Positions 1 to 60,026 of a stretch of DNA of 60,026 bases are shown in pieces. The stretch is taken from NCBI GenBank assembly GCA_017467845.1, contig JAFUKH010000066.1, forward strand, positions 1 to 60,026. Direction: 5' to 3'. The stretch is from Lachnospiraceae bacterium (GTDB lineage Bacteria; Bacillota; Clostridia; Lachnospirales; Lachnospiraceae). How positions within the stretch are numbered: position 1 is the first letter of the stretch; each line of letters starts with the position of its first letter. The translations under genes were made by a program, and so were the position numbers. The notes under the pieces were generated by a model. That model was not told where the DNA came from. It worked only from the letters and a program-made list of their open reading frames with translations, and made no database searches.

Positions 1-1327
1 CCGTAACATCCATACGCATACAAATCAAGGTTTTGGCTTCACCCAGAGAATTCCTCTCTATGCATACGAATGTCAGATTCTCATAACGCTCCTCATCCCA
101 AAGAGAGTGAGTTAAATATGTAACGTACTGCACATCTTCTGTAAAGCATTTCTTAAGATTCTCCAATCTCAAATGCTCTTCCAAATAAGCCTTCTCATCC
201 TCTTCCATCAGCTTACGCACCGCATATGCTGCATATACGGAATAGGCACCCTTTTCCGGAATTTCTCCCCGAAAAGGCTTACTGTTACTAAGGTACTCAT
301 AAGTACCGCATTCTACATCAATCTCTACAAAACGATTCAGAATCGTCTGCATAGCCTTGGAGATATGCTTAGACTTCCTGCCTTCCAACTCCAACGCCTT
401 ACGTTCCATCAAGAAACTAACAAATAGATATATTACGTAAATAACAAATAGAATCAAAACAATATAAAGCAGTTCAAAGCCGGTCTGATTGGCAGCATAA
501 ATATTATCATACAATGCTTCATCCGGATAAATCTGTACCAAAAACCAATTATTCACCTCAATAGGCTGAATATATCCTGTTGTTCCGCCCAGCTCTGTCT
601 GATAAGAAAATGTAGCCGCCATCCAATTCCTTAATGCATCCCGGATTATTCCCTCTTCTTCTTCAGAAAAATGCTCCCGGTTAGAAAGACAGTTCAAGAA
701 GTTAGGACCGAATTCATTGTATACAGATGCAATAACGGTTCCGTTGGAAGAACATAGAAATGCTTCTGCATCATGCCCCTGAAATACTCCTGCCAAAAGC
801 TCCGAAACATAATCTAAATCACATAAACCAAGCAAAACACCGATTATTTGTTCATTCTTGTACACCGGAGTATAAAATCCCAGCAAATCTTCCCCATTTA
901 TTCTGGAATTCTGTATAAAACAGACTCCCTCATTTCCGTTCATACCATCCAGATAATATATTCTGTCAATTACAGTAGTCTCCAGACCATCTGAAGAATG
1001 ATTTATACCATCTTTATCAACAAAGCGCACATAATCAAAATGAGTATTCACTTCAAGCTCCATCAGTCGTTCTCTGTCAACCTCTTCCGATTTTGCAGTC
1101 TGCCCATAAATATACGCCAAATCTCCAATTGCAAAAATCTTATCTGCAAAAGCATCCTCCAGGCGATACTCCTTTAAAATGGTAGACTCACAAATTGTCG
1201 CTTTCGCCTCCTCTGTTTCACGTAGTGCATTCTGCTTAGAAAAATAAGCAAATGCCGCTAAGACCCCCAGAAGCAATAACACTATAGCAATTAAATTAGT
1301 TGTTTTCTGGCGTAGTAGCTTTTCCAC
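1..1327 (-). CDS. Membrane sensor with Cache-like extracellular domain, N-terminal part (cut by window edge)
   Basis: The first 442 residues of a membrane signalling protein; the C-terminal output domain lies beyond base 1. It starts at a GTG preceded by a GAGGGGGAG Shine-Dalgarno. There are two membrane segments, at about residues 10-28 and 284-307, enclosing roughly 255 extracytoplasmic residues with the alternating pattern of a double-Cache sensor (for example DYVRFVDKDGINHSSDG and LLGFYTPVYKNEQIIGV). A cytoplasmic PAS-like stretch follows the second segment. In this architecture the output is usually a GGDEF diguanylate cyclase or a histidine kinase, but that part is not visible, so the enzymatic activity is unknown. 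It has its own promoter and is not part of the neighbouring operons. Confidence 0.8.
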   Translation of the reverse strand, partial: MEKLLRQKTTNLIAIVLLLLGVLAAFAYFSKQNALRETEEAKATICESTILKEYRLEDAFADKIFAIGDLAYIYGQTAKSEEVDRERLMELEVNTHFDYVRFVDKDGINHSSDGLETTVIDRIYYLDGMNGNEGVCFIQNSRINGEDLLGFYTPVYKNEQIIGVLLGLCDLDYVSELLAGVFQGHDAEAFLCSSNGTVIASVYNEFGPNFLNCLSNREHFSEEEEGIIRDALRNWMAATFSYQTELGGTTGYIQPIEVNNWFLVQIYPDEALYDNIYAANQTGFELLYIVLILFVIYVIYLFVSFLMERKALELEGRKSKHISKAMQTILNRFVEIDVECGTYEYLSNSKPFRGEIPEKGAYSVYAAYAVRKLMEEDEKAYLEEHLRLENLKKCFTEDVQYVTYLTHSLWDEERYENLTFVCIERNSLGEAKTLICMRMDVT

Positions 1328-1367
1328 AACTCTCCCCCTCGTCAATAGTACCAAATATCTACAAAAA

Positions 1368-1396
1368 ATTATATCACTATAGGGGAAAAATAACAA
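1368..1396 (-). promoter_or_regulatory. Sigma-A type promoter for the Cache sensor gene
   Basis: On the minus strand, -35 TTGTTA (1391-1396) and a consensus -10 TATAAT (1368-1373) are separated by 17 bases. Transcription should start near 1361, about 34 bases before the GTG start codon. Confidence 0.7.
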
Positions 1397-1400
1397 TAAA

Positions 1401-1428
1401 AAGGTTCGATAGAATAATATCGAACCTT
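1401..1428 (-). terminator. Rho-independent terminator
   Basis: A perfect 11-bp stem AAGGTTCGATA/TATCGAACCTT with a 6-base loop is followed on the minus strand by TTTATTGTTATTTTT. It ends the transcript coming from the amidohydrolase and chemoreceptor remnant, just upstream of the sensor promoter. Confidence 0.8.
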
Positions 1429-1429
1429 T

Positions 1430-1813
1430 CCACAAAACTCATCCCTAAAGTTAATCAAAATCTTCTCTACTTCCGCAGATAACTGAGCCATCTCGGTAGT
1501 AGACTTTACCACATCCGCCAGCTGCTCTGAGCTGGTCTTGGCATGGGTTACGGAACCATTGGTCAGAGTTACTACCTCCGAAATCAGGCCGGCAACATTC
1601 CCTACCTGCATATCAATCTTATTGGTCATATTCAAAGAAGAACTTGTCCTCTTATGCAGTACATCATTATTCGCCGATAAGGCTTCCATGCTGTGTACAA
1701 CATTATTTGCACCTTCCATATTTTCATCGGAAAGCTCTCTTACTACCGTGAACACCATCAACTACAGATACAACATCATCTACAACATTTGTGAACTTTT
1801 CACAATCTTTTTT
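1430..1813 (-). pseudogene. Methyl-accepting chemotaxis protein, C-terminal remnant with frameshift
   Basis: Only the C-terminal methylation-helix end of a chemoreceptor remains. The sequence begins immediately after the stop codon of the upstream amidohydrolase, reading DCEKFTNVVDDVVSVVDGV. It changes frame near 1755-1765, where a TAG stops the second frame, and continues as FTVVRELSDENMEGANNVV and on to a typical helical receptor tail ending near EKILINFR. No ligand domain, membrane segment, HAMP domain or signalling hairpin tip remains, and no ribosome binding site precedes it. It could have been left by a deletion joining the amidohydrolase gene to the end of a receptor gene. The identity rests on the heptad-like receptor pattern and is secure only at family level. 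Confidence 0.75.
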
Positions 1814-1816
1814 TAA

Positions 1817-2959
1817 TCAATTGTTTTGCCAGACAATTTTTCCATTAATGATTGTAGCCTTCACACAGAAAGTGGTCTCCAAAGGATTTCCCTTGCATAT
1901 CACAATATCGGCATCTTTCCCCACTTGCAGACTCCCCACCAGGTGATCCACACGACAGATACGCGCAGCATCTATAGTTATTGCACGAAGTGCTCCCCAT
2001 TCATCCATGCCTTCTTTTACAGCTAACGCTGCACTCAGAGGCAAATACTGTATGCGGACCACCGGATGATCTGTAGTTAATGCCACGGGCACGCCGGCAT
2101 TTTGTAGGATACCTGCAGTCTTAAAATCAGACAAACTCACTTCCTTTTTACTGCGGGATGCCATGGAAGGTCCTACAATCGCAGGGAATCCACTTTTCAC
2201 AATTTTCTCTGCAATTAAATGCCCCTCCGTACAATGGTCCAATGTCAAATCCAAGTCAAACTCCTTTGCTATTCGTATTGCGGTAAAAATGTCATCTGCC
2301 CGATGTACATGTGCCTTTAAAGGAATCTTCTTATCGAACAAATCCCGGTAACTCTCCATTATGAAATCCATTTTCCACCCCGGGGTTCCTTCCTCTTCAA
2401 AATACTGTTTTGCTTTAAAAAGTTCCTCACGAATCAGTGCAGCAACCCCCATACGTGTAGAGGGTATATTTCCGTTCATCCCATAATTTGTCATAGGATT
2501 TTCTCCGAACGCAATTTTTATGGCTGCCGGTGCAAGGACAACCATATCGTCAATACATCGTCCATCCGTTTTGATAAATGCGAACTGTCCTCCGATGGGA
2601 TTGGCACTTCCCGGCCCCACCATTACTCCGGTAATTCCCGTTGCAATAGCATTGTGGAATGCGCTATCCATGGGGTTTACCGCATCAATAGCACGCATGG
2701 CAGGAGTAACAGGATTAGTTCCTTCATTACTTTCATCCCCCTGACCGCTGATTTTTTCCTCTGCAATCCCTATATGGCTATGTGCATCAATAAATCCCGG
2801 AAAAACCAAAAGACCTTCTGCATCAAAGATTTCCATATTCTCATTCGGAATGACATTTTCTCCGATTTCCGCAATTTTTCCATCCTTAATAAGTAAGTCT
2901 CCAAATATGGGGCATCTGGTTTCCATGGTATATATAATTCCATTTTTGATTAAAAGCAT
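1817..2959 (-). CDS. Amidohydrolase family protein (imidazolonepropionase-like)
   Basis: A 380-residue cytoplasmic metal-dependent hydrolase of the amidohydrolase superfamily. The start is the ATG at 2959, seven bases after AGAGGTG; an in-frame extension to 3028 exists but lacks a ribosome site and adds unconserved residues. The N-terminal beta-sandwich strand (LLIKNGIIYTME) precedes the metal motif PGFIDAHSHIG with H60 and H62. Further metal or catalytic candidates are LKAHVHRADD, LTLDHCTEGH and ALTTDHP, in the order expected for the TIM barrel. The C-terminus closes the sandwich (KDADIVICKGNPL). Substrate cannot be deduced; relatives cleave cyclic amides or dipeptides. It is not linked functionally to its neighbours. 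Confidence 0.88.
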   Translation of the reverse strand: MLLIKNGIIYTMETRCPIFGDLLIKDGKIAEIGENVIPNENMEIFDAEGLLVFPGFIDAHSHIGIAEEKISGQGDESNEGTNPVTPAMRAIDAVNPMDSAFHNAIATGITGVMVGPGSANPIGGQFAFIKTDGRCIDDMVVLAPAAIKIAFGENPMTNYGMNGNIPSTRMGVAALIREELFKAKQYFEEEGTPGWKMDFIMESYRDLFDKKIPLKAHVHRADDIFTAIRIAKEFDLDLTLDHCTEGHLIAEKIVKSGFPAIVGPSMASRSKKEVSLSDFKTAGILQNAGVPVALTTDHPVVRIQYLPLSAALAVKEGMDEWGALRAITIDAARICRVDHLVGSLQVGKDADIVICKGNPLETTFCVKATIINGKIVWQNN

Positions 2960-3052
2960 AAAGCACACCTCTTTTTTCCAATATATAGCATTATGTATAG
3001 CTTTCCAAATTCGTGGCAAACTATACATGTAATAAAAAAGGAGGTGACATGC

Positions 3053-3187
3053 ATGAGCTATAATCAGAATAATAACAATTCAATTCAGCAGAATAATCAG
3101 AGAAATAATCAGAATCAGAAAAATAACCAGAAGAGCAACCAGTGCCAGAAGAATAATCAGGAGCAGCAGAATCAGAAAAACAAATAA
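3053..3187 (+). CDS. Small Asn/Gln-rich hypothetical protein
   Basis: A 44-residue protein on the plus strand, the only plus-strand gene I support. The start is the ATG at 3053, eight bases after a perfect GGAGGTGA Shine-Dalgarno; an upstream in-frame start at 2993 has no ribosome site. After MSY it consists almost entirely of Asn, Gln and Lys with a single Cys (near residue 31). There is no signal peptide, membrane segment or recognised domain. It is divergent from the amidohydrolase gene and ends just before a shared terminator. Function is unknown. Similar low-complexity small proteins occur in Clostridia, and a spore or nucleic-acid-associated role is conceivable but unsupported. Confidence 0.6.
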   Translation: MSYNQNNNNSIQQNNQRNNQNQKNNQKSNQCQKNNQEQQNQKNK

Positions 3188-3213
3188 TACTTGCTGACTC
3201 ATCTGCGCATAAA

Positions 3214-3244
3214 AAAGATCCGGTATCATCAATACCGGATCTTT
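3214..3244. terminator. Terminator between the small N/Q-rich gene and tsf
   Basis: A 13-bp perfect stem AAAGATCCGGTAT/ATACCGGATCTTT has a 5-base loop. On the minus strand it is followed by further T residues, making a strong terminator for rpsB-tsf. On the plus strand the T tract is short, so it may act weakly for the small gene as well. Confidence 0.85.
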
Positions 3245-3261
3245 ACATACCACTTATTTAA

Positions 3262-4341
3262 TTAAGCATTCATCTGTGCAGCAACTTCTGCAGCAAAGTC
3301 TTCGTTCTTCTTTTCCATACCCTCGCCTACTTCAAAACGAACAACCTTCTTGATAACGATAGAGCCGTTTACAGACTTCAGATATGCAGAAACCGTCTGC
3401 TTTCCATCTTCTGCCTTAACGTAGGTCTGGTCTAATAAGCAGATTTCCTTTAACTGCTTAGAGATACGACCTTCAATCATGCCACCAAACATCTTATCAG
3501 CGGTGATGTTAGCCTTGTCAGCCATAGCCAAACCTGCAAGAGAAGCCTTAGCTGCATCTGAAAGGAAGTTGAATAAGAAGTTCATATTGCTCTTCTTCTC
3601 TTCATAAATAGCAATATCCTCATCGCTCCAAACCTTCTCTGAGCATGCCTTGCTAATCAATGCGTTTAAGATAGGCTTAGGAAGAGATGCAGGATCATTA
3701 AGAGAAGCATCTACAGTAATCTCTCTCATCTTATCGATTTCAGCATCTGAAATCTCAGCTCTGCTGATGTACTGAGGATTCATCGCTGCAACCTGCATTG
3801 CTACATTGGTAAGAGCTTCCTTAACGTCTGCCGCACCATCAGCAGCTACGATTACACCAATCTTACCACCTGCATGAAGGTAGCTTGCTACACAATCACC
3901 GGAAACCTTCTCAAATCTACGTACGGATAATTTCTCACCGATAGTAGCGGTCTTCTCAATTAATACATCCTTAAGACCATTCATTTCAAGAAGTGCTTCA
4001 ATATCTTCACCGTTTTTACCGCCGTTTAAGCCGGAAGTAAGAGCGTTATCTGCTACTAACTGTACAAATTCCTGGAAAGTATCATTCTTAGCAACGAAGT
4101 CTGTCTCAGAGTTAACTTCTGCTACAACTGCCTCGTTTCCATTTACTGCAACACGAGCAATACCTTCTGCTGCAATTCTGGAAGCCTTCTTCTCCATCTT
4201 AGCAGCACCGCTCTTCTTTAAGATATCGATCGCTTCTTCCATGTTACCATCGCTCTCGCCAAGTGCTTTCTTACAATCCATCATACCTGCGCCGGTTAAT
4301 TCACGCAGTTCTTTTACCATAGCTGCTGTAATTGCTGCCAT
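3262..4341 (-). CDS. tsf: Elongation factor Ts
   Basis: A 359-residue nucleotide exchange factor that recycles EF-Tu-GDP to EF-Tu-GTP in the cytoplasm. The ATG at 4341 lies eight bases after GGAGG; an ATG at 4356 overlaps that ribosome site and is not used. The N-terminal UBA-like helix (ITAAMVKELRELTGAGMMD), the EF-Tu contact motif TDFVAKN (residues 80-86) and two dimerisation repeats are present. The protein is longer than the 283-residue E. coli form. The extra length lies in the second half, around residues 225-320 (GMIEGRISKQLKEICLLDQ). It follows rpsB with 86 bases between them containing a terminator-like hairpin. Confidence 0.97.
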   Translation of the reverse strand: MAAITAAMVKELRELTGAGMMDCKKALGESDGNMEEAIDILKKSGAAKMEKKASRIAAEGIARVAVNGNEAVVAEVNSETDFVAKNDTFQEFVQLVADNALTSGLNGGKNGEDIEALLEMNGLKDVLIEKTATIGEKLSVRRFEKVSGDCVASYLHAGGKIGVIVAADGAADVKEALTNVAMQVAAMNPQYISRAEISDAEIDKMREITVDASLNDPASLPKPILNALISKACSEKVWSDEDIAIYEEKKSNMNFLFNFLSDAAKASLAGLAMADKANITADKMFGGMIEGRISKQLKEICLLDQTYVKAEDGKQTVSAYLKSVNGSIVIKKVVRFEVGEGMEKKNEDFAAEVAAQMNA

Positions 4342-4377
4342 TTTGTTTTCCTCCATTATATTTAAATCTCTTTTTAA

Positions 4378-4407
4378 AAAAGCGGATTACCTGAATAATC
4401 CGCTTTT
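4378..4407 (-). terminator. Attenuator-like hairpin between rpsB and tsf
   Basis: A 12-bp stem AAAAGCGGATTA/TAATCCGCTTTT with a 6-base loop, followed on the minus strand by a T run. Since tsf has no evident promoter of its own in the 86-base gap, this probably acts as a partial terminator setting the S2 to EF-Ts ratio. Confidence 0.75.
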
Positions 4408-4427
4408 AAGTTCACTTTGTAGTTCGA

Positions 4428-5180
4428 TTATGCTTCCTCAGCAACCTCTTCGATATCAGTAGCTTCTACAGCAACATCTTCTGCAGTGTAAACAGCTTCA
4501 CCCTGATTAGCTTCGATTACAGCATCTGCCATCTTAGAAACGATTAACTTAACTGCTCTGATAGCGTCATCGTTACCAGGGATGATGTAATCTAATTCTT
4601 CAGGATCACAGTTGGTATCGCCGATACCGATTAAGGTAATTCCTAAGTTGTGAGCTTCCTGGATACAAATCTTCTCCTTCTTAGGATCTACAACGAAGAT
4701 AGCGTCAGGAATTCTGGTCATATTCTTGATACCGCCAAGGTTCTTCTCAAGTTTTTCCCATTCCTTCTTAAGCTCGATAACTTCCTTCTTAGGTAATACA
4801 TCAAAGGTTCCGTCCTGAGACATGGTCTCGATTGCGTTTAATCTTTCGATACGTGACTGGATGGTCTTGAAGTTGGTTAACATACCACCTAACCATCTCT
4901 CGTTTACATAGTACATACCGCAACGCTCTGCTTCAGTCTTAACTGCATCCTGAGCCTGCTTCTTGGTACCTACGAAAAGAATAGTACCACCCTGTGCAGC
5001 GATTTCGGAAATTGCATTGTAAGCTTCGTCAACCTTGCCTACAGACTTCTGTAAGTCGATGATGTGGATACCGTTTCTCTCGGTGAAAATGTATGGAGCC
5101 ATCTTAGGGTTCCATCTTCTGGTCTGATGTCCGAAATGAACACCTGCTTCTAATAACTGCTTCATTGAAATAACGCTCAT
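4428..5180 (-). CDS. rpsB: 30S ribosomal protein S2
   Basis: A 250-residue ribosomal protein of the small subunit. The start ATG follows GGAGGAAAAAAC. Diagnostic stretches are the N-terminal [19 protein letters not shown], then the central [14 protein letters not shown] and the nucleotide-fold-like [12 protein letters not shown] and [11 protein letters not shown]. The C-terminus is an acidic tail rich in Glu, Ala and Val. It is the first gene of rpsB-tsf, is read from its own promoter, and carries a roughly 100-base structured leader, as is common for autoregulated ribosomal protein genes. Confidence 0.98.
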
Positions 5181-5284
5181 GTTTTTTCCTCCATTTGGTT
5201 AGAATCTCCCGCATTCCTTTTCTGCCAGACCGCGCTAAAGTCCGGTTAGCTCTGATACCACACAGCAACTGCTGACACCAATAT
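5181..5284 (-). promoter_or_regulatory. Structured 5' leader of rpsB
   Basis: The transcribed leader contains at least two hairpins: CAGCAGTTGCTG (near 5265) and CCGGAC/GTCTGG (with one G-U pair) around the loop TTTAGCGCG (5224-5244). The G+C-rich structured leader contrasts with the A+T-rich surroundings. It may bind S2 for autogenous control; this is inferred from the general behaviour of ribosomal protein leaders, and I do not recognise a named motif. Confidence 0.45.
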
Positions 5285-5290
5285 CAAATC

Positions 5291-5319
5291 AGAATACGTG
5301 CTTTATAAACAACATTCAA
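5291..5319 (-). promoter_or_regulatory. Promoter of rpsB-tsf
   Basis: On the minus strand, -35 TTGAAT (5314-5319) and -10 TATTCT (5291-5296) are separated by 17 bases. It lies directly downstream of the terminator of the preceding transcript, which supports independent initiation. Confidence 0.5.
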
Positions 5320-5335
5320 ATATTAGCATACATAG

Positions 5336-5378
5336 AAAAAACATGCAAGACATTTTTTCCAAATTCCTGCATGTTTTT
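5336..5378 (-). terminator. Terminator at the end of the flagellar locus
   Basis: Complementary arms AAAAACATGCA and TGCATGTTTTT are separated by about 20 bases, with a T run on the minus strand after the second arm. It overlaps the stop codon of the last gene of the flagellar locus. Confidence 0.65.
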
Positions 5379-5973
5379 AATTTGTTCTTGTAATAATCTT
5401 CGCCAGCTCTTCATAAGAAAGTCCCGGCTTAATCTTATAAATTCCGGAATTCACTAATCTGGAATAGCCGTTATCACATAGGTAATCATCAAAATCCAGA
5501 TAATCCTCAATAAGCCCCAGCTCTTCCATCCTCTTCGCTACAGTAGCAGAATGCTCCCCACTGTATACAGTTAGTGTAACGGTTTCTCCCGGTTGCGGTG
5601 TATCTGCCGGTTCCTCCTCTGATTCCACTACCGGCTCATCCATAGGCACTTCTGTAGATACAGGCTCTTGTATTTCTTCTGAAGACTCCTGTGGTGCCTC
5701 CGTAGGCTCCTCCACACTCGGCTGGATCGTTTCTTCTACCGGCTCTTCTGTAGGCGCCTGAGTAACCTCTACAGGCTGCTCTGTTTCTGCAAGACTTTCC
5801 TCCTGCTGCTGACTTATCAGCGTCTTGGAGGAAGTTACCATCCCAAGCTCGGTAGCTCTTTGAATCACTTCTTCATCTGTCATTGTACCCTTACCTGAAG
5901 ATGCAATTATCATAATTAGGGCGGTCACGAAAATTCCGATTCCCAGCCCTCGCAAATAATACTTAAGCTTCAT
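5377..5973 (-). CDS. Membrane-anchored protein with YceG/MltG-type N-terminal domain only
   Basis: A 198-residue protein with one N-terminal membrane segment (residues about 9-26) followed by a long extracytoplasmic linker rich in Pro, Glu and Thr (about 60-128). A small C-terminal domain (about 130-195; VTLTVYSGEHSATVAKRMEE, then YLCDNGYSRLVNSGIYKIK) resembles the LysM-like region that precedes the catalytic domain in MltG endolytic transglycosylases. The catalytic part of MltG, with its essential Glu, is absent, so lytic activity should not be assumed. Binding to or sensing of cell wall glycan is more likely. It is the last gene of the flagellar locus, six bases after the DUF6115 gene. Confidence 0.7.
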   Translation of the reverse strand: MKLKYYLRGLGIGIFVTALIMIIASSGKGTMTDEEVIQRATELGMVTSSKTLISQQQEESLAETEQPVEVTQAPTEEPVEETIQPSVEEPTEAPQESSEEIQEPVSTEVPMDEPVVESEEEPADTPQPGETVTLTVYSGEHSATVAKRMEELGLIEDYLDFDDYLCDNGYSRLVNSGIYKIKPGLSYEELAKIITRTN

Positions 5974-5979
5974 TTCTCA

Positions 5980-6669
5980 TCATTCCTTAAACAACTCAAT
6001 TACCAGCTTTACCTCACCAACGCCGAGGCCAAGCTCTTTTGCAATCTGTACATCACTGTTTCCTAATCTGTGTAATGCCAAAATCGCTTCATTTCTGTTG
6101 GCGATTGCCTGTCTCTCATCCACCACAGGCTGCGCCATCTCCTCCTGTGCATTAAGCTCTGCAAGAACATCCTCCCTGATGGTCAGATGCTCCGCATTCA
6201 CATTAAGTGCTTGGAATACCGGAATGACTTCTTTTGCTTTTTCAACTTCCTTTACCGCTTCTTTTACAGCAGCCTCTGCTTCCTTGGCAGTCTTATCCAC
6301 CTCTGAAACAGTATTTTTCAGATTCGTATGCTTGTCGTTGAGCATGTCATATAAGAACATCACTTCCTGATGATTCTTATTAATCTCAGAAAGTACCGTA
6401 TCTGAATATTCACTGACTGCCATAATCTTTTCGTTAGAAAGACGCTCCAAAGAACGTTCTGTCTTCTCCATTGCATAGATAATGGCTTCATCTACGGTAT
6501 CATCTACCTGGCCTTTAATCTGGCTCATCTCACCAGCAATCAATTCCCTGATTTCCTCTTTTGCCAGTCCCAATACTTCTTCCGAATCTTCCTTCTTTAC
6601 CGGTATCACAAAGCTGAGTATAAAAACAACAGCACCGACTACCAGTAATAAAATCTCCATAACTTCCAT
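5980..6669 (-). CDS. DUF6115 protein of the flagellar locus
   Basis: A 229-residue protein with an N-terminal membrane anchor (about residues 5-22), a long coiled coil rich in Glu, Lys and Ala (about 30-165), and a compact C-terminal helix-turn-helix-like segment (RNEAILALHRLGNSDVQIA then GLGVGEVKLVIELFK). I recognise this last part as the DUF6115 family, found in flagellar gene clusters. The topology suggests a cytoplasmic coiled coil tethered to the membrane, with a small terminal domain that might bind protein or DNA. Its function is not known. A second in-frame ATG at residue 4 is an alternative start. Confidence 0.75.
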   Translation of the reverse strand: MEVMEILLLVVGAVVFILSFVIPVKKEDSEEVLGLAKEEIRELIAGEMSQIKGQVDDTVDEAIIYAMEKTERSLERLSNEKIMAVSEYSDTVLSEINKNHQEVMFLYDMLNDKHTNLKNTVSEVDKTAKEAEAAVKEAVKEVEKAKEVIPVFQALNVNAEHLTIREDVLAELNAQEEMAQPVVDERQAIANRNEAILALHRLGNSDVQIAKELGLGVGEVKLVIELFKE

Positions 6670-6685
6670 TTGTAATTACTACCCT

Positions 6686-6994
6686 TTATATTTTAATATC
6701 AAATCCACGGGAAGCACCCTTGAGTACAACTGATTCCGAAGGACTACTCTTGCGATTTTTACCCCCATCACTATGATAAGAATTTGATCCCTTATCCCTT
6801 GCATCAAAATTCTTATTCTGCCACACGGCTTCATCCTGCTTATTCACCTGACGAACCTTCTGCGTAGTGTCTTTCTGGACCTTCTGTCCGGCCATTGACT
6901 GCATCAAAGGCCCTTTACTGTCCTCATTATGTTTAATTGTGGTAAAATCCTGGGTTCTTGCAATGGTTGCTAATTCAATAGAACCGAATGACAT
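6686..6994 (-). CDS. Conserved flagellar-locus protein of unknown function (102 aa)
   Basis: A 102-residue hydrophilic protein without signal peptide or membrane segment. It opens with SIELATIARTQDFTTIKHNED and carries KVRQVNKQDEAVW followed by DARDKGSNSYHSDGGKNRK; I recall this pattern from proteins encoded at the same place in other Lachnospiraceae flagellar loci. It is rich in Lys, Gln, Ser and Asn and probably intrinsically disordered. It sits 14 bases downstream of fapA and 17 bases upstream of the DUF6115 gene, so all three are likely co-transcribed. No function can be assigned. Confidence 0.7.
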   Translation of the reverse strand: MSFGSIELATIARTQDFTTIKHNEDSKGPLMQSMAGQKVQKDTTQKVRQVNKQDEAVWQNKNFDARDKGSNSYHSDGGKNRKSSPSESVVLKGASRGFDIKI

Positions 6995-7007
6995 CTTATC
7001 CCCCCTA

Positions 7008-8597
7008 TTATAAACCGGTCATCTTTACATTACCCTGAACCTTTTCAAATCTGCAGAAATGGTTGGTCGTTTGGACAACCATAGACAAATCACCGATTAC
7101 AATCTTTGTTCCCGGGTGTACACTTCCCTTTACGACTACCTTAGCCGAACTCTGTGAATTCAGCTGTTCCTGCATCTTTTCATAGAGTTCATACTTTTCT
7201 GCAAGCTCTTTCTTTTTAAGATCCACCATAAAAGCAAGCTTTTTAATATAAGCTAACTGTTCATCAGAAAATTTAGCACCCTTCGCTTTTTTCTCTGCAA
7301 AGGAAGCAATAATCGGCTGGCTACTCTTAATGACCTTCTGAATCTCCACAAGCTCCTTGGAGAGCTCGGTAAAGTTTTCCTTTAATTTCGGATTAGAGCC
7401 TACCTCGACAATGGTACTTGCCCCCATATCGGAGCCTAAGTTTTTCACCGTAATTTTATTGGCTGCAGAAACCTTACCACCGGTAATGAATCCACGCTTA
7501 CCATCTACTTCAATCTCTGTACCAGCCTGAAGTTGACTATGCAGAACGGACTCTGCATGAATGTAACCTTCGGCTTCTGCAGTAACGCTCTCCAGAAATT
7601 TTGCAATAATATTGCCACCGGCTTCCAGCCTTCCTTTACCCATACCATTCATACCACGGGCAATAACAATATTACCATCCGCCTTGATATAAGCACCTTC
7701 TACAACGCCATTCACCACGATATTTCCCTTTGCAGAAACAGAGAAATTGGACTTCACATTGCCGTTAATCTGAACACTGCCTTCAAATACGATATTACCG
7801 GTACTGTTATCTACGTTTTCAACAATGTATAAATCAGATACAAAAACCTGATCATCCACAAGTGTTACATGACCATCTACGCTGGAATACAGACAGAGAC
7901 CATCTTCAGATAAGTACATATTGTGTCCAAAACGATGCTTCATACCCTTAACATCTCTGGAGTTGATGTACTCACCGCAGATATTCACACCGGTCTCACC
8001 CTTTTCCTCCGGGGTAATCTGTGCCAGCAAATCGTCCTTTTTACAATGACAAATTGCATTCAGATTAAAGAAGTCAACACTTCCGTCCTCTAAAAGTGTA
8101 GGCTGGGCATGCTGGTCTGTATTGAAGAAATACTCAATGCTGGCATCTCTTCCCTCTCCTGCCGGCTTACCTTTGGCTACTACGATGTTTTCACAATATC
8201 TGCGCTCCGCAAAAAAACTCTCAATCGCATCCGTCTGAATACCTGTAATAACCTTACGGAACTTTAAATCCTTAATGAACTCATCCATGGTCATCAGTTC
8301 ACCGGTAGCAGAAGGTGCCGTAAATCTGGCAACTGCTTCCATTTTATCCTGACTGATGTTAATCACATAATTCTCATTCACCTTAGGACATTCTCCTGCG
8401 CCTAAAGTCATAATCATTTCTTTTTTAGATTCAATGTTATTTTTAAGCGTAGAAAAGTCATAGACCACATGACAATAATCTAAATGGTCCACGACTTCAC
8501 TTAAAAGAATATCCTGTCCACCGTCCTTCGGCGGAATAAGCTTCAGACCAAATCCGCCCTGTATATTCACTAATTTAAAGTAACCATTTCTCATCAT
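7008..8597 (-). CDS. fapA: Flagellar assembly protein A (FapA, DUF342)
   Basis: A 529-residue cytoplasmic protein of the DUF342/FapA family. The N-terminal half holds a mixed domain; the middle (about 260-390) has the right-handed beta-helix repeats typical of the family (for example GSVQINGNVKSNFSVSAKGN and GNIVVNGVVEGAYIKADG). A coiled coil follows (about 415-475), then a short C-terminal beta segment (VVKGSVHPGTKIVIGDL). In other bacteria DUF342 proteins influence flagellar assembly or polar localisation. The start overlaps the fliA stop codon in an ATGATGA arrangement, with GGGG five bases ahead, implying translational coupling. Confidence 0.9.
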   Translation of the reverse strand: MMRNGYFKLVNIQGGFGLKLIPPKDGGQDILLSEVVDHLDYCHVVYDFSTLKNNIESKKEMIMTLGAGECPKVNENYVINISQDKMEAVARFTAPSATGELMTMDEFIKDLKFRKVITGIQTDAIESFFAERRYCENIVVAKGKPAGEGRDASIEYFFNTDQHAQPTLLEDGSVDFFNLNAICHCKKDDLLAQITPEEKGETGVNICGEYINSRDVKGMKHRFGHNMYLSEDGLCLYSSVDGHVTLVDDQVFVSDLYIVENVDNSTGNIVFEGSVQINGNVKSNFSVSAKGNIVVNGVVEGAYIKADGNIVIARGMNGMGKGRLEAGGNIIAKFLESVTAEAEGYIHAESVLHSQLQAGTEIEVDGKRGFITGGKVSAANKITVKNLGSDMGASTIVEVGSNPKLKENFTELSKELVEIQKVIKSSQPIIASFAEKKAKGAKFSDEQLAYIKKLAFMVDLKKKELAEKYELYEKMQEQLNSQSSAKVVVKGSVHPGTKIVIGDLSMVVQTTNHFCRFEKVQGNVKMTGL

Positions 8598-9382
8598 TTT
8601 TTCCCCGTTATCTTGTCGCTTAAAATTCCCATATACTGACCCATCTTGGTCTTCATTTTCTGTAATGCTCTTGTGTGAAGCTGAGAAACTCTGGATTCTG
8701 AAATTTCCAGAATACTGGCAATTTCTTTTAACGTCAGCTCTTCATAATAATAGAGTTGAATCACTCTGCACTCCTTCTCTGTCAGAAGCTGAAGTGCATC
8801 TCCCAAAACCTTCGTCAGCTCTTCCTTCTCAATATTTTCTTCCGGTGTTTCAAAACGACTGGAGGTACATCCACTGTAATCATGTGACACATCGCTTCCA
8901 GCCTCCATATATTCGTTTAAGGATACCACACCGGTAATCTTCATCTGAGATTGCATATCTAAGTATTCTTCGCCACTAATCCCCAATTTCTCAGCGATTT
9001 CTTCATCGGTAGCACTTCTACCGGTGGTACCTTCAATTTCGCGAATCACACTGTCAATCTGCTTCTGTTTCTGTCTAATTGTACGCGGAATCCAATCCAT
9101 CTTACGAATCTGATCCAGAATAGCGCCCCTTATACGCAAAGAAGCATAGGTTTCAAACTTTACCTCTTTCATGGTATCAAACTTATCAATTGCATCAATA
9201 AGTCCGAAGATACCATAACTGACTAAATCTTCATACTCCACATTATAACCAAGATACATACTTAGTCGTCCGGCAACAGTTTTAACCAGTGGAGCGTACT
9301 CCAATATGATTTTTTCCCTTACTTCAGGAGTTTTCCCTCTTGAGTATTCCTCCCAAAGGCTCTTCTTGCCAGCTTCATCCAT
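8594..9382 (-). CDS. fliA: Flagellar sigma factor (sigma-28/SigD)
   Basis: A 262-residue RNA polymerase sigma factor of the FliA/WhiG type. Region 2 is clear (EYAPLVKTVAGRLSMYLG, DLVSYGIFGLIDAIDKFD, FETYASLRIRGAILDQIRK), followed by region 3 (RQKQKQIDSVIREIE and the TDEEIAEKLG repeat). Region 4 holds the helix-turn-helix LTLKEIASILEISESRVSQ. It should direct late flagellar genes such as flagellin and receptors. Being encoded near the end of the long basal-body transcript resembles Bacillus subtilis sigD. Its antagonist FlgM is not in the window. Confidence 0.97.
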   Translation of the reverse strand: MDEAGKKSLWEEYSRGKTPEVREKIILEYAPLVKTVAGRLSMYLGYNVEYEDLVSYGIFGLIDAIDKFDTMKEVKFETYASLRIRGAILDQIRKMDWIPRTIRQKQKQIDSVIREIEGTTGRSATDEEIAEKLGISGEEYLDMQSQMKITGVVSLNEYMEAGSDVSHDYSGCTSSRFETPEENIEKEELTKVLGDALQLLTEKECRVIQLYYYEELTLKEIASILEISESRVSQLHTRALQKMKTKMGQYMGILSDKITGKK

Positions 9383-9383
9383 A

Positions 9384-9674
9384 CTATCCTACTTCTCTCT
9401 CTCCCTCGCCTGACTCTTGCTGCATTTGTAGTTCTTCCTGCTCCTTCAGTTCTTTTTCCCTAGCCTCTTCTTCCGCTTTACGCTTCTCTTCGTTCTGCTT
9501 ATCGAAGTAGTCCAGAACTCTCTTCATTAAGACCCCCAACAGGTAAAACACAAACATCACAATCGATAAAACCAAAAGCTTATCGATAATAGAGCACTCT
9601 TTGATGTATGTCATAACACAAGCAAATGCTCCTGCTACCAACATCAAAATGAAAGGCATAGTCCTTCTGTTCAT
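9384..9674 (-). CDS. Small membrane protein of the flagellar locus (96 aa)
   Basis: A 96-residue protein with two predicted membrane segments (about 6-22 and 32-50) and a highly charged C-terminal coiled coil of Glu, Lys and Gln (about 55-95). The start ATG has GGAGG nine bases upstream. It lies between cheD (15 bases away) and fliA (1 base away), so it is certainly within the transcript. I do not recognise a named family. The position, size and topology are shared by hypothetical proteins in related loci. A role in anchoring or regulating a flagellar component is only a guess from context. Confidence 0.75.
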   Translation of the reverse strand: MNRRTMPFILMLVAGAFACVMTYIKECSIIDKLLVLSIVMFVFYLLGVLMKRVLDYFDKQNEEKRKAEEEAREKELKEQEELQMQQESGEGEREVG

Positions 9675-9689
9675 AAAGGCCTTCCTCCA

Positions 9690-10178
9690 CTATATAATTG
9701 TCTCTGCTTTTCCTACCGCACGTATATGAAACTCACCGGTCTCCGGATAAAAAGTGACCGTTCTACCATAGTTAAGTCCTGTATCCTCAGCCAAAATCGG
9801 GATTCCAAGCTGTGCTAAGACCTTCTTGGTAGCTTCCACATTTCGCGCACCAATCTGCATCATGGAATTCTGGCTTGCAAATTGGAACATTGTAGCTCCA
9901 CCTGCAATCTTTGCAACCATGCGACTTCTTTTTGCCCCCATCGCTTCCATCTGCTTTACAAGCTCTACGATTCCGGTATCCGCAAATTTCGCAACATTCG
10001 CTGCACTGTTATGTATTGCGGTACTATCCGGAAGCATAATATGTGCTAATCCACCGATTAAAGTCCCCGGATCACGGATGGCTATTCCCACACAGGAACC
10101 AAGTCCCAATGTAATCACACCATCCGGAGCCTTGCAGGGCTTCAAATCAGCCATTCCAACCTTGATTATTTCACCCAT
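9690..10178 (-). CDS. cheD: Chemoreceptor glutamine deamidase CheD
   Basis: A 162-residue cytoplasmic enzyme that deamidates specific Gln residues on chemoreceptors and binds CheC. The catalytic Cys29 lies in LGLGSCVGIAIRD and His46 in GGLAHIMLP; the conserved AKIAGGATMF and GGRNVE-like IGARNVEATKKVL segments follow. It directly follows cheC (13 bases), matching the CheC-CheD feedback pair used for adaptation in Bacillus and Thermotoga. No defects are visible and the length is typical. Confidence 0.96.
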   Translation of the reverse strand: MGEIIKVGMADLKPCKAPDGVITLGLGSCVGIAIRDPGTLIGGLAHIMLPDSTAIHNSAANVAKFADTGIVELVKQMEAMGAKRSRMVAKIAGGATMFQFASQNSMMQIGARNVEATKKVLAQLGIPILAEDTGLNYGRTVTFYPETGEFHIRAVGKAETII

Positions 10179-10191
10179 TTTTCATCCCTCT

Positions 10192-10809
10192 TTACATAAT
10201 CCCAAGTGCCTTCAAAATCTTCTCATAAGAAGGTATATCGGGAATTAATATAAAGTAGCCATCAATTTCAACATCATCATAAAACTGAGACTGGATTAAT
10301 AAAATATTATCACCAATAATGCCAAACTCAATTGCAGGAACGCTCAAAATTGCGCCCGCCATATCAATTGTAAGACTTGGCGGTGTGGGATAAATCATTA
10401 AATTGGTAAGTGTGGAAAGAGAATTCAGGTATGCACCGGTAATAATATTACTGATTTCCTTCAGTGCCGAAAGCTCCATCTCATCAAAGTTCGGATTTCC
10501 TGATTCATAACCCATCATCAGTTTTTTAATCAAACCTCTGGCTGCTTCCAGCTCAATCAGGAACATAATGCTTCCTGTAATATCTCCTTCTACACCGAGT
10601 AAAATTCCACACATGGTCTTTTCTTCTCCGCCCATTATGGCACCGACTTCGGAGAAATCAAGGAGCCTAACCTGCGGAACACGCATGTCCACCTTGCACT
10701 GTAGCATCTGGGACAATGCTGTCATGGCGTTTCCGGCGCCAATATTTCCAATTTCTTTCAGAACATCAACATACATTTCTGAAACATCATTTAAATTAAA
10801 ATCAGCCAT
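10192..10809 (-). CDS. cheC: CheY-P phosphatase CheC
   Basis: A 205-residue CheC-type phosphatase that lowers phosphorylated CheY and is stimulated by CheD. Both active-site helices are present: VLKEIGNIGAGNAMTALSQ (about residues 16-34) and SALKEISNIITGAYLNSL (about 113-130), each with the conserved Glu and Asn, so both sites should be active. There is no C-terminal FliN-like domain, which separates it from FliY. The 57 bases between cheW and cheC contain no extra gene. Confidence 0.96.
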   Translation of the reverse strand: MADFNLNDVSEMYVDVLKEIGNIGAGNAMTALSQMLQCKVDMRVPQVRLLDFSEVGAIMGGEEKTMCGILLGVEGDITGSIMFLIELEAARGLIKKLMMGYESGNPNFDEMELSALKEISNIITGAYLNSLSTLTNLMIYPTPPSLTIDMAGAILSVPAIEFGIIGDNILLIQSQFYDDVEIDGYFILIPDIPSYEKILKALGIM

Positions 10810-10866
10810 GCTTCGTTTTACCTTCCCTTACACCATGCTTTCTGCACGATGTGACTGCATCCCTAT

Positions 10867-11331
10867 TTACGCATTCTCTTTCTCTTGTAATAATAAATTC
10901 AAATCCAATAAAGAAATGAGCTGTTCATCATGCTTACCAATCGCGTTAACAAAATTAGCTCCCTCTGTATTAGCAGAATCATAAGAAACCTTCTCAATGT
11001 GCTCGGAATCCAGAGTAACAACCTCCTTCACCTCATCAACAATGATACCTACCGTACCGTGCTGTTCTAACTTAAGAATGATAATACGAGATGTTCTGGT
11101 AATCTCATCCTCCGGTAAAAACATTTTAAGTCTGGCACTCATTACAGGAATAACTTCACCACGAAGATTGATTACTCCCTTTAAATACTCAGGTACTTTA
11201 GGAACTCTGGTAATTCCTTGCATTCTAATAATGTTATCTATGTACTTAATGTCGATACCGTACTGCTCTTCTCCTAAGCGAACAACAATATACTGAACAC
11301 CGTCACTTCCAACAACTCTTAATTCATCCAT
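10867..11331 (-). CDS. cheW: Chemotaxis coupling protein CheW
   Basis: A 154-residue adaptor that links chemoreceptors to the histidine kinase CheA. It is a single CheW beta-barrel domain; typical stretches are VVRLGEEQYGIDIKYID, RVPKVPEYLKGVINLRGEVI and GIIVDEVKEVVTLD. It follows cheA closely and starts at an ATG with GGGG eight bases upstream. No receiver domain is attached, so it is CheW and not CheV. Confidence 0.97.
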   Translation of the reverse strand: MDELRVVGSDGVQYIVVRLGEEQYGIDIKYIDNIIRMQGITRVPKVPEYLKGVINLRGEVIPVMSARLKMFLPEDEITRTSRIIILKLEQHGTVGIIVDEVKEVVTLDSEHIEKVSYDSANTEGANFVNAIGKHDEQLISLLDLNLLLQEKENA

Positions 11332-11347
11332 GTCGCTATCCCCTTTC

Positions 11348-13423
11348 CTAAATCAAAGCATTTGCATCTAAAATCAGAGCCACTTCACCATCACCTAAGA
11401 TTGTTGCACCACTGATAAACTTGCACTGCTTGATATATTTTCCTAAGGACTTAATAACGATTTCCTGCTGACCAATCAATTCGTCAATAACAAGACCGGC
11501 CTGCTTGTCACCCTTCTTAACGATAACAACTTCCATGCTCTCGTCAGGAGACTTTGTGCTTTCAATATCCAATACCTCATTTAAACGAATCAAAGGAATA
11601 ACGGTTCCACGAAGGTGAATAACTTCCTTATTCTGAACGGTCTTAATCTCTGATGGATGAATATCTTCGATTGTCTGGATGGAACCAAGAGAGATTGCGT
11701 ACTTCTCTCCACCAACCACAACCATAAGAGACTGGATAATTGCTAAGGTTAAAGGAAGACGGATAATCCATGTGCTACCTTCACCTAATTTACTCTTAAC
11801 TTCTACTTCTCCGCTAAGAGCTTCAATCTTAGACTTAACAACATCAAGACCTACGCCTCGGCCGGATACATCAGTAACTGCTTTTGCAGTAGAGAAGCTT
11901 GGAAGGAATAACAAATCAATAATCTCTTTATCAGACATATTTGCAGCCTGCTCGGGAGTGATGGCTCCTCTTTCCAGAGCCTTATTCTTAACCTTCTCAA
12001 CATCAATACCATTACCATCATCACCCACTTCGATGACTACATTGTTACCATCCTGATAAGCATTCAGGAAAATAGAACCTGTTTCCGGCTTACCACGCTG
12101 TGCACGAACTTCTGCTGATTCCAGACCATGGTCAGCGGAGTTACGTAATAAATGCATTAACGGATCGCCGATTTCATCAACCACGGTACGGTCAAGTTCT
12201 GTGTCCTCACCTGACATATAAAGCTCCATCTTCTTACCAAGCTTCTTGGAAAGATCACGAATCATACGTGGGAACTTATTAACAACGCTTTCGATTGGCA
12301 CCATTCGAACCTTCATAACAGATTCATGAAGATTGGTGGTAACGCTCTCTAAGTATTCAATCTGCTCATTAAATGCACCACTATGCTGGGTCTCATCCTG
12401 ACTGGAAATAGACACCAAAGAGTTCTTTGCAATAATAAGCTCACTAACAAGATTCATAAGTGAATCCAGTTTTTCAATATCTACACGGACAGTTCTGTTT
12501 ACTACAGGCTTGCCCGGTGTCTGCTTCTTCTCAGCCTTCGCTGCCGGAGCGGTTCTCTCAGCAGGAGCCTCTGACACAGCAGTCGCTGTAGCTACAGGTG
12601 CTTCCTTAACAACCTTCTTCTCCTCAGCAATATTCATTTCCTTCATATCAATAATGTCACCAAGGACACTTTCGATTTCAGAAACATTTTCTGCAGCCTT
12701 AATAATATCTTTCACCTCAGCATCAGAAACAACGATTAAACTGAAGTCACGTTCAAATTTTTCATCCTCAATATCCTGAGCGGGAGGATTGGAAACGATA
12801 ATTTCTGAGTTTTCTTCTACGGCCTTGAAAACAAGGAACGCTCTCGCAGCCTTTAAAATACAACTCTCCTGTACGGTGATAGTCAATCCGTAAAGCTTCT
12901 TACCCTGACGAACTGCTTCCTCCATTACATCCTTCTGAGCACCATCTAAAGCAATACTAAGCCATTTCTTGCCATCTCCCGAAGCAGAATCTGCCTTCGC
13001 TTCTTCCTTCTTTTCAGGTGCCGGTGCCGCTGCTCCGCCCTTGCTGTTCAAAATAGCATTCAACTGATCGATAAGATGCTGATTGTCATTAGTACCTTCA
13101 TCAGCAGATTCCTTAATGTTGGATACATACTCATCAAGAGCATCCAGACATTGGAAAAGAATGTCAATCATACCCGGCTGCACAACGATATTACCGTTAC
13201 GAACCTCTGAAAATACATTTTCCATGTCATGGGTTAAAGTCTGCATTCTCTTATATCCCATAGTTCCTGCCATACCCTTAAGGGAATGTGCTGCACGGAA
13301 AATTTCATTCACAGTATCAGAACTGTTTGGGTCTGATTCCAAGTTCAGAATCTGGGTATTCAAATTCTGTAAATGCTCGTTTGATTCATCAATAAAGATC
13401 TCAAGATATTGGCTAACATCCAT
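11348..13423 (-). CDS. cheA: Chemotaxis histidine kinase CheA
   Basis: A 691-residue kinase that phosphorylates CheY and CheB in response to receptor state. The N-terminal HPt domain has phospho-acceptor His46 (RAAHSLKGMAG). A second region (about 150-265) matches the P2 CheY/CheB docking domain, flanked by Ala/Pro/Glu linkers. The dimerisation domain starts near VRVDIEKLDSLMNLVSELI. The ATPase domain has N box HLLRNSADHGLE, G1 GDDGNGID and G2 GRGVGLDVV. The C-terminal CheW-like domain ends the protein. All catalytic motifs are intact. It begins one base after the cheB stop codon. Confidence 0.98.
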   Translation of the reverse strand: MDVSQYLEIFIDESNEHLQNLNTQILNLESDPNSSDTVNEIFRAAHSLKGMAGTMGYKRMQTLTHDMENVFSEVRNGNIVVQPGMIDILFQCLDALDEYVSNIKESADEGTNDNQHLIDQLNAILNSKGGAAAPAPEKKEEAKADSASGDGKKWLSIALDGAQKDVMEEAVRQGKKLYGLTITVQESCILKAARAFLVFKAVEENSEIIVSNPPAQDIEDEKFERDFSLIVVSDAEVKDIIKAAENVSEIESVLGDIIDMKEMNIAEEKKVVKEAPVATATAVSEAPAERTAPAAKAEKKQTPGKPVVNRTVRVDIEKLDSLMNLVSELIIAKNSLVSISSQDETQHSGAFNEQIEYLESVTTNLHESVMKVRMVPIESVVNKFPRMIRDLSKKLGKKMELYMSGEDTELDRTVVDEIGDPLMHLLRNSADHGLESAEVRAQRGKPETGSIFLNAYQDGNNVVIEVGDDGNGIDVEKVKNKALERGAITPEQAANMSDKEIIDLLFLPSFSTAKAVTDVSGRGVGLDVVKSKIEALSGEVEVKSKLGEGSTWIIRLPLTLAIIQSLMVVVGGEKYAISLGSIQTIEDIHPSEIKTVQNKEVIHLRGTVIPLIRLNEVLDIESTKSPDESMEVVIVKKGDKQAGLVIDELIGQQEIVIKSLGKYIKQCKFISGATILGDGEVALILDANALI

Positions 13424-13424
13424 C

Positions 13425-14501
13425 TTACTTTACCCCCACGCTTAAAATAATCTCCTGTGCTATTTGCTCAAGCGGAACCACCTGGTCCGATACACCTGCT
13501 GTCGTAACTGCCTTTGGCATACCGTACACCGTACTGGTTTCCTGATCCTGGGCAATAACATGTATCTTTTTCTTGGCTTTCAGGTTCTTAATTCCAACAG
13601 TGCCGTCCTGTCCCATACCGGTCATAACTACACAAACGACTTCTTCAAACTTGCTGTCCATCAAAGATTCGTACATATAGTTTGCACAAGGTTTTACACC
13701 TTCTCTGGTAGGTTCGTCGGAGTAATGAATGGTACATCTTCCGGATGCAGAGGTCTGCACATTCATGTGCATGCCACCCATGGCAAGATATACACATCCT
13801 GCTTCCAATTCATCTCCCTCTGCAGCTTCCTTCACCTTAACCTCACTTAAAGTATTAAGTCTCTCTGCAAGAGAAGCGGTAAAGCCCTTCGGCATGTGCT
13901 GGACGATAAGGATTGGTGCGCTGATATCTGCCGGCAATCTGGGGATTACCGACTGAAGTGCTCTGGGACCGCCTGTAGAGCTTGCAATTGCAACTACTTT
14001 CTTGCCGGTACTCTTGGTTGCGCTCTTCTTGGCAATGTCTACTACCTTCTTGATAGTAGCCTGCCTCTGTTCTACCTTTTCCTGTGTTTCGAATACCGGA
14101 GCCTTACTGTTCGCTACAACATCCAGAATTTGAATCGAATTCTCTTTAAACTCGTCAGCCCTACAATCCAACGCGTTATCAGGCTTGTGAATAAAATCAA
14201 GTGCACCGAGCTCCAGAGCATCCAAAGTTGTTTTCGCACCTTCTCTGGTATCGGTACTAGCCATCATAACCTTTGCAGAAATCTTGTATTTACGAAGTTC
14301 CTGTAAAAGCTGAAGACCATTCATCTTAGGCATATTCACGTCTAAAACCACTGCATCATAGGTCTTTCTGCTAAGCAAGTCAAAAGCTTCCAATCCGTTG
14401 GTTGCCCTGTCTGTAACTTCAAACCTTTCGTCACTATTGATTATATCACACAGCACTCTTCTCATGAGTGCAGAGTCATCAACAAGTAATATTTTTTTCA
14501 T
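13425..14501 (-). CDS. cheB: Chemotaxis methylesterase/glutaminase CheB
   Basis: A 358-residue response regulator methylesterase. The receiver domain has the acidic pair DD in LLVDDSALMRR and phospho-acceptor Asp54 (VVLDVNMPKMNG). The C-terminal esterase domain has the catalytic triad Ser in ASSTGGPRAL, His in IVQHMPKGFT and Asp in MTGMGQDG. It removes methyl groups from receptors during adaptation. The partner methyltransferase CheR is not encoded in the window and must be elsewhere. Length and motifs are complete. Confidence 0.97.
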   Translation of the reverse strand: MKKILLVDDSALMRRVLCDIINSDERFEVTDRATNGLEAFDLLSRKTYDAVVLDVNMPKMNGLQLLQELRKYKISAKVMMASTDTREGAKTTLDALELGALDFIHKPDNALDCRADEFKENSIQILDVVANSKAPVFETQEKVEQRQATIKKVVDIAKKSATKSTGKKVVAIASSTGGPRALQSVIPRLPADISAPILIVQHMPKGFTASLAERLNTLSEVKVKEAAEGDELEAGCVYLAMGGMHMNVQTSASGRCTIHYSDEPTREGVKPCANYMYESLMDSKFEEVVCVVMTGMGQDGTVGIKNLKAKKKIHVIAQDQETSTVYGMPKAVTTAGVSDQVVPLEQIAQEIILSVGVK

Positions 14502-14530
14502 ACTTTTTTCCTATGCTCCACTAGAGCTAA

Positions 14531-15259
14531 TTACTTATCGTTATATCGCTCTTTCTTTCTATTTTTTCTCTCTTCTTCAAAAATAAAGCGGATAATTCCC
14601 TCTCTTACATCCTTGTCCAGATCCACATACTGCACACGATGCTCAAAAGTACCCCTTCTATTGGAAAGCTCTGTTACTGTCAGCACCTTTCCCACAATTT
14701 CATAATGTTTCTTCTGATTATTGTTAAGAAGACTGTAACTACAGTAAATCAAGCTGTCCGGCTCATACTTCTGCTCCGATACAAAACGCAGACCGCCACC
14801 GCTGATGTCTACGATAACGCTTCGTTTAATCGGAAGACCCGGAGTGAGTAAAAACGGTTCCTTCAGTTCAATTGCCTTAATTTCGTTTTCTTCCAGTTCA
14901 CGACTGCACATATCAAGAGCACAGCTATATCTGTAATATTCTCTTCTCTGATGCTTTCTTAAGTTCGTAGTCAGTTCTACTACCAGAATATATACATTAT
15001 TGCTCTTATATCTGTCGATTACTCTGGCAAAACACTGGAACAAACCATGCTGACCATAGATTGTTAAATCATACTCCATATCCACCGGCAATAAGATTAG
15101 CTTTGTCTTTTCCATCGGCATGACAATTTCCATCTGGTCTTCAGATAAAATTTCATGAATCTCGCTGACAAATACTCTTTGGGAATCCTCATTTAACCTC
15201 TTATGTTCCACCATCTGTAACTCGATTCTATCACCCGGTCTTAAAAACTTAGATAACAT
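14531..15259 (-). CDS. PilZ-domain protein, YcgR-like flagellar brake candidate
   Basis: A 242-residue cytoplasmic protein with an N-terminal YcgR-type beta domain (residues 1-100) and a C-terminal PilZ domain. The cyclic di-GMP binding residues are present: the RxxxR motif in RREYYR (Arg106 and Arg110) and DISGGG (151-156). In B. subtilis and enterics such proteins slow or stop the flagellar motor by contacting MotA or the switch when cyclic di-GMP is high. Its place between flhG and cheB fits that role. The partial sensor at the window's left edge may be part of cyclic di-GMP signalling, but its output domain is not visible. Confidence 0.88.
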   Translation of the reverse strand: MLSKFLRPGDRIELQMVEHKRLNEDSQRVFVSEIHEILSEDQMEIVMPMEKTKLILLPVDMEYDLTIYGQHGLFQCFARVIDRYKSNNVYILVVELTTNLRKHQRREYYRYSCALDMCSRELEENEIKAIELKEPFLLTPGLPIKRSVIVDISGGGLRFVSEQKYEPDSLIYCSYSLLNNNQKKHYEIVGKVLTVTELSNRRGTFEHRVQYVDLDKDVREGIIRFIFEEERKNRKKERYNDK

Positions 15260-15271
15260 AAAATCCCACCT

Positions 15272-16150
15272 TTACGATTTGTTTTTATTAGAGATTATGT
15301 GTGAAAAGAATGCTGCCATACCACGCTTCGGCTGCTTCACCGCATCCTCCTTGTTCATCAGCCTGCTTACAATGTTCTCATATGCAATACTTGCCTTGGA
15401 ACCGGGATACATCATGGTCACGGGTGTCTGCTGCATTACCGCTTTTACCAGCTTCTCATCCTGTGGTACTCCGCCCAAATACTCAAAAGGCATCTTCAAA
15501 TACTTCTTCACTACCAAATCCAGTTTATTATATAAAGTCTTCCCATCTTCTTCCTTTTCCACTCTGTTAGCAATCATTTTTACTGTGGTTGCTTCAGGGC
15601 TATACTTGGGATGACGATACAGTGCCTTCAGCAGTGAGTAAGAATCGGTAATTGAAGTTGGCTCCGGTGTGGTCACCAGCAAAATCTCCTCGCTGGCCAC
15701 CAGAAACTCCATTACCGCATCAGAAATACCTGCACCGGTGTCAATAATAATCACATCTGCAAAAGCATCCAGCTCTGCCAAATTGTTAATTATATAATTG
15801 AGCTGGTCCACAGTCAGATTTCCCATGCCGGCAATACCGGAACCACCGGAAATAAATCCAACCTCCATAGGTCCCTGAGTAATAATGTCCTTAATACTTT
15901 TTCCCTGATAAATCAGATCACACAAATTATGCTTAGGCATACAACCAAACATAATCTCGATATTAGCAAGTCCGAAATCCGCATCTAAAATTACAACTCT
16001 TTTCCCCATCTTGCGGAACTGAATTGCAAGATTGATGGATGTATTGGACTTACCCACGCCGCCTTTACCACTGGTTACCGTAAGTACACGGGCCAATGGC
16101 TTGTTCAGCTGATTCGCTTTAATTACTCTTAATTGACTCGCCTGGTCCAT
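15272..16150 (-). CDS. flhG: MinD-like ATPase FlhG
   Basis: A 292-residue P-loop ATPase of the MinD/ParA family that, with FlhF, controls the number and position of flagella. The deviant Walker A motif SGKGGVGKS is at residues 27-35, switch I at VVILDADFGLANIE, and Walker B at VIIIDTGAGIS. The N-terminal DQASQLR stretch resembles the DQA(E/x)xLR activator motif through which FlhG stimulates FlhF GTPase. The start lies seven bases after AAGGAGG, which overlaps the end of flhF. Confidence 0.96.
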   Translation of the reverse strand: MDQASQLRVIKANQLNKPLARVLTVTSGKGGVGKSNTSINLAIQFRKMGKRVVILDADFGLANIEIMFGCMPKHNLCDLIYQGKSIKDIITQGPMEVGFISGGSGIAGMGNLTVDQLNYIINNLAELDAFADVIIIDTGAGISDAVMEFLVASEEILLVTTPEPTSITDSYSLLKALYRHPKYSPEATTVKMIANRVEKEEDGKTLYNKLDLVVKKYLKMPFEYLGGVPQDEKLVKAVMQQTPVTMMYPGSKASIAYENIVSRLMNKEDAVKQPKRGMAAFFSHIISNKNKS

Positions 16151-16152
16151 TC

Positions 16153-17379
16153 TTAAGCCTCCTTACTCAGCTTGCCGCCAAGAAGCTGCTTCACTGTACT
16201 CTGGGGATTAAATGTCTCAATATCATCCGGAACATTCTGTCCGCTGGTTACATAGGCAATGGACGCTCCGGTATGCATTCTAAGATTATACATGCTGCCC
16301 ACACAGAAGGTTTCATCCACCTTGGTAAATATCAGATGGTAATTGGTAATTGCAGTATATTTGTCCGCAATCTTGCGAAGATCACTGTACTTGGTTGTAG
16401 CACTTAAAACCAGATACGTCTGCTTTTCTGCTACCTCTTCCACTGCAGATATCAAATCCTTCATTGCATGAATCTGTTCCGTATTCTGGTGAGAATGACC
16501 TGCCGTATCTACAAAAATGTAATCAAACTCATGATAATACTTGATAGAATCTACAAGCTCATCCTTGGTATAAATGATCCGAAAAGGAGCCTGCAAAATA
16601 CTTGCATATGTGCTGAGCTGCTCTGCCGCAGCAATACGATAAGTATCTGCCGTAAGAAGTGCCACCTTCTTTTTCTCTTCTACAATGTATCTGCTGGCAA
16701 GCTTTGCAATGGTTGTCGTCTTTCCCACACCGGTAGGTCCCATAAACAGCACAACCTTCGGACCTTCCTTTGCCTCCGTAATAGGCGCCGGCTTACCAAA
16801 CTTCAAAATCATACGCTGATAAATTCCGGCAAGTACATTGTCAATGGGAAGATTCTGCTTATATACCTTCTCCATTTCTGAAATCAGCTGATTGGCGTAT
16901 TTCTCATCCACCTCATTATCAATCATGGTGTTATAAATCAGTTTTGTGTACTTGGTTAATTCACTGTCTTCAAAATCCGCATCCGACAACTCAGACGCAG
17001 TCTCCTTTTCAGTGGTTTTCTCCGACTCTTCTGCCGGCTCATTTTTTTCCGCTGCACGAATCTGACTTTCTAAAAGACTCTGCAGATTTTCCAGCTTCTG
17101 CTCAATGCTTCTGGCTTCATCAGATAAAGTCTTCTCAGTTGTTCTTGAGGTAGTAGCAGTAAGAGCTGCATTAATCTGTTCCTTCTTCTGATTTGCAAGC
17201 TTCTCCTGCTCATCCTCCAGAGCAACTGTTACCTCTACAAGCTTTTTTCGAAAAGCAGCAAAAAGTCCTTTTGCCTTTACCTGCTTTACATTCATTACAA
17301 CGACGCCTTCCCCCAGCTCCTTCTTGGCTACATTAATGGCATCTTCTTCTGTTTTCCCTACAAACTTCTTAATAATCAT
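16153..17379 (-). CDS. flhF: SRP-type GTPase FlhF
   Basis: A 408-residue GTPase that positions the nascent flagellar basal body at the membrane. The basic B domain (about 1-55), a low-complexity linker with coiled coil (about 85-130) and the N and G domains are visible. Motifs are P-loop GPTGVGKT (214-221), TADTYRIAAAEQL, G3 DTAGH (291-295) and TKVD (352-355). The G3 box has His where most SRP GTPases have Arg (DTAGR). The ATG follows the flhA stop codon with no gap, and flhG follows two bases after its own stop. Confidence 0.96.
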   Translation of the reverse strand: MIIKKFVGKTEEDAINVAKKELGEGVVVMNVKQVKAKGLFAAFRKKLVEVTVALEDEQEKLANQKKEQINAALTATTSRTTEKTLSDEARSIEQKLENLQSLLESQIRAAEKNEPAEESEKTTEKETASELSDADFEDSELTKYTKLIYNTMIDNEVDEKYANQLISEMEKVYKQNLPIDNVLAGIYQRMILKFGKPAPITEAKEGPKVVLFMGPTGVGKTTTIAKLASRYIVEEKKKVALLTADTYRIAAAEQLSTYASILQAPFRIIYTKDELVDSIKYYHEFDYIFVDTAGHSHQNTEQIHAMKDLISAVEEVAEKQTYLVLSATTKYSDLRKIADKYTAITNYHLIFTKVDETFCVGSMYNLRMHTGASIAYVTSGQNVPDDIETFNPQSTVKQLLGGKLSKEA

Positions 17380-19419
17380 TTAGGCAGTCACCATCCCCAC
17401 AGACTGCAGTTCCGCACTACTTTCAATTTCGTTATAAGATACTACAATCAAATCTTTATAGTAATCTTCTGTCAGGCGCTTAAAATACATACGCACGATA
17501 GGTGAAGTAATCACAATCGGATTCTTTCCTAAATTTTCCAGCTTCTGTACTTCATTACCAACAGAATTTAAAATCGCCTTTGAACGAACCGGATCAAGAT
17601 TAAGGTATGCTCCGCTTTCGGTCTGCTTAACACTTCCCATGATTTCCTGCTCAATCTTCGGATCTAAGGTCACCACACTGGTGGTCTCATGTGCCGGGAA
17701 GTATCTTCCGGAAATGGCACGCTTCAGTGCCTGGCGCACATACTCCGTGAGAATATCCGTATCTCTGGTAGTAGGCGCATAATCGGCAAGCGTTTCCAGA
17801 ATGGTAAGTAAATCTCTGATAGAAATCCCCTCCTTCAAAAGGTTCTGAAGTACCTTCTGGATTTCACCGATTCCCAGAAGCTTAGGCACAAGCTCCTCGA
17901 TAAGGGAAGGATTGGTATCCTTAAGATTGTTAATAAGATTCTGTACATCCTGTCTGGTAAGCAGTTCTGAAATATGCTGTCTGATAATCTCTGTCAAATG
18001 AGTTGCAATGATGGAAGGAGGATCTACTACAGTATACCCCAAGCTTTCCGCACGCTCTCTCTGCCCCTCGGTAATCCAGATAGCAGGCAGATGGAAGGAC
18101 GGCTCAAAGGTAGGAATACCGGTAATCTCTTCTTCCACATATCCCGGATTCATTGCCATATAGTGGTCAAACAGTATTTCACCTTCACTTACCTGAATCC
18201 CCTTTACCTTAATAATATACTGGTTCGGATTCAGCTGAATATTATCTCTAAGACGAATAATCGGCACAACGGTACCAAGCTCCAAAGCCATCTGTCTACG
18301 AATCATAACTACTCGGTCAAGGAGGTCACCACCCTGACTTACATCTGCCAGCGGAATGATACCATAACCAAATTCCAACTCAATGGGGTCAACCTGAAGA
18401 AGACTGTTTACATTTTCAGGCTGCCTGATTTCTTCTGCAGCCACCTCATCCTGATCTACCTCAGCTTCAATACCGGCAGTCTCGATAGTTTCCTGGATGT
18501 TACGTCCCGCAAGGATAAATACAAGACCAAATCCCACAAACAAAATGGTATTCAGCGTTGTTGCAAAGCCAAGCAGTGCCATGGTTGCACCAACGATGTA
18601 AAGCACCTTAGGAATACCAAAAAGCTGACGGATTATCGTATGTCCAAAATCAGCTTCCTTACCTCCCTTAGTTACCAGAATACCGGTGGATAAAGAAATC
18701 AGCAAGGACGGAATCTGGGATACCAGACCATCACCAATGGTAAGGATACAATATCTGTCAAGAGCCTCAACCAGCTCCATTCCATCTCGGGTCATACCCA
18801 TTATTACACCGCCCACAATATTGATGGCCGTAATAACAAGACCGGCTGTAGCATCTCCTTTTACGAACTTGGTGGCACCATCCATGGAACCGAAGAAGCT
18901 TGCCTCTTGTTGGATTTTATCTCGTCTTTTCTTTGCCTCCGCCTCGGTAATGGCACCGGTATTTAAGTCTGCATCAATCGCCATCTGCTTACCTGGCATA
19001 GCATCCAGAGTGAAACGTGCGGTAACTTCAGATACACGCTCAGAACCCTTATTGATTACCATGAACTGAACCAAAATAAGGATCATAAAGATGATTACAC
19101 CGATTACCAGATTACCGCCACCTACGTATTCACCGAAGGTTTCAACTACATTACCGGGATCACCGGTACCCAAAATAAGCTTGGTGGAGGATATGTTCAG
19201 CGCTATACGGAACAAAGTAGTAAACAGCAACAGCGTAGGGAAGAAGGATAAATCCAACACTTCCTTTACAAACATTGTTGAAAACAATATGGTAAAAGAA
19301 ATCGCCATATTAAACGCTAAAAGCACATCCAAAAGCCAGTTTGGAAGCGTAATGATGAACATTAAAAACGCCGTCAACACGTATATGGCGATGACTACGT
19401 CATATCCTATTTTCTTCAT
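17380..19419 (-). CDS. flhA: Flagellar export gate protein FlhA
   Basis: A 679-residue inner-membrane component of the flagellar type III export apparatus, forming the cytoplasmic nonameric ring. The N-terminal half contains about eight membrane segments and the conserved FHIPEP-type region, including ARFTLDAMPGKQMAIDADL and KFVKGDA. The C-terminal cytoplasmic domain (about 345-679) binds export substrates and chaperones. The start has GGGAG seven bases upstream. Length is typical and nothing is missing. Confidence 0.98.
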   Translation of the reverse strand: MKKIGYDVVIAIYVLTAFLMFIITLPNWLLDVLLAFNMAISFTILFSTMFVKEVLDLSFFPTLLLFTTLFRIALNISSTKLILGTGDPGNVVETFGEYVGGGNLVIGVIIFMILILVQFMVINKGSERVSEVTARFTLDAMPGKQMAIDADLNTGAITEAEAKKRRDKIQQEASFFGSMDGATKFVKGDATAGLVITAINIVGGVIMGMTRDGMELVEALDRYCILTIGDGLVSQIPSLLISLSTGILVTKGGKEADFGHTIIRQLFGIPKVLYIVGATMALLGFATTLNTILFVGFGLVFILAGRNIQETIETAGIEAEVDQDEVAAEEIRQPENVNSLLQVDPIELEFGYGIIPLADVSQGGDLLDRVVMIRRQMALELGTVVPIIRLRDNIQLNPNQYIIKVKGIQVSEGEILFDHYMAMNPGYVEEEITGIPTFEPSFHLPAIWITEGQRERAESLGYTVVDPPSIIATHLTEIIRQHISELLTRQDVQNLINNLKDTNPSLIEELVPKLLGIGEIQKVLQNLLKEGISIRDLLTILETLADYAPTTRDTDILTEYVRQALKRAISGRYFPAHETTSVVTLDPKIEQEIMGSVKQTESGAYLNLDPVRSKAILNSVGNEVQKLENLGKNPIVITSPIVRMYFKRLTEDYYKDLIVVSYNEIESSAELQSVGMVTA

Positions 19420-19442
19420 CGTATTACTCCCTTCCTAATTAA

Positions 19443-20555
19443 TTATATTTTTCCCTTTAATTTATAAACAAAGGCCAGCACCTCTGCCACCGCCTGATAC
19501 AGCTCCGGCGGAACCATCTGGTCAATATCCACATTGGCATACAGCATACGGGCCAAGGGCTTATTTTCTACAATCTCAATATTATTTTCCCTTGCTACTT
19601 CCTTGATCTTCTGCGCAAGGAAATCTTCACCCTTTGCAATCACAATGGGGGCATCCGCAACCTCCGGGTCGTATTTAATCGCCACGGCATAGTGCGTCGG
19701 GTTGGTAATAACCACATCCGCCTGAGGTAAATTCTGCATCATACGCCTCTGGGATGCCTCACGCATCCTCTGCTTAATTTTACCTTTAATCTCCGGATTT
19801 CCTTCCATCTGCTTGTACTCTCCTTTTATTTCCTGCTTGGTCATCTTCATATCATTCTTAAATTTTATTTTCTGATAAACCAAATCAGCAAATGCAATGA
19901 CCATGTAAAAAATGGAGATTCGCATTCCCAAATCCGTTACAGTTTCTAACAAAAGCTGCAACGCCTGCAACAGGGGCATGTCATACAAATAGAACACATT
20001 CTGCCATTTATCCTTAAGATAAGTAAAACAGATAATTATAATCAAAATAATCTTCGCAATGGATTTAATCAATTCCACCAACGACGCCACAGAAAAAAGT
20101 CTTTTAACACCGGAAAGTGGGCTGAGCTTACTGAATTTCGGCATTAGCGGCTTGGTTGTGACATGCCACTTTACCTGTGCAAAATCACACAAAAAAGCCA
20201 CCACAAATCCAATCAAAAATATCGGGGCAATAATGATTAAAACCTGAATCAACATCTGTTCATACAGATTGCCGATTTCTTCCCAGCTCATATTCCCGTT
20301 CCAGAAGGTTACAATACTGGGCATACGATTATACATATTGGAAAACAGGGATAAAAAACTGGTTCCCATAGTTCCGGTATAAAGCTTCAAAATCAAAAAC
20401 AATGCAAGTAGACCAAGGCCATTAGCAATCTCTCTACTCTTGGCAACCTGGCCCTCATTTCTGGCATCTCTTAACTTTTTCTCGGTTGCAGGCTCTGTCT
20501 TCTCGCCACCAAGACCTTCCTTTGCGAAGAATTGCAAATTATATTCCAGGAGCAT
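19443..20555 (-). CDS. flhB: Flagellar export switch protein FlhB
   Basis: A 370-residue membrane protein that switches the export apparatus from rod/hook to filament substrates. Four membrane segments lie between about 45 and 225. The cytoplasmic domain carries the autocleavage motif NPTH (285-288), with cleavage expected between Asn and Pro. Its ATG overlaps the fliR stop codon (TAATG), and AGGAGG lies within the end of fliR, so translation is coupled. Confidence 0.98.
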   Translation of the reverse strand: MLLEYNLQFFAKEGLGGEKTEPATEKKLRDARNEGQVAKSREIANGLGLLALFLILKLYTGTMGTSFLSLFSNMYNRMPSIVTFWNGNMSWEEIGNLYEQMLIQVLIIIAPIFLIGFVVAFLCDFAQVKWHVTTKPLMPKFSKLSPLSGVKRLFSVASLVELIKSIAKIILIIIICFTYLKDKWQNVFYLYDMPLLQALQLLLETVTDLGMRISIFYMVIAFADLVYQKIKFKNDMKMTKQEIKGEYKQMEGNPEIKGKIKQRMREASQRRMMQNLPQADVVITNPTHYAVAIKYDPEVADAPIVIAKGEDFLAQKIKEVARENNIEIVENKPLARMLYANVDIDQMVPPELYQAVAEVLAFVYKLKGKI

Positions 20556-21340
20556 TACATCATTCCTCCTGCAAAAGATGTGATAATCTTCTTCATTTCC
20601 TGAAAGATAAAATCAGATGCACTGGGCAACATACTTGTAGTAAAAAAGATCACCGACAGTCCCACAACAATCTTTAGCTGGATACCTACCGCAAACATGT
20701 TCATCTGCGGCGACACCTTGGCAAGAATACCAAGGATAGCATTCAAAAGCATCATCACACAAAATACCGGCAAGCAGATTCGGAAGCCAATAATAACATA
20801 ATCCGTCATAAATTGCAGCATAGTGGTAAGAATAGAATCCGGTCTAAACACTGCACGATTAACCGGAATCAATATAAAACTGTCTGCAACTGCTCCCAGC
20901 AAATAGCGGTACATTCCGGTAACAATCAACATCATCATCACGATATACTGGTAAAATGCGCCGGTAATACTGGTATTCTGCATGGTAGCCGGGTCAAATA
21001 TCGTTGCCATGGATAACCCCGTCTCCATGTCCATAATGGAACCTGCGAAGTTTACAATCATAAGGCACAGATTAGTTCCGAATCCTAAAAGTAATCCCAC
21101 TACCGCTTCCTTCAATACAACTACCGCATATCCAGTTACAGTATTATAAGTAACCGGATACTCTGCAGGGGTGATAATCTCGTAAATCAGGAGTGCCATA
21201 AAAAAGCTAAGCCCAATCTTTACATGATTGGGTGCTCCCTTTGTACTGAAGAACGGAGCCGAAAATACGAAGCAGGAAATTCTCACCAGAATGAGAAGAA
21301 AATATTCTAAATCAGACAAAGAAAAGGATAGCTGCAACAT
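20555..21340 (-). CDS. fliR: Flagellar export gate protein FliR
   Basis: A 261-residue polytopic membrane protein of the export gate, which assembles with FliP and FliQ into the helical core. It has about six hydrophobic segments, and the N-terminal FVFSAPFFSTKGAPNHVKI and TGLSMATIFDPA-type stretch (METGLSMATIFDPATMQNT) are typical. It is not fused to FlhB, unlike in some clostridia where the two genes are joined. The start follows GAGG by seven bases. Confidence 0.97.
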   Translation of the reverse strand: MLQLSFSLSDLEYFLLILVRISCFVFSAPFFSTKGAPNHVKIGLSFFMALLIYEIITPAEYPVTYNTVTGYAVVVLKEAVVGLLLGFGTNLCLMIVNFAGSIMDMETGLSMATIFDPATMQNTSITGAFYQYIVMMMLIVTGMYRYLLGAVADSFILIPVNRAVFRPDSILTTMLQFMTDYVIIGFRICLPVFCVMMLLNAILGILAKVSPQMNMFAVGIQLKIVVGLSVIFFTTSMLPSASDFIFQEMKKIITSFAGGMM

Positions 21341-21350
21341 ACGATTACCT

Positions 21351-21626
21351 CTATCCGTTTACATATAGGGCAAAATTAGAGAATAAGCTTACCATAAACT
21401 CTACCATGGCATTCATCATCCAATGCCCCAATAACATTAATGCTAAAAAAACGCAGATAATCTTGGGAATAAACGTAAGGGTCTGTTCCTGAATGGAGGT
21501 GACTGTCTGAAAAATACTAATCACCAGACCAACAACCAATGAAACAATCAGTATTGGCAACGAAACCTTAATAATCAGAAATAAAGCATCATTTGCAATC
21601 TTCACTACAGTATCAATCGTCATCAT
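21351..21626 (-). CDS. fliQ: Flagellar export gate protein FliQ
   Basis: A 91-residue protein with two membrane helices (about 15-38 and 52-75) and the conserved connecting segment SIFQTVTSIQEQTLTFIPK. It forms part of the FliPQR core of the export gate. The start ATG is followed by a second ATG; GGAGG lies eight bases before the first. It sits between fliP and fliR, with about 24 and 10 bases of spacing. Confidence 0.97.
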   Translation of the reverse strand: MMTIDTVVKIANDALFLIIKVSLPILIVSLVVGLVISIFQTVTSIQEQTLTFIPKIICVFLALMLLGHWMMNAMVEFMVSLFSNFALYVNG

Positions 21627-21650
21627 ATCAGTCTCCTCCTTTCTTATCTA

Positions 21651-22493
21651 CTAATAAAACGTTCGAATTAAATTTTCAATTACCAAGCTCCAGCCATCTG
21701 CAAGTACAAATAACAGAATCTTAAATGGCATGGAAATAGTTGTGGGTGGAAGCATCATCATACCCATACTCATAAGAGTAGATGCCACCACCATGTCAAT
21801 TACAATAAATGGTATGTATATAACAAATCCCAGGAAAAATGCAGTTCTAAGCTCACCAACAATAAAGCTGGGAATCAAAATGGAAGTTGGAATATCATCC
21901 AAAGTCTTACCATCCCACTCCATTTCCGCAATATCCATAAACAACTCTACATCCTTCACCAGAGTTTCCTCATACATAAACTCACGAATCGGTACCAGAG
22001 CAGCCTCAAAGGCCTCCTCCTGTGTCAGAATTCCCTGATCATATGGCTGAATTGCTTCTGTATTCACCCGTTCTATGGTGGGTGTCATAATAAAGAAAGT
22101 CAAAAACAATGCGATACCGATGAGCACTTGGTTCGGTGGTGACGTTTGAGTGTTCAGCGCGGCTCGGGTAAAATGAAGAACGATGATAATACGGGTGTAC
22201 GATGTTAAAAGGATTAGCAACGTAGGTGCCAACGCAATTAACGTTAAAGTAATCAATATGCGAAGACTGCCGTTCAGCTCACCGTTGCCATCATTGTAGG
22301 TAATGGTCAACTCATTGGATACGTTCAGTTCCTTAAGCTCTTCATGGCTCTCAACAGTACCTGTAGGATTAATAATCGTACTTGTCTCTGTTGTACCTGC
22401 CGTTCCTGTTGCATATGCAGTTAAAGACTTATTAATACACAATATGCCTACCGTAATCAGCAGGCATATTATTTTAAATATATTTTTTTTCAC
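21651..22493 (-). CDS. fliP: Flagellar export gate protein FliP
   Basis: A 280-residue protein with a cleavable signal peptide (about 1-29) as in other FliP proteins. The long periplasm-side stretch and four membrane segments follow, with the family motifs LTSYTRIIIVLHFTRAALN, QTSPPNQVLIGIALFLTF and MGMMMLPPTTISMPFK. It forms the FliPQR export pore. The start is a GTG placed directly after the fliO stop codon, with AAGGAG twelve bases ahead inside fliO, suggesting translational coupling. Confidence 0.97.
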   Translation of the reverse strand: MKKNIFKIICLLITVGILCINKSLTAYATGTAGTTETSTIINPTGTVESHEELKELNVSNELTITYNDGNGELNGSLRILITLTLIALAPTLLILLTSYTRIIIVLHFTRAALNTQTSPPNQVLIGIALFLTFFIMTPTIERVNTEAIQPYDQGILTQEEAFEAALVPIREFMYEETLVKDVELFMDIAEMEWDGKTLDDIPTSILIPSFIVGELRTAFFLGFVIYIPFIVIDMVVASTLMSMGMMMLPPTTISMPFKILLFVLADGWSLVIENLIRTFY

Positions 22494-22850
22494 TTATTTC
22501 TTTGTCTCCTTATGTAATGCGGAATTCAATAATGCCTTGAAATCCAGAGACTGTCCTGCCACCTGCTTAAATACAATCTGCTCCTTAGGAATCTCTCCCA
22601 AATTTGTTACTGTATCTTTGCAAACCGCAAGGGCAAAATATTTTTCACCAATCCGTACAATCTGAATACATTTGCCGGAATCGATTCTCGTTGCTTCCAC
22701 AACTTCTACATTGTTTCCTGCTCCCATTTGCTTCTGGTAGGACGCAATGAACCGTGTGGTCCAGGCTGTAAGAGCCAGAACCACAACGAAAATTATAAGT
22801 ACAGTTATAAACTGCGCATAACTATTTACACTGCCTGTTAAAATAATCAT
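22494..22850 (-). CDS. fliO: Flagellar biosynthesis protein FliO
   Basis: A 118-residue protein with one membrane segment (about 12-32) and a small cytoplasmic domain (about 45-115; VVEATRIDSGKCIQIVRIG and YFALAVCKD) typical of FliO/FliZ. FliO promotes FliP assembly into the export gate. The ATG overlaps the cheY stop codon (TAATG). Sequence conservation in this family is low; the assignment is strengthened by its position just before fliP. Confidence 0.9.
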   Translation of the reverse strand: MIILTGSVNSYAQFITVLIIFVVVLALTAWTTRFIASYQKQMGAGNNVEVVEATRIDSGKCIQIVRIGEKYFALAVCKDTVTNLGEIPKEQIVFKQVAGQSLDFKALLNSALHKETKK

Positions 22851-23212
22851 TAACCAATAACCTTCTTAACAGCTTCAATAACACGCTCTGCCTGGAATGG
22901 CTTAACAATAAAGTCTCTTGCACCTGCCTGAATAGATTCAATAACCATCGCCTGCTGACCCATTGCAGAACACATAATAACAACTGCATTCGGATCGGAA
23001 GACTTAATCTTCTTAAGCGCAGCGATTCCATCCATTTCCGGCATGGTAATATCCATAAGAACTAAGTCCGGAGATAATTCTGCATACTTTTCACAAGCCT
23101 TAGCACCGTTCTCAGCTTCGCCTACAACATTGTAGCCATTCTTGCTTAAGATATCTTTAATCATCATTCTCATGAATGCGGCATCATCACAAATCAAAAC
23201 ATTTTTAGCCAT
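22850..23212 (-). CDS. cheY: Chemotaxis response regulator CheY
   Basis: A 120-residue single-domain receiver. The start is the ATG at 23212, eight bases after GGAGG; a GTG or ATG at 23227 would overlap the ribosome site. The acidic pair Asp9-Asp10, phospho-acceptor Asp54 (VLMDITMPEMDG), Ser82 and Lys104 (IVKPF) are all present. Phosphorylated CheY binds the switch proteins FliM and FliY, whose genes are immediately upstream. It starts a closely packed cheY-fliOPQR-flhBA stretch. Confidence 0.98.
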   Translation of the reverse strand: MAKNVLICDDAAFMRMMIKDILSKNGYNVVGEAENGAKACEKYAELSPDLVLMDITMPEMDGIAALKKIKSSDPNAVVIMCSAMGQQAMVIESIQAGARDFIVKPFQAERVIEAVKKVIG

Positions 23213-23250
23213 ATAATCGTCCTCCAATTCATATAATGAATGTCTTCATA

Positions 23251-24540
23251 TTATTTGATAATTTCTGTTACTCTTACACCAAAGCTTTCTTCAATTACTA
23301 CAACTTCTCCCTTAGCAACAAGCTTACCGTTTACCAATACATCAATTGGTTCACCGGCAATTCGGTCAAGTTCGATAATTGTACCAGGTGCAAAATCCAG
23401 AATATCTGATATAGACTTGGAGGTTCTTCCAAGCTCTACTGTAACCTCAAGGGGTACGTCCATAATCAGACCGATATTCTCCTGACTCGGCATAGCACTG
23501 AAATCATTAGAAAATGTCTGGAACTGGGCAGGCTGAACATTTAAGTTTGCCATAGGCATCTGTCCAGGCATCTGTCCAGGCATCATTCCCTGAGGATAGC
23601 CCATCGGCATACCCATTGGCGGATAGCCCATTGGCATACCCATACCCATCTGTGGTGCCATTCCCATCTGAGGCTGCATAGCCATTTGTTGCTGCATTCC
23701 CATCTGTGCATTCATATCCATTGGTGGTGGTGTAACCGGCTGCTGCTGAGGCTGTGAAGCCATCGGTGCTGGGTTCGGTGCAGGAGCAGGAGTTGCTTCC
23801 AATGCTACGCCTCCCATCTGCTGGCTAATAAAGGTATCTACCAGTTTTCTTGCAAATTCAACCGGGTAGAGCTGCATAATCGTACTGTCTACCAAATCAC
23901 CAATCTGCATTCTGAAGGAAATCTTCATGAAAGTTCCACCTAAAAATGGTGAAATCTCTGATCCATCCGAATATTCGACCAAATTAAGTAAGTCTGCATT
24001 TGGCGGGCTGATGTCAATTACTGTACCAAGCATGGTAGACAAAGACGTTGCGGCTGAACCCATCATCTGATTCATTGCCTCAGAAATCGCACTTAAATGT
24101 AATTCTCCAAGTTCTCCATCCGTATTGGTACCATCACCACCCATCATTAAATCGGTGATAATCTTAACATCGTTTTCCTTTAATACTAAGATATTGGAAC
24201 CATCCAAGCCTTGAGTGTATTTAATCTGAATAAATACACAAGGTTTCTCATACTCGTCCAAAAGAGTTCCCCACTGTGCCATGGAAACAACAGGCGTAGT
24301 AATGTTAACCTTTAAGTTCACTAACGAATATAAGGTAGTCGCTGATGAACCCATACTGATGTTCGCCACTTCACCGATTGCATCTCTTTCTACATCGGTA
24401 AGAATCTCATCCCCACCGGCAGCAGGTGCTCCTGTGTACGAAACATCCTGGACTGGTTCTTCGCTATCTTCTAACTCGGCGGACAAATCCATACCATTAA
24501 GGAGGGCATTTATTTCGTCCTGTGATAGCATTCCATCCAT
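23251..24540 (-). CDS. fliY: Flagellar switch phosphatase FliY
   Basis: A 429-residue switch component combining CheC-like CheY-P phosphatase and FliN domains. The start chosen is the ATG at 24540, five bases after GGAGG. The N-terminal LSQDEINALLNG is the CheY-binding peptide shared with FliM. The phosphatase-like domain follows (about 45-225; DVERDAIGEVANISMGSSA and LHLSAISEAMNQMMGSA). A linker of about 100 residues rich in Met, Gln, Pro and Gly leads to the C-terminal FliN domain (about 345-427; LEVTVELGRTSKSISDIL and GKLVAKGEVVVIEESFGVR). No separate fliN is present. Confidence 0.96.
   Translation of the reverse strand: MDGMLSQDEINALLNGMDLSAELEDSEEPVQDVSYTGAPAAGGDEILTDVERDAIGEVANISMGSSATTLYSLVNLKVNITTPVVSMAQWGTLLDEYEKPCVFIQIKYTQGLDGSNILVLKENDVKIITDLMMGGDGTNTDGELGELHLSAISEAMNQMMGSAATSLSTMLGTVIDISPPNADLLNLVEYSDGSEISPFLGGTFMKISFRMQIGDLVDSTIMQLYPVEFARKLVDTFISQQMGGVALEATPAPAPNPAPMASQPQQQPVTPPPMDMNAQMGMQQQMAMQPQMGMAPQMGMGMPMGYPPMGMPMGYPQGMMPGQMPGQMPMANLNVQPAQFQTFSNDFSAMPSQENIGLIMDVPLEVTVELGRTSKSISDILDFAPGTIIELDRIAGEPIDVLVNGKLVAKGEVVVIEESFGVRVTEIIK
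23555..23643 (-). repeat. Short direct repeats inside fliY (Met/Pro/Gln linker)
   Basis: Within the linker of fliY, GGCATCTGTCCA occurs twice in tandem (23555-23566 and 23567-23578). A 23-base unit starting GGATAGCCCAT occurs at 23594-23616 and 23621-23643 with one mismatch and a period of 27 bases. Both periods are multiples of three, so gain or loss of units would lengthen or shorten the linker without a frameshift. Confidence 0.85.
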
Positions 24541-24571
24541 TGTATCCTCCATTCCGCTGCATTGCAGCTCT

Positions 24572-25552
24572 TTATTCTCCCTCTCTGATAACTGATGTTA
24601 CCCTTACTGCATAAGCATCTTCACTAGCTCCGGGAAGTGCAGTAAATTTACGAATATTTCCAACAAAAATATCCATGTCGCTGTCCACTTTGGTATTTAG
24701 GCGGATCACATCTCCGAGCTGTAAGCCCATGAAATCAGCCACGGATATCTTGCTCTTACCTAGAACTGCCTTAACAGGAACATCAACCTTACGAATCAGG
24801 GATTCAATATAATCCTCATAATTCTCATCCGGACGCTCCTGCATTGTTGAGAACCAATACTTGGTATTCAACTTGTCCATTACATCTTCCAATGTAAAGA
24901 ATGGTAAGCATACATTGATATATCCTTCGATGTCACCAATCTTAACATTCAGCGTTACAATCGCTACCATGTCAGATGGCGGAACAACCTGTGCAAACTG
25001 TGGATTGGTTTCCAATCTGCTAATAACCGGACTGAGTTCAATAACGTTTTTCCACGGATCCCGCATCAGTTGCGTGAACATGGTCATCATACGTTGTAAA
25101 ATAGATAGCTCAATCTCCGAAAACTCTCTGGTCTTATCAAGTGGTGTACCATTTCCTCCCAGCATTCGGTCAATAATGGTATAACCCAGATTCGTTGATA
25201 ACTCCAGAATAATATTTCCATTTAGTGGATGGAAATCAATAATTCCTAAAATTGCCGGACTGGACAATGAATTACTGAATTCCGAAAAGGTAACTGTCTC
25301 CGAACTGGATACAGTGACCTGGATGTTCTTTCTCAAGTACACCGGAAGATTCGTGGAAATAAGTCTTCCATAGTGTTCAAAAATAATTTCCATGGTTCGC
25401 AGATGTTCTTTAGAGAACTTCGTCGGGCGATTAAAATCATAATTCTTAACCTGTCTCTCATCTGCGCCCTGCATATTATCCGCATCAAGTTCGCCGGAGG
25501 ACAACGCCGCCAGCAGATTATCTATTTCGCTTTGTGATAGAACGTCACCCAC
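24572..25552 (-). CDS. fliM: Flagellar motor switch protein FliM
   Basis: A 326-residue C-ring protein that receives phosphorylated CheY and sets rotation direction. The start is a GTG at 25552, eight bases after AGGAGG; the GTG at 25561 lies inside that ribosome site. The N-terminal peptide LSQSEIDNLLAALSSG binds CheY-P. The middle domain (about 45-225) includes FEHYGRLISTNLPVYLRKN, and the C-terminal SpoA domain ends the protein. It pairs with FliY and FliG to form the switch. Confidence 0.97.
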   Translation of the reverse strand: MGDVLSQSEIDNLLAALSSGELDADNMQGADERQVKNYDFNRPTKFSKEHLRTMEIIFEHYGRLISTNLPVYLRKNIQVTVSSSETVTFSEFSNSLSSPAILGIIDFHPLNGNIILELSTNLGYTIIDRMLGGNGTPLDKTREFSEIELSILQRMMTMFTQLMRDPWKNVIELSPVISRLETNPQFAQVVPPSDMVAIVTLNVKIGDIEGYINVCLPFFTLEDVMDKLNTKYWFSTMQERPDENYEDYIESLIRKVDVPVKAVLGKSKISVADFMGLQLGDVIRLNTKVDSDMDIFVGNIRKFTALPGASEDAYAVRVTSVIREGE

Positions 25553-25592
25553 AAATCTCACCTCCTGTCTATCATAGCTTTATAGTCAGAGG

Positions 25593-26108
25593 CTACTGCG
25601 TTTTTCTCTCACTGATTGCCACTTTATAGATAAACTCATTCTTATCGACGAATAATGCTTTTACTGACTTCAAGATTTCTTCACGAATCACTTCGAACTT
25701 CTCGTTGTCATTCACCTCTTCCACAGTATACTGTGAAACGGTAGCTTCGATTGCGTCCTTAATCAAGCTTTCATAGCTTGCGAACTTCTCTCCACCAAAG
25801 TCTTCATATCCTTCACCCTTAATATTCAGGGAAAATGATATATTGCATACAATATAGTGGTTCTTTCCATCTGTGCTAAGAAGCGGAATTGTCATCGGTG
25901 CAGATAAATCGTACACTTCCAGATTCTCCATCGGAATAACTTCCTCTTCACCTGAATGCAATTCTAAATTAAGAACTGCTGCAATATTACCTACCAAATC
26001 TGCTGTTCGTTCGTTAGTCTGTGTTACACTAACCATCATTATAGTTGTTAAGATTAAGTTCACTATAAGAAGTGCCAGAATCAAAACTGATAATAGATTT
26101 CTCTTCAT
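25593..26108 (-). CDS. fliL: Flagellar basal body-associated protein FliL
   Basis: A 171-residue single-pass membrane protein (segment about 7-27) with an extracytoplasmic domain (about 60-168). FliL proteins surround the stator units and increase torque. The C-terminal IREEILKSVKALFVDKNEFIY matches the family helix and strand. It lies between motB and fliM, as in Bacillus-type operons. Sequence similarity is moderate, as usual for this family. Confidence 0.9.
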   Translation of the reverse strand: MKRNLLSVLILALLIVNLILTTIMMVSVTQTNERTADLVGNIAAVLNLELHSGEEEVIPMENLEVYDLSAPMTIPLLSTDGKNHYIVCNISFSLNIKGEGYEDFGGEKFASYESLIKDAIEATVSQYTVEEVNDNEKFEVIREEILKSVKALFVDKNEFIYKVAISERKTQ

Positions 26109-26123
26109 ACGTTTTTATACTCC

Positions 26124-26978
26124 TTACGGAATCGGTGGATTATAAATTTTAATTTCCACTCTTCTATTTTTTGCTCTGCCTTCTGCAGTGCTGTTATCTG
26201 CAATCGGTACATACTCACCACGACCGGAATGCTTAATGTTTGCCGGCTCAAGTAATGTATTTTCCATTAGGTAATTAAATACCGTCAGGGCTCTTGCGCT
26301 ACTGAGCTCATTATTGTCTTTATACTTATTCCCGCTACTCATGGGAACAGTATCTGTATGACCTTCAATTTCAATGGTTCCCTCGGAGTATCTTTCCAGA
26401 ATTGCTCCGACCTTGTCCATTACGGCAGTAGAGCTTTCCTTCAGCTCCGCTTTACCGGAATCAAACAATATGCCACCCTTTACGGTAAGAAGAACATACT
26501 CTCCCGTAAAATTCACTTCAATCTGATCGGCCATATTACTTTCTACCACAGATTCCGTGATTTTTTCTGCCAGCTCTTCATTTTCCTGAAGAACATACCT
26601 TTCCATTGCTTCTCCGACAATCTCATACTCTTTATCGGTTTCAATCGTTCCTACAGCGGCCTTATACTCATCCATCTCGGTTGTGTCCTCTTCGCCGTCT
26701 GCAGCAGCGCCCATACTGTTTATGTACTGTGCAAGGTCATTTAACTGACTCACACCATTACTGATTAAAATTCCATCACCGATTGCCGTTGCACCACCAT
26801 CCAGAATACTGAATGCCGAGGACATAGATGCAACCAATTCATTGTACTTTTCTTCATCAACTGTAGACATTGAGAAAAGCAATACGAAGAAACATAGCAA
26901 AAGATTCATCAAATCACTAAACGTGGTCATCCACTCTGGAGAACCGGCTTTCGGTTCTTCCGGTTTACGTTTTGACAT
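26124..26978 (-). CDS. motB: Flagellar motor stator protein MotB
   Basis: A 284-residue stator subunit with one N-terminal membrane helix (about 18-38) carrying the proton-binding Asp22 (WMTTFSDLMNLLLCFF), a plug/linker region, and a C-terminal OmpA-like peptidoglycan-binding domain (about 165-280; IEGHTDTVP and SSARALTVFNYLM). It anchors the stator to the cell wall. The ATG overlaps the motA stop codon (TAATG). From sequence I cannot decide between proton and sodium coupling. Confidence 0.96.
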   Translation of the reverse strand: MSKRKPEEPKAGSPEWMTTFSDLMNLLLCFFVLLFSMSTVDEEKYNELVASMSSAFSILDGGATAIGDGILISNGVSQLNDLAQYINSMGAAADGEEDTTEMDEYKAAVGTIETDKEYEIVGEAMERYVLQENEELAEKITESVVESNMADQIEVNFTGEYVLLTVKGGILFDSGKAELKESSTAVMDKVGAILERYSEGTIEIEGHTDTVPMSSGNKYKDNNELSSARALTVFNYLMENTLLEPANIKHSGRGEYVPIADNSTAEGRAKNRRVEIKIYNPPIP

Positions 26979-27772
26979 TACTCTTCTGCACCTCCCATAT
27001 CATCACCCTCACTGCCTATGCTTCTTGAAGCAGGTGGTAAGAAGGATTTAAGCTTTTCTTCAATAACTCGAGGATTCTCTCCGGCCTGAATAGATAAAAG
27101 GCCCTCCACCATGACTTCCTTGAGCTGCATCTCATTTGCATTATTCATTTTCAACTTATTAGCAGTAGGCGTACAAATCCAGTTTGCTATCATGGAGCCG
27201 TAAAATGTTGTAATTAACGCAACCGCCATCGCAGGACCGATAGCACTAGGGTCACTCATATCATTTAACATCGCAACAAGACCAATCAGAGTACCAATCA
27301 TACCCCAAGCAGGACCAAGTGCTCCCCAACACTCCCAGAAACCGATAACATCTCTATGACGGGAATCCACACTCATAATCTCCGTCTCAAGAATTGCACG
27401 AACCAAATCCGGATCGGTACCATCAACGATAAGCAGAATACCCTTTTTCATGAAAGGATCTTCCAACTCTGCCGCAGCCTCTTCCAAAGAAAGTAAGCCC
27501 TCCTTACGAGCGATATTTGATAAATCAATAATGCTTCGAATTGTCCCTTCAATATTAATCGCCGGCATCTTAAATGTAAGAGTGAAGGACTTAAAGCCAT
27601 TCACGAAGCTGGCAACATCATAACTGGCAAGAACACCACAGACAGAACCACCAAATGTAATAAGAATTGACGGTACATCAATGTAATCCATTACGGAAGC
27701 TCCACCGGAAATAATACCGAAAATCATCAAAACGAAACCAAATATAAGACCAATTATTGACGCTATATCCAT
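26978..27772 (-). CDS. motA: Flagellar motor stator protein MotA
   Basis: A 264-residue protein with four membrane segments (near 5-22, 34-50, 150-172 and 180-200) and a large cytoplasmic loop containing charged residues that contact FliG. Conserved stretches are GLIFGFVLMIFGIISGG, FWECWGALGPAWGMIGTLI and the channel segment around PSAIGPAMAVALITTFYG. It forms the ion channel with MotB. The 68-base gap to flbD contains only A+T-rich sequence. Confidence 0.97.
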   Translation of the reverse strand: MDIASIIGLIFGFVLMIFGIISGGASVMDYIDVPSILITFGGSVCGVLASYDVASFVNGFKSFTLTFKMPAINIEGTIRSIIDLSNIARKEGLLSLEEAAAELEDPFMKKGILLIVDGTDPDLVRAILETEIMSVDSRHRDVIGFWECWGALGPAWGMIGTLIGLVAMLNDMSDPSAIGPAMAVALITTFYGSMIANWICTPTANKLKMNNANEMQLKEVMVEGLLSIQAGENPRVIEEKLKSFLPPASRSIGSEGDDMGGAEE

Positions 27773-27840
27773 AACCTATCACCCAACTTTTCCGTAAATT
27801 TGTTTTTTCTTTTGAACAAATTCACTTAATATTTTTTGAA

Positions 27841-28026
27841 TTAGTCGACAAAAATATCTTTTCTATACAATTTTACAAGATTTTTTATCTCTTGTCTACT
27901 TTCTTTTACAATTATTTTTCTTCCTGTAGTAAGTGTCATAACGGTATCCGGAGTTTCCTCCACTATTTCCAATAAATGAGGGTTTACAAGAATTTTTACC
28001 CCATTAATTTTTGTTACTTCAATCAT
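27841..28026 (-). CDS. flbD: FlbD family protein
   Basis: A 61-residue protein of the FlbD family (clostridial/Bacillus type, unrelated to the Caulobacter regulator of that name). The ATG at 28026 is seven bases after AGGAGG; an upstream in-frame start at 28071 has no ribosome site. The sequence IEVTKINGVKILVNPHLLE and TLTTGRKIIVKES is characteristic. It is found between flgE and motA in many Gram-positive flagellar operons. Its biochemical role is unknown. Confidence 0.9.
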   Translation of the reverse strand: MIEVTKINGVKILVNPHLLEIVEETPDTVMTLTTGRKIIVKESRQEIKNLVKLYRKDIFVD

Positions 28027-28084
28027 CCCAAATCCTCCTGCAAAAAGAAAAATCTCTGTACCAAAAAGCATTTATAATACAGAA

Positions 28085-28117
28085 GTCCTAAGCCACCCTT
28101 CGCGAGTGGCGCAGGAC
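28085..28117 (-). terminator. Stem-loop after flgE
   Basis: Arms GTCCT/AGGAC and GCCAC/GTGGC form a G+C-rich stem, separated by a two-base internal loop on each side and closed by a nine-base loop. The sequence after it on the minus strand (TTCTGTATT) is only weakly T-rich, so full termination is unlikely. It may act as a partial terminator or as an mRNA-stabilising end, allowing more hook protein mRNA than downstream motA and switch mRNA. Confidence 0.5.
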
Positions 28118-28130
28118 CTCCTATATTACT

Positions 28131-29879
28131 TTATCGTTTTAAGTTTGTAAGTTCCTCTAACATGGTATCAGATACAGTAATGATACGGCTGTTGGCCTGG
28201 AAACCACGCTGGGTAGTAATCATCTCAGTAAACTCAGATGATAAATCAACGTTACTCATTTCCAGTACACCGGTTGACATATAACCGCCGTTACCGGTAA
28301 TATCCACACCGATTCCATCAAACTCTCCGGAGTTCAAGGTTGCGGAGTAAAGGTTGTCACCCTGCTTCTCAAGACCGGATGCATTAGCAAACTCTGCAGT
28401 AGCAATCTGACCAAGAAGCTTAGTCATACCATTGTCATAAGATGCATATATCATACCGTTATTCTGAATAGATACACCAATCATATCGCCCAGTCTTCTA
28501 CCGGTTCCAAGACCTTCTAAGTCACCGCTGGTAGCACCGATGGTAGAAGTTCCCTTGTTATCAAACATTGAGCTTTCGGAGAAATCAACTTCTACATTTG
28601 AGAAGTTACCGCTGATTGCGCTGAAGTCAATGTTGAGGGTAGAAACAGTCTGGTTCCCATTAATACCTGCAAATACACCGGTATCCGGATCATAGGTAAT
28701 CTGTACACCATCGTAATAGTAACCAGCCGCAGTAATCTGATTACCTACAGTAATGGTAGCATCTGTAATCTTTGGTACATTACCGGTATCAGAAAGATTG
28801 GTAATCAACTTCTGCAGACTGAACTTCACATCTACCATATTACCGTTACCATCATCCTGGGGAATATTGATATACTGATTTCTGAAGCCCTTTACATCAT
28901 CTTCATAGCCGTAAGCAGTTGCAATAGCTTTCCACTCATCTGAAGTAATACCATCACTAACCTCGGCAACTACCTCACCTTCTAACTCGTTTCCAGCATC
29001 ATCATACTGTCTAAGCTTTAATGCAGTTCCATCCCACTTATACTCTGTATCATTGAAGGTAACGATGGTTTCCTGCTCAATATAAGGAAGATTGTCCTGA
29101 TTTAAAATATTGTTTACTGAATCATAAGCACCGGTAAGAGAAACATTCTCCCATCCATCCACTTCCACACCTTCGGAATCTAAAAGTCCTGTCAGCTCTA
29201 ACGAGTAAAGACTTGGATCCTCAGCATTCTGCTTCATGGTAAGCTTCGCACTGTAGCTGTAGCCAAGTGCATCGTAGAAATTCAGATTCATGGTCTTACC
29301 GCTTACGCTGGTAACATCGGTATCATGCTTATCAATAATACCGGATACGTACGCCTTAGAGGTTGCCTCCGGCGGATAAGTCATGTTCTCAGCACCCATA
29401 ATCTGGAGTTTCTTAACGGTATCCTGTTTAATCTTTCCGGTAGTCTCATCCACGTGCCAGCCCATTACATTGTAACCGGTAGAAGTCATTGCAAGATTAC
29501 CGGCTCCGTCTACATAGAAAGAACCATCACGTGTAAAGAAATTGTCTACACCATTATTTACTACAAAGAACGCGTCACCGGTAATCATAATATCAAATGG
29601 GTTACCGGTTGACTGTGCAGAACCCTGAGTAGATATATTAGTATTAATTGCACCGGATTTAACACCAAGACCAATCTGTCTTGCGTTTACACCACCGGTA
29701 CCGGTAGAAGCATTTGGGCCACTGGCACTCTGTGTGGTCTGACTCATCAAGTCACTAAAGGTAACTGAACTTGATTTAAATGCTACTGTGTTAACGTTAG
29801 CGATGTTATTACCGATAACGTCCATCTTTGTCTGGTGTGTCTTAAGACCTGATACACCAGAGAAAAGTGATCTCATCAT
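28131..29879 (-). CDS. flgE: Flagellar hook protein FlgE
   Basis: A 582-residue hook subunit exported by the flagellar apparatus. The N-terminal D0 region (MRSLFSGVSGLKTHQTKMD then GNNIANVNTVAFKSS) and C-terminal D0 region (SNVDLSSEFTEMITTQRGF then ANSRIITVSDTML) are classical. The central D1-D2 region (about 140-480) is variable. The ATG follows TTAGGAGG by about ten bases and is doubled (ATGATG). It follows the FlgD and hook-length genes and precedes flbD. Somewhat larger than the E. coli hook protein (about 400 residues) because of the insertion in the central domain. Confidence 0.97.
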   Translation of the reverse strand: MMRSLFSGVSGLKTHQTKMDVIGNNIANVNTVAFKSSSVTFSDLMSQTTQSASGPNASTGTGGVNARQIGLGVKSGAINTNISTQGSAQSTGNPFDIMITGDAFFVVNNGVDNFFTRDGSFYVDGAGNLAMTSTGYNVMGWHVDETTGKIKQDTVKKLQIMGAENMTYPPEATSKAYVSGIIDKHDTDVTSVSGKTMNLNFYDALGYSYSAKLTMKQNAEDPSLYSLELTGLLDSEGVEVDGWENVSLTGAYDSVNNILNQDNLPYIEQETIVTFNDTEYKWDGTALKLRQYDDAGNELEGEVVAEVSDGITSDEWKAIATAYGYEDDVKGFRNQYINIPQDDGNGNMVDVKFSLQKLITNLSDTGNVPKITDATITVGNQITAAGYYYDGVQITYDPDTGVFAGINGNQTVSTLNIDFSAISGNFSNVEVDFSESSMFDNKGTSTIGATSGDLEGLGTGRRLGDMIGVSIQNNGMIYASYDNGMTKLLGQIATAEFANASGLEKQGDNLYSATLNSGEFDGIGVDITGNGGYMSTGVLEMSNVDLSSEFTEMITTQRGFQANSRIITVSDTMLEELTNLKR

Positions 29880-29954
29880 AATTAATTGACCTCCTAAGTC
29901 TATTAGCAGTTTTCCTTCTGTCAGTCAGGAAATGGTAGCCTCCATTAGGTCCGG

Positions 29955-30356
29955 CTACATAAATACTGCTCCATCGATATTGGTAAATACATTTTCATTT
30001 GTCTCTGTACTGTTAAGTGCCGTTACCACTGTCTGGTTAGGAACATTAACAATAAATGCCAGCTCGTCTACAATTACCAGAGAATCTCTAATTCCCTTTT
30101 GAGAAGCCTTATTCGTTGCATCCTCCAGTCTCTTCATCTGACTACTGGTTAAGCTGATGCCCCTCTGCTCCAAACGCACACTTGCGTGCTTTGAGAATTT
30201 TAAACTTACATCTGAGCCTTTGTTTTCACTCTGCTTTAAAAGGACATCCTGAAAGGACAATCCATCGCCGGTACTTTGGGAAGCAGGTTTATTCTGGCTA
30301 CTTTTATACTGTTCCTGTAACTGTAGAGCTGTCAGAAAATTGGAATTCTGAATCAT
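29955..30356 (-). CDS. Flagellar operon protein, TIGR02530 family
   Basis: A 133-residue cytoplasmic protein of the flagellar operon family TIGR02530. The central conserved motif KFSKHASVRLEQRGISLT is diagnostic, with a following helix (MKRLEDATNKASQKGIRDSL) and a C-terminal strand pair (VIVDELAFIVNVPNQTVVTA). The N-terminal 40 residues are polar and probably flexible. It is always encoded between flgD and flgE in Gram-positive loci and may assist hook assembly, though the activity is not established. Confidence 0.85.
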   Translation of the reverse strand: MIQNSNFLTALQLQEQYKSSQNKPASQSTGDGLSFQDVLLKQSENKGSDVSLKFSKHASVRLEQRGISLTSSQMKRLEDATNKASQKGIRDSLVIVDELAFIVNVPNQTVVTALNSTETNENVFTNIDGAVFM

Positions 30357-30376
30357 TACTCTTACACTTCTCCTCC

Positions 30377-31072
30377 CTAGCTCTCATCGCCACTGCCTGT
30401 TTCAGGAGTTTCCGGGGTCTCAGGTGTTTCTTCCTGCTTTGCCTTTAAGCCTTCAGCTACTGCCAAATATGCTTTCAAGATAACAACATTCTCAGTTGTC
30501 ACAAATGACTTCTGGTAATCATCCATACCCTCATAGGTTGCATTTAGAGCCTCGATGGTGGAAATGTCGGAATCTGTAACATTATTTAAGCTTGGGAGCT
30601 TATTAATTCCAGCCAAAAGCTCTGATGCCATCTCGTATGCCACAGCATACTCTTCATCTAAGATAGTATCCAAATCATCCAGTGCATACAGAGATTCATT
30701 AATGGAAACATATGCCTTACCACCCTCATATACCACATAGTCAACCTTGCCGTTCACGTAACTGGTTTCTCCGGTAGTAGAGCTGGTAACCTTCATATAA
30801 ACTTCCTGTCCCACCAATCCGCTGGCTCTCATAAGATCCATGCTGGATGCCATATTCTGCATCTGTTCTACCTGAGTAAACTGTGCGTACTGGGAAATGT
30901 ACTCGGTATTCGATGTAGGTTCAAGCGGATCCTGATATTTCATCTGTGCTACAAGAAGCTGCAAGAACGAATCCTTATCCATATCACCTGATGAGGATGT
31001 TACTCCTGAAAGCGATGACTGAGATGTTGTTTGTACAATTTTACCGTCTTCAACGGGTGCTACTAAACTCAT
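30377..31072 (-). CDS. flgD: Hook cap protein FlgD with atypical C-terminal extension
   Basis: A 231-residue hook-assembly scaffold. The N-terminal region is typical: MDKDSFLQLLVAQMKYQDPL (residues 31-50), followed by SNTEYISQYAQFTQVEQM. A short beta segment (about 88-130) corresponds to part of the usual FlgD fold. The C-terminal part (about 143-212) is helical and contains NKLPSLNNVTDSDISTIEAL, then YEGMDDYQKSFVTTEN, which resembles small helical repeats of secreted surface proteins. The end is a PETPETPET tail. This C-terminal arrangement is unlike the Ig-like domain of model FlgD proteins. Confidence 0.92.
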   Translation of the reverse strand: MSLVAPVEDGKIVQTTSQSSLSGVTSSSGDMDKDSFLQLLVAQMKYQDPLEPTSNTEYISQYAQFTQVEQMQNMASSMDLMRASGLVGQEVYMKVTSSTTGETSYVNGKVDYVVYEGGKAYVSINESLYALDDLDTILDEEYAVAYEMASELLAGINKLPSLNNVTDSDISTIEALNATYEGMDDYQKSFVTTENVVILKAYLAVAEGLKAKQEETPETPETPETGSGDES

Positions 31073-31089
31073 ATCTTTCTTTGCTCCTT

Positions 31090-32421
31090 TTATGCCATAT
31101 AGTCAACCCGGTTGCCATGAAGCTGCATCATATCAGCCACAACCTGATCTTCCTCCGGCAATTCTTCCATTGTCTCTAAGCTGCCTAAATCAATCTTTCT
31201 TACACGGGACTTCTTCTCTTCTTCCTGGTAGTTATCCTTCTGGTCATCCTGCTGAAGATTCTGTTCAAAACCATGTGTTGCAACAGTGATTTCAATCGCT
31301 TCCACTTTAATATTCTGCTGATCGAATTTATCCTGCAACTGAATAATCTGATTTTCTAAAACAGCCTTTACTGCTTCCGATTCTGTGGTGAACTGTGCGG
31401 TCATCACACCCTCTTTTGCAGAGATTGTTACCTGTAAGGTTCCCAATTTCTCAGGATGAAGTTGCATCTGTAATGTGGATTCTTCTGCATTAAGCTGAAT
31501 ATCCATGTGCTCCATAATCTGATCCATAATCATCTGGGGCTGTTCCATCTCGAATACTACTTCTGTACTCTGTACGTTCGCAATATTCTGCTGGAAATTA
31601 CCAGTCACCACCTGATTACCAGCCAGAAGATTTGAGCTGTTTTGATGCTCCTCGCTCTTTCCGTTTCCGGTATTGGTTTTCCTTTCCTCAGGCTTCTCTA
31701 AAGTCGATACTACCTCTTGCTGGGGTGTTTCATCTGTAATCTCAATTACAGGTGCTTCATTGGATGTGTTCGTCATCTCCAAAGCCTTCACAGCTTCTCC
31801 AAAAAGCTGCTGCGCATCCTCCGGCGATACCTCATTTAAGTTCTGTACTACATCCTCTGAAATCTGCTGTACTGCTTCCTCTAAAGACTGTACAGTATTG
31901 TACAATTCCTCGTTAGTAAGAAGTGCCAGTTCATTTTCTCCCTGTAGATGGAGAGTCAGCTTAGATACATTGCCTGTTGCAAGTAAATCCATCTCCGTCA
32001 TTCCCAGTGCATCAAGCGCCTGAGTGAGTTCTTCCTTGGATACTCCCAGCGTCTCACAAAACAGTTCCTGAATCTCAAGTATCGCAGACTGGATTACTTC
32101 CATGGCCGCTTCCAAATCATCCTCCGAAACTTCTACATTTTCCGGTTTCTGACTCTCCGTTACGCCCTTGGTGTCTTCCTTCACATCACGAACGTCCGTC
32201 TGCTCAGTCTCCTGAACTTCCTCTACAGGTGCTTCCTGCTCTACCTTGCAATTATCCTTGGTACTATCTACACTCTGCTCCTGCACATTGTCCCTGCTTG
32301 TGGCATTCTCCAGAACCTGGCTAAATTCGGTTCCGCCGCCTGTTTCTTGTACCTTGGGTGCCGGCATCTGAAAGCCTCCTGTGCAGGCAATTCCACGTAA
32401 ATTAACAGTCGAACTTGTCAT
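31090..32421 (-). CDS. fliK: Flagellar hook-length control protein FliK
   Basis: A 443-residue exported molecular ruler. The N-terminal two thirds are low complexity, rich in Glu, Gln, Val and Thr, as expected for the ruler. The conserved C-terminal FliK domain (about 300-390) reads LQMQLHPEKLGTLQVTISA and ENQIIQLQDKFDQQNIKVE; it switches export specificity by contacting FlhB. The ATG has GGAGG seven bases upstream. Identification rests on the C-terminal domain and the position before flgD. Confidence 0.92.
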   Translation of the reverse strand: MTSSTVNLRGIACTGGFQMPAPKVQETGGGTEFSQVLENATSRDNVQEQSVDSTKDNCKVEQEAPVEEVQETEQTDVRDVKEDTKGVTESQKPENVEVSEDDLEAAMEVIQSAILEIQELFCETLGVSKEELTQALDALGMTEMDLLATGNVSKLTLHLQGENELALLTNEELYNTVQSLEEAVQQISEDVVQNLNEVSPEDAQQLFGEAVKALEMTNTSNEAPVIEITDETPQQEVVSTLEKPEERKTNTGNGKSEEHQNSSNLLAGNQVVTGNFQQNIANVQSTEVVFEMEQPQMIMDQIMEHMDIQLNAEESTLQMQLHPEKLGTLQVTISAKEGVMTAQFTTESEAVKAVLENQIIQLQDKFDQQNIKVEAIEITVATHGFEQNLQQDDQKDNYQEEEKKSRVRKIDLGSLETMEELPEEDQVVADMMQLHGNRVDYMA

Positions 32422-32489
32422 TCCATATCCTCCTTTCTAATTTTTTTCAAAATACGCCATTAATTATATCGACCAAAAGTCCCAAAACA

Positions 32490-33347
32490 TTAAGACTCCG
32501 GATCCATAATCTTAGTAATTTTTGCTGCAACTTCCGGGTCCATAGCACCTAAAATCTCACCACGGCTTGCAGAATCCATAACCTTCAAAATCCTTGCCAC
32601 CAAATCAAGATCACTCGTCATCTGCTCAAAGATTCCTGCCGCCTGCTTTGGCTTCATTTCCGAATATGCTGCCGCATAATCCTGAATCTCCGTACTTTCC
32701 TCAATCTGAACAATCACCTGACGGTAAATATATTCTGCTGTAGTAGGATCCATTTCTTCGTAATACTCTTTGTACGCTTCCAGTCCCGGTCCCTCTTCCG
32801 CAGTAACTACTTCTTCATAGAACTGAGTCTGAATACGCTGGAATTCTGCCTGTAACTTCTCATACTCCTTAAGACGTGTTACCTCCGCCTTAAGCTCAGT
32901 AATCTCATCGGCCTTAGCAGCGTTGCTTGCCTGTACAGTTTCAAGCTCCGCCTCCAGCAAACGAATCTGGTCAACCGCATCCTTCAAATCTGAATATCCA
33001 CCGTAATTTTCCACTTCCTCCCCGGTTTCCGGATCTACTAAAGAGGTTCCCGGCAAAATCAAATTCACTACCGGAACATCCTTTAGGAGCGGGGTAAGAA
33101 CATTAGTTCCAAAGCCACCTACATCCAGCTTAATAATGACACAAATCACTGCCAACCATATAACTACAATAAAGATGGTAGCAAGGAAAGTACTGATTCC
33201 TCCTCCATCTTCCGCTTCGTCCAGCTCCACCTCTTGCTTGGAGATTTCCTTCGCACGGCGTTTTGCTTCTTTTTTCTGAAGTTTCTGCTGTCTCTTCAGC
33301 TCTTTTTTTTCTTCATTTATTTTCTTCTTATCATCCGTTGTCGCCAT
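32490..33347 (-). CDS. MotE-like/YlxF flagellar protein with MgtE N-terminal type domain
   Basis: A 285-residue protein with a short basic coiled coil (about 5-40), one membrane segment (about 50-72), an extracytoplasmic coiled coil (about 125-180) and a C-terminal domain (about 195-283) of MgtE-N/FliG-like repeats (TTAEYIYRQVIVQIEESTE, MKPKQAAGIFEQMTSDLDL, MDPEVAAKITKIMDP). This architecture matches MotE-type chaperones of MotC/MotB and YlxF of Bacillus, encoded at the same place after fliJ. It probably stabilises a stator or rod component at the membrane. Confidence 0.85.
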   Translation of the reverse strand: MATTDDKKKINEEKKELKRQQKLQKKEAKRRAKEISKQEVELDEAEDGGGISTFLATIFIVVIWLAVICVIIKLDVGGFGTNVLTPLLKDVPVVNLILPGTSLVDPETGEEVENYGGYSDLKDAVDQIRLLEAELETVQASNAAKADEITELKAEVTRLKEYEKLQAEFQRIQTQFYEEVVTAEEGPGLEAYKEYYEEMDPTTAEYIYRQVIVQIEESTEIQDYAAAYSEMKPKQAAGIFEQMTSDLDLVARILKVMDSASRGEILGAMDPEVAAKITKIMDPES

Positions 33348-33352
33348 ACTGC

Positions 33353-33823
33353 TTAATCTCCGTTCACTGCATTGTTATACTGAATTCTTTTGCCGTAGGT
33401 ATAGCTGGTCAGCTGGTCAATTTCCTTACTCTCCGCAGCCTTCTCTTCAGCAAGGAAATTATCAAAAGCCTTTTCTTTAAGCTTCTCCTGAACCTTTCTT
33501 TCCTGCATAACTTCTTTTAAAGCTTCTCTCGCCTCTTCTACCTTTTTCTTTGCTTTCTCCACAACCTGAGTCTGCAAAACAATGTATTCTTCCATTCGAA
33601 GAATCGCCTCTTTATTGGCCATAATATCTAAAACTTTCAGTGGACCTGCCAAAAGTTCTCTTGCTTCGTCTTCATATGCAGCCTTCCGCTCAAACAAAGT
33701 CTCCAGCTTCTCCACTTCTTCATCCAAAGCAGCCTTTGCTGCAGCAAATTCCTGCTTTGCATGAGTTTCCATTTTTAACTTAATATCCAGAATACTCTGC
33801 ATCCGATAACGAAATCTTCCCAT
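33353..33823 (-). CDS. fliJ: Flagellar export chaperone FliJ
   Basis: A 156-residue, almost wholly alpha-helical coiled-coil protein (antiparallel coiled coil over about 10-135) that sits in the FliI hexamer and contacts FlhA, acting as a general export chaperone. The N-terminal RFRYRMQSILDIKLKMETH is a typical start. The family is weakly conserved; placement between fliI and the MotE-like gene and the strong coiled coil support the call. Confidence 0.92.
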   Translation of the reverse strand: MGRFRYRMQSILDIKLKMETHAKQEFAAAKAALDEEVEKLETLFERKAAYEDEARELLAGPLKVLDIMANKEAILRMEEYIVLQTQVVEKAKKKVEEAREALKEVMQERKVQEKLKEKAFDNFLAEEKAAESKEIDQLTSYTYGKRIQYNNAVNGD

Positions 33824-33837
33824 GAATCAAAAGCTCC

Positions 33838-35160
33838 TTATTCTGTCAGAAACATCTCCTTCAAAGTAGCAACAGTTCCTTCAAAATCAGACTTCTCTTC
33901 TATTTCCTGACGTAAGAATTCATTTACCTGCTTAATCATGGAGATTGCATAATCTATTTCCGGATTACTACCGCTTTTGTATGCGCCGATATTAATTAAG
34001 TCCTCTGCCTCATTGTAGGTCGCAAGAACATTTTTCAGCTTTCCGGCTGCCTTCTTGTGATCACGCTCCGAAATCTGACTCATACAACGGGAAATACTCT
34101 GCAACACATCAATCGCCGGATAGTGATTCTTATGTACAAGCTTACGGCTCAGCATAATATGACCATCCAAAATACTTCTTGCAGTATCCGTAATGGGTTC
34201 ATTAAAATCATCACCATCTACAAGGACAGTATAAAGACCGGTAATAGAACCCTTTGCCGCCCTTCCCGCTCTTTCTAAAAGCTTGGGCATCTCTGAGTAT
34301 ACAGATGGTGGATACCCCCTCGTTACAGGCGGTTCCCCACTGGAAAGCCCGATTTCTCGCTGTGCCATAGAGAAACGAGTCAGGGAATCCATCATTAGAA
34401 GAACATCCTTACCCTGGTCTCTAAAATACTCCGCGATAGCGGTAGCCGTCTTTGCAGCCTTATTACGTTCCAGTGCAGGTCTGTCGGAGGTTGCCACCAC
34501 TACGATAGAGCGCTTCATACCCTCTTCTCCAAGGTCACGCTCTATAAATTCTCTCACCTCTCGGCCACGCTCACCGATCAGCGCGATAACATTAATATCA
34601 GCTTTTGTATTACGTGCAAACATTCCCATTAAAGTGGACTTACCAACACCGGAGCCTGCAAAAATACCGATACGCTGCCCCTTACCGACCGTCATCAGAC
34701 CATCTACAGCCCTTACGCCAAGCATAAGTACTTCATCAATAATCTCTCTGGTCATCGGATCCGGTGCAGATGCTTCTACGGAATATTCCTTTCCACTAAT
34801 CTTGGTTCCGTCAATAGGTCTTCCCAAACCATCCAAGGTTTTTCCAAGAAGTTCATCACTTACAACAACACTTAAAGGCGCACCTGTGTTTTCCACTGTG
34901 CACCCCAAGCCGATTCCATCTGTTGAACCAAAGGGCATCAGTAAGGTCTTCTTGTCCTTAAAGCCCACTACCTCAGCCATTACCGGGGGGAGTTCATCCT
35001 CGCCACCGGGAATAATTCTGCAGACATCACCAAGCTTAGCATCAGGTCCTGCGGACTCAATGGTAAGACCTACCACATTGACCACCTTCCCCAATTTGCG
35101 AAAAAAGATCTTGTCTGCTAATTTTTTGTATTTATCTGCATCGATCGTTTGTAACGTCAT
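33838..35160 (-). CDS. fliI: Flagellar export ATPase FliI
   Basis: A 440-residue ATPase related to the F1 beta subunit that energises flagellar export. Walker A GSGVGKST is at 169-176, the sequence LIGERGREVREFIE matches the family, and Walker B is VLLMMDSLTRFSMAQREIG. The C-terminal domain ends with an acidic tail. It is encoded with its regulator FliH upstream and FliJ downstream. No motif is missing and the length is standard. Confidence 0.98.
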   Translation of the reverse strand: MTLQTIDADKYKKLADKIFFRKLGKVVNVVGLTIESAGPDAKLGDVCRIIPGGEDELPPVMAEVVGFKDKKTLLMPFGSTDGIGLGCTVENTGAPLSVVVSDELLGKTLDGLGRPIDGTKISGKEYSVEASAPDPMTREIIDEVLMLGVRAVDGLMTVGKGQRIGIFAGSGVGKSTLMGMFARNTKADINVIALIGERGREVREFIERDLGEEGMKRSIVVVATSDRPALERNKAAKTATAIAEYFRDQGKDVLLMMDSLTRFSMAQREIGLSSGEPPVTRGYPPSVYSEMPKLLERAGRAAKGSITGLYTVLVDGDDFNEPITDTARSILDGHIMLSRKLVHKNHYPAIDVLQSISRCMSQISERDHKKAAGKLKNVLATYNEAEDLINIGAYKSGSNPEIDYAISMIKQVNEFLRQEIEEKSDFEGTVATLKEMFLTE

Positions 35161-35173
35161 TAATCTTCACTAC

Positions 35174-36055
35174 CTATTTTTGATAAGCTAACAACTGCAA
35201 TCTCTGACGCAGCTCATGCATCTGCGTTCCCAGACCACAGTCAAAGATACCACCCTCCGTCTCAATCATGCACTGATTACGTAAAAGGGTCATATCCTCT
35301 ACAACCTCCACATTGCTGCTGGAGCTTGCAACACCTGCCGCCAGCTGCTTCTTCTGCATACTGACAAAGGGATAATCATCTTTGGAAACATGAATAATAA
35401 AATTCTTACTGCCGTCCACCTTACGCATGGTGGTAGAAATTAAATGTGTCAGAATCTCTCGATAGGAACGAAGCTCAACATGGAAAATATGCTCGTAAAT
35501 ACCGGTAATCACTTCTACTAACTCCGGTTCCATGCTGTCTAACTGTTTCTGATACAATTTCTCCAGCTCTGCTTCCTTATCCTTTAGTTCCTTTTTTGAT
35601 TTTTCAAACTCTGCCATGGCATTTTGGCGGCCTTCGTTATATCCCTGGTTCTTGCCATCCTCTACCGCCTTTACCAGAGCTTTCTGGGCCTGCACTTTGG
35701 CATCTGCAAGAATACTTTCCGCTCTGGCATTGGCATTCTGTATAATTGTTTCAGCCTCTGTTTTGGCATCTTCAAGAATCTTTTCGGGATTATGTGCATT
35801 TGCTTTGATAAGTGCCGGTCCCAGCTCTTCTTCATCCGTAAGAAGAAGTTCAACCGTCTCTGCATTTAAGCCCTGTACAAACCCATCTGCCGAACCCTCA
35901 TTAGCCGACTGCTTCATGGTGGCTTTGATAGCCTCCAATCGCTTTAATGCCAATTCATTAGTATCAATTATAATTTTTTCTGTGGAGGTACTTCCGTTAC
36001 CACTGATGTAACGGCCCTTTAAAACATTACTAGACAACGAGTTCGTCACCTCCAC
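35174..36055 (-). CDS. fliH: Flagellar assembly protein FliH
   Basis: A 293-residue regulator of FliI. The N-terminal region is polar, a long coiled coil with an Ala/Glu/Lys pattern spans about 90-175, and the C-terminal V-type ATPase E-subunit-like domain (about 175-290) ends with a GGIFDCGLGTQMHELRQRL motif. The start is probably the GTG at 36055 or at 36049 inside fliG, giving an overlap of up to 26 bases; no in-frame ATG is nearby. The GAGGTGGAGG stretch in the end of fliG could serve as the ribosome site. Confidence 0.9.
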   Translation of the reverse strand: MEVTNSLSSNVLKGRYISGNGSTSTEKIIIDTNELALKRLEAIKATMKQSANEGSADGFVQGLNAETVELLLTDEEELGPALIKANAHNPEKILEDAKTEAETIIQNANARAESILADAKVQAQKALVKAVEDGKNQGYNEGRQNAMAEFEKSKKELKDKEAELEKLYQKQLDSMEPELVEVITGIYEHIFHVELRSYREILTHLISTTMRKVDGSKNFIIHVSKDDYPFVSMQKKQLAAGVASSSSNVEVVEDMTLLRNQCMIETEGGIFDCGLGTQMHELRQRLQLLAYQK

Positions 36056-37055
36056 CTCGTGAAATAATAATCTCGCCTGCGTCTTCTAACTTACGAATGA
36101 TATTAACAATCTTCTGCTGTGCCTCTTCAACATCCTTCATACGAACAGGTCCCATGAAGTCCATATCTTCCTTAATCATAATTGCAAGACGCTTAGACAT
36201 ATTGTTAAAGATAGCATTCTGTACCTGTTCATTAGCACTCTTAAGTGCAATTGCAAGGTCATCATTGGCAACATCACGAAGAACTCTCTGGATTGCTCTG
36301 TCATCAAGCAGCAGGATATCTTCGAATACGAACATCTTCTTGCGGATTTCGTCTGCAAGCTCCGGCTCTTCGATTTCCAAGGTCTCCATAATGTGCTTTT
36401 CTGTTCCTCTGTCTACGGTATTCAAAATCTCTACTACCGCATCCACACCACCGATAATGGTGTAATCCTGATTTACAAGACTTGCCAGCTTTGATTCCAA
36501 CACTCTCTCCACTTCCTTGATAACATCCGGACTTGTTCTGTCCATAACCGCGATACGCCTTGCAACGTCAGCCTGTCTATCAGGTGGCAGAGCCGAAATA
36601 ATAAGGGCAGACTGTGATGCAGAAAGGTAAGATAAAATAAGTGCGATGGTCTGCGGATGCTCGTCCTGAATAAAGTTGAGCAGCTGAGATGCATCGGTCT
36701 TTCGTACAAACTCGAAAGGCTTTACCTGGAGTGATGCGGTTAACTTGCCGATAACCTCCATTGCCTTCTCGGTACCCACTGCCTTCTCCAGAAGTTCCTT
36801 TGCATAGGTGATACCACCCTCCGCAATATACTGCTGTGCAAGACACACTTCATAAAACTCGTTAATAACTTCTTCCTTCACCTGAGGAGTAACATTTCTG
36901 GTGTTTGCAATCTCCAGAGTTAACTCTTCGATTTCATCCTCCTTCAGATGCTTAAATATACCTGCAGAACGTTCAGGACCAAGGGCGATGAGTAAAATCG
37001 CCGCTTTCTGTAGTCCTCCAATTTCCTGTTCAGCCATACCAGCTCTTGCTGCCAT
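36030..37055 (-). CDS. fliG: Flagellar motor switch protein FliG
   Basis: A 341-residue C-ring protein that binds the MS ring and produces torque with MotA. The N-terminal domain (ALGPERSAGIFKHLKEDEIE), middle EHPQTIALILSYL motif (about residues 133-145) and C-terminal torque helix (LLDDRAIQRVLRDVANDDLA) with charged residues are all present. The ATG is seven bases after GGAGG, which lies in the end of fliF. Length is standard. The last 26 bases are shared with the start of fliH. Confidence 0.98.
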   Translation of the reverse strand: MAARAGMAEQEIGGLQKAAILLIALGPERSAGIFKHLKEDEIEELTLEIANTRNVTPQVKEEVINEFYEVCLAQQYIAEGGITYAKELLEKAVGTEKAMEVIGKLTASLQVKPFEFVRKTDASQLLNFIQDEHPQTIALILSYLSASQSALIISALPPDRQADVARRIAVMDRTSPDVIKEVERVLESKLASLVNQDYTIIGGVDAVVEILNTVDRGTEKHIMETLEIEEPELADEIRKKMFVFEDILLLDDRAIQRVLRDVANDDLAIALKSANEQVQNAIFNNMSKRLAIMIKEDMDFMGPVRMKDVEEAQQKIVNIIRKLEDAGEIIISRGGGDELVV

Positions 37056-37059
37056 AAGC

Positions 37060-38655
37060 TTACCTCCAGTCCTCGTTTAACCAGTTGCGAAGCAGACTTG
37101 CTGCAGCTTCCGGATTTTCATCAACAAATTTTTCAATCATCTTTCGAGTCTCAGACTTGGTCTCAACCTCGATATCCTCAAGAGCATTCTCCTGAGTAGA
37201 CTGAAGAAGTGTCTCAACAGAAAGTTCTTCCTCAACCTCAACATTTTCCTTCTTACCACTCATGCTGCGGAGAATCATAATCGCAAGCAATACCAGAATC
37301 ACTACAATCAGGACAATGCTTGTAATATCACTCCAATTAACTGCCTCTGTCTCTTTATCAATAAAGAGATTCTCACGGAATGCCATAATGGTAATATTAG
37401 GAATCTCCATGCCGGTTGCGGTAGCAACCACACTGTAAAATTCCTCATCAACTTCCATCTTAGTAGAAGTATCATTCAAAAGCTTGTACTCTTCCCAAGT
37501 AATACCATCTAAAAGTCCCTGACTCTCTGCCAATTCCTCATACACACGATTGTAAGAAATCGCAGTAATGGAAATAGAAGAAGAATTGTAATCAATTACG
37601 CCCGCAGGAGTAACCTTGGACAAAATCTCCTCATCCAATACATAATCGGTATCTCTGGTCTCGTAAGACGAAGAAGTCTCACTTGCATCCTCATACAGAT
37701 AGGAGGTTCCATCATTGGAATCAGTTCCGGGAACTCCACCTACTCCCGAAGAATCCTCACCGGAAGTTACAGACTCATGACTCTTGTACCCCTCTTCTCT
37801 TCCGTTCTGTGCGTCATAGGAATGATTGGTCTGTTCATATGACGAAAAATCAAAATTAAGATGTGGTGCTGCTTCTACCATGTCAAACTGGCCGGTTAAA
37901 AGAAGCGCACTGGTAACCTTATACTGAATATAGCTCTCTGCCTGATTGTTCAGTTCCATAAAGTTGCTGGCCTGACCGGCAGTGGTATAATCATCTTCTC
38001 CTGCAAAAAGAACATTAGCATTGGTATCTACGATTACGATATTGGCTGTATCGGAATTACCAAGTGCCGCCGCTGTAGCCTTTGCCATAGCAGCTGCCTG
38101 TTCCTGGGTAAACTTACCCTCCAGCTCCAAACTAATATACGCAGAGGTTTCTTCTTCCTTACGAATCAAAGTACCGTCCTGCTCCGGCATATTTAAGGAT
38201 ACCGTAGCACGCTTTACATTCTCATATGTAGCAAAATTCGCTTCTAACTTATCTTCCCAATAAGCAGTATACATCTTCTGCTTATCCGCCTCTGTAGTAG
38301 AAAATCCACCGGAGATGTAATCACTCAAATCCGGCTCTGTTGCAGAAAAGCCTGCTGATGCCAGTGCCAATCTTGCGGTCACTTCATCTGCTTCTTCTAC
38401 GCTAATCGTCAGTGCATCCTTGCCCACTATGGACACAACACCAGCACTTTCGAGTGCAGCTACCGCCTCTGATGTCTCTGCCTGATTTTCACAGGTCTTA
38501 ATCACTACATATGTCGGTCTGGAAAAAACATATGCCAAAATAGCAATTGTAAAGACAATCGCTGCAGCAACACCTATGATTACTGTCTTTTGTTTTGTTG
38601 TATATTTATTCCACCATGCGAGAATCTTATCTCGAATCTCCATCAGCTTTTCCAT
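37060..38655 (-). CDS. fliF: Flagellar MS-ring protein FliF
   Basis: A 531-residue membrane protein forming the MS ring. Membrane segments lie at about 24-44 and 445-465. The periplasmic RBM-type domains are recognisable (ALESAGVVSIVGKDALTIS and FSTTEADKQKMYTAYWEDK then LEANFATYENVKRATVSLN). A Ser/Gly/Tyr-rich linker (about 285-335) separates them from the C-terminal segment. The cytoplasmic tail (FVDENPEAAASLLRNWLNE) binds FliG. It is a complete, typical member. Confidence 0.97.
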   Translation of the reverse strand: MEKLMEIRDKILAWWNKYTTKQKTVIIGVAAAIVFTIAILAYVFSRPTYVVIKTCENQAETSEAVAALESAGVVSIVGKDALTISVEEADEVTARLALASAGFSATEPDLSDYISGGFSTTEADKQKMYTAYWEDKLEANFATYENVKRATVSLNMPEQDGTLIRKEEETSAYISLELEGKFTQEQAAAMAKATAAALGNSDTANIVIVDTNANVLFAGEDDYTTAGQASNFMELNNQAESYIQYKVTSALLLTGQFDMVEAAPHLNFDFSSYEQTNHSYDAQNGREEGYKSHESVTSGEDSSGVGGVPGTDSNDGTSYLYEDASETSSSYETRDTDYVLDEEILSKVTPAGVIDYNSSSISITAISYNRVYEELAESQGLLDGITWEEYKLLNDTSTKMEVDEEFYSVVATATGMEIPNITIMAFRENLFIDKETEAVNWSDITSIVLIVVILVLLAIMILRSMSGKKENVEVEEELSVETLLQSTQENALEDIEVETKSETRKMIEKFVDENPEAAASLLRNWLNEDWR

Positions 38656-38716
38656 GAAGCTTCTCCCTTGTAACTAAAATTTAATACCATTTACAGATTT
38701 TGCTACGCGCAAAAGC

Positions 38717-39058
38717 TTAAATCTGCATATTCATAATCTCTTTATATGCCTCTAAAAGCTTATCGCGTACCGCAACGGTATACTGAAGTGCGGTAGATGC
38801 CTTCTGAAGCGCAATGGTCAAGTCGTGGGTATTTTCAGTCTCGCCCAAAGCAAATTTAATTTCTTCATTCTCCGCATCGGACAATGCGGCATTGGTTGCA
38901 TTAATATTGTCTATTGCTGTATCAAGGAAACTCTGGAATACGGTACCTTCCGCATCCTGAGTCTTCTCTGCCAGCATTCCGGTCAGTGAATTTATTTCTC
39001 CGGTATATACTTTCTGCGCAGTCAAACTGCCGATTCCGTTAATTGCACTTAAATCCAT
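38717..39058 (-). CDS. fliE: Flagellar hook-basal body protein FliE
   Basis: A 113-residue export substrate that joins the MS ring to the rod. The family C-terminal signature is present: TAIDNINATNAALSDAENE and HDLTIALQKASTALQYTVAVR. Located between flgC and fliF, with 61 bases to fliF that contain no extra gene. The start has GGTAGG about eight bases upstream. Confidence 0.95.
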   Translation of the reverse strand: MDLSAINGIGSLTAQKVYTGEINSLTGMLAEKTQDAEGTVFQSFLDTAIDNINATNAALSDAENEEIKFALGETENTHDLTIALQKASTALQYTVAVRDKLLEAYKEIMNMQI

Positions 39059-39069
39059 ACTATCCTACC

Positions 39070-39531
39070 TTACTTTCCAAGTTCTAATCCCTGAAGAGCC
39101 ATCGATTTGCTTGCGTTAAATGCAGTTGAATTGGCCTCGTAAGCCCTGCTGGCATCAATCATGTTGGTCATTTCTGTAATAATATTTACATTAGGGTATG
39201 TAACATATCCGTCCTCATCAGCGTCGGGATGTGACGGATCATATACCTTATTCATCTCAGTTTCATAGTCTCCGTATACGCCGGTCACCTTTACCCCCTG
39301 ACCGCTGTACTTACCGGAACCTGATAACCTATCCGTAGCATTAGCAAGAGCACTTCCAAAGCTGTTTCTTCCTGCCTTTTCCTCAAATACAACTACCTTA
39401 CGACGATATGGTGTACCATCTGCGGTACGAGTTGTACTGGCATTGGCAACGTTCTCAGAAATAATATCCATACGATATCTCTGAGCAGTCATGCCGGATG
39501 CGTTAATGTTAAATGCCGAAAACATACTCAT
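39070..39531 (-). CDS. flgC: Flagellar basal-body rod protein FlgC
   Basis: A 153-residue proximal rod protein. The N-terminal motif FNINASGMTAQRYRMDIIS then ENVANAST is diagnostic of the FlgBCFG family, and the C-terminal VNIITEMTNMIDASRAYEAN then NASKSMALQGLELGK of FlgC. The start ATG is nine bases after GGGGG. It follows flgB by 13 bases. Confidence 0.97.
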   Translation of the reverse strand: MSMFSAFNINASGMTAQRYRMDIISENVANASTTRTADGTPYRRKVVVFEEKAGRNSFGSALANATDRLSGSGKYSGQGVKVTGVYGDYETEMNKVYDPSHPDADEDGYVTYPNVNIITEMTNMIDASRAYEANSTAFNASKSMALQGLELGK

Positions 39532-39544
39532 ACTTTATATCCCC

Positions 39545-39934
39545 CTATTTCATTACTGACTTTAAATTCTGGAACTCTGAAGTAATGGCGCTCAAAAGTC
39601 CCTGATACATTAACTGGTTCTCTGCCAGATATACGTTCTCATTATCAATATCCACATTATTACCATCTAATCTATATGAATAACCTTGGCTGTCGGTATA
39701 TGCTTTCGGAGAAAATCTCTTAGTCTGGAACTCTGCCACCTTCTCATCCATGGGTTCACAGGTATCATAACCCAAGGCCTTTCTCAGCTCTGACTCAAAA
39801 GCAACATCCTGGCGTTTGTATCCCGGAGTGGTTGCATTGGCAATGTTATTAGAAATCGCCTCATTACGAAGCCAAGACGCATCTGCTGCTCTGTCCAAAA
39901 CATTAATATAATTAAAAGCATTTGTATTAAGCAT
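39545..39934 (-). CDS. flgB: Flagellar basal-body rod protein FlgB
   Basis: A 129-residue proximal rod protein and the first gene of the flagellar locus. The start is the ATG at 39934, five bases after GGAGG; an in-frame extension upstream to 40129 runs through promoter and terminator sequence and is not coding. The N-terminal INVLDRAADASWLRNEAIS then NNIANATTPGYKRQDVAF is characteristic, and the C-terminal LAENQLMYQGLLSAITSEF completes the rod fold. Its leader and promoter hold two CodY-like palindromes. Confidence 0.97.
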   Translation of the reverse strand: MLNTNAFNYINVLDRAADASWLRNEAISNNIANATTPGYKRQDVAFESELRKALGYDTCEPMDEKVAEFQTKRFSPKAYTDSQGYSYRLDGNNVDIDNENVYLAENQLMYQGLLSAITSEFQNLKSVMK

Positions 39935-39945
39935 ACATACCTCCT

Positions 39946-39960
39946 TATTTTCGGAAAAAA
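39946..39960 (+). promoter_or_regulatory. CodY-like box in the flgB leader
   Basis: The 15-base sequence TATTTTCGGAAAAAA matches the CodY consensus AATTTTCWGAAAATT at 11 of 15 positions, with the complete core TTTTC-N-GAAAA. It lies between the predicted transcription start (about 39979) and the flgB ribosome site. Confidence 0.5.
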
Positions 39961-39985
39961 GGGTATAAAGTACCCACCTTATTTC

Positions 39986-40013
39986 ATTATAAGTCTTTTC
40001 CGAAAAAACACAA
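39986..40013 (-). promoter_or_regulatory. Predicted promoter of the flagellar locus
   Basis: On the minus strand, -35 TTGTGT (40008-40013) and a consensus -10 TATAAT (39986-39991) are separated by 16 bases. The transcript would start near 39979 and carry a 45-base leader with a small GGGTA/TACCC hairpin (39961-39975). The promoter sits just after the codY terminator and no other good promoter is visible before flgB. Confidence 0.6.
39996..40006. promoter_or_regulatory. CodY-like palindrome within the flgB promoter spacer
   Basis: TTTTCCGAAAA (plus strand), the exact reverse complement of the core at 39948-39958, lies between the -35 and -10 elements. A protein bound here would block RNA polymerase. 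The wider 15-base match to the CodY consensus is weaker (about 10 of 15). Confidence 0.45.
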
Positions 40014-40092
40014 CCTTTTTTTGATAATTTTAGACAGTATATTGTGTTTTTTTTGCCACACAATACCAAATATTGCCTAAAAGATGCAATAA

Positions 40093-40126
40093 AAAAGGAT
40101 TCATTGTTCTCACAACAAATCCTTTT
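40093..40126 (-). terminator. Terminator after codY
   Basis: Arms AAAGGATT/AATCCTTT with an inner TTGT/ACAA pairing and a T run on the minus strand. It separates codY transcription from the flagellar promoter, although readthrough is possible. Confidence 0.8.
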
Positions 40127-40150
40127 CACACTCTTGATTATAATTCCGAA

Positions 40151-40939
40151 TTAATTCCTGCCACTCTGCCTTTTCAGTTCTTCAATCTCATCAAATACCA
40201 CATCATTCAGAACCTTAATGTAGGTTCCTTTCATGCCGGAAGATCTTGACTCAATAACACCGGCACTTTCAAATTTACGAAGCGCATTCACAATTACAGA
40301 ACGGGTAATTCCCACTCTGTCAGCAATCTTGCTGGCAACTAAGATGCCTTCCATTCCGTTAAGTTCATCAAAAATATGAGTAATTGCTTCCATCTCAGAG
40401 AAGGAAAGGGTACTGATAGCAGACTTAACAACACCAATCTTACGATTTTCTTCCGCACTCTCTTCATTTACGGCGCGAAGCATTTCCAGACCCACTACAG
40501 TGGTACCGTACTCACAGAGAATGATATCATCGATATCGTACTGTTCATTCATTTTGTAAATAAACAGGGTACCGAGACGCTCGCCGGCAATCTCAATAGG
40601 AGTAATAATAGCCTGGAATTTCTTGATATCAGGACTTTCAAAGCCCAACGTAGCAAGATTTACATTCTCTTTTGTAGATAGAACTCCCAAGAGACGCTCA
40701 TTCAGCATGCCGTCAATAAATCCGCCCACAGTGTCATCAATTAATTCTTCAATGGTATCCACCCCGTCGCATTTGCCCACGCCGAGAACTTTACCCTTAC
40801 GGCTGATTACCAAAATATTAGAACCCAGAATCTCTCGCATAACCTTGCAAATGTCATTAAAAACAACTTTGCTGGAATTATTATTATGGAGAAGCTTCAA
40901 AATTTTTCTGGTCTTATCAAGTAACTGTACACTGCTCAT
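40151..40939 (-). CDS. codY: GTP-sensing global transcriptional regulator CodY
   Basis: A 262-residue regulator that represses (or sometimes activates) genes when GTP and branched-chain amino acids are plentiful. The start is the ATG at 40939, eight bases after GGGAGG; an in-frame extension to 41017 runs into the promoter. The N-terminal GAF-like ligand domain (about 1-155) and the C-terminal winged helix (about 200-250; LVASKIADRVGITRSVIVN then ALRKFESAGVIESRSSGMKG) are both clear. It lies directly upstream of flgB and downstream of topA. A CodY-like box upstream suggests autoregulation. Confidence 0.97.
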   Translation of the reverse strand: MSSVQLLDKTRKILKLLHNNNSSKVVFNDICKVMREILGSNILVISRKGKVLGVGKCDGVDTIEELIDDTVGGFIDGMLNERLLGVLSTKENVNLATLGFESPDIKKFQAIITPIEIAGERLGTLFIYKMNEQYDIDDIILCEYGTTVVGLEMLRAVNEESAEENRKIGVVKSAISTLSFSEMEAITHIFDELNGMEGILVASKIADRVGITRSVIVNALRKFESAGVIESRSSGMKGTYIKVLNDVVFDEIEELKRQSGRN

Positions 40940-40995
40940 GCTTAAAACCTCCCTTATCTGTCCTGAATAGAATGTTATTTCTTGCTGATAAACGT

Positions 40996-41024
40996 ATTTT
41001 AGCACACACAAAAACAAATTACAA
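40996..41024 (-). promoter_or_regulatory. Promoter of codY
   Basis: On the minus strand, -35 TTGTAA (41019-41024) and -10 TAAAAT (40996-41001) are separated by 17 bases, with an extended TG dinucleotide before the -10. Transcription should start about 40989, 50 bases before the codY start codon. Confidence 0.65.
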
Positions 41025-41058
41025 TGAATAAATAGTTAATTTAATCATATTTTTTGCG

Positions 41059-41073
41059 ATTTATATGAAAATT
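41059..41073 (-). promoter_or_regulatory. CodY-like box upstream of codY
   Basis: AATTTTCATATAAAT on the minus strand matches the CodY consensus AATTTTCWGAAAATT at 12 of 15 positions. It lies about 70 bases upstream of the predicted codY transcription start and just after the topA stop codon. The left half is exact, the right half is degenerate. Confidence 0.35.
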
Positions 41074-41096
41074 CTGACATTATATACAATCCAGCA

Positions 41097-43085
41097 TTAT
41101 TTTGCGTCTACTGCAGGCTTCTGCCAAGACATAAAGTCACATTCCGGATAACCTTCACACCCGAAATATCTTCTACCCTTCTGGGTCTTGCGGATCACCA
41201 CTTCCTTGCCGCACTTCGGACATGGTACACCTATTTTCTCAAGATACTGTTTGGTAAAACGACAATCCGGGAAGCCGGGACATGCCAGAAACTTACCGTG
41301 AGGACCATATTTGATAACCATATTCTTTCCACAGACCTCACAGATTTCATCCGTAACCTCATCTGCAATCTTCACTTCCGCCAATGAAGCCTCTGCCTGC
41401 TTTACCGCCTCGTCCAGATCCGGATAGAAATTCTCAATAATGGTTTTCCACTTAATAGAGCCCTCTTCTACTCCATCTAAAAGAGCCTCCATATTGGCAG
41501 TAAAATTCACATCTACAATAGACGGGAACGCATCCATCATCATTTTGTTTACTACCTCACCCAGCTCGGTTACGAATAAATTCTTATTCTCCTTACCTAT
41601 ATAACGTCTGGCCAAAATGGTTGTAATGGTAGGCGCATAAGTACTTGGACGACCGATTCCAAGCTCCTCCAATGCACGTACCAGGGAAGCCTCGGTATAA
41701 TGAGCCGGAGGCTGTGTAAAGTGCTGCTTGGGATCAAATGTATCCAGAGTCAGTCTGCTTCCCACTGCAAGCTCCTTGGAAAGCTTATTCTCTACCTCCT
41801 TCTCATCCTCCTGCACATATACGCTCATAAAACCGTCAAACAGTCTTCTGGATGCAGAAAGGGTAAATACATGCTCTCCTGCGCCAATTTTCACTGAAGT
41901 GGTTTCAAACTTTGCAGGAGCCATACGACAGGCTGCAAAGCGCTTCCAAATAAGCTGATACAAGCGGAACAAATCTCTGGGAAGCTCATCCTTAATTGCC
42001 AAAGGCTCTCTGTTTAAATCCGTAGGACGAATGGCCTCATGAGCATCCTGTATCTTCTGATTATTCTTATTCTCCCGAACTACGGTAGCTGCATATTCTT
42101 CACCATACTTCTTGGTGATATATTCATGTGCCATTACCTCTGCCTCATCAGACACGCGGGTAGAATCGGTACGCAGGTAGGTAATGAGACCCACGGTTCC
42201 TTCGCCCTTGATATCCACACCTTCATAAAGCTGCTGTGCAAGGCGCATAGTCTTCTGTGTAGAGAAATTCAGCACCTTACTTGCTTCCTGCTGAAGAGTT
42301 GAAGTGGTAAAAGGAAGTGGTGCTTTCTTTACCCTCTCTCCTTTTTTCATCTCATTTACTTCAAAGTCTACACCCTCAAGATCCTTTAAAATAGCGTTCA
42401 TCTGCTCCTCAGAGCTTATTTCTGCCTTTTCCTTGCCCTTGCCGTGGTATTTTGCCACAATGGGTTTCTTCTCCCCTTCCAGCTTCAAGTTCGCTTCCAA
42501 GGTCCAATATTCCTGAGGTACAAATGCCTCAATCTCTGCTTCCCTGTCACAGATAATTCGAAGTGCCACAGACTGTACTCGTCCTGCGGAAAGTCCTCTC
42601 TTAATCTTACTCCAAAGAAGCGGAGAAATACGATATCCCACCATTCTGTCCAGCGCACGTCTTGCCTGCTGGGCATCCACCAGATTCATATTGATTTCTC
42701 TGGCATTTTTTAACGAATCCTTCACTGCATTCTTGGTAATCTCATTAAAGGTAATACGGTATACCTTCTTATCCTTCTGATCATTCAATTTCAGAGCGTA
42801 AAGAAGATGCCATGAAATTGCCTCTCCTTCACGGTCAGGGTCGGTTGCCAGATAAATCTTCTCTGCCTTCTTCACTTCCTTACGAAGATTCGCCAGAATA
42901 TCTCCCTTTCCTCTGATGGTAATATACTTTGGTTCATAGCCGTTCTCCGGATCAATTCCCAAGGTAGACTTGGGCAAATCACGTACATGACCGTTACTTG
43001 CACAAACCTCATAATTATTTCCCAAGAACTTTTTAATTGTCTTCACCTTGGCAGGTGACTCCACGATTACTAAATACTTTGCCAT
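41097..43085 (-). CDS. topA: DNA topoisomerase I
   Basis: A 662-residue type IA topoisomerase that relaxes negative supercoils. The N-terminal TOPRIM domain (VIVESPAKVKTIKKFLG; ATDPDREGEAISWHL with the acidic metal triad) is followed by the catalytic domain with active-site Tyr303 in LITYLRTDSTR. Two C-terminal zinc fingers follow (CEVCGKNMVIKYG then CPGFPDC; CPKCGKEVVIRKTQKG then CEGYPEC). In many clostridia the order is dprA-topA-codY-flgB. Here the gene upstream of topA is the pilus-associated DUF5057 gene instead of dprA. Confidence 0.98.
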   Translation of the reverse strand: MAKYLVIVESPAKVKTIKKFLGNNYEVCASNGHVRDLPKSTLGIDPENGYEPKYITIRGKGDILANLRKEVKKAEKIYLATDPDREGEAISWHLLYALKLNDQKDKKVYRITFNEITKNAVKDSLKNAREINMNLVDAQQARRALDRMVGYRISPLLWSKIKRGLSAGRVQSVALRIICDREAEIEAFVPQEYWTLEANLKLEGEKKPIVAKYHGKGKEKAEISSEEQMNAILKDLEGVDFEVNEMKKGERVKKAPLPFTTSTLQQEASKVLNFSTQKTMRLAQQLYEGVDIKGEGTVGLITYLRTDSTRVSDEAEVMAHEYITKKYGEEYAATVVRENKNNQKIQDAHEAIRPTDLNREPLAIKDELPRDLFRLYQLIWKRFAACRMAPAKFETTSVKIGAGEHVFTLSASRRLFDGFMSVYVQEDEKEVENKLSKELAVGSRLTLDTFDPKQHFTQPPAHYTEASLVRALEELGIGRPSTYAPTITTILARRYIGKENKNLFVTELGEVVNKMMMDAFPSIVDVNFTANMEALLDGVEEGSIKWKTIIENFYPDLDEAVKQAEASLAEVKIADEVTDEICEVCGKNMVIKYGPHGKFLACPGFPDCRFTKQYLEKIGVPCPKCGKEVVIRKTQKGRRYFGCEGYPECDFMSWQKPAVDAK

Positions 43086-43161
43086 TCGCCGAAAACCCCT
43101 TATTTTCTATGTAAATTGCACCTATAGTCTTTATTTCCTATTTTGAGTCTAATCGTGAACA

Positions 43162-43190
43162 ACTATACAACAAAAGAATTTGAATTACAA
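43162..43190 (-). promoter_or_regulatory. Promoter of topA
   Basis: On the minus strand, -35 TTGTAA (43185-43190) and -10 TATAGT (43162-43167) are separated by 17 bases. The promoter lies directly downstream of the pilus cluster terminator, with transcription expected from about 43155. Confidence 0.65.
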
Positions 43191-43211
43191 GGAAATTTTT
43201 TCTAAAGAATG

Positions 43212-43244
43212 AAAAAGAAGACATGAACCGAAGTTCATGCCTTC
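43212..43244 (-). terminator. Terminator of the pilus cluster
   Basis: A 12-bp stem GAAGGCATGAAC/GTTCATGTCTTC (one G-U pair) capped by a TTCG tetraloop and followed on the minus strand by TTTTTCATTC. It is a classical strong intrinsic terminator just after the DUF5057 gene. Confidence 0.9.
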
Positions 43245-43249
43245 AAAAA

Positions 43250-46200
43250 TTAGTCTAAATCGAATAATTCTACGTTAACACATTGCAGCTCTGCATATAC
43301 ATATGGTGTATAGGAAGCCACTAGAGAACCATCTACAATAGAGGAATGTGTCAAAACTGTCCTTCCTCCGATGTAGAAGCTGCTTCGGAATCCCTGTTTG
43401 TCTGTAGCAAAATATTTCAGTGGAATTTCCACCTTATACAGCGTCTCCGGATATAAACTTCCGCTTTGGGTCAATGTTACGGACTTATCCTCTCCGTTCT
43501 CCCTGATATAGGTATTGGCAGGAAGCAGCCAGTCCGTCACCTCCACAAGAACCTTTTCCGAAGATACCTCACTTCCCGCATCCGGTAACTCTGACGCATC
43601 CAGCACATGATAGTCCTCTGCCAAAAGAGCTGACTTATCGTCTGCATCCACCTCCATATAATAGTGAAGCTCCACTTCCTTGGTTCCCTGGGTGATATTT
43701 AAATCATCCACCCTAAAGTACACCTCCACGGTATCGCCGGACACATCAGTATAATCGATAACTGCCTCATTATCATCCGCCTCATTTTCCTGAAGCATAA
43801 AATCATAATAATTATATACCACGTCCGTTGTGCTTCCTCCGGCATTCATGGTCAAAATCTCCGGATTTCTCAGTCCAGCGTTGTATGCAGCTATCATGGT
43901 GTTGATGAAGAGTTTTGCTTCTTCCTCGGTTACTGCATCAAAATATGGATTCGTATCCGTCATTCTTCCGGTAGCGGAATGCCCCATACCGGTATAGATA
44001 ACATTACCCTTGCTATATATATAGTAGTTATTCTTCACATCACCGGGTGCATAATCATAAGTACCACCTGACAGATTGTACCATACAACGGTATCTGTCT
44101 CACCATCCTTGTCATTATCCGCATTGAAATCCAGAGTATAATACTGCTGATGAGTTTCTGCCAAAGTCGGCATGTCACTAATCAGATAAGGATAATTGGT
44201 AATCTGACCATCATTCACTTTTTCTGCCCTATCAGAATAAGTATTTACTCTATTCACTCCCATACCGCTTCGATAATAGCTCACATTTCCATCAGCAAAT
44301 AATTTTTGATTTAAAACATACGTCGAAAAGCCCTGTACCTGGGAAACCGTTTCTTTTCTGGAGGAGTTTGGGGCAAATGCCACATCCGGCATACCATACA
44401 CATACTTTTCTCCATCTTTATATGGCGCAATTATTGTGGAATCTCCTGTCCCATACTTCACTGTATCTCCCATCTGCTCCAAAACCTTACCCAGCCTCAG
44501 CACATCTACATTGCTTCCGCTGGAGACACCATAGGTATCCATTCCCACCAGATTACGCAACTTGATATTAATATTATATCCCCACACCCAGTTACTTCCT
44601 TCACCGCCTTTTCCCGGCTCGTAGTAATAATCTTTTACAGCTTTTTCCTGGTTGTCTTCAATTCGATACTCTGCTCCCAGACTGCTTCCAATCTGTATTG
44701 AGGCATCAGAAACATTGGTAAACGAAGTCATATCATGGGCAAAAAGAACACTCTTTCCACTCTCGATGAAATGTCTGATATTATTATCCGGTATTGGATT
44801 TTCCCCTGTTAAGTCCTTATCGGGTAAATCTGTATCAATTCCCTTCTCCCAGTCAATTCCATCCTTACCATCACTAAATCCCAATATCAGCATATCGTAA
44901 TCGTTCAGAATAATGGGGTCCTTTTTGGTATCCCCATCAAAAAAGCCCCATTCAAATGTTTCCTTGGAAATAGTGGTAATATCCAGAATATAATCATCAC
45001 TCACGTTCTGGGCCACACTGCGGAAATACTGGGTAACATTTCCGCCAATATCCACATACTCATCATCCTCAAAATGACCAATGGACTGCTCCAGATTGAT
45101 ATATCTACCCTCGTCATGATAGTAAATCTGCAGAATCTTTATACGTGCCACTTCCCCACTGGCAAGCTTGGTATAACCTTTATGTTGTGTACGAATGCTT
45201 GGACATCCAGTCTGTGATACCTCCAGTTGCCAGGTAATGCAGCCATAAAAGGAATCCGGCACCTCACGGGACACCTGATACCGTACACCCGTCTTCAGCT
45301 TTGAAACACTCTCCACAATCTGCCCGGTGGATACCTCCACAAGATTGACATTATTCAGCTTCAGCTCTTCATAGTCTTCAGAGAACTTACCGTCCGCGTT
45401 AGCATCCAGATATAATTTACAGGTATAATCATCCCCGAAATCCGCTGCACTGTCATTCTCAATAATAAAATCAAACTGCAGATAATACTTGCCCTCAACC
45501 GGCAGAAGCTGCGTCACATTACTATCTGTTTCTCCGTCAGCCAGATATTTCTCCTTTGTCATAATCAAATCCTCATACTCCGGAGAATACAGGGACAGCT
45601 TAGGTCTGTTAGCATAGAAAGCAAAGGTACTCTTATTTTGCGAAAGGGTATCACTGACAAATATATTCCTTTTGGAGGTGTCTGCCAAAATTTTACTGAG
45701 AAACTCATATAAATAAGACGAATTATCCACTCTCTTCTCATCTACCTTCGTTCCCTGTTCCTTTAAAAGCCCTGATGAAATCACTATAGGATAATTAGCA
45801 TCCAGATAATCAATCAGTGCATTATACTTTTCAACTGACAAATCATTGCCGCTATAACGATGAATGGTGGTCTCTTTTAGGGTAGATGGTGTAGACTCGG
45901 TATCTCTTATATTTCTCGTATAATCCGTGTCCAGAAGACCACTAAGAATCGCAAATTCCTCCACCGTATCTCCCACATGACTGTACAGCAGACCATCCAT
46001 GGAGTCATCGTTATAATCCGTTTCTCCATCCTTGGTCACCAGTCCTGTGGTATTGGAATCAAAGTAAATAACATCATAGGTAGCATTTAAGTCCTCAATA
46101 TGTCCCACAAATTCATTCATGCCCATTACATGGAAGGTAATCTTCCCGGCTTCTACATTCGTCAGACCGCTAAACTCGGCTGCACTCAAAGTAGAAACTC

Positions 46201-48127
46201 TTCCTGCCGGCTCAATCACCAGCACATCCAGATGCTCCTTACTCATCTGTCTCTGATTTTTGAAATTGATTATATAACGAAATACACTGGCATCATAAAT
46301 CTTCGTATCAAGCAAAGCCTTCTGCTGTTCTGCCAAGTACATATTCTCTACAACAATCTCATTCCACACATCATAAAAACCGGCATCAATCTGCTGCTGG
46401 GAGTATTCTCCGACAGAAAATAGACCTCTGTTTTGCAGAGAATTGTTTCCGATAACCAAAGGCTCGTTACAGCTAAACCATACATTGCCCTTTACAAAGG
46501 AAATATCCTTATTATAGTCAAGGTTTCCAAGATTATCTATTAATGTCCCCAAATTCGTGGAATCCCAGTAAAAATCTGCCTTTATATCCGTTCCGTTTTC
46601 ATTATATGCCGGTGCGGACAAGAAGTAAGCCAGTTTCCCCAGATTAGATTTAGATACATTCGTACCCTCACTATCTTTAGATCTATAATTTTGATTTTCA
46701 TCCACTTCCACAAAGGGCTGCAAATCAAAAATGCAAGGTACCTTCTCCATGGAAATATACATTCCAAGAGAAGCCATAACCACGGAAGTAATGTCATTGG
46801 CTGTACTAAAGCTGCCCTCTATTCCTTTGATTTCATTCATGGCGGCACCACCATTTATGTATATAAAATCATAATCCTCAAAAAGCTCCGCACCCTCCAA
46901 AACTGTGGTTACCTTGTCGTTCTCAAAAGCAGTTTTCAGCATAGCCGGTGTCACTGTTTCCACCGAAACACGCAACTTATCATAACTTTGCTCATCCAGC
47001 CCGAATACTTCCTTCTTAAAGACCTCATTATTCGTAATACCACCGGTAAAATAAAGATATGTAGCCTCATAAGAAAAAGCCTCTCCCGGCATTTCACGCT
47101 CTACAGTTTCTACCAATGCATAATGACCGTTGCCCTCTCCCACATAAACAGCCTCACTCATCAAATACACATAGTCTCCCGCAGAAACAGGATTATCGCG
47201 GCTGACCAATTCAAACATCGGCTTACAAATACCGGAAGATCCATTCCAGATTTCTGAAATAGGGTCTCCACCGGATACCGTGTTGTCCCTGCCTGTAACA
47301 GAATTGCTGCTGGGTAACCCATTACCGCTGACGGTCAGACACAGTTCCTCCAAGTAATCCTCTGTCTCTTCCCATACCTCTGCCGCAGTTCCTCTGTACT
47401 CCAGATATCCTTCAGGCTGCAACATATATACATCCTCTAAAGGATTATTTTCTGAAAACACTTTCAGTTCCGTATAGGAGAACGTCTCCCCAATATCCCC
47501 AGCCTTATAATACGGTGTTGTTACACTATTATTGATGGAATCCAAAGAAGTGTTCCTATCTGCAAATGCAGTAAAAACAGCATCCCACTCCCCCTCTCCG
47601 GCACGCAGATATCCACGCTTCACCACTCCGGCAATCTGAAGTCTATTGGCATCCTCCGGTGGATTTTCCTCATATTCCATATAAGGCTCCTCTGCAGAAA
47701 ACTTCTCTACAGAAAACGGGAATACCCCTGCCTCCTTATAATACTCGTTTATCTTCTCTGCCTCTGAGATCAGTTCATTCATAAACATTGCCCTACTCTC
47801 GGCATCCTTCTGCGAAAGAAGCATTTCCTGCCAGGTTCGGTAGGTATTCGTCTCCTCATCATACAGCTTGGAAAATGGCTCCTGTCCACCGATATAATAA
47901 CCAATCTCCCCATCTCCAATCTTCGGTACGATTTCCAGAATACGATATGTCTTTGTATTACTGATATAATCCTCCCTAAGCTGCTCAATGCCCGGCAACG
48001 TATTACTTGCCGCAGTTACCTCTATTTCATCGCTCCATAGGCATACTATAGATGTCACTGCTAAAGCTCCTGCCAGCAGATAACACATTCCCTTTATGAA
48101 GTTCGGATATTTCTTCCAGTTCTTCAT
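43250..48127 (-). CDS. Large secreted DUF5057 protein at the end of the pilus cluster
   Basis: A 1625-residue protein with a signal peptide (about 1-40; GMCYLLAGALAVTSIVCLW), then an extracytoplasmic body with no further membrane segment or sortase signal, so it is probably secreted or held by other proteins. I recognise the DUF5057 type found beside pilus genes in Lachnospiraceae. Several alpha/beta segments resemble Rossmann or glutamine-amidotransferase-like folds (YDFIYINGGAAMNEIKGIEG; YDMLILGFSDGKDGI then ESGKSVLFAHDM; VIYTGMGHSATGR). No catalytic residues can be assigned. It follows the giant pilin by 12 bases and is the last gene before the terminator, so it is most likely part of the pilus system. 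Confidence 0.75.
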   Translation of the reverse strand: MKNWKKYPNFIKGMCYLLAGALAVTSIVCLWSDEIEVTAASNTLPGIEQLREDYISNTKTYRILEIVPKIGDGEIGYYIGGQEPFSKLYDEETNTYRTWQEMLLSQKDAESRAMFMNELISEAEKINEYYKEAGVFPFSVEKFSAEEPYMEYEENPPEDANRLQIAGVVKRGYLRAGEGEWDAVFTAFADRNTSLDSINNSVTTPYYKAGDIGETFSYTELKVFSENNPLEDVYMLQPEGYLEYRGTAAEVWEETEDYLEELCLTVSGNGLPSSNSVTGRDNTVSGGDPISEIWNGSSGICKPMFELVSRDNPVSAGDYVYLMSEAVYVGEGNGHYALVETVEREMPGEAFSYEATYLYFTGGITNNEVFKKEVFGLDEQSYDKLRVSVETVTPAMLKTAFENDKVTTVLEGAELFEDYDFIYINGGAAMNEIKGIEGSFSTANDITSVVMASLGMYISMEKVPCIFDLQPFVEVDENQNYRSKDSEGTNVSKSNLGKLAYFLSAPAYNENGTDIKADFYWDSTNLGTLIDNLGNLDYNKDISFVKGNVWFSCNEPLVIGNNSLQNRGLFSVGEYSQQQIDAGFYDVWNEIVVENMYLAEQQKALLDTKIYDASVFRYIINFKNQRQMSKEHLDVLVIEPAGRVSTLSAAEFSGLTNVEAGKITFHVMGMNEFVGHIEDLNATYDVIYFDSNTTGLVTKDGETDYNDDSMDGLLYSHVGDTVEEFAILSGLLDTDYTRNIRDTESTPSTLKETTIHRYSGNDLSVEKYNALIDYLDANYPIVISSGLLKEQGTKVDEKRVDNSSYLYEFLSKILADTSKRNIFVSDTLSQNKSTFAFYANRPKLSLYSPEYEDLIMTKEKYLADGETDSNVTQLLPVEGKYYLQFDFIIENDSAADFGDDYTCKLYLDANADGKFSEDYEELKLNNVNLVEVSTGQIVESVSKLKTGVRYQVSREVPDSFYGCITWQLEVSQTGCPSIRTQHKGYTKLASGEVARIKILQIYYHDEGRYINLEQSIGHFEDDEYVDIGGNVTQYFRSVAQNVSDDYILDITTISKETFEWGFFDGDTKKDPIILNDYDMLILGFSDGKDGIDWEKGIDTDLPDKDLTGENPIPDNNIRHFIESGKSVLFAHDMTSFTNVSDASIQIGSSLGAEYRIEDNQEKAVKDYYYEPGKGGEGSNWVWGYNINIKLRNLVGMDTYGVSSGSNVDVLRLGKVLEQMGDTVKYGTGDSTIIAPYKDGEKYVYGMPDVAFAPNSSRKETVSQVQGFSTYVLNQKLFADGNVSYYRSGMGVNRVNTYSDRAEKVNDGQITNYPYLISDMPTLAETHQQYYTLDFNADNDKDGETDTVVWYNLSGGTYDYAPGDVKNNYYIYSKGNVIYTGMGHSATGRMTDTNPYFDAVTEEEAKLFINTMIAAYNAGLRNPEILTMNAGGSTTDVVYNYYDFMLQENEADDNEAVIDYTDVSGDTVEVYFRVDDLNITQGTKEVELHYYMEVDADDKSALLAEDYHVLDASELPDAGSEVSSEKVLVEVTDWLLPANTYIRENGEDKSVTLTQSGSLYPETLYKVEIPLKYFATDKQGFRSSFYIGGRTVLTHSSIVDGSLVASYTPYVYAELQCVNVELFDLD

Positions 48128-48139
48128 GAATCAACCTCT

Positions 48140-51010
48140 TTAATAACTAATCCTCATATTACTATATTTCCACTTACCGCTCTCCTGGTCATAAGAAAAC
48201 CATATGGTATACTTGTTGCTATCTTTCCACTGAGAGACCCATCTGCTAATTCCCGACAAGCCAATGGTCATATATTTCTCGTAAGTGATATAATATGTCT
48301 CTCGCGAGCCACTCCGAATTGTTCTTATATAATATCTTTCCCGGGGCGAAACATAAAAGTAAGTATTGTTGCTGTAACCCTGGGACTTTAAGTCGCTCTG
48401 GGACGGACAATATTGAGTCGACGGAAGATCTGATATAGTATAGTTCTCCGTTCTTTCTTCATAGTGGCCTCCCCCATTTCCTCCCGGCACCCATACCGAC
48501 TCAATGATTTCATATTGTTCAACCAGATTATCCGTTACAAACTTTATGTTAAAGCCATATTTACAACCATCCATAAGCTTGAAGTTATCGGTCTCATAGT
48601 AACCTCCTATTCCCGCTGCCCAGTTACCTTCATATACCACGGTCATGGTACTACCCTTCTCCGCATAGTACTGATTCAGCGAATCCGGCACCTTAACTTC
48701 AATATAATATCCGTAAGCATCCTTACCGGAAGTTACATCAATGTATCCTTCATGATTAATCTCACTTGTATAATCGTTCATGGTAAAATAGCGGTTTTCA
48801 TTTGGTTGAATGGTATACCCTGCCTTGCCATCTATCATACAGACGAAACGCCCATCATTCAGACTATAGTCATCTATTTCCGCAGCTGTAGATACATGCC
48901 AGCCTCCTGTCAGGCGATAGTAGGTTCTGTATGTCTTATACTTCTCCTCAGGCATACTCTGATCATCTTTATAAAGATATCCGTCATAATACCCATTCAG
49001 CATAGCATAGCTATTACTTTCAGAAAATGGTGTCGCGTAGATGGTTGTTTTACCATTTGTATCCCAAGAAGACTGATTGATTCCATCCAGCGAATATTCC
49101 ACATTAACCGGGGCAATATTCTCCGTATATGGACCATAACTAATTCTTTCTCCGGAATTATTTTTACAATGAATAATCATTATTTTTGCCTTGGTTATAC
49201 TATGAGGATTACCATATTTATCACAAAAAGTACTGGTGTAATATGACTCACTTGCTTTCCATCTAAGCTTTACATTCCCTGCGCTCTCGCCATATTCATA
49301 GGGAAGGAATAAAAGCTCACACACCGTACCAGACTGCTCCTGCACAAAATAATCACTATATTCGGTATCCGGAGGGTCGTCATTATCGTAACCTCCCTGA
49401 TGACCATAATACGCATGCTGTATTACATTATCACTAGAATCACAGAAATCCACCTGAATTTCAACCCAGTCACCATTATCCCAGTTATCCTCAAGCATTG
49501 ACAGATCAATATCCACCACACCATTACGTTTCCAACCCTTGGACTCATCAATCGGGCTATTTGTCTCCTTCTTACTGATAACCACATTAATGGTCTCCTG
49601 CACAGCAACAAACTGTCCCGTCACAGAATTATATCTCTCACGTTTACACTTAAAGGTAATCGGTACACTCACCTTCCCATTATCGCCGTACTTAATTGTA
49701 CTTTTTACATCAAACTGTAGCTTTCCCGTCTCCTGAGCTTCCCCAACAGAAGTATCCAAAGTCAGATAATTGCTATAATCATAATATACCGTATTTCCCT
49801 CAGAATCCTTCCCTTCTACCGGTTCAAACGATATGGTGATACCACCCATATTGTCAATGGTCTGTTCCATATCGCTCACAATTAAATCACCAATATGAAC
49901 TCCTGTAAAGGATTCCAGATCAATACAGATATTCTCCTGACCTGCCGCCACACTAATATTATAGCTTCCATTCTGCACATTACTGCTGCTTCCCAGCACC
50001 TGCCCATCTGACAGACAATAACTCTTCGTACCGAGCTCTGTAATTGTACGGATACCTACCTTGATATTATCAGACCTAAGACCACTTGCATCCTGTGTCG
50101 CATAAACATTAATACGATTGATTTCTCCATCAATGGTGCTTCCGACCTCATCGGTACCTATGAAAAGTGTTGTTGTGAGGCTACTAACCTGTTCTGAAAA
50201 AAACGTGCCGGTACTTGTGGGACAAACTTCACCCGGCACATCCGCAAAATGCCATTCTACTGACTGGGATGGCATCAGTCCCACATTACTTGTTACCCTT
50301 GCCGCCAGTTTTTCATTCTCTCCCGGCCAGATGGATACACGCTCCGGATATACATCAATCCCGGTTGCCTCCACTTCCGGCGGATCGGGTACATAGATTT
50401 CATCCTCGGAAGCATTCATCAAAATATCGTTACGAAGCTTTACTGCATGAGACGTTGTATACTCTCTTCCGGATTCTTCCTTTAAGAAGGTGATGCTATA
50501 GCGGATTGTTTTCTTCTCCAAAAGCTCCGATAAATCCACAGAGAAATCAGAAACAGCTTCTGCCAGAAGTGCTTCCGAAGAAATGCTTGTACCCTTGGCA
50601 GCCTCAGAAAAGAAAATCTTTTTCTCGTCCTCATCCCAGCGAATCCGATAGTATTTCTCATTGTTATATACATACAATTCCTTGGAATCCAAATCCGTGA
50701 CACTGATATCTGAGTCCGATATAATAAGTCCGTTTGGTGCCTCCTCCGACTCCTCGGCCCCCTCTGCCAGCTTCCCCACATATTTGTAGGACACGCCTCT
50801 TTGGGCATCTATCAAAAGGTCATGAATCTGATTGGCCACCAGCTGGGCATCATACTGCACATCGGTCTCTGCCACACCATTATTATACTGTCTTTGAGAC
50901 ACGATAAGGAAGGAGGCAATGGCACCTCCCACAATTGTCATGATTGCAATGGTCACAATCAATTCCACCAATGTGAATCCTTTGTTCCCCTGTCTCTTAA
51001 AAATCTTCAT
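48140..51010 (-). CDS. Giant minor pilin (J/W position) with Ig-like domain
   Basis: A 956-residue type IV prepilin-like protein. The start is the ATG at 51010, seven bases after GAGGA. The leader ends at Gly in NKG, followed by FTLVELIVTIAIMTIVGGAI with the conserved Glu5. After the pilin stalk and a globular part (to about 200), a segment ATGIDVYPERVSIWPGENEK resembles a Big/Ig-like domain (about 215-300). The remaining 650 residues are beta-rich and strongly aromatic towards the C-terminus, with no assigned domain. Its size is several times that of ordinary minor pilins, suggesting a tip adhesin. The position after the H-type pilin fits the J/W role. Confidence 0.8.
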   Translation of the reverse strand: MKIFKRQGNKGFTLVELIVTIAIMTIVGGAIASFLIVSQRQYNNGVAETDVQYDAQLVANQIHDLLIDAQRGVSYKYVGKLAEGAEESEEAPNGLIISDSDISVTDLDSKELYVYNNEKYYRIRWDEDEKKIFFSEAAKGTSISSEALLAEAVSDFSVDLSELLEKKTIRYSITFLKEESGREYTTSHAVKLRNDILMNASEDEIYVPDPPEVEATGIDVYPERVSIWPGENEKLAARVTSNVGLMPSQSVEWHFADVPGEVCPTSTGTFFSEQVSSLTTTLFIGTDEVGSTIDGEINRINVYATQDASGLRSDNIKVGIRTITELGTKSYCLSDGQVLGSSSNVQNGSYNISVAAGQENICIDLESFTGVHIGDLIVSDMEQTIDNMGGITISFEPVEGKDSEGNTVYYDYSNYLTLDTSVGEAQETGKLQFDVKSTIKYGDNGKVSVPITFKCKRERYNSVTGQFVAVQETINVVISKKETNSPIDESKGWKRNGVVDIDLSMLEDNWDNGDWVEIQVDFCDSSDNVIQHAYYGHQGGYDNDDPPDTEYSDYFVQEQSGTVCELLFLPYEYGESAGNVKLRWKASESYYTSTFCDKYGNPHSITKAKIMIIHCKNNSGERISYGPYTENIAPVNVEYSLDGINQSSWDTNGKTTIYATPFSESNSYAMLNGYYDGYLYKDDQSMPEEKYKTYRTYYRLTGGWHVSTAAEIDDYSLNDGRFVCMIDGKAGYTIQPNENRYFTMNDYTSEINHEGYIDVTSGKDAYGYYIEVKVPDSLNQYYAEKGSTMTVVYEGNWAAGIGGYYETDNFKLMDGCKYGFNIKFVTDNLVEQYEIIESVWVPGGNGGGHYEERTENYTISDLPSTQYCPSQSDLKSQGYSNNTYFYVSPRERYYIRTIRSGSRETYYITYEKYMTIGLSGISRWVSQWKDSNKYTIWFSYDQESGKWKYSNMRISY

Positions 51011-51070
51011 CCAAAGTTCCTCATGCAAAGCCGGCAGAACACTCTGCCAATGCTCCTTTCAGCTTACTGT

Positions 51071-51577
51071 TTAATAGGATATTTTCCCGGTTAAAGTTGT
51101 AAATGTTGCCACCCGCTCCGTGCTACCCTTATAAAAGGTAATGCTTGTACACTCGCCGTGCATGCCACCAACTACCTGCACCTCATTCAGAGCACCACTG
51201 CTCCGGTCAAAAGATAATTCCAATCTTTTACCATTTAGGTCCACATTCGAGCCACCAATCTCGGCTTTCACGCACACACCCTGTTCTCCAATCATAACCG
51301 GCGTTTCAGCCTCACTTCCTTTATACGCCTGCATATACACGCCGGTAGCATCCTGATACAGCTCTACACGCACATTCTTAAAGCTCATGGTCTTGGTCTT
51401 TACTTCGCTCATATTGCCTGCAAAATCCTGCACGCAACCATTTACCTGCATTCTGGGAACCAGCCCCATCATGGTGATTCCCCCTCCTGCAAGCACAGCC
51501 GTAATTGCAATTACCACAATCAGCTCCACCAGAGAAATACCCCGATTATTCAGTTTCCATGGATTTTCCTTCTTCAC
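51071..51577 (-). CDS. Minor pilin, GspH/FimT type
   Basis: A 168-residue prepilin with leader ending NNRG and mature start ISLVELIVVIAITAVLAGGG, including Glu5. The C-terminal domain is beta-rich (about 90-165) with one pair of Cys that might be bonded. The start chosen is a GTG at 51577, with AGGTGA five bases upstream; a GTG at 51586 is the alternative. It lies between the K/X-type and J/W-type pilin genes, matching the GspH/FimT position in a minor pilin priming complex. Confidence 0.85.
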   Translation of the reverse strand: MKKENPWKLNNRGISLVELIVVIAITAVLAGGGITMMGLVPRMQVNGCVQDFAGNMSEVKTKTMSFKNVRVELYQDATGVYMQAYKGSEAETPVMIGEQGVCVKAEIGGSNVDLNGKRLELSFDRSSGALNEVQVVGGMHGECTSITFYKGSTERVATFTTLTGKISY

Positions 51578-51593
51578 ATTTCTCACCTGTTTT

Positions 51594-53822
51594 CTACTTC
51601 TTTGTCCAATTGATATAGGTAATCACGCTATCCAGATTCACATAGGCAGAATCATTCAAGGAATTGCCCTTCATCACATACTTCTCTCCATCGATAAAAT
51701 AGGCCTCCATCAGAGTCTGACCATTCAAGCCCACCGGTCTGTGCTGCAAAAGCTTTGTTACCGCACTGCTGTCTGCCGCCAAAGTTACACCGGAACCGGC
51801 AGTCACTGTCACTTCTCCACCTGCAATTATCAGTCCGGCAAAATCGCCACTGACCTCCACATCTCCGGTCACAATCACTAACCTGCAATCTTTATTACCG
51901 GATGCCGAGCCCACCTTTACCGCCACATTACCCTCATCATTATTATCTCCGATAAGTGCCTTCATACCGTTCAGCTCATACTCGGTAACACCGATATTCT
52001 CCACTGCACTCTGTAAAATCAGATTCTCATACACGTCCTTACCAAGCTCAGCTTCCGTAAGACCATTGTAATTGGTGCTCAGCTTACTACAGAGAGCTGC
52101 ATAATTCTTCACCATGGTACTCTTCTGCTGATCCAGTGCTTTCTTATCGTCACTGTCCATAGAATCTGTAATGGTGCCCTTAATAGGCTCTATGTATCCG
52201 TTGCTTCTGCTGTAGGTCAGTACATTTCCACTGGTCAGCTGCTGACTGGTGGCACGGTCAAAAAGTATATTATTGTTATATTTCTCCAGATATTTTTCCA
52301 TACGCTCTTCACAGGCAGACATATAGTCCCGATAATATCTATCCGCCTGCTCTGTCGAATCAAATTTCAAATATACATAACAAATTGTCTCTGAACCAAC
52401 CCGTTTAAATATAGTCTGGAAGCTGGAAGAATTTAGTCCATAGGAAGAAAGGGGATTTTTCAGCGCACTCACTGCCACATTCTCATCCAGCTTCTTATAT
52501 CCCAGCAAGGAAGTATAAGTATTAAACCAAGCATTATATTCCTCTTCGGACATGGGATTTCTTCCCACCATCACCTTCGTCTGACCATCCTCCATTACCG
52601 TACCCAGACACTCTGCCGGAGCCAGAAATGCAATCTGATCCGTCTTCATAGCCACAGAGGTACCCAGCATCACCTGATTCGTATTATAGGAAGCAGTCTC
52701 CGACATATCACCGTTATCCACCTTAATGGAGTTTCCGTTGATATATGCATTGCCACAAAGCATCAAGGTATCCAGCCCATTCATATCCAAAGTGACATTC
52801 TTACAGTTAAGTACAATGGCACTGTTGCCCTCAGAGATGCCCTCCAAGGATGCACTTCCATCCCCATATCCATAGTAATTGCCGGAAAGGGCTACATATC
52901 CGTTTCTTCCGGAAATGGTCAAATCATCTTGCACATACACATCTCCATCCGTAGACAGTACGCCACTATCCTTCACTGCAATTCCCTTACTCCAGAAGCC
53001 GTCTCCCTGCACAGAAAGGCTGGTAGTGGCATTCACAACCGTCTCGCCCTTCGTTATAAAATAGCCCCTGTTATCCACGCTTACCTCTGCTCCTGTAACC
53101 AATACTATCCCCTCGTCTCCGGCATACAGATTTCCGGTAACTGTTACATCGCTTTGGTCAAAGGTCAGCTTATCCCTGGCAATGATACTGTAGTCAAATA
53201 CATTAGGGATTACCGTTGCCTCATTTAATTCCACCTCCGGATAACCAATGCAGATATCCGTTTCGATACAGGAATAGTAGTCTCCGTCAGAGTATTCGAT
53301 GGATAAAGCCTTCAGAATAAGTCCTTGGGTTGTTGCTTCCAAATTTTTCGCATCTTCAGCCAGCGTACAACGAATAGTCAAAGGTCCGTTATCCGGGTCA
53401 CATTTTCCCTGCAAATCCGCATCCAGCATAGCTACCAATAAATCCACATCATAACGCTCATTCATTGCGGTATAATCTTTAATAGCTGCTTCAATTGCAG
53501 TCATATAATCCAGCTTAAACTGGGCCACACGATACTTCTCCGTAAATTCATCCACCTTATAGGTCTGCATGGCCTTAGAATATGCCTCATTAATGGCATC
53601 CGAAGCCACCTTCTCCAATCCCAGATGAATCTGATCCAGCACCTCTTCTGCTGAGTAGAAGTTCTTCTTTGCTTCCCTTTCCGTCATCTTCATCTTGAAG
53701 TTCACAAGAGCAAGGGACATCAGAACGGAAGCAAAGATAGCCACCAGTGCAATTACTACAATAACCAGCACCAGAGCCATACCCTCATTATTCAGTTTTT
53801 TCCGCTTTTGAAAAAACTTCAT
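51594..53822 (-). CDS. Large minor pilin, PilX/GspK type, with beta-helix-like region
   Basis: A 742-residue prepilin-like protein. The leader ends NNEG, followed by MALVLVIVVIALVAIFASVL, lacking Glu5 exactly as tip-most GspK/PilX pilins do. The stalk continues as a coiled coil (about 30-130). Residues about 200-360 show repeated short strands around Val, Gly and Asp (VTVTGNLYAGDEGIVLVTG; DVYVQDDLTISGRNGYVAL), as in beta-helical or bactofilin-like folds, and similar repeats recur near 650-700. The ATG is nine bases after GGAG. It probably forms the pilus tip with the neighbouring pilins. Confidence 0.8.
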   Translation of the reverse strand: MKFFQKRKKLNNEGMALVLVIVVIALVAIFASVLMSLALVNFKMKMTEREAKKNFYSAEEVLDQIHLGLEKVASDAINEAYSKAMQTYKVDEFTEKYRVAQFKLDYMTAIEAAIKDYTAMNERYDVDLLVAMLDADLQGKCDPDNGPLTIRCTLAEDAKNLEATTQGLILKALSIEYSDGDYYSCIETDICIGYPEVELNEATVIPNVFDYSIIARDKLTFDQSDVTVTGNLYAGDEGIVLVTGAEVSVDNRGYFITKGETVVNATTSLSVQGDGFWSKGIAVKDSGVLSTDGDVYVQDDLTISGRNGYVALSGNYYGYGDGSASLEGISEGNSAIVLNCKNVTLDMNGLDTLMLCGNAYINGNSIKVDNGDMSETASYNTNQVMLGTSVAMKTDQIAFLAPAECLGTVMEDGQTKVMVGRNPMSEEEYNAWFNTYTSLLGYKKLDENVAVSALKNPLSSYGLNSSSFQTIFKRVGSETICYVYLKFDSTEQADRYYRDYMSACEERMEKYLEKYNNNILFDRATSQQLTSGNVLTYSRSNGYIEPIKGTITDSMDSDDKKALDQQKSTMVKNYAALCSKLSTNYNGLTEAELGKDVYENLILQSAVENIGVTEYELNGMKALIGDNNDEGNVAVKVGSASGNKDCRLVIVTGDVEVSGDFAGLIIAGGEVTVTAGSGVTLAADSSAVTKLLQHRPVGLNGQTLMEAYFIDGEKYVMKGNSLNDSAYVNLDSVITYINWTKK

Positions 53823-53831
53823 ATAATCTCC

Positions 53832-55145
53832 TTAGTTTCTAAGAGTTCCTTTCATCTCTGCTAACAATGTATCCCACATAAAAATCTCATTTACATCCAC
53901 AGTCATATCCCTATCCGGATTCGCCTGATAAATCTGAATAGTTACATCAAACAGCAATTCGTCCTTGTTCGGATTGGTCAGTGCTGTAATATCAAAGAAA
54001 TCCTCAAAATCCGTAGTTCTCCGCACACCATTAAAATAATACTCTGCCTGCAACCTTCCCTCCATCAAATCGGTAGGGTTCTTTAATGCATATCCCAAAT
54101 TAGTCTTAATATCCACAGAGGATGCATCCAAACCGTCTGCATTCCCTTCATTCACACTCACCTTTACACTATAAGATTTGGATAGTTCCTGTCCCAGCGC
54201 TGCTTCGTCATCCGTAGGTTGCTGCTTAATCAGATATAAATCCGTCTCATAATCATCCATATTCTTTACTACAATATTTTCCGTCCAACCGGTATCTATC
54301 CACTCAAAGTGAGGATTAAAAAACACAAATACATTGCGAAGTGTCCTTGACATATTCTCTTCATTACTGAAAACCATATCCGTCACTTCGTACATTTCAT
54401 CCTGACAATCATAACGATAGGTAGCATCCACCTGATAACCTATGGCACCGCTGAGCTTGACATCCTCATCAATCTCCACTGTTATGGTTCTGGTAATATC
54501 ACTGGGAGAAAGGGCATCGTACACACCCTTGGACTCAAAGTAAGACACTGCTTCTCTGTCATACACCGCTGCGTTGGAAATCACCGCATCATAGTTGGAG
54601 TCCATGGATGGAATATGTACCATATCCTTACTACCGATGGAGGTCTCCTCCGGTGCCTTCACCGTCACAAGCGCATCAAAACAAGTATTCTCCATCTTTA
54701 TATTTCGCAGACAAAAGTGATAGGTGTCCACAGCAGAATTGTAGCTTGCAGTTATTCCACCATCTGTGCTTATCGCGTAAAGCTCCTTTTCTGCAAAGCG
54801 CATCACATTAGCATTCACATCATACCCGCTCTGGGACACCAACCTGAAATTCGTGATGTCCGACGCAATTCCCGACTCATCTGTCACAGTCACCACAGGA
54901 TAAGCAATCTGCTGCATCAGACTATCCATATCCTCGGCCTTGATATTCTCCAAAATATTCTGAGCCAAGGATGTGGCCTTATGTGCCAGCTTGGCTTTGG
55001 CATTAATCTTTGCTGCCAGCACAAAGCAGCTGTAAAAGCCCCCTGCCACGATGCTGAGTATAGAAATGGCTACAAGCAGCTCTATCAGCGTAACACCCCT
55101 ATTATTCATTTTATTTCTAACGAATAATCTTTTAACCTGTTTCAT
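53832..55145 (-). CDS. Minor pilin, PilV/GspI type (437 aa)
   Basis: A 437-residue prepilin with leader ending NNRG and mature start VTLIELLVAISILSIVAGGF, including Glu5. The following helix (KLAHKATSLAQNILENIKA) resembles the I/V class of minor pilins. The remainder is beta-rich and unassigned. The start is the ATG at 55145, although a TTG at 55157 and an ATG before MNNRG are possible; the ribosome site is weak (GGGAC). It is the first minor pilin gene after a hairpin that follows the pilO-like gene. Confidence 0.8.
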   Translation of the reverse strand: MKQVKRLFVRNKMNNRGVTLIELLVAISILSIVAGGFYSCFVLAAKINAKAKLAHKATSLAQNILENIKAEDMDSLMQQIAYPVVTVTDESGIASDITNFRLVSQSGYDVNANVMRFAEKELYAISTDGGITASYNSAVDTYHFCLRNIKMENTCFDALVTVKAPEETSIGSKDMVHIPSMDSNYDAVISNAAVYDREAVSYFESKGVYDALSPSDITRTITVEIDEDVKLSGAIGYQVDATYRYDCQDEMYEVTDMVFSNEENMSRTLRNVFVFFNPHFEWIDTGWTENIVVKNMDDYETDLYLIKQQPTDDEAALGQELSKSYSVKVSVNEGNADGLDASSVDIKTNLGYALKNPTDLMEGRLQAEYYFNGVRRTTDFEDFFDITALTNPNKDELLFDVTIQIYQANPDRDMTVDVNEIFMWDTLLAEMKGTLRN

Positions 55146-55171
55146 ACCATGTCCCAATATAAATCATAAAA

Positions 55172-55196
55172 GGCATGCGTCCTAAACGCGCATGCC
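55172..55196 (-). terminator. Hairpin between the pilO-like gene and the minor pilins
   Basis: A perfect 8-bp stem GGCATGCG/CGCATGCC with a nine-base loop, followed on the minus strand by TTTTATG. It may act as a partial terminator or processing site separating the membrane alignment genes from the minor pilin genes. No strong promoter is visible after it. Confidence 0.55.
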
Positions 55197-55203
55197 ATCA
55201 TCG

Positions 55204-55917
55204 TTACTCTGCGTCCGCGTCCTCGGACGACTCAACTGTCCCGAAAATATTGTCTGTTCCTTTATGAATTTCATATAACTCCGGCTCCATATAAACCACA
55301 TCAGAACCATATAAAAAGTAGGAGGTCATAGCAAGATTGCCACTTAATCTTCCCGTAGTTTCATCAAAGGAGAGAACAATGCTGTCAATTGCCTTACGCT
55401 CCTCTTTATTATAGATGGTCTCAATCATCTCCTTGATCCCGCTATAGCTGCAATCAATTCCCATATTTACCTGGGTATTATAAAGCGTATATACCGGATA
55501 TAAAGGCTCCACCGCAATAGGATTCACCGTAGAAATATCCGCCTTAGAGGTATCGTAAGTAGTGGTGTAGGATACCGCCGGATCCGTAAAGGACATACTA
55601 TTTACAAATATGTACTCGCTACTGTCGCGGTTATCCATCTGATAAGCCAACTTCATATCATCTTCCGGGAGAACATTTGCCGGGAACTCCCGCACCAAAG
55701 CAGAAATCTCCTTGTGCATACGATCCATCTCCGTCTCGTAAAATTCCCTATCCGGAATCCAGCCTTCCATAATGGCAATCTCCGTCCTCATCTGCGCATT
55801 CTGAGATTCCAACGCAGCCGTTTTTTCTTCCATTTTTACATATACAAACTGATAAGCACAGAAGGCAAGCAAAACGCCGATAAAGCCTAATAATAAGTTT
55901 ATTTCACTCTTTTTCAC
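55204..55917 (-). CDS. PilO-like pilus alignment protein
   Basis: A 237-residue protein with a short cytoplasmic start, one membrane segment (about 8-28), a coiled coil (about 30-75) and an extracytoplasmic ferredoxin-like domain (about 140-215; YSGIKEMIETIYNKEERKA then DSIVLSFDETTGRLSGNLAM). This is the architecture of PilO, which with PilN forms the inner-membrane alignment complex. The start is GTG, seven bases after GGAGG. It follows the PilM-PilN gene by 14 bases. Confidence 0.8.
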   Translation of the reverse strand: MKKSEINLLLGFIGVLLAFCAYQFVYVKMEEKTAALESQNAQMRTEIAIMEGWIPDREFYETEMDRMHKEISALVREFPANVLPEDDMKLAYQMDNRDSSEYIFVNSMSFTDPAVSYTTTYDTSKADISTVNPIAVEPLYPVYTLYNTQVNMGIDCSYSGIKEMIETIYNKEERKAIDSIVLSFDETTGRLSGNLAMTSYFLYGSDVVYMEPELYEIHKGTDNIFGTVESSEDADAE

Positions 55918-55931
55918 TTTTTGCCCTCCCC

Positions 55932-57593
55932 CTACTTGTTTTCTTCCAGCAAGGCTTCTTCTAAAGCCATCTGCTCCATAGATTTATAAATACAGCTTAC
56001 GGTAAAAGTTACCACCCTGTTATCACTCTCGTCAATATCATCCGATACCCCCATGACAGTCACGGAATCCACAGACCTCATGTTTCGAAGTTCCTGTACA
56101 GCATTAGCCATTTCTTCCTTGGTATCCACCTCGATATTCATGGTTACATTGTCCAATGTAGCTCCAAAGGTTTTCACTCGAATATTGGCGGGCATCTTCT
56201 CCTCCAGTTCCGCAATAAACTGTAGCATATCCTCATTGTGATTCTCTGTCACCGCATACAGATTCTTTACCTGTGTGTATGCATCCTGTGTCACAACATA
56301 GTTGGCATGTATACTTCGAATATCCACCAGTTCATTCATCCGCCGTACATTGCTATTATACTCCTGCTCTGCCTGCATATAATTCAGATAGGACACTGCT
56401 ACCAGTGCAAAGGCAATCAAGGTACCTCCAATCAACAAAAGCATTGCCACAGCAGTATAGTCATTTCCGCCGCTCTTCTTTGCTTTGCTATCCTTATCCT
56501 TCTTGTCCCCTACAAGGCCAAGAGGAGCTACGACCGCACCGATACAGGCAATATATTCACCAAACATGCCATCCTTAAAGGCCTTCTCCACATTGAAGCC
56601 TTCCAGATGTATCAGGCTCTTGGTCTTCACCCCCAGTTCATTGGTAAGAAGCTTGGACAGACCGCTGAAATTGGAGCCCATACCGGTAATATACACCCGC
56701 TCTACACTTTCTCCGTTATTACGAGAAGCATGATAATCCATGATTCTTCCGATACCGCTTATTAACATTTTCATAGAGTTGGCAACGGTCTGTTTTGCAG
56801 CAAGAAGCTGTGCGTCCTCCTCCTCTTCCTCCGCTTCAATCAATTGCTTTCCGCCAAAGGAAAGTCGAGTACATGTCTTACGCGTACTAAGTTCCACTGC
56901 CTCATCATAAGTTGGAGCACCAAAAACAGGAGTTTCCATAATTGTTTCCAGTGCATCATTGATACCATAAGCTACATTTCTTTGCAGGACAATGGTCTTC
57001 TCCTTTAGGATGGTAACAATGGAGGAGTTTTCATCAATCTTCACCACCATCTGAATGCCTTCTTCGCATTCATTCTTCACCATCTGGTAAATACTGTGAC
57101 CGGAATAGTCAAATGCTGCCAGCTGCTTACCGATTGCCTGTGCAATATTACGATAGCTTTCAATCAAGCTTAAAGGAAAAGCAAGCACCAGTGCCTTATA
57201 CTTTTCAATGGTATTCTCCTGCACTGTTCCCAGAATGATATGTCCCAACTCATACTGTGACAAATCGATGGGAAAATAATCACTGGCATTATTCTCAATC
57301 AGCGAAGCTATCTGCTTGGGCTTTGCTTTAGGAATAATTACCTCTCTGTTTGCAATCTTAGAAGATGCCACCGTAAATACCACTCGCTTACAATTCATAT
57401 GATTGGCGGATAAAGTACTCTTAAGTGTCGCTACCAATTCCTCTGTCACCTGAATCTCCCCATCAACGACGGAACCCTTGGGTGTAGGAAATTTAGCATG
57501 GGCATATACCTTGGGATTCTTCACCTTATAATCTGTCATACAGATTCTGGTTGTATGCATTCCTATTTCAATACTTAGTACTTTTTCAGCCAT
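55932..57593 (-). CDS. PilM-PilN fusion protein of the type IV pilus
   Basis: A 553-residue protein that combines two normally separate proteins. Residues 1-360 are an actin-like PilM ATPase (LSIEIGMHTTRICMTDYKV, the internal PKAKPKQIASLIENNASDYF, and YITGMGSNFSGLSKLL). A membrane segment (about 380-402) follows, then a coiled coil and a ferredoxin-like domain (about 455-540; NIRVKTFGATLDNVTMNIE), which together are PilN. The fusion puts the cytoplasmic and periplasmic parts of the alignment complex on one chain. No PilP is seen, as usual in Gram-positives. Confidence 0.85.
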   Translation of the reverse strand: MAEKVLSIEIGMHTTRICMTDYKVKNPKVYAHAKFPTPKGSVVDGEIQVTEELVATLKSTLSANHMNCKRVVFTVASSKIANREVIIPKAKPKQIASLIENNASDYFPIDLSQYELGHIILGTVQENTIEKYKALVLAFPLSLIESYRNIAQAIGKQLAAFDYSGHSIYQMVKNECEEGIQMVVKIDENSSIVTILKEKTIVLQRNVAYGINDALETIMETPVFGAPTYDEAVELSTRKTCTRLSFGGKQLIEAEEEEEDAQLLAAKQTVANSMKMLISGIGRIMDYHASRNNGESVERVYITGMGSNFSGLSKLLTNELGVKTKSLIHLEGFNVEKAFKDGMFGEYIACIGAVVAPLGLVGDKKDKDSKAKKSGGNDYTAVAMLLLIGGTLIAFALVAVSYLNYMQAEQEYNSNVRRMNELVDIRSIHANYVVTQDAYTQVKNLYAVTENHNEDMLQFIAELEEKMPANIRVKTFGATLDNVTMNIEVDTKEEMANAVQELRNMRSVDSVTVMGVSDDIDESDNRVVTFTVSCIYKSMEQMALEEALLEENK

Positions 57594-57641
57594 TGTTTAT
57601 CCAGCCTTTCAATTTATCTATGTTTTGGAGTTTTTATAAAG

Positions 57642-57819
57642 GTCATTTTGTTAAGAAATCACTCCGTTCAGAAGTGATATGTTTTATTCTGACACGCTCT
57701 CACTCCATGAAAAACGTAACAGTACTAAGCCCGAAAACACCTCGCAAAGTACTGACGTTTTTCAAGGGTCTTCATAAAACATATCGTTTCTTCTCTGCGT
57801 AATTTCTTAACAAAATGAC
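57642..57819. repeat. 178-bp near-perfect palindrome (structured element)
   Basis: The outer arms GTCATTTTGTTAAGAAAT (57642-57659) and its reverse complement (57802-57819) match over all 18 bases. A second 18-bp pairing (57670-57687 with 57774-57791, two G-U pairs) follows after symmetrical 10-base internal loops. A third 10-bp pairing (57708-57717 with 57755-57764) and a fourth of 7 bp (57720-57726 with 57748-57754) close a 21-base loop. No target-site duplication, open reading frame or transposase is visible. It occupies most of the gap between the prepilin peptidase gene and pilMN. Confidence 0.85.
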
Positions 57820-57856
57820 GCCAACACATTACTCCCTTATATTCATCCTCAGTAGA

Positions 57857-58615
57857 CTATAGTCCAATATAGCCCAGATACCAGGTAATCATCTCGTTGC
57901 CATACAGCGCACAGATGGCTATCCCCATCGCAAGGTAAGGTCCCATAGCAAGTACATGGTCCTCCCCTGTAAATCTCATGCGAAGTATATGAATGACGGA
58001 GCCCAATATACAGCCCAGCAGAAATGCCGGAATAATCAACTTCCAGCCAAGCACAAGACCGCATGCAGCCATCAGCTTCACATCTCCTCCGCCCATAGCT
58101 CTTCCCCCTGATAACATATAAATCAGGTACAAAAAAACACTGACAGCCAGGAATCCGATCAGGTACCCCTTCCAGCCCGGAAGGTCTGTAATTACCCGAA
58201 GAATCCCCAGCCCCAGAATAAAATAATTGATTCCCACAGGAATCTCATATGTTCGAAAATCAATCACACTCAAAGCAAGAAGTGCACTAAACAGTAAACA
58301 GTAGAGTAGGGAATCTACGCTTACACCACATTTCATAAAAACCAAAATATACAAGATTCCATTCAGTGCCTCAATAATGGGGTACTGAATGGAAATCTTT
58401 GCTTTGCATTGTCTGCATTTGCCACCCAGCAATAACCAGCTAAACAGTGGTATTAAATCATACCAATGCAGCTGATACCCACAGTTCATACAATGAGATC
58501 TGGTGGTTACTATATTCTCTTTTAAGGGCAGCCTGTAGATAACTACATTTAAGAAACTGCCGATGATAATTCCGTACAGGAATATGATGGTGTATAGTAA
58601 GATTGTTGGGAGCAT
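57857..58615 (-). CDS. Prepilin peptidase (A24 family)
   Basis: A 252-residue membrane aspartic protease that removes prepilin leaders and N-methylates the new N-terminus. Zinc-binding cysteines are in CMNC (42, 45) and CRQC (67, 70). Catalytic aspartates are Asp119 (LSVIDFRTYEIP) and Asp178 (GGGDVKLMAACG). About eight hydrophobic segments are present. It should process all five prepilins encoded here. It follows the major pilin gene by 14 bases. Confidence 0.95.
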   Translation of the reverse strand: MLPTILLYTIIFLYGIIIGSFLNVVIYRLPLKENIVTTRSHCMNCGYQLHWYDLIPLFSWLLLGGKCRQCKAKISIQYPIIEALNGILYILVFMKCGVSVDSLLYCLLFSALLALSVIDFRTYEIPVGINYFILGLGILRVITDLPGWKGYLIGFLAVSVFLYLIYMLSGGRAMGGGDVKLMAACGLVLGWKLIIPAFLLGCILGSVIHILRMRFTGEDHVLAMGPYLAMGIAICALYGNEMITWYLGYIGL

Positions 58616-58629
58616 GATTCATAAATTCC

Positions 58630-59136
58630 TTAAGGTGTAGCTACTACATTGTCAATTCTTCCACTTAAAGCAGCTGAATAAGTTTCCATTGCAGTAACAA
58701 CAGTATTAGTAGCCGCATTATTAAAGGTAACACTACCATTATTAACGGTTGCTGTGATAGTACCATCAGCTGCGTTTGTTCCGGAAGTAACTTCCCAATC
58801 ACCTGCTATCGCATAAGTTCCCATCACAGCCGCTATTTCAGCTTCCAAGTCGCTATCTACAGTACATTCAACAGAAATAGTATTAGTAGCTGACGCTGTA
58901 TGTGGAACAGTAATTGTAACTTCTGTAGCTGAACCACCTCTCGCATTGTAATCAACCAAAGAAGTTTCCACTACAGTCAACACAGAATCTACTGCAGAAA
59001 CATCACGAGACTTTCTTGCATTCTCAATGTATCTGGTATAAGCAGGTGCAAGTACACCAACTAATACTGCCATAATGGCGATTACAATGATTAACTCAAC
59101 AAGTGAGAAACCTTTATTGTTCATTTTCTTGTTCAT
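58630..59136 (-). CDS. Major type IV pilin (PilA-like)
   Basis: A 168-residue prepilin with an eight- to nine-residue basic leader ending NNKG and mature start FSLVELIIVIAIMAVLVGVL with Glu5. The start is the ATG at 59136, seven bases after AGGAGA; an in-frame ATG at 59160 lacks a ribosome site. The globular part is rich in Thr, Ala, Val and Asn, with few charges and one Cys. Its simplicity compared with the neighbouring minor pilins suggests it is the main fibre subunit. Confidence 0.9.
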   Translation of the reverse strand: MNKKMNNKGFSLVELIIVIAIMAVLVGVLAPAYTRYIENARKSRDVSAVDSVLTVVETSLVDYNARGGSATEVTITVPHTASATNTISVECTVDSDLEAEIAAVMGTYAIAGDWEVTSGTNAADGTITATVNNGSVTFNNAATNTVVTAMETYSAALSGRIDNVVATP

Positions 59137-59231
59137 AACACATCTCTCCTTTTCGTGCATTAATATTATTTTATCTATGAGCTAACGCTCTCTTTCACAC
59201 CCCGTCCCTACACGTAGGTGAAAAATTCAAA

Positions 59232-60026
59232 TTACAAGTTACTTAAAGAATCGTACATGGTCATCATCGGCATCAGACATGCTCCCATGATAGGGATTAC
59301 AATGCCTGCCAGAAGTACGATAACCATTGGCTCCATAACAGCCATCAGAGTCTGGGTTGCCATTTCCACCTCTTCCTCATAATAATCAGCCAACTTATCT
59401 AACATTTCCTCTGTACTACCGGTCTCCTCACCAATTCGTATCATATGATACACCATAGGTGGGAATAGTCCGCAATCCTGCAAAGGTCTACTCAAAGGCT
59501 GACCTATCATAATATCATCCCTTGCATCAAACAAAGCATCTCGGAAGTAGAGATTTGTCATAGTACTTCCTACGATTTCTACCGCTTCCACCAGTGGCAC
59601 ACCTGCGCCTGTCAGTGTACTTAATGTACGTGCCATCTGGGCAGCAGCACTCTTTACGACGAAGTTTTTAAATGCAGGTATTTTCAGTATAATTTTCTGG
59701 AAGAAATACTTGCCAACTTCCGTACCATAAAAACTTAGCAACCCAAATACAATGCCGGCAATCACCGGAACCAGAATGAACCACTTCCCTATAATAAAAT
59801 CACTGATAGCAACCACCGCTTTGGTCAGCCCCGGCAGCTCCGTACCCATATCCAGAAACATTTCTTCATAGGACGGAATTACCATTACAAGCATAACCAC
59901 TACTACGATAAGTGCCACTACCAATACTACCAGTGGGTAGGTCAACGCCTTCTTTACCATGGCCTGAGTCTTATTGGAGCGTTCAAACTGTACTGCCATT
60001 CGCTCCATGGAGATATCCAGACTACC
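59232..60026 (-). CDS. pilC: Type IV pilus inner membrane platform PilC (GspF family), C-terminal part
   Basis: The last 264 residues of PilC, cut by the window end; the reading frame remains open to base 60026 (GSLDISMERMAVQFERS). Three membrane segments and the second cytoplasmic domain (ARTLSTLTGAGVPLVEAVE, GQPLSRPLQDCGLFPPMVYH, MIRIGEETGSTEEMLDKLA) are typical. PilC couples the assembly and retraction ATPases to pilin extrusion. The ATPase genes pilB and pilT are probably upstream, outside the window. Confidence 0.93.
   Translation of the reverse strand, partial: GSLDISMERMAVQFERSNKTQAMVKKALTYPLVVLVVALIVVVVMLVMVIPSYEEMFLDMGTELPGLTKAVVAISDFIIGKWFILVPVIAGIVFGLLSFYGTEVGKYFFQKIILKIPAFKNFVVKSAAAQMARTLSTLTGAGVPLVEAVEIVGSTMTNLYFRDALFDARDDIMIGQPLSRPLQDCGLFPPMVYHMIRIGEETGSTEEMLDKLADYYEEEVEMATQTLMAVMEPMVIVLLAGIVIPIMGACLMPMMTMYDSLSNL

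Follow-up and report, generated by a model that had tools for sequence, protein, structure and literature searches.

Several characterised systems carry minor pilins that are capped or extended at the pilus tip, namely PilHIJK capped by PilC/PilY1, PilB/PilC of S. sanguinis, TcpB-TcpF and CofB-CofJ (PMC10191384, PMC8179133, PMC9565799, PMC7541494). The clusters of M. xanthus encode four minor pilins together with a soluble PilY1 that has a type I signal, and PilX, which lacks Glu5, was placed on top beside PilY1 (PMC7541494); PilY1 is reported to depend on calcium (PMC8833165). In S. sanguinis, the module of PilB is a vWA and that of PilC is of lectin type (PMC8179133). In type II secretion systems, GspK carries a domain inserted in the pilin module, lacks Glu5 and is the proposed end subunit (PMC8179133, PMC7541494), and the contact in TcpB-TcpF and CofB-CofJ may be a short terminal peptide (PMC9565799).

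The table of a 2023 review gives as non-pilin tip effectors PilC for T4aP, PulA for the T2SS and TcpF for T4bP, and leaves the Com pilus without one (PMC10191384). Cellulose has been linked to the type IV pili of two Gram-positive gut bacteria, Ruminococcus albus and R. flavefaciens (PMC6916266, PMC3672088). The surface grip of pili in bacteria lacking an outer membrane is poorly known. Here we describe a pilus locus in a stretch of 60,026 nucleotides from a Lachnospiraceae bacterium (contig JAFUKH010000066.1), the whole of which is called the window.

Genes of the pilus locus

The genes and the hairpin that follows them are listed below in the direction of reading.

59232..60026, minus strand: 3' part of a protein that we take to be a PilC-like platform protein, named from its sequence and place; the contig ends there
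58630..59136, minus strand: major pilin, 168 aa (N_methyl 2.1e-8)
57857..58615, minus strand: prepilin peptidase PilD (A24_N_bact 3.4e-36, Peptidase_A24 2.3e-19)
55932..57593, minus strand: PilM-PilN-like fusion, 553 aa (PilM_2 5.9e-16; TIGR01175 2.8e-23, under cut-off)
55204..55917, minus strand: PilO-like protein, 237 aa (from position and conservation in relatives)
53832..55145, minus strand: I/V-position minor pilin, 437 aa (N_methyl 1.1e-8; PilV model 4.5e-7, under cut-off)
51594..53822, minus strand: K/X-position minor pilin, 742 aa, with Leu at mature position 5
51071..51586, minus strand: H-position minor pilin, 171 aa, GTG start (N_methyl 2.2e-6)
48140..51010, minus strand: J/W-position minor pilin, 956 aa, Glu5 present (N_methyl 4.5e-7)
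43250..48127, minus strand: DUF5057 protein, 1625 aa, last gene after the minor pilins, as in relatives
43217..43244, minus strand: terminator-like hairpin behind the operon; a stem of 12 pairs followed by TTTTTCATTC, matched by consensus alone

The PilN and PilO labels are those we take from sequence and place; the PilN part of the fusion is suggested by its length, and a Pfam search with the PilO-like protein gave no family over cut-off. A PilB-like ATPase is located at the end of another contig (C89) of the same genome, so that the parts of a type IVa system, that is major pilin, PilD, platform, PilM, PilN, PilO and extension ATPase, all appear to be present. On a further contig of this genome (C101), a PF00437 match of 350 aa, which we take to be PilT-like, would provide the retraction ATPase.

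The intergenic gaps are 9 nt between I and K, 7 nt between K and H, 60 nt between H and J and 12 nt between J and the DUF5057 gene. Since the terminator-like hairpin (43244-43217) directly follows the DUF5057 stop codon, the operon is likely a single transcript; the scan that gave this hairpin found 20 terminator-like sites in the region against 10.7 in shuffles. No c-di-GMP riboswitch was found within the window.

The letters H, I, J and K were assigned by gene order, size and the missing Glu5 and denote probable positions. The general N_methyl model passed for the major pilin, I, H and J, while all subunit-specific matches of H, I, J and K were under the curated cut-offs; for K these were PilX_N (0.0083) and GspK (NF037980, E 0.012, far under cut-off and N-terminal only). 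Four putative minor pilins in a single cluster, one of them lacking Glu5, are consistent with the make-up of an H-I-J-K tip complex. The sizes given in the original prediction, 742 and 956 residues for K and J followed by a 1625-residue DUF5057 gene, were read again from the sequence and the coordinates agree.

Large K and J pilins

The mature K pilin starts M-A-L-V-L after Gly14, and its position 5 is Leu; the original prediction had likewise seen Glu5 to be missing. Glu5 was likewise found in none of the 79 K pilins of clustered loci whose leader could be placed, the leader being unplaceable in 9 of 88. Comparison with small K pilins divided the protein as follows.

53211..53822, minus strand: N-terminal part of the K core pilin (about residues 1-204)
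51666..53210, minus strand: K large body, about residues 205-719, interpreted as an insertion and missing from small K pilins
51597..51665, minus strand: K C-terminal end, residues 720-742, with YINWTKK; weak matches in small K pilins

The large body was not found in the small K pilins of loci L104, L106, L109 and L110, and the C-terminal end gave weak matches in L104, L106 and L110 (iE 0.16, 0.18 and 0.089, respectively). Of 100 K-position proteins, 80 show the pattern W.[KRN] close to the C-terminus. The NWxK end of K is more readily understood as closing the pilin core. The giant K thus looks like an ordinary pilin of about 225 residues in which about 515 residues were inserted before the C-terminal end, an architecture that is new here. 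Beta-helix-like repeats, claimed earlier for this protein, were not confirmed: hhalign shows no internal repeat, and the match to an antifreeze profile was non-significant (E 0.21). Pfam searches gave no domain of known kind in the K of the window and a Bactofilin match (0.0074) in 1 of 44 K proteins, and a PDB profile search with the K alignment (A3) returned no usable relative.

The J pilin was divided in a similar manner.

50426..51010, minus strand: J pilin module, about residues 1-195, where small J-position pilins match
48143..50425, minus strand: J C-terminal graft, about residues 196-956

Among 93 J-position pilins, 52 were small and 41 were large forms, and all 52 small ones matched the J profile, ending at or before profile position 205. 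Judged by sequence, the giant J is an ordinary pilin of about 195 residues with a C-terminal graft, also new here. The Ig-like domain previously assigned to it found no Pfam match, and Pfam recognised no domain of any known kind in the graft of the window; only some relatives have one in their J (of 39 proteins, two each match F5/8 C and Big_2, and one each matches Big_5 and immunoglobulin-type models). Both J and K appear to fit the description of a modular pilin, i.e. a pilin core plus an extra module.

The DUF5057 protein and its recurrence beside pilins

The N-terminus of the DUF5057 protein is basic and hydrophobic, of Sec type by eye, and carries no pilin leader. The protein would therefore be soluble with a type I signal, in so far as the N-terminus was judged by eye, and it is encoded with the minor pilins. 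Three features were located in it.

44732..45847, minus strand: PF16480 (DUF5057) match, residues 761-1132 (E 2.7e-42)
45389..45406, minus strand: calcium-type loop D-x-N-x-D-G, residues 908-913
43253..43267, minus strand: C-terminal motif LFDLD, residues 1621-1625

The PF16480 match scored 146 bits against a gathering threshold of 27.9. Loops of the D-x-N-x-D-G type would bind calcium, and the pattern D.[ND].DG was present in 49 of 50 rows of the DUF5057 alignment (A2), in which H1131, D1132, H1326 and E1403 were invariant (50/50) and H1383 nearly so (49/50). A search of PDB with this alignment gave no usable relative (best E 0.34). Of 20 DUF5057 proteins from relatives, one contains Ig_2 and two contain Flg_new repeats. 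The PilY1 domain, PF05567, was found in none of 20 full-length DUF5057 proteins at E 0.01; a search of 200 genomes of the family gave 0, a count that carries no weight since the control genomes likewise gave 0.

Among 116 DUF5057 clusters with complete ends and at least 600 aa, 90 ended in an LFxLD-like motif, against 2 of 395 neighbouring pilins; position -2 was Leu in 111, position -4 was Phe in 92 and position -5 was Leu in 86. This conserved C-terminal motif is new here. Whether the LFxLD end of the DUF5057 protein goes together with the NWxK end of K was also examined, and no link was seen in the 60 of 100 loci that entered the comparison, the other 40 being those where the strict pattern missed K (Fisher p 0.54).

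DUF5057 occurred in 63 of 299 genomes drawn from Lachnospiraceae, and also in named strains; Kineothrix alysoides and Lachnotalea glycerini are two species with the locus. After clustering of the DUF5057 genes at 80%, 99 had 4 kb or more of upstream sequence. In 97 of these, at least two Glu5-type pilins were found among the four preceding same-strand genes, and in 79 of the 99 no more than 60 nt separated the DUF5057 gene from the first upstream pilin. No pilins lay directly upstream of two DUF5057 genes, L054 and L059, the latter a 652-aa fragment. Where four upstream genes could be read (90 DUF5057 genes), a K with the same large body was among them in 88, being the third gene upstream in 78 of those 88; the comparison of gene neighbourhoods that had been proposed as a check thus showed the arrangement to recur. 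The relatives listed supplied the rows of the alignments: 39 of 63 for A1, 49 of 72 for A2, 43 of 44 for A3 and 38 of 43 for A5, with 19 and 14 hand-picked rows for A4 and A6.

PF11104 was considered as the definer of pilus loci and was too broad, since it matched frames of widely differing length and gave hits in 9 of the 14 control genomes; PilMN-type matches were therefore chosen by frame length and profile start. Operons without PF16480 were taken from the PF11104 matches listed and number at least those counted here. Among the matches listed, 68 loci had a PilM that was recognised and measured 350 aa or more; of these, 58 had both the K body and a partner (a PF16480 protein or its shorter relative), 8 had neither, 2 had the body only and none had the partner only. 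Four loci were excluded by hand (L104, L114, L117 and L118; contig end, incomplete set or unfused PilM). L100 counted as partnerless in this strict table, with a weakly matching 935-aa protein ending SIKDLD in the right place. On supported branches the co-occurrence amounted to three independent contrasts, 3 to 0 (sign test p 0.25).

Four of the eight loci with neither keep a large K (L102, 608 aa; L107, 672 aa; L108, 487 aa; L113, 710 aa), which matches the body only to profile position 274-306 of 731; the body has therefore diverged or been replaced rather than lost. L112, outside the table since its PilM was unrecognised, is similar with a K of 628 aa. In L116 the K body is complete, and a search of that genome, which also missed known short forms, gave no partner. 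Four operons without PF16480 hold in the same place a DUF5057 relative of 802-1024 aa, these short relatives lacking the PF16480 centre. In another family of the phylum, DUF5057 was found beside pilC-A-D-M-O and a K-like pilin of 599-632 aa in all three genomes found; there the search for the K body gave 0 matches and the LFxLD end was unrecognisable.

A proposed capped pilus tip and the alternatives

The explanation that we favour, at slightly better than even chances, is that of a retractable type IVa pilus whose H-I-J-K tip is capped by a secreted DUF5057-family protein, PilY1-like but unrelated. The four minor pilins would form the tip with K as the end subunit; since Glu5 is missing, K would need nothing docked above it. 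The K body of about 515 residues may give the DUF5057 protein a place to land, and the C-terminal graft of J would offer a second surface. The DUF5057 protein would play the part of PilC/PilY1 of diderms, in priming assembly, in gripping a surface or glycan, or in both. Gene order in relatives, the missing Glu5 (79/79) and the co-occurrence of K body and partner all speak for the tip complex of four minor pilins and a secreted partner that had been predicted; physical contact, tip place, docking and adhesive function are what we infer for the DUF5057 protein. The earlier proposal of gut surfaces as the target was not borne out, as the sequences point to no target and the relatives include named isolates and three genomes of another family of the phylum with no evident gut source. 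Adhesion-type domains in the grafts of some relatives (J, DUF5057) argue for the capped tip; against it, the co-occurrence hangs on few independent changes and the invariant His, Asp and Glu of DUF5057 would equally suit an enzyme. A more specific form of the proposal seems possible, though on balance doubtful: DUF5057 and its shorter relatives would be the PilC/PilY1 counterpart of bacteria lacking an outer membrane, capping through the K body, LFxLD would be the docking or pilus-loading signal, and at loci without a partner the K body would mostly be gone or unrecognisable.

It is unlikely, in our estimate, that the DUF5057 protein is instead cargo carried by the pilus and released like TcpF, with LFxLD as recognition signal, to act at a distance and not as a fixed adhesin. 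Since members of the Lachnospiraceae have no outer membrane, carriage on a pilus would be unnecessary for secretion, and LFxLD may be simply the last strand of a beta domain, the C-terminal region resembling the loop-bearing domain weakly (61%); on the other side, no cell-wall anchor was seen by eye, and a short motif fixed at the extreme C-terminus resembles in kind the secretion signal that TcpF bears at its N-terminus (PMC9565799). The invariant residues would suit, with a still smaller likelihood, a ThuA- or amidotransferase-like secreted enzyme held on the pilus and acting on a polymer. Regions R2 (600-830) and R4 (985-1430) of DUF5057 match mutually at 86.8%. For R4, the match to a ThuA profile reaches 43%, while six other targets reach at most 4.7%. 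This reading is weakened by Pfam, which gave no convincing enzyme domain in 20 full-length members (one HEPN_Toprim_N match, 0.0073), by the absence of NCBIfam enzyme matches over cut-off in the protein of the window, by the empty PDB search and by the short forms, from which the PF16480 centre is missing. The least probable of these readings makes the DUF5057 protein an assembly or wall-transit factor that primes the pilus or aids cell-wall passage without being an adhesin. Its gene adjoins minor pilins in nearly all loci read, and PilY1 belongs to a priming complex (PMC7541494); however, 10 of the 68 pilus operons in the strict table had no recognised partner (among the matches listed), so that the partner is not a general requirement of such pili.

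If the capped tip is the right explanation, the giant pilins reduce to ordinary pilins plus added modules, and the DUF5057 domain of those 63 Lachnospiraceae genomes gains a role and a testable docking site. That no characterised equivalent exists, as was first claimed, holds for DUF5057, since no mention of 'DUF5057' or 'PF16480' was found in the literature searched, and does not hold for the principle, for which PilHIJK-PilC/PilY1, modular pilins, TcpB-TcpF and CofB-CofJ are precedents.

The PilHIJK (FimU-PilV-PilW-PilX) and PilC/PilY1 system of diderms shares with this locus four minor pilins and a large soluble secreted protein in one cluster, a K/X pilin lacking Glu5 and a calcium-type loop in the partner, while DUF5057 differs from PilC/PilY1 in the absence of PF05567 (20 proteins), in PF16480 as its conserved part and in the accompanying K body of about 515 residues. 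The modular pilins of S. sanguinis resemble J in having a module grafted on a pilin core; unlike in PilB/PilC, the modules here are unrecognised, the minor pilins are four and a non-pilin partner is co-encoded. GspK and K have in common an insertion in the pilin module and a missing Glu5, but the GspK insertion is an alpha domain in a beta-sheet, to which the K body is not recognisably related. The Ruminococcus pili differ in that the pilin itself is linked to cellulose, and the accounts cited describe no DUF5057-like protein (PMC6916266, PMC3672088). The type IVb pairs TcpB-TcpF and CofB-CofJ likewise combine a large tip minor pilin with a secreted soluble partner; in those pairs an N-terminal peptide and a homotrimeric minor pilin are involved, whereas here the conserved peptide is C-terminal and the minor pilins are four.

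Pilus locus of the window and pilus genes on other contigs

Reading of the sequence and family profile searches placed every pilus gene of the window on the minus strand. The letters I, K, H and J of the minor pilins rest on order, size and the missing Glu5 in K.

43250-60026, minus: pilus genes in the order PilC-like end, major pilin, PilD, PilM-PilN-like fusion, PilO-like, minor pilins, PF16480 protein
Minor pilins in order, minus: I (437 aa), K (742 aa), H (171 aa), J (956 aa)
PF16480 (DUF5057) protein, minus: 1625 aa, last gene, 12-nt gap from the preceding gene

The PilC-like gene is interrupted by the contig end. Since a PilB-like ATPase gene on a second contig of the same genome, C89 (L216:4922-6505), runs off the contig end, the operon probably runs on from C89 into the window over the assembly gap; a PilT-like ATPase is encoded on a third contig. 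A terminator-like hairpin directly follows the DUF5057 gene, ahead of what we take from their sequences to be topA and a CodY-like gene. These two occupy window 36030-43085 together with genes of about 134, 150, 110, 536 and 338 aa, whose sizes would fit a flagellar operon. The same topA, CodY-like and further-gene order follows the pilus operon in L131, L133, L141 and L142.

Gene order and pilin sizes in relatives

A scan of a species-genome collection with one peptide pattern found 214 relatives; the 80 best of them were used (Lachnospiraceae 68, other families 5, none assigned 7); the closest among these 80 was L131, a Lachnospiraceae locus from roe deer colon, 63% identical. Among 299 genomes of the Lachnospiraceae, a family not known to have an outer membrane, 63 contained PF16480, versus 0 of 14 control genomes; the sole same-genus genome examined lacked it. 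Clustering of 141 complete DUF5057 proteins at 80% identity gave 116 clusters, 63 from the 299-genome survey, 52 from the best-80-of-214 loci and the window's own. Gene calling in the relatives relied on a simple script for open frames, and the labels came from profiles seeded with the window's proteins.

The neighbourhood comparison called for by the original prediction upheld the cluster: at least two Glu5-type pilins were found among the four preceding same-strand genes in 97 of 99 DUF5057 genes with at least 4 kb upstream (the exceptions being L054 and the 652-aa fragment L059), and the K body, the part of K at residues ~205-719, among the four upstream genes in 88 of the 90 having four. 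K was the third gene upstream in 78 of these 88, as in the window. Lengths of K ranged from 444 to 1303 aa (median 792.5), so the 742-aa K is of ordinary size for this group; medians for I, H and J were 438, 184.5 and 226 aa. The pilins predicted as giant are thus oversized against textbook pilins, but K is normal for its lineage, while J (956 aa) lies near the upper limit of a 168-1075 aa range.

The largest K-type pilin observed, of 1303 aa, is at L148:1579-5490. L076 carries tandem DUF5057 genes (1633 and 1661 aa) after a single minor pilin set, and genome G039 two separate pilus loci, L073 and L098, with very long DUF5057 proteins (2334 and 2392 aa). Downstream of its DUF5057 gene, L195 has several more genes resembling pilins, which may form a second pilus cluster.

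Seventeen pilus operons of PF16480-lacking genomes (L100-L116), picked among the PilM matches listed, were read. Small K pilins of 189-348 aa occurred in four (L104, L106, L109, L110) and matched the window's K at about residues 1-204, with a gap in L106. Three of the four also matched its last 22-24 residues, individually weakly (iE 0.089-0.18), and profile comparison gave no match in between; K of L109 matched by its first part only and ends in YYTNYKKE. The window's giant K can thus be understood as a pilin of the usual kind that has an insertion of ~515 residues shortly ahead of its C-terminus. Among 93 J-position pilins, 52 were below 340 aa and all 52 matched the J profile, ending at or before position 205; the 41 larger ones, including the window's, would therefore carry a C-terminal graft. 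Labels such as 'core' and 'insertion' are interpretations of these alignments.

The DUF5057 protein and its co-occurrence with the K body

At its N-terminus the DUF5057 protein has a run of basic residues and a hydrophobic segment; inspection by eye showed no pilin leader or wall anchor. Its last residues are conserved: among the 116 clusters, position -2 is Leu in 111, position -4 is Phe in 92, position -5 is Leu in 86 and position -1 is Asp, Glu or Asn in 97. This motif was present in 90 of 116 DUF5057 ends versus 2 of 395 neighbouring pilin ends, and at 0.23% of internal DUF5057 positions. A D-x-N-x-D-G loop was conserved in 49 of 50 alignment rows. Profile comparison related residues 600-830 to residues 985-1430 (86.8%), ThuA to the latter region (43%) and two beta domains to each other (61%), hinting at what may be repeated Rossmann-like units plus two related beta domains.

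In 4 of the 17 loci (L101, L103, L111, L115) an 802-1024 aa protein occupies the DUF5057 position and matches its N-terminal part (E 1e-15 to 1e-24) but lacks its centre. Weak matches to the C-terminal part were seen as well in the short forms of L111 (iE 0.0011) and L115 (iE 0.039). A C-terminal motif of the DUF5057 kind is present in all four, which were scored as partners. Across 68 loci, full K body and partner were both present in 58, both absent in 8, with body only in 2 (L100, L116) and partner only in 0 (Fisher 6e-9, kinship uncorrected). In four of the eight loci with neither, K is large (487-710 aa) and matches the first part of the body only, so the body is diverged or replaced there and not lost. 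On supported branches of the PilM tree, only three contrasts could be counted as independent; all ran in the same direction, but they are too few to reach significance (p 0.25). A working association of K with its partner is hinted at.

L116 (genome G101) is the clear exception, having a full-length K body and no partner found by a genome search that also missed known short forms. In L102, L107, L108, L112 and L113 the partner was unrecognised and K, of 487-710 aa, matched part of the body (first and last parts in L112); these loci may rely on a different module or on a diverged one.

Of 348 genomes sampled across the phylum, 5 contained PF16480: 2 Lachnospiraceae and 3 from one other family. 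In the latter three, DUF5057 proteins of 1533-1547 aa are encoded between pilus genes and a K-like pilin of 599-632 aa, on the strand opposite to both. The adjoining C, A, D, M and O genes were identified by profile, and others are presumably PilB and PilT; the K body and C-terminal motif were not recognisable in these three genomes. The DUF5057 link to type IV pili therefore reaches beyond Lachnospiraceae.

Comparison with known systems

As described in PMC7541494, clusters of M. xanthus combine four minor pilins with a PilY1 that has a type I signal; PilX there lacks Glu5 and is placed on top, adjoining PilY1. The anatomy of the window's locus is close to this. No relationship in sequence was found, and the PilY1 domain PF05567 was not found in 20 full-length DUF5057 proteins. 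We therefore propose that the DUF5057 protein would be a tip protein that resembles PilY1 but arose independently, with the K body as its putative carrier. Adhesion would be its likeliest use, because F5/8 C, Big_2 and immunoglobulin-type modules occur in some relatives and type IV pili serve Ruminococcus on cellulose (PMC6916266 and PMC3672088). A c-di-GMP-I riboswitch (65 bits, L043:352-475) upstream of the pilus genes in 1 of 8 loci searched would fit surface-linked control; none was found in the window or the seven other loci.

The absence of a characterised equivalent held in that neither 'DUF5057' nor 'PF16480' was found in the literature searched, most subscription papers lying outside its coverage. 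It did not hold for the kind of architecture: PMC8179133 and PMC10191384 already describe modular pilins and tip-capping proteins, the former paper counting 264 architectures among >1,200 modular pilins.
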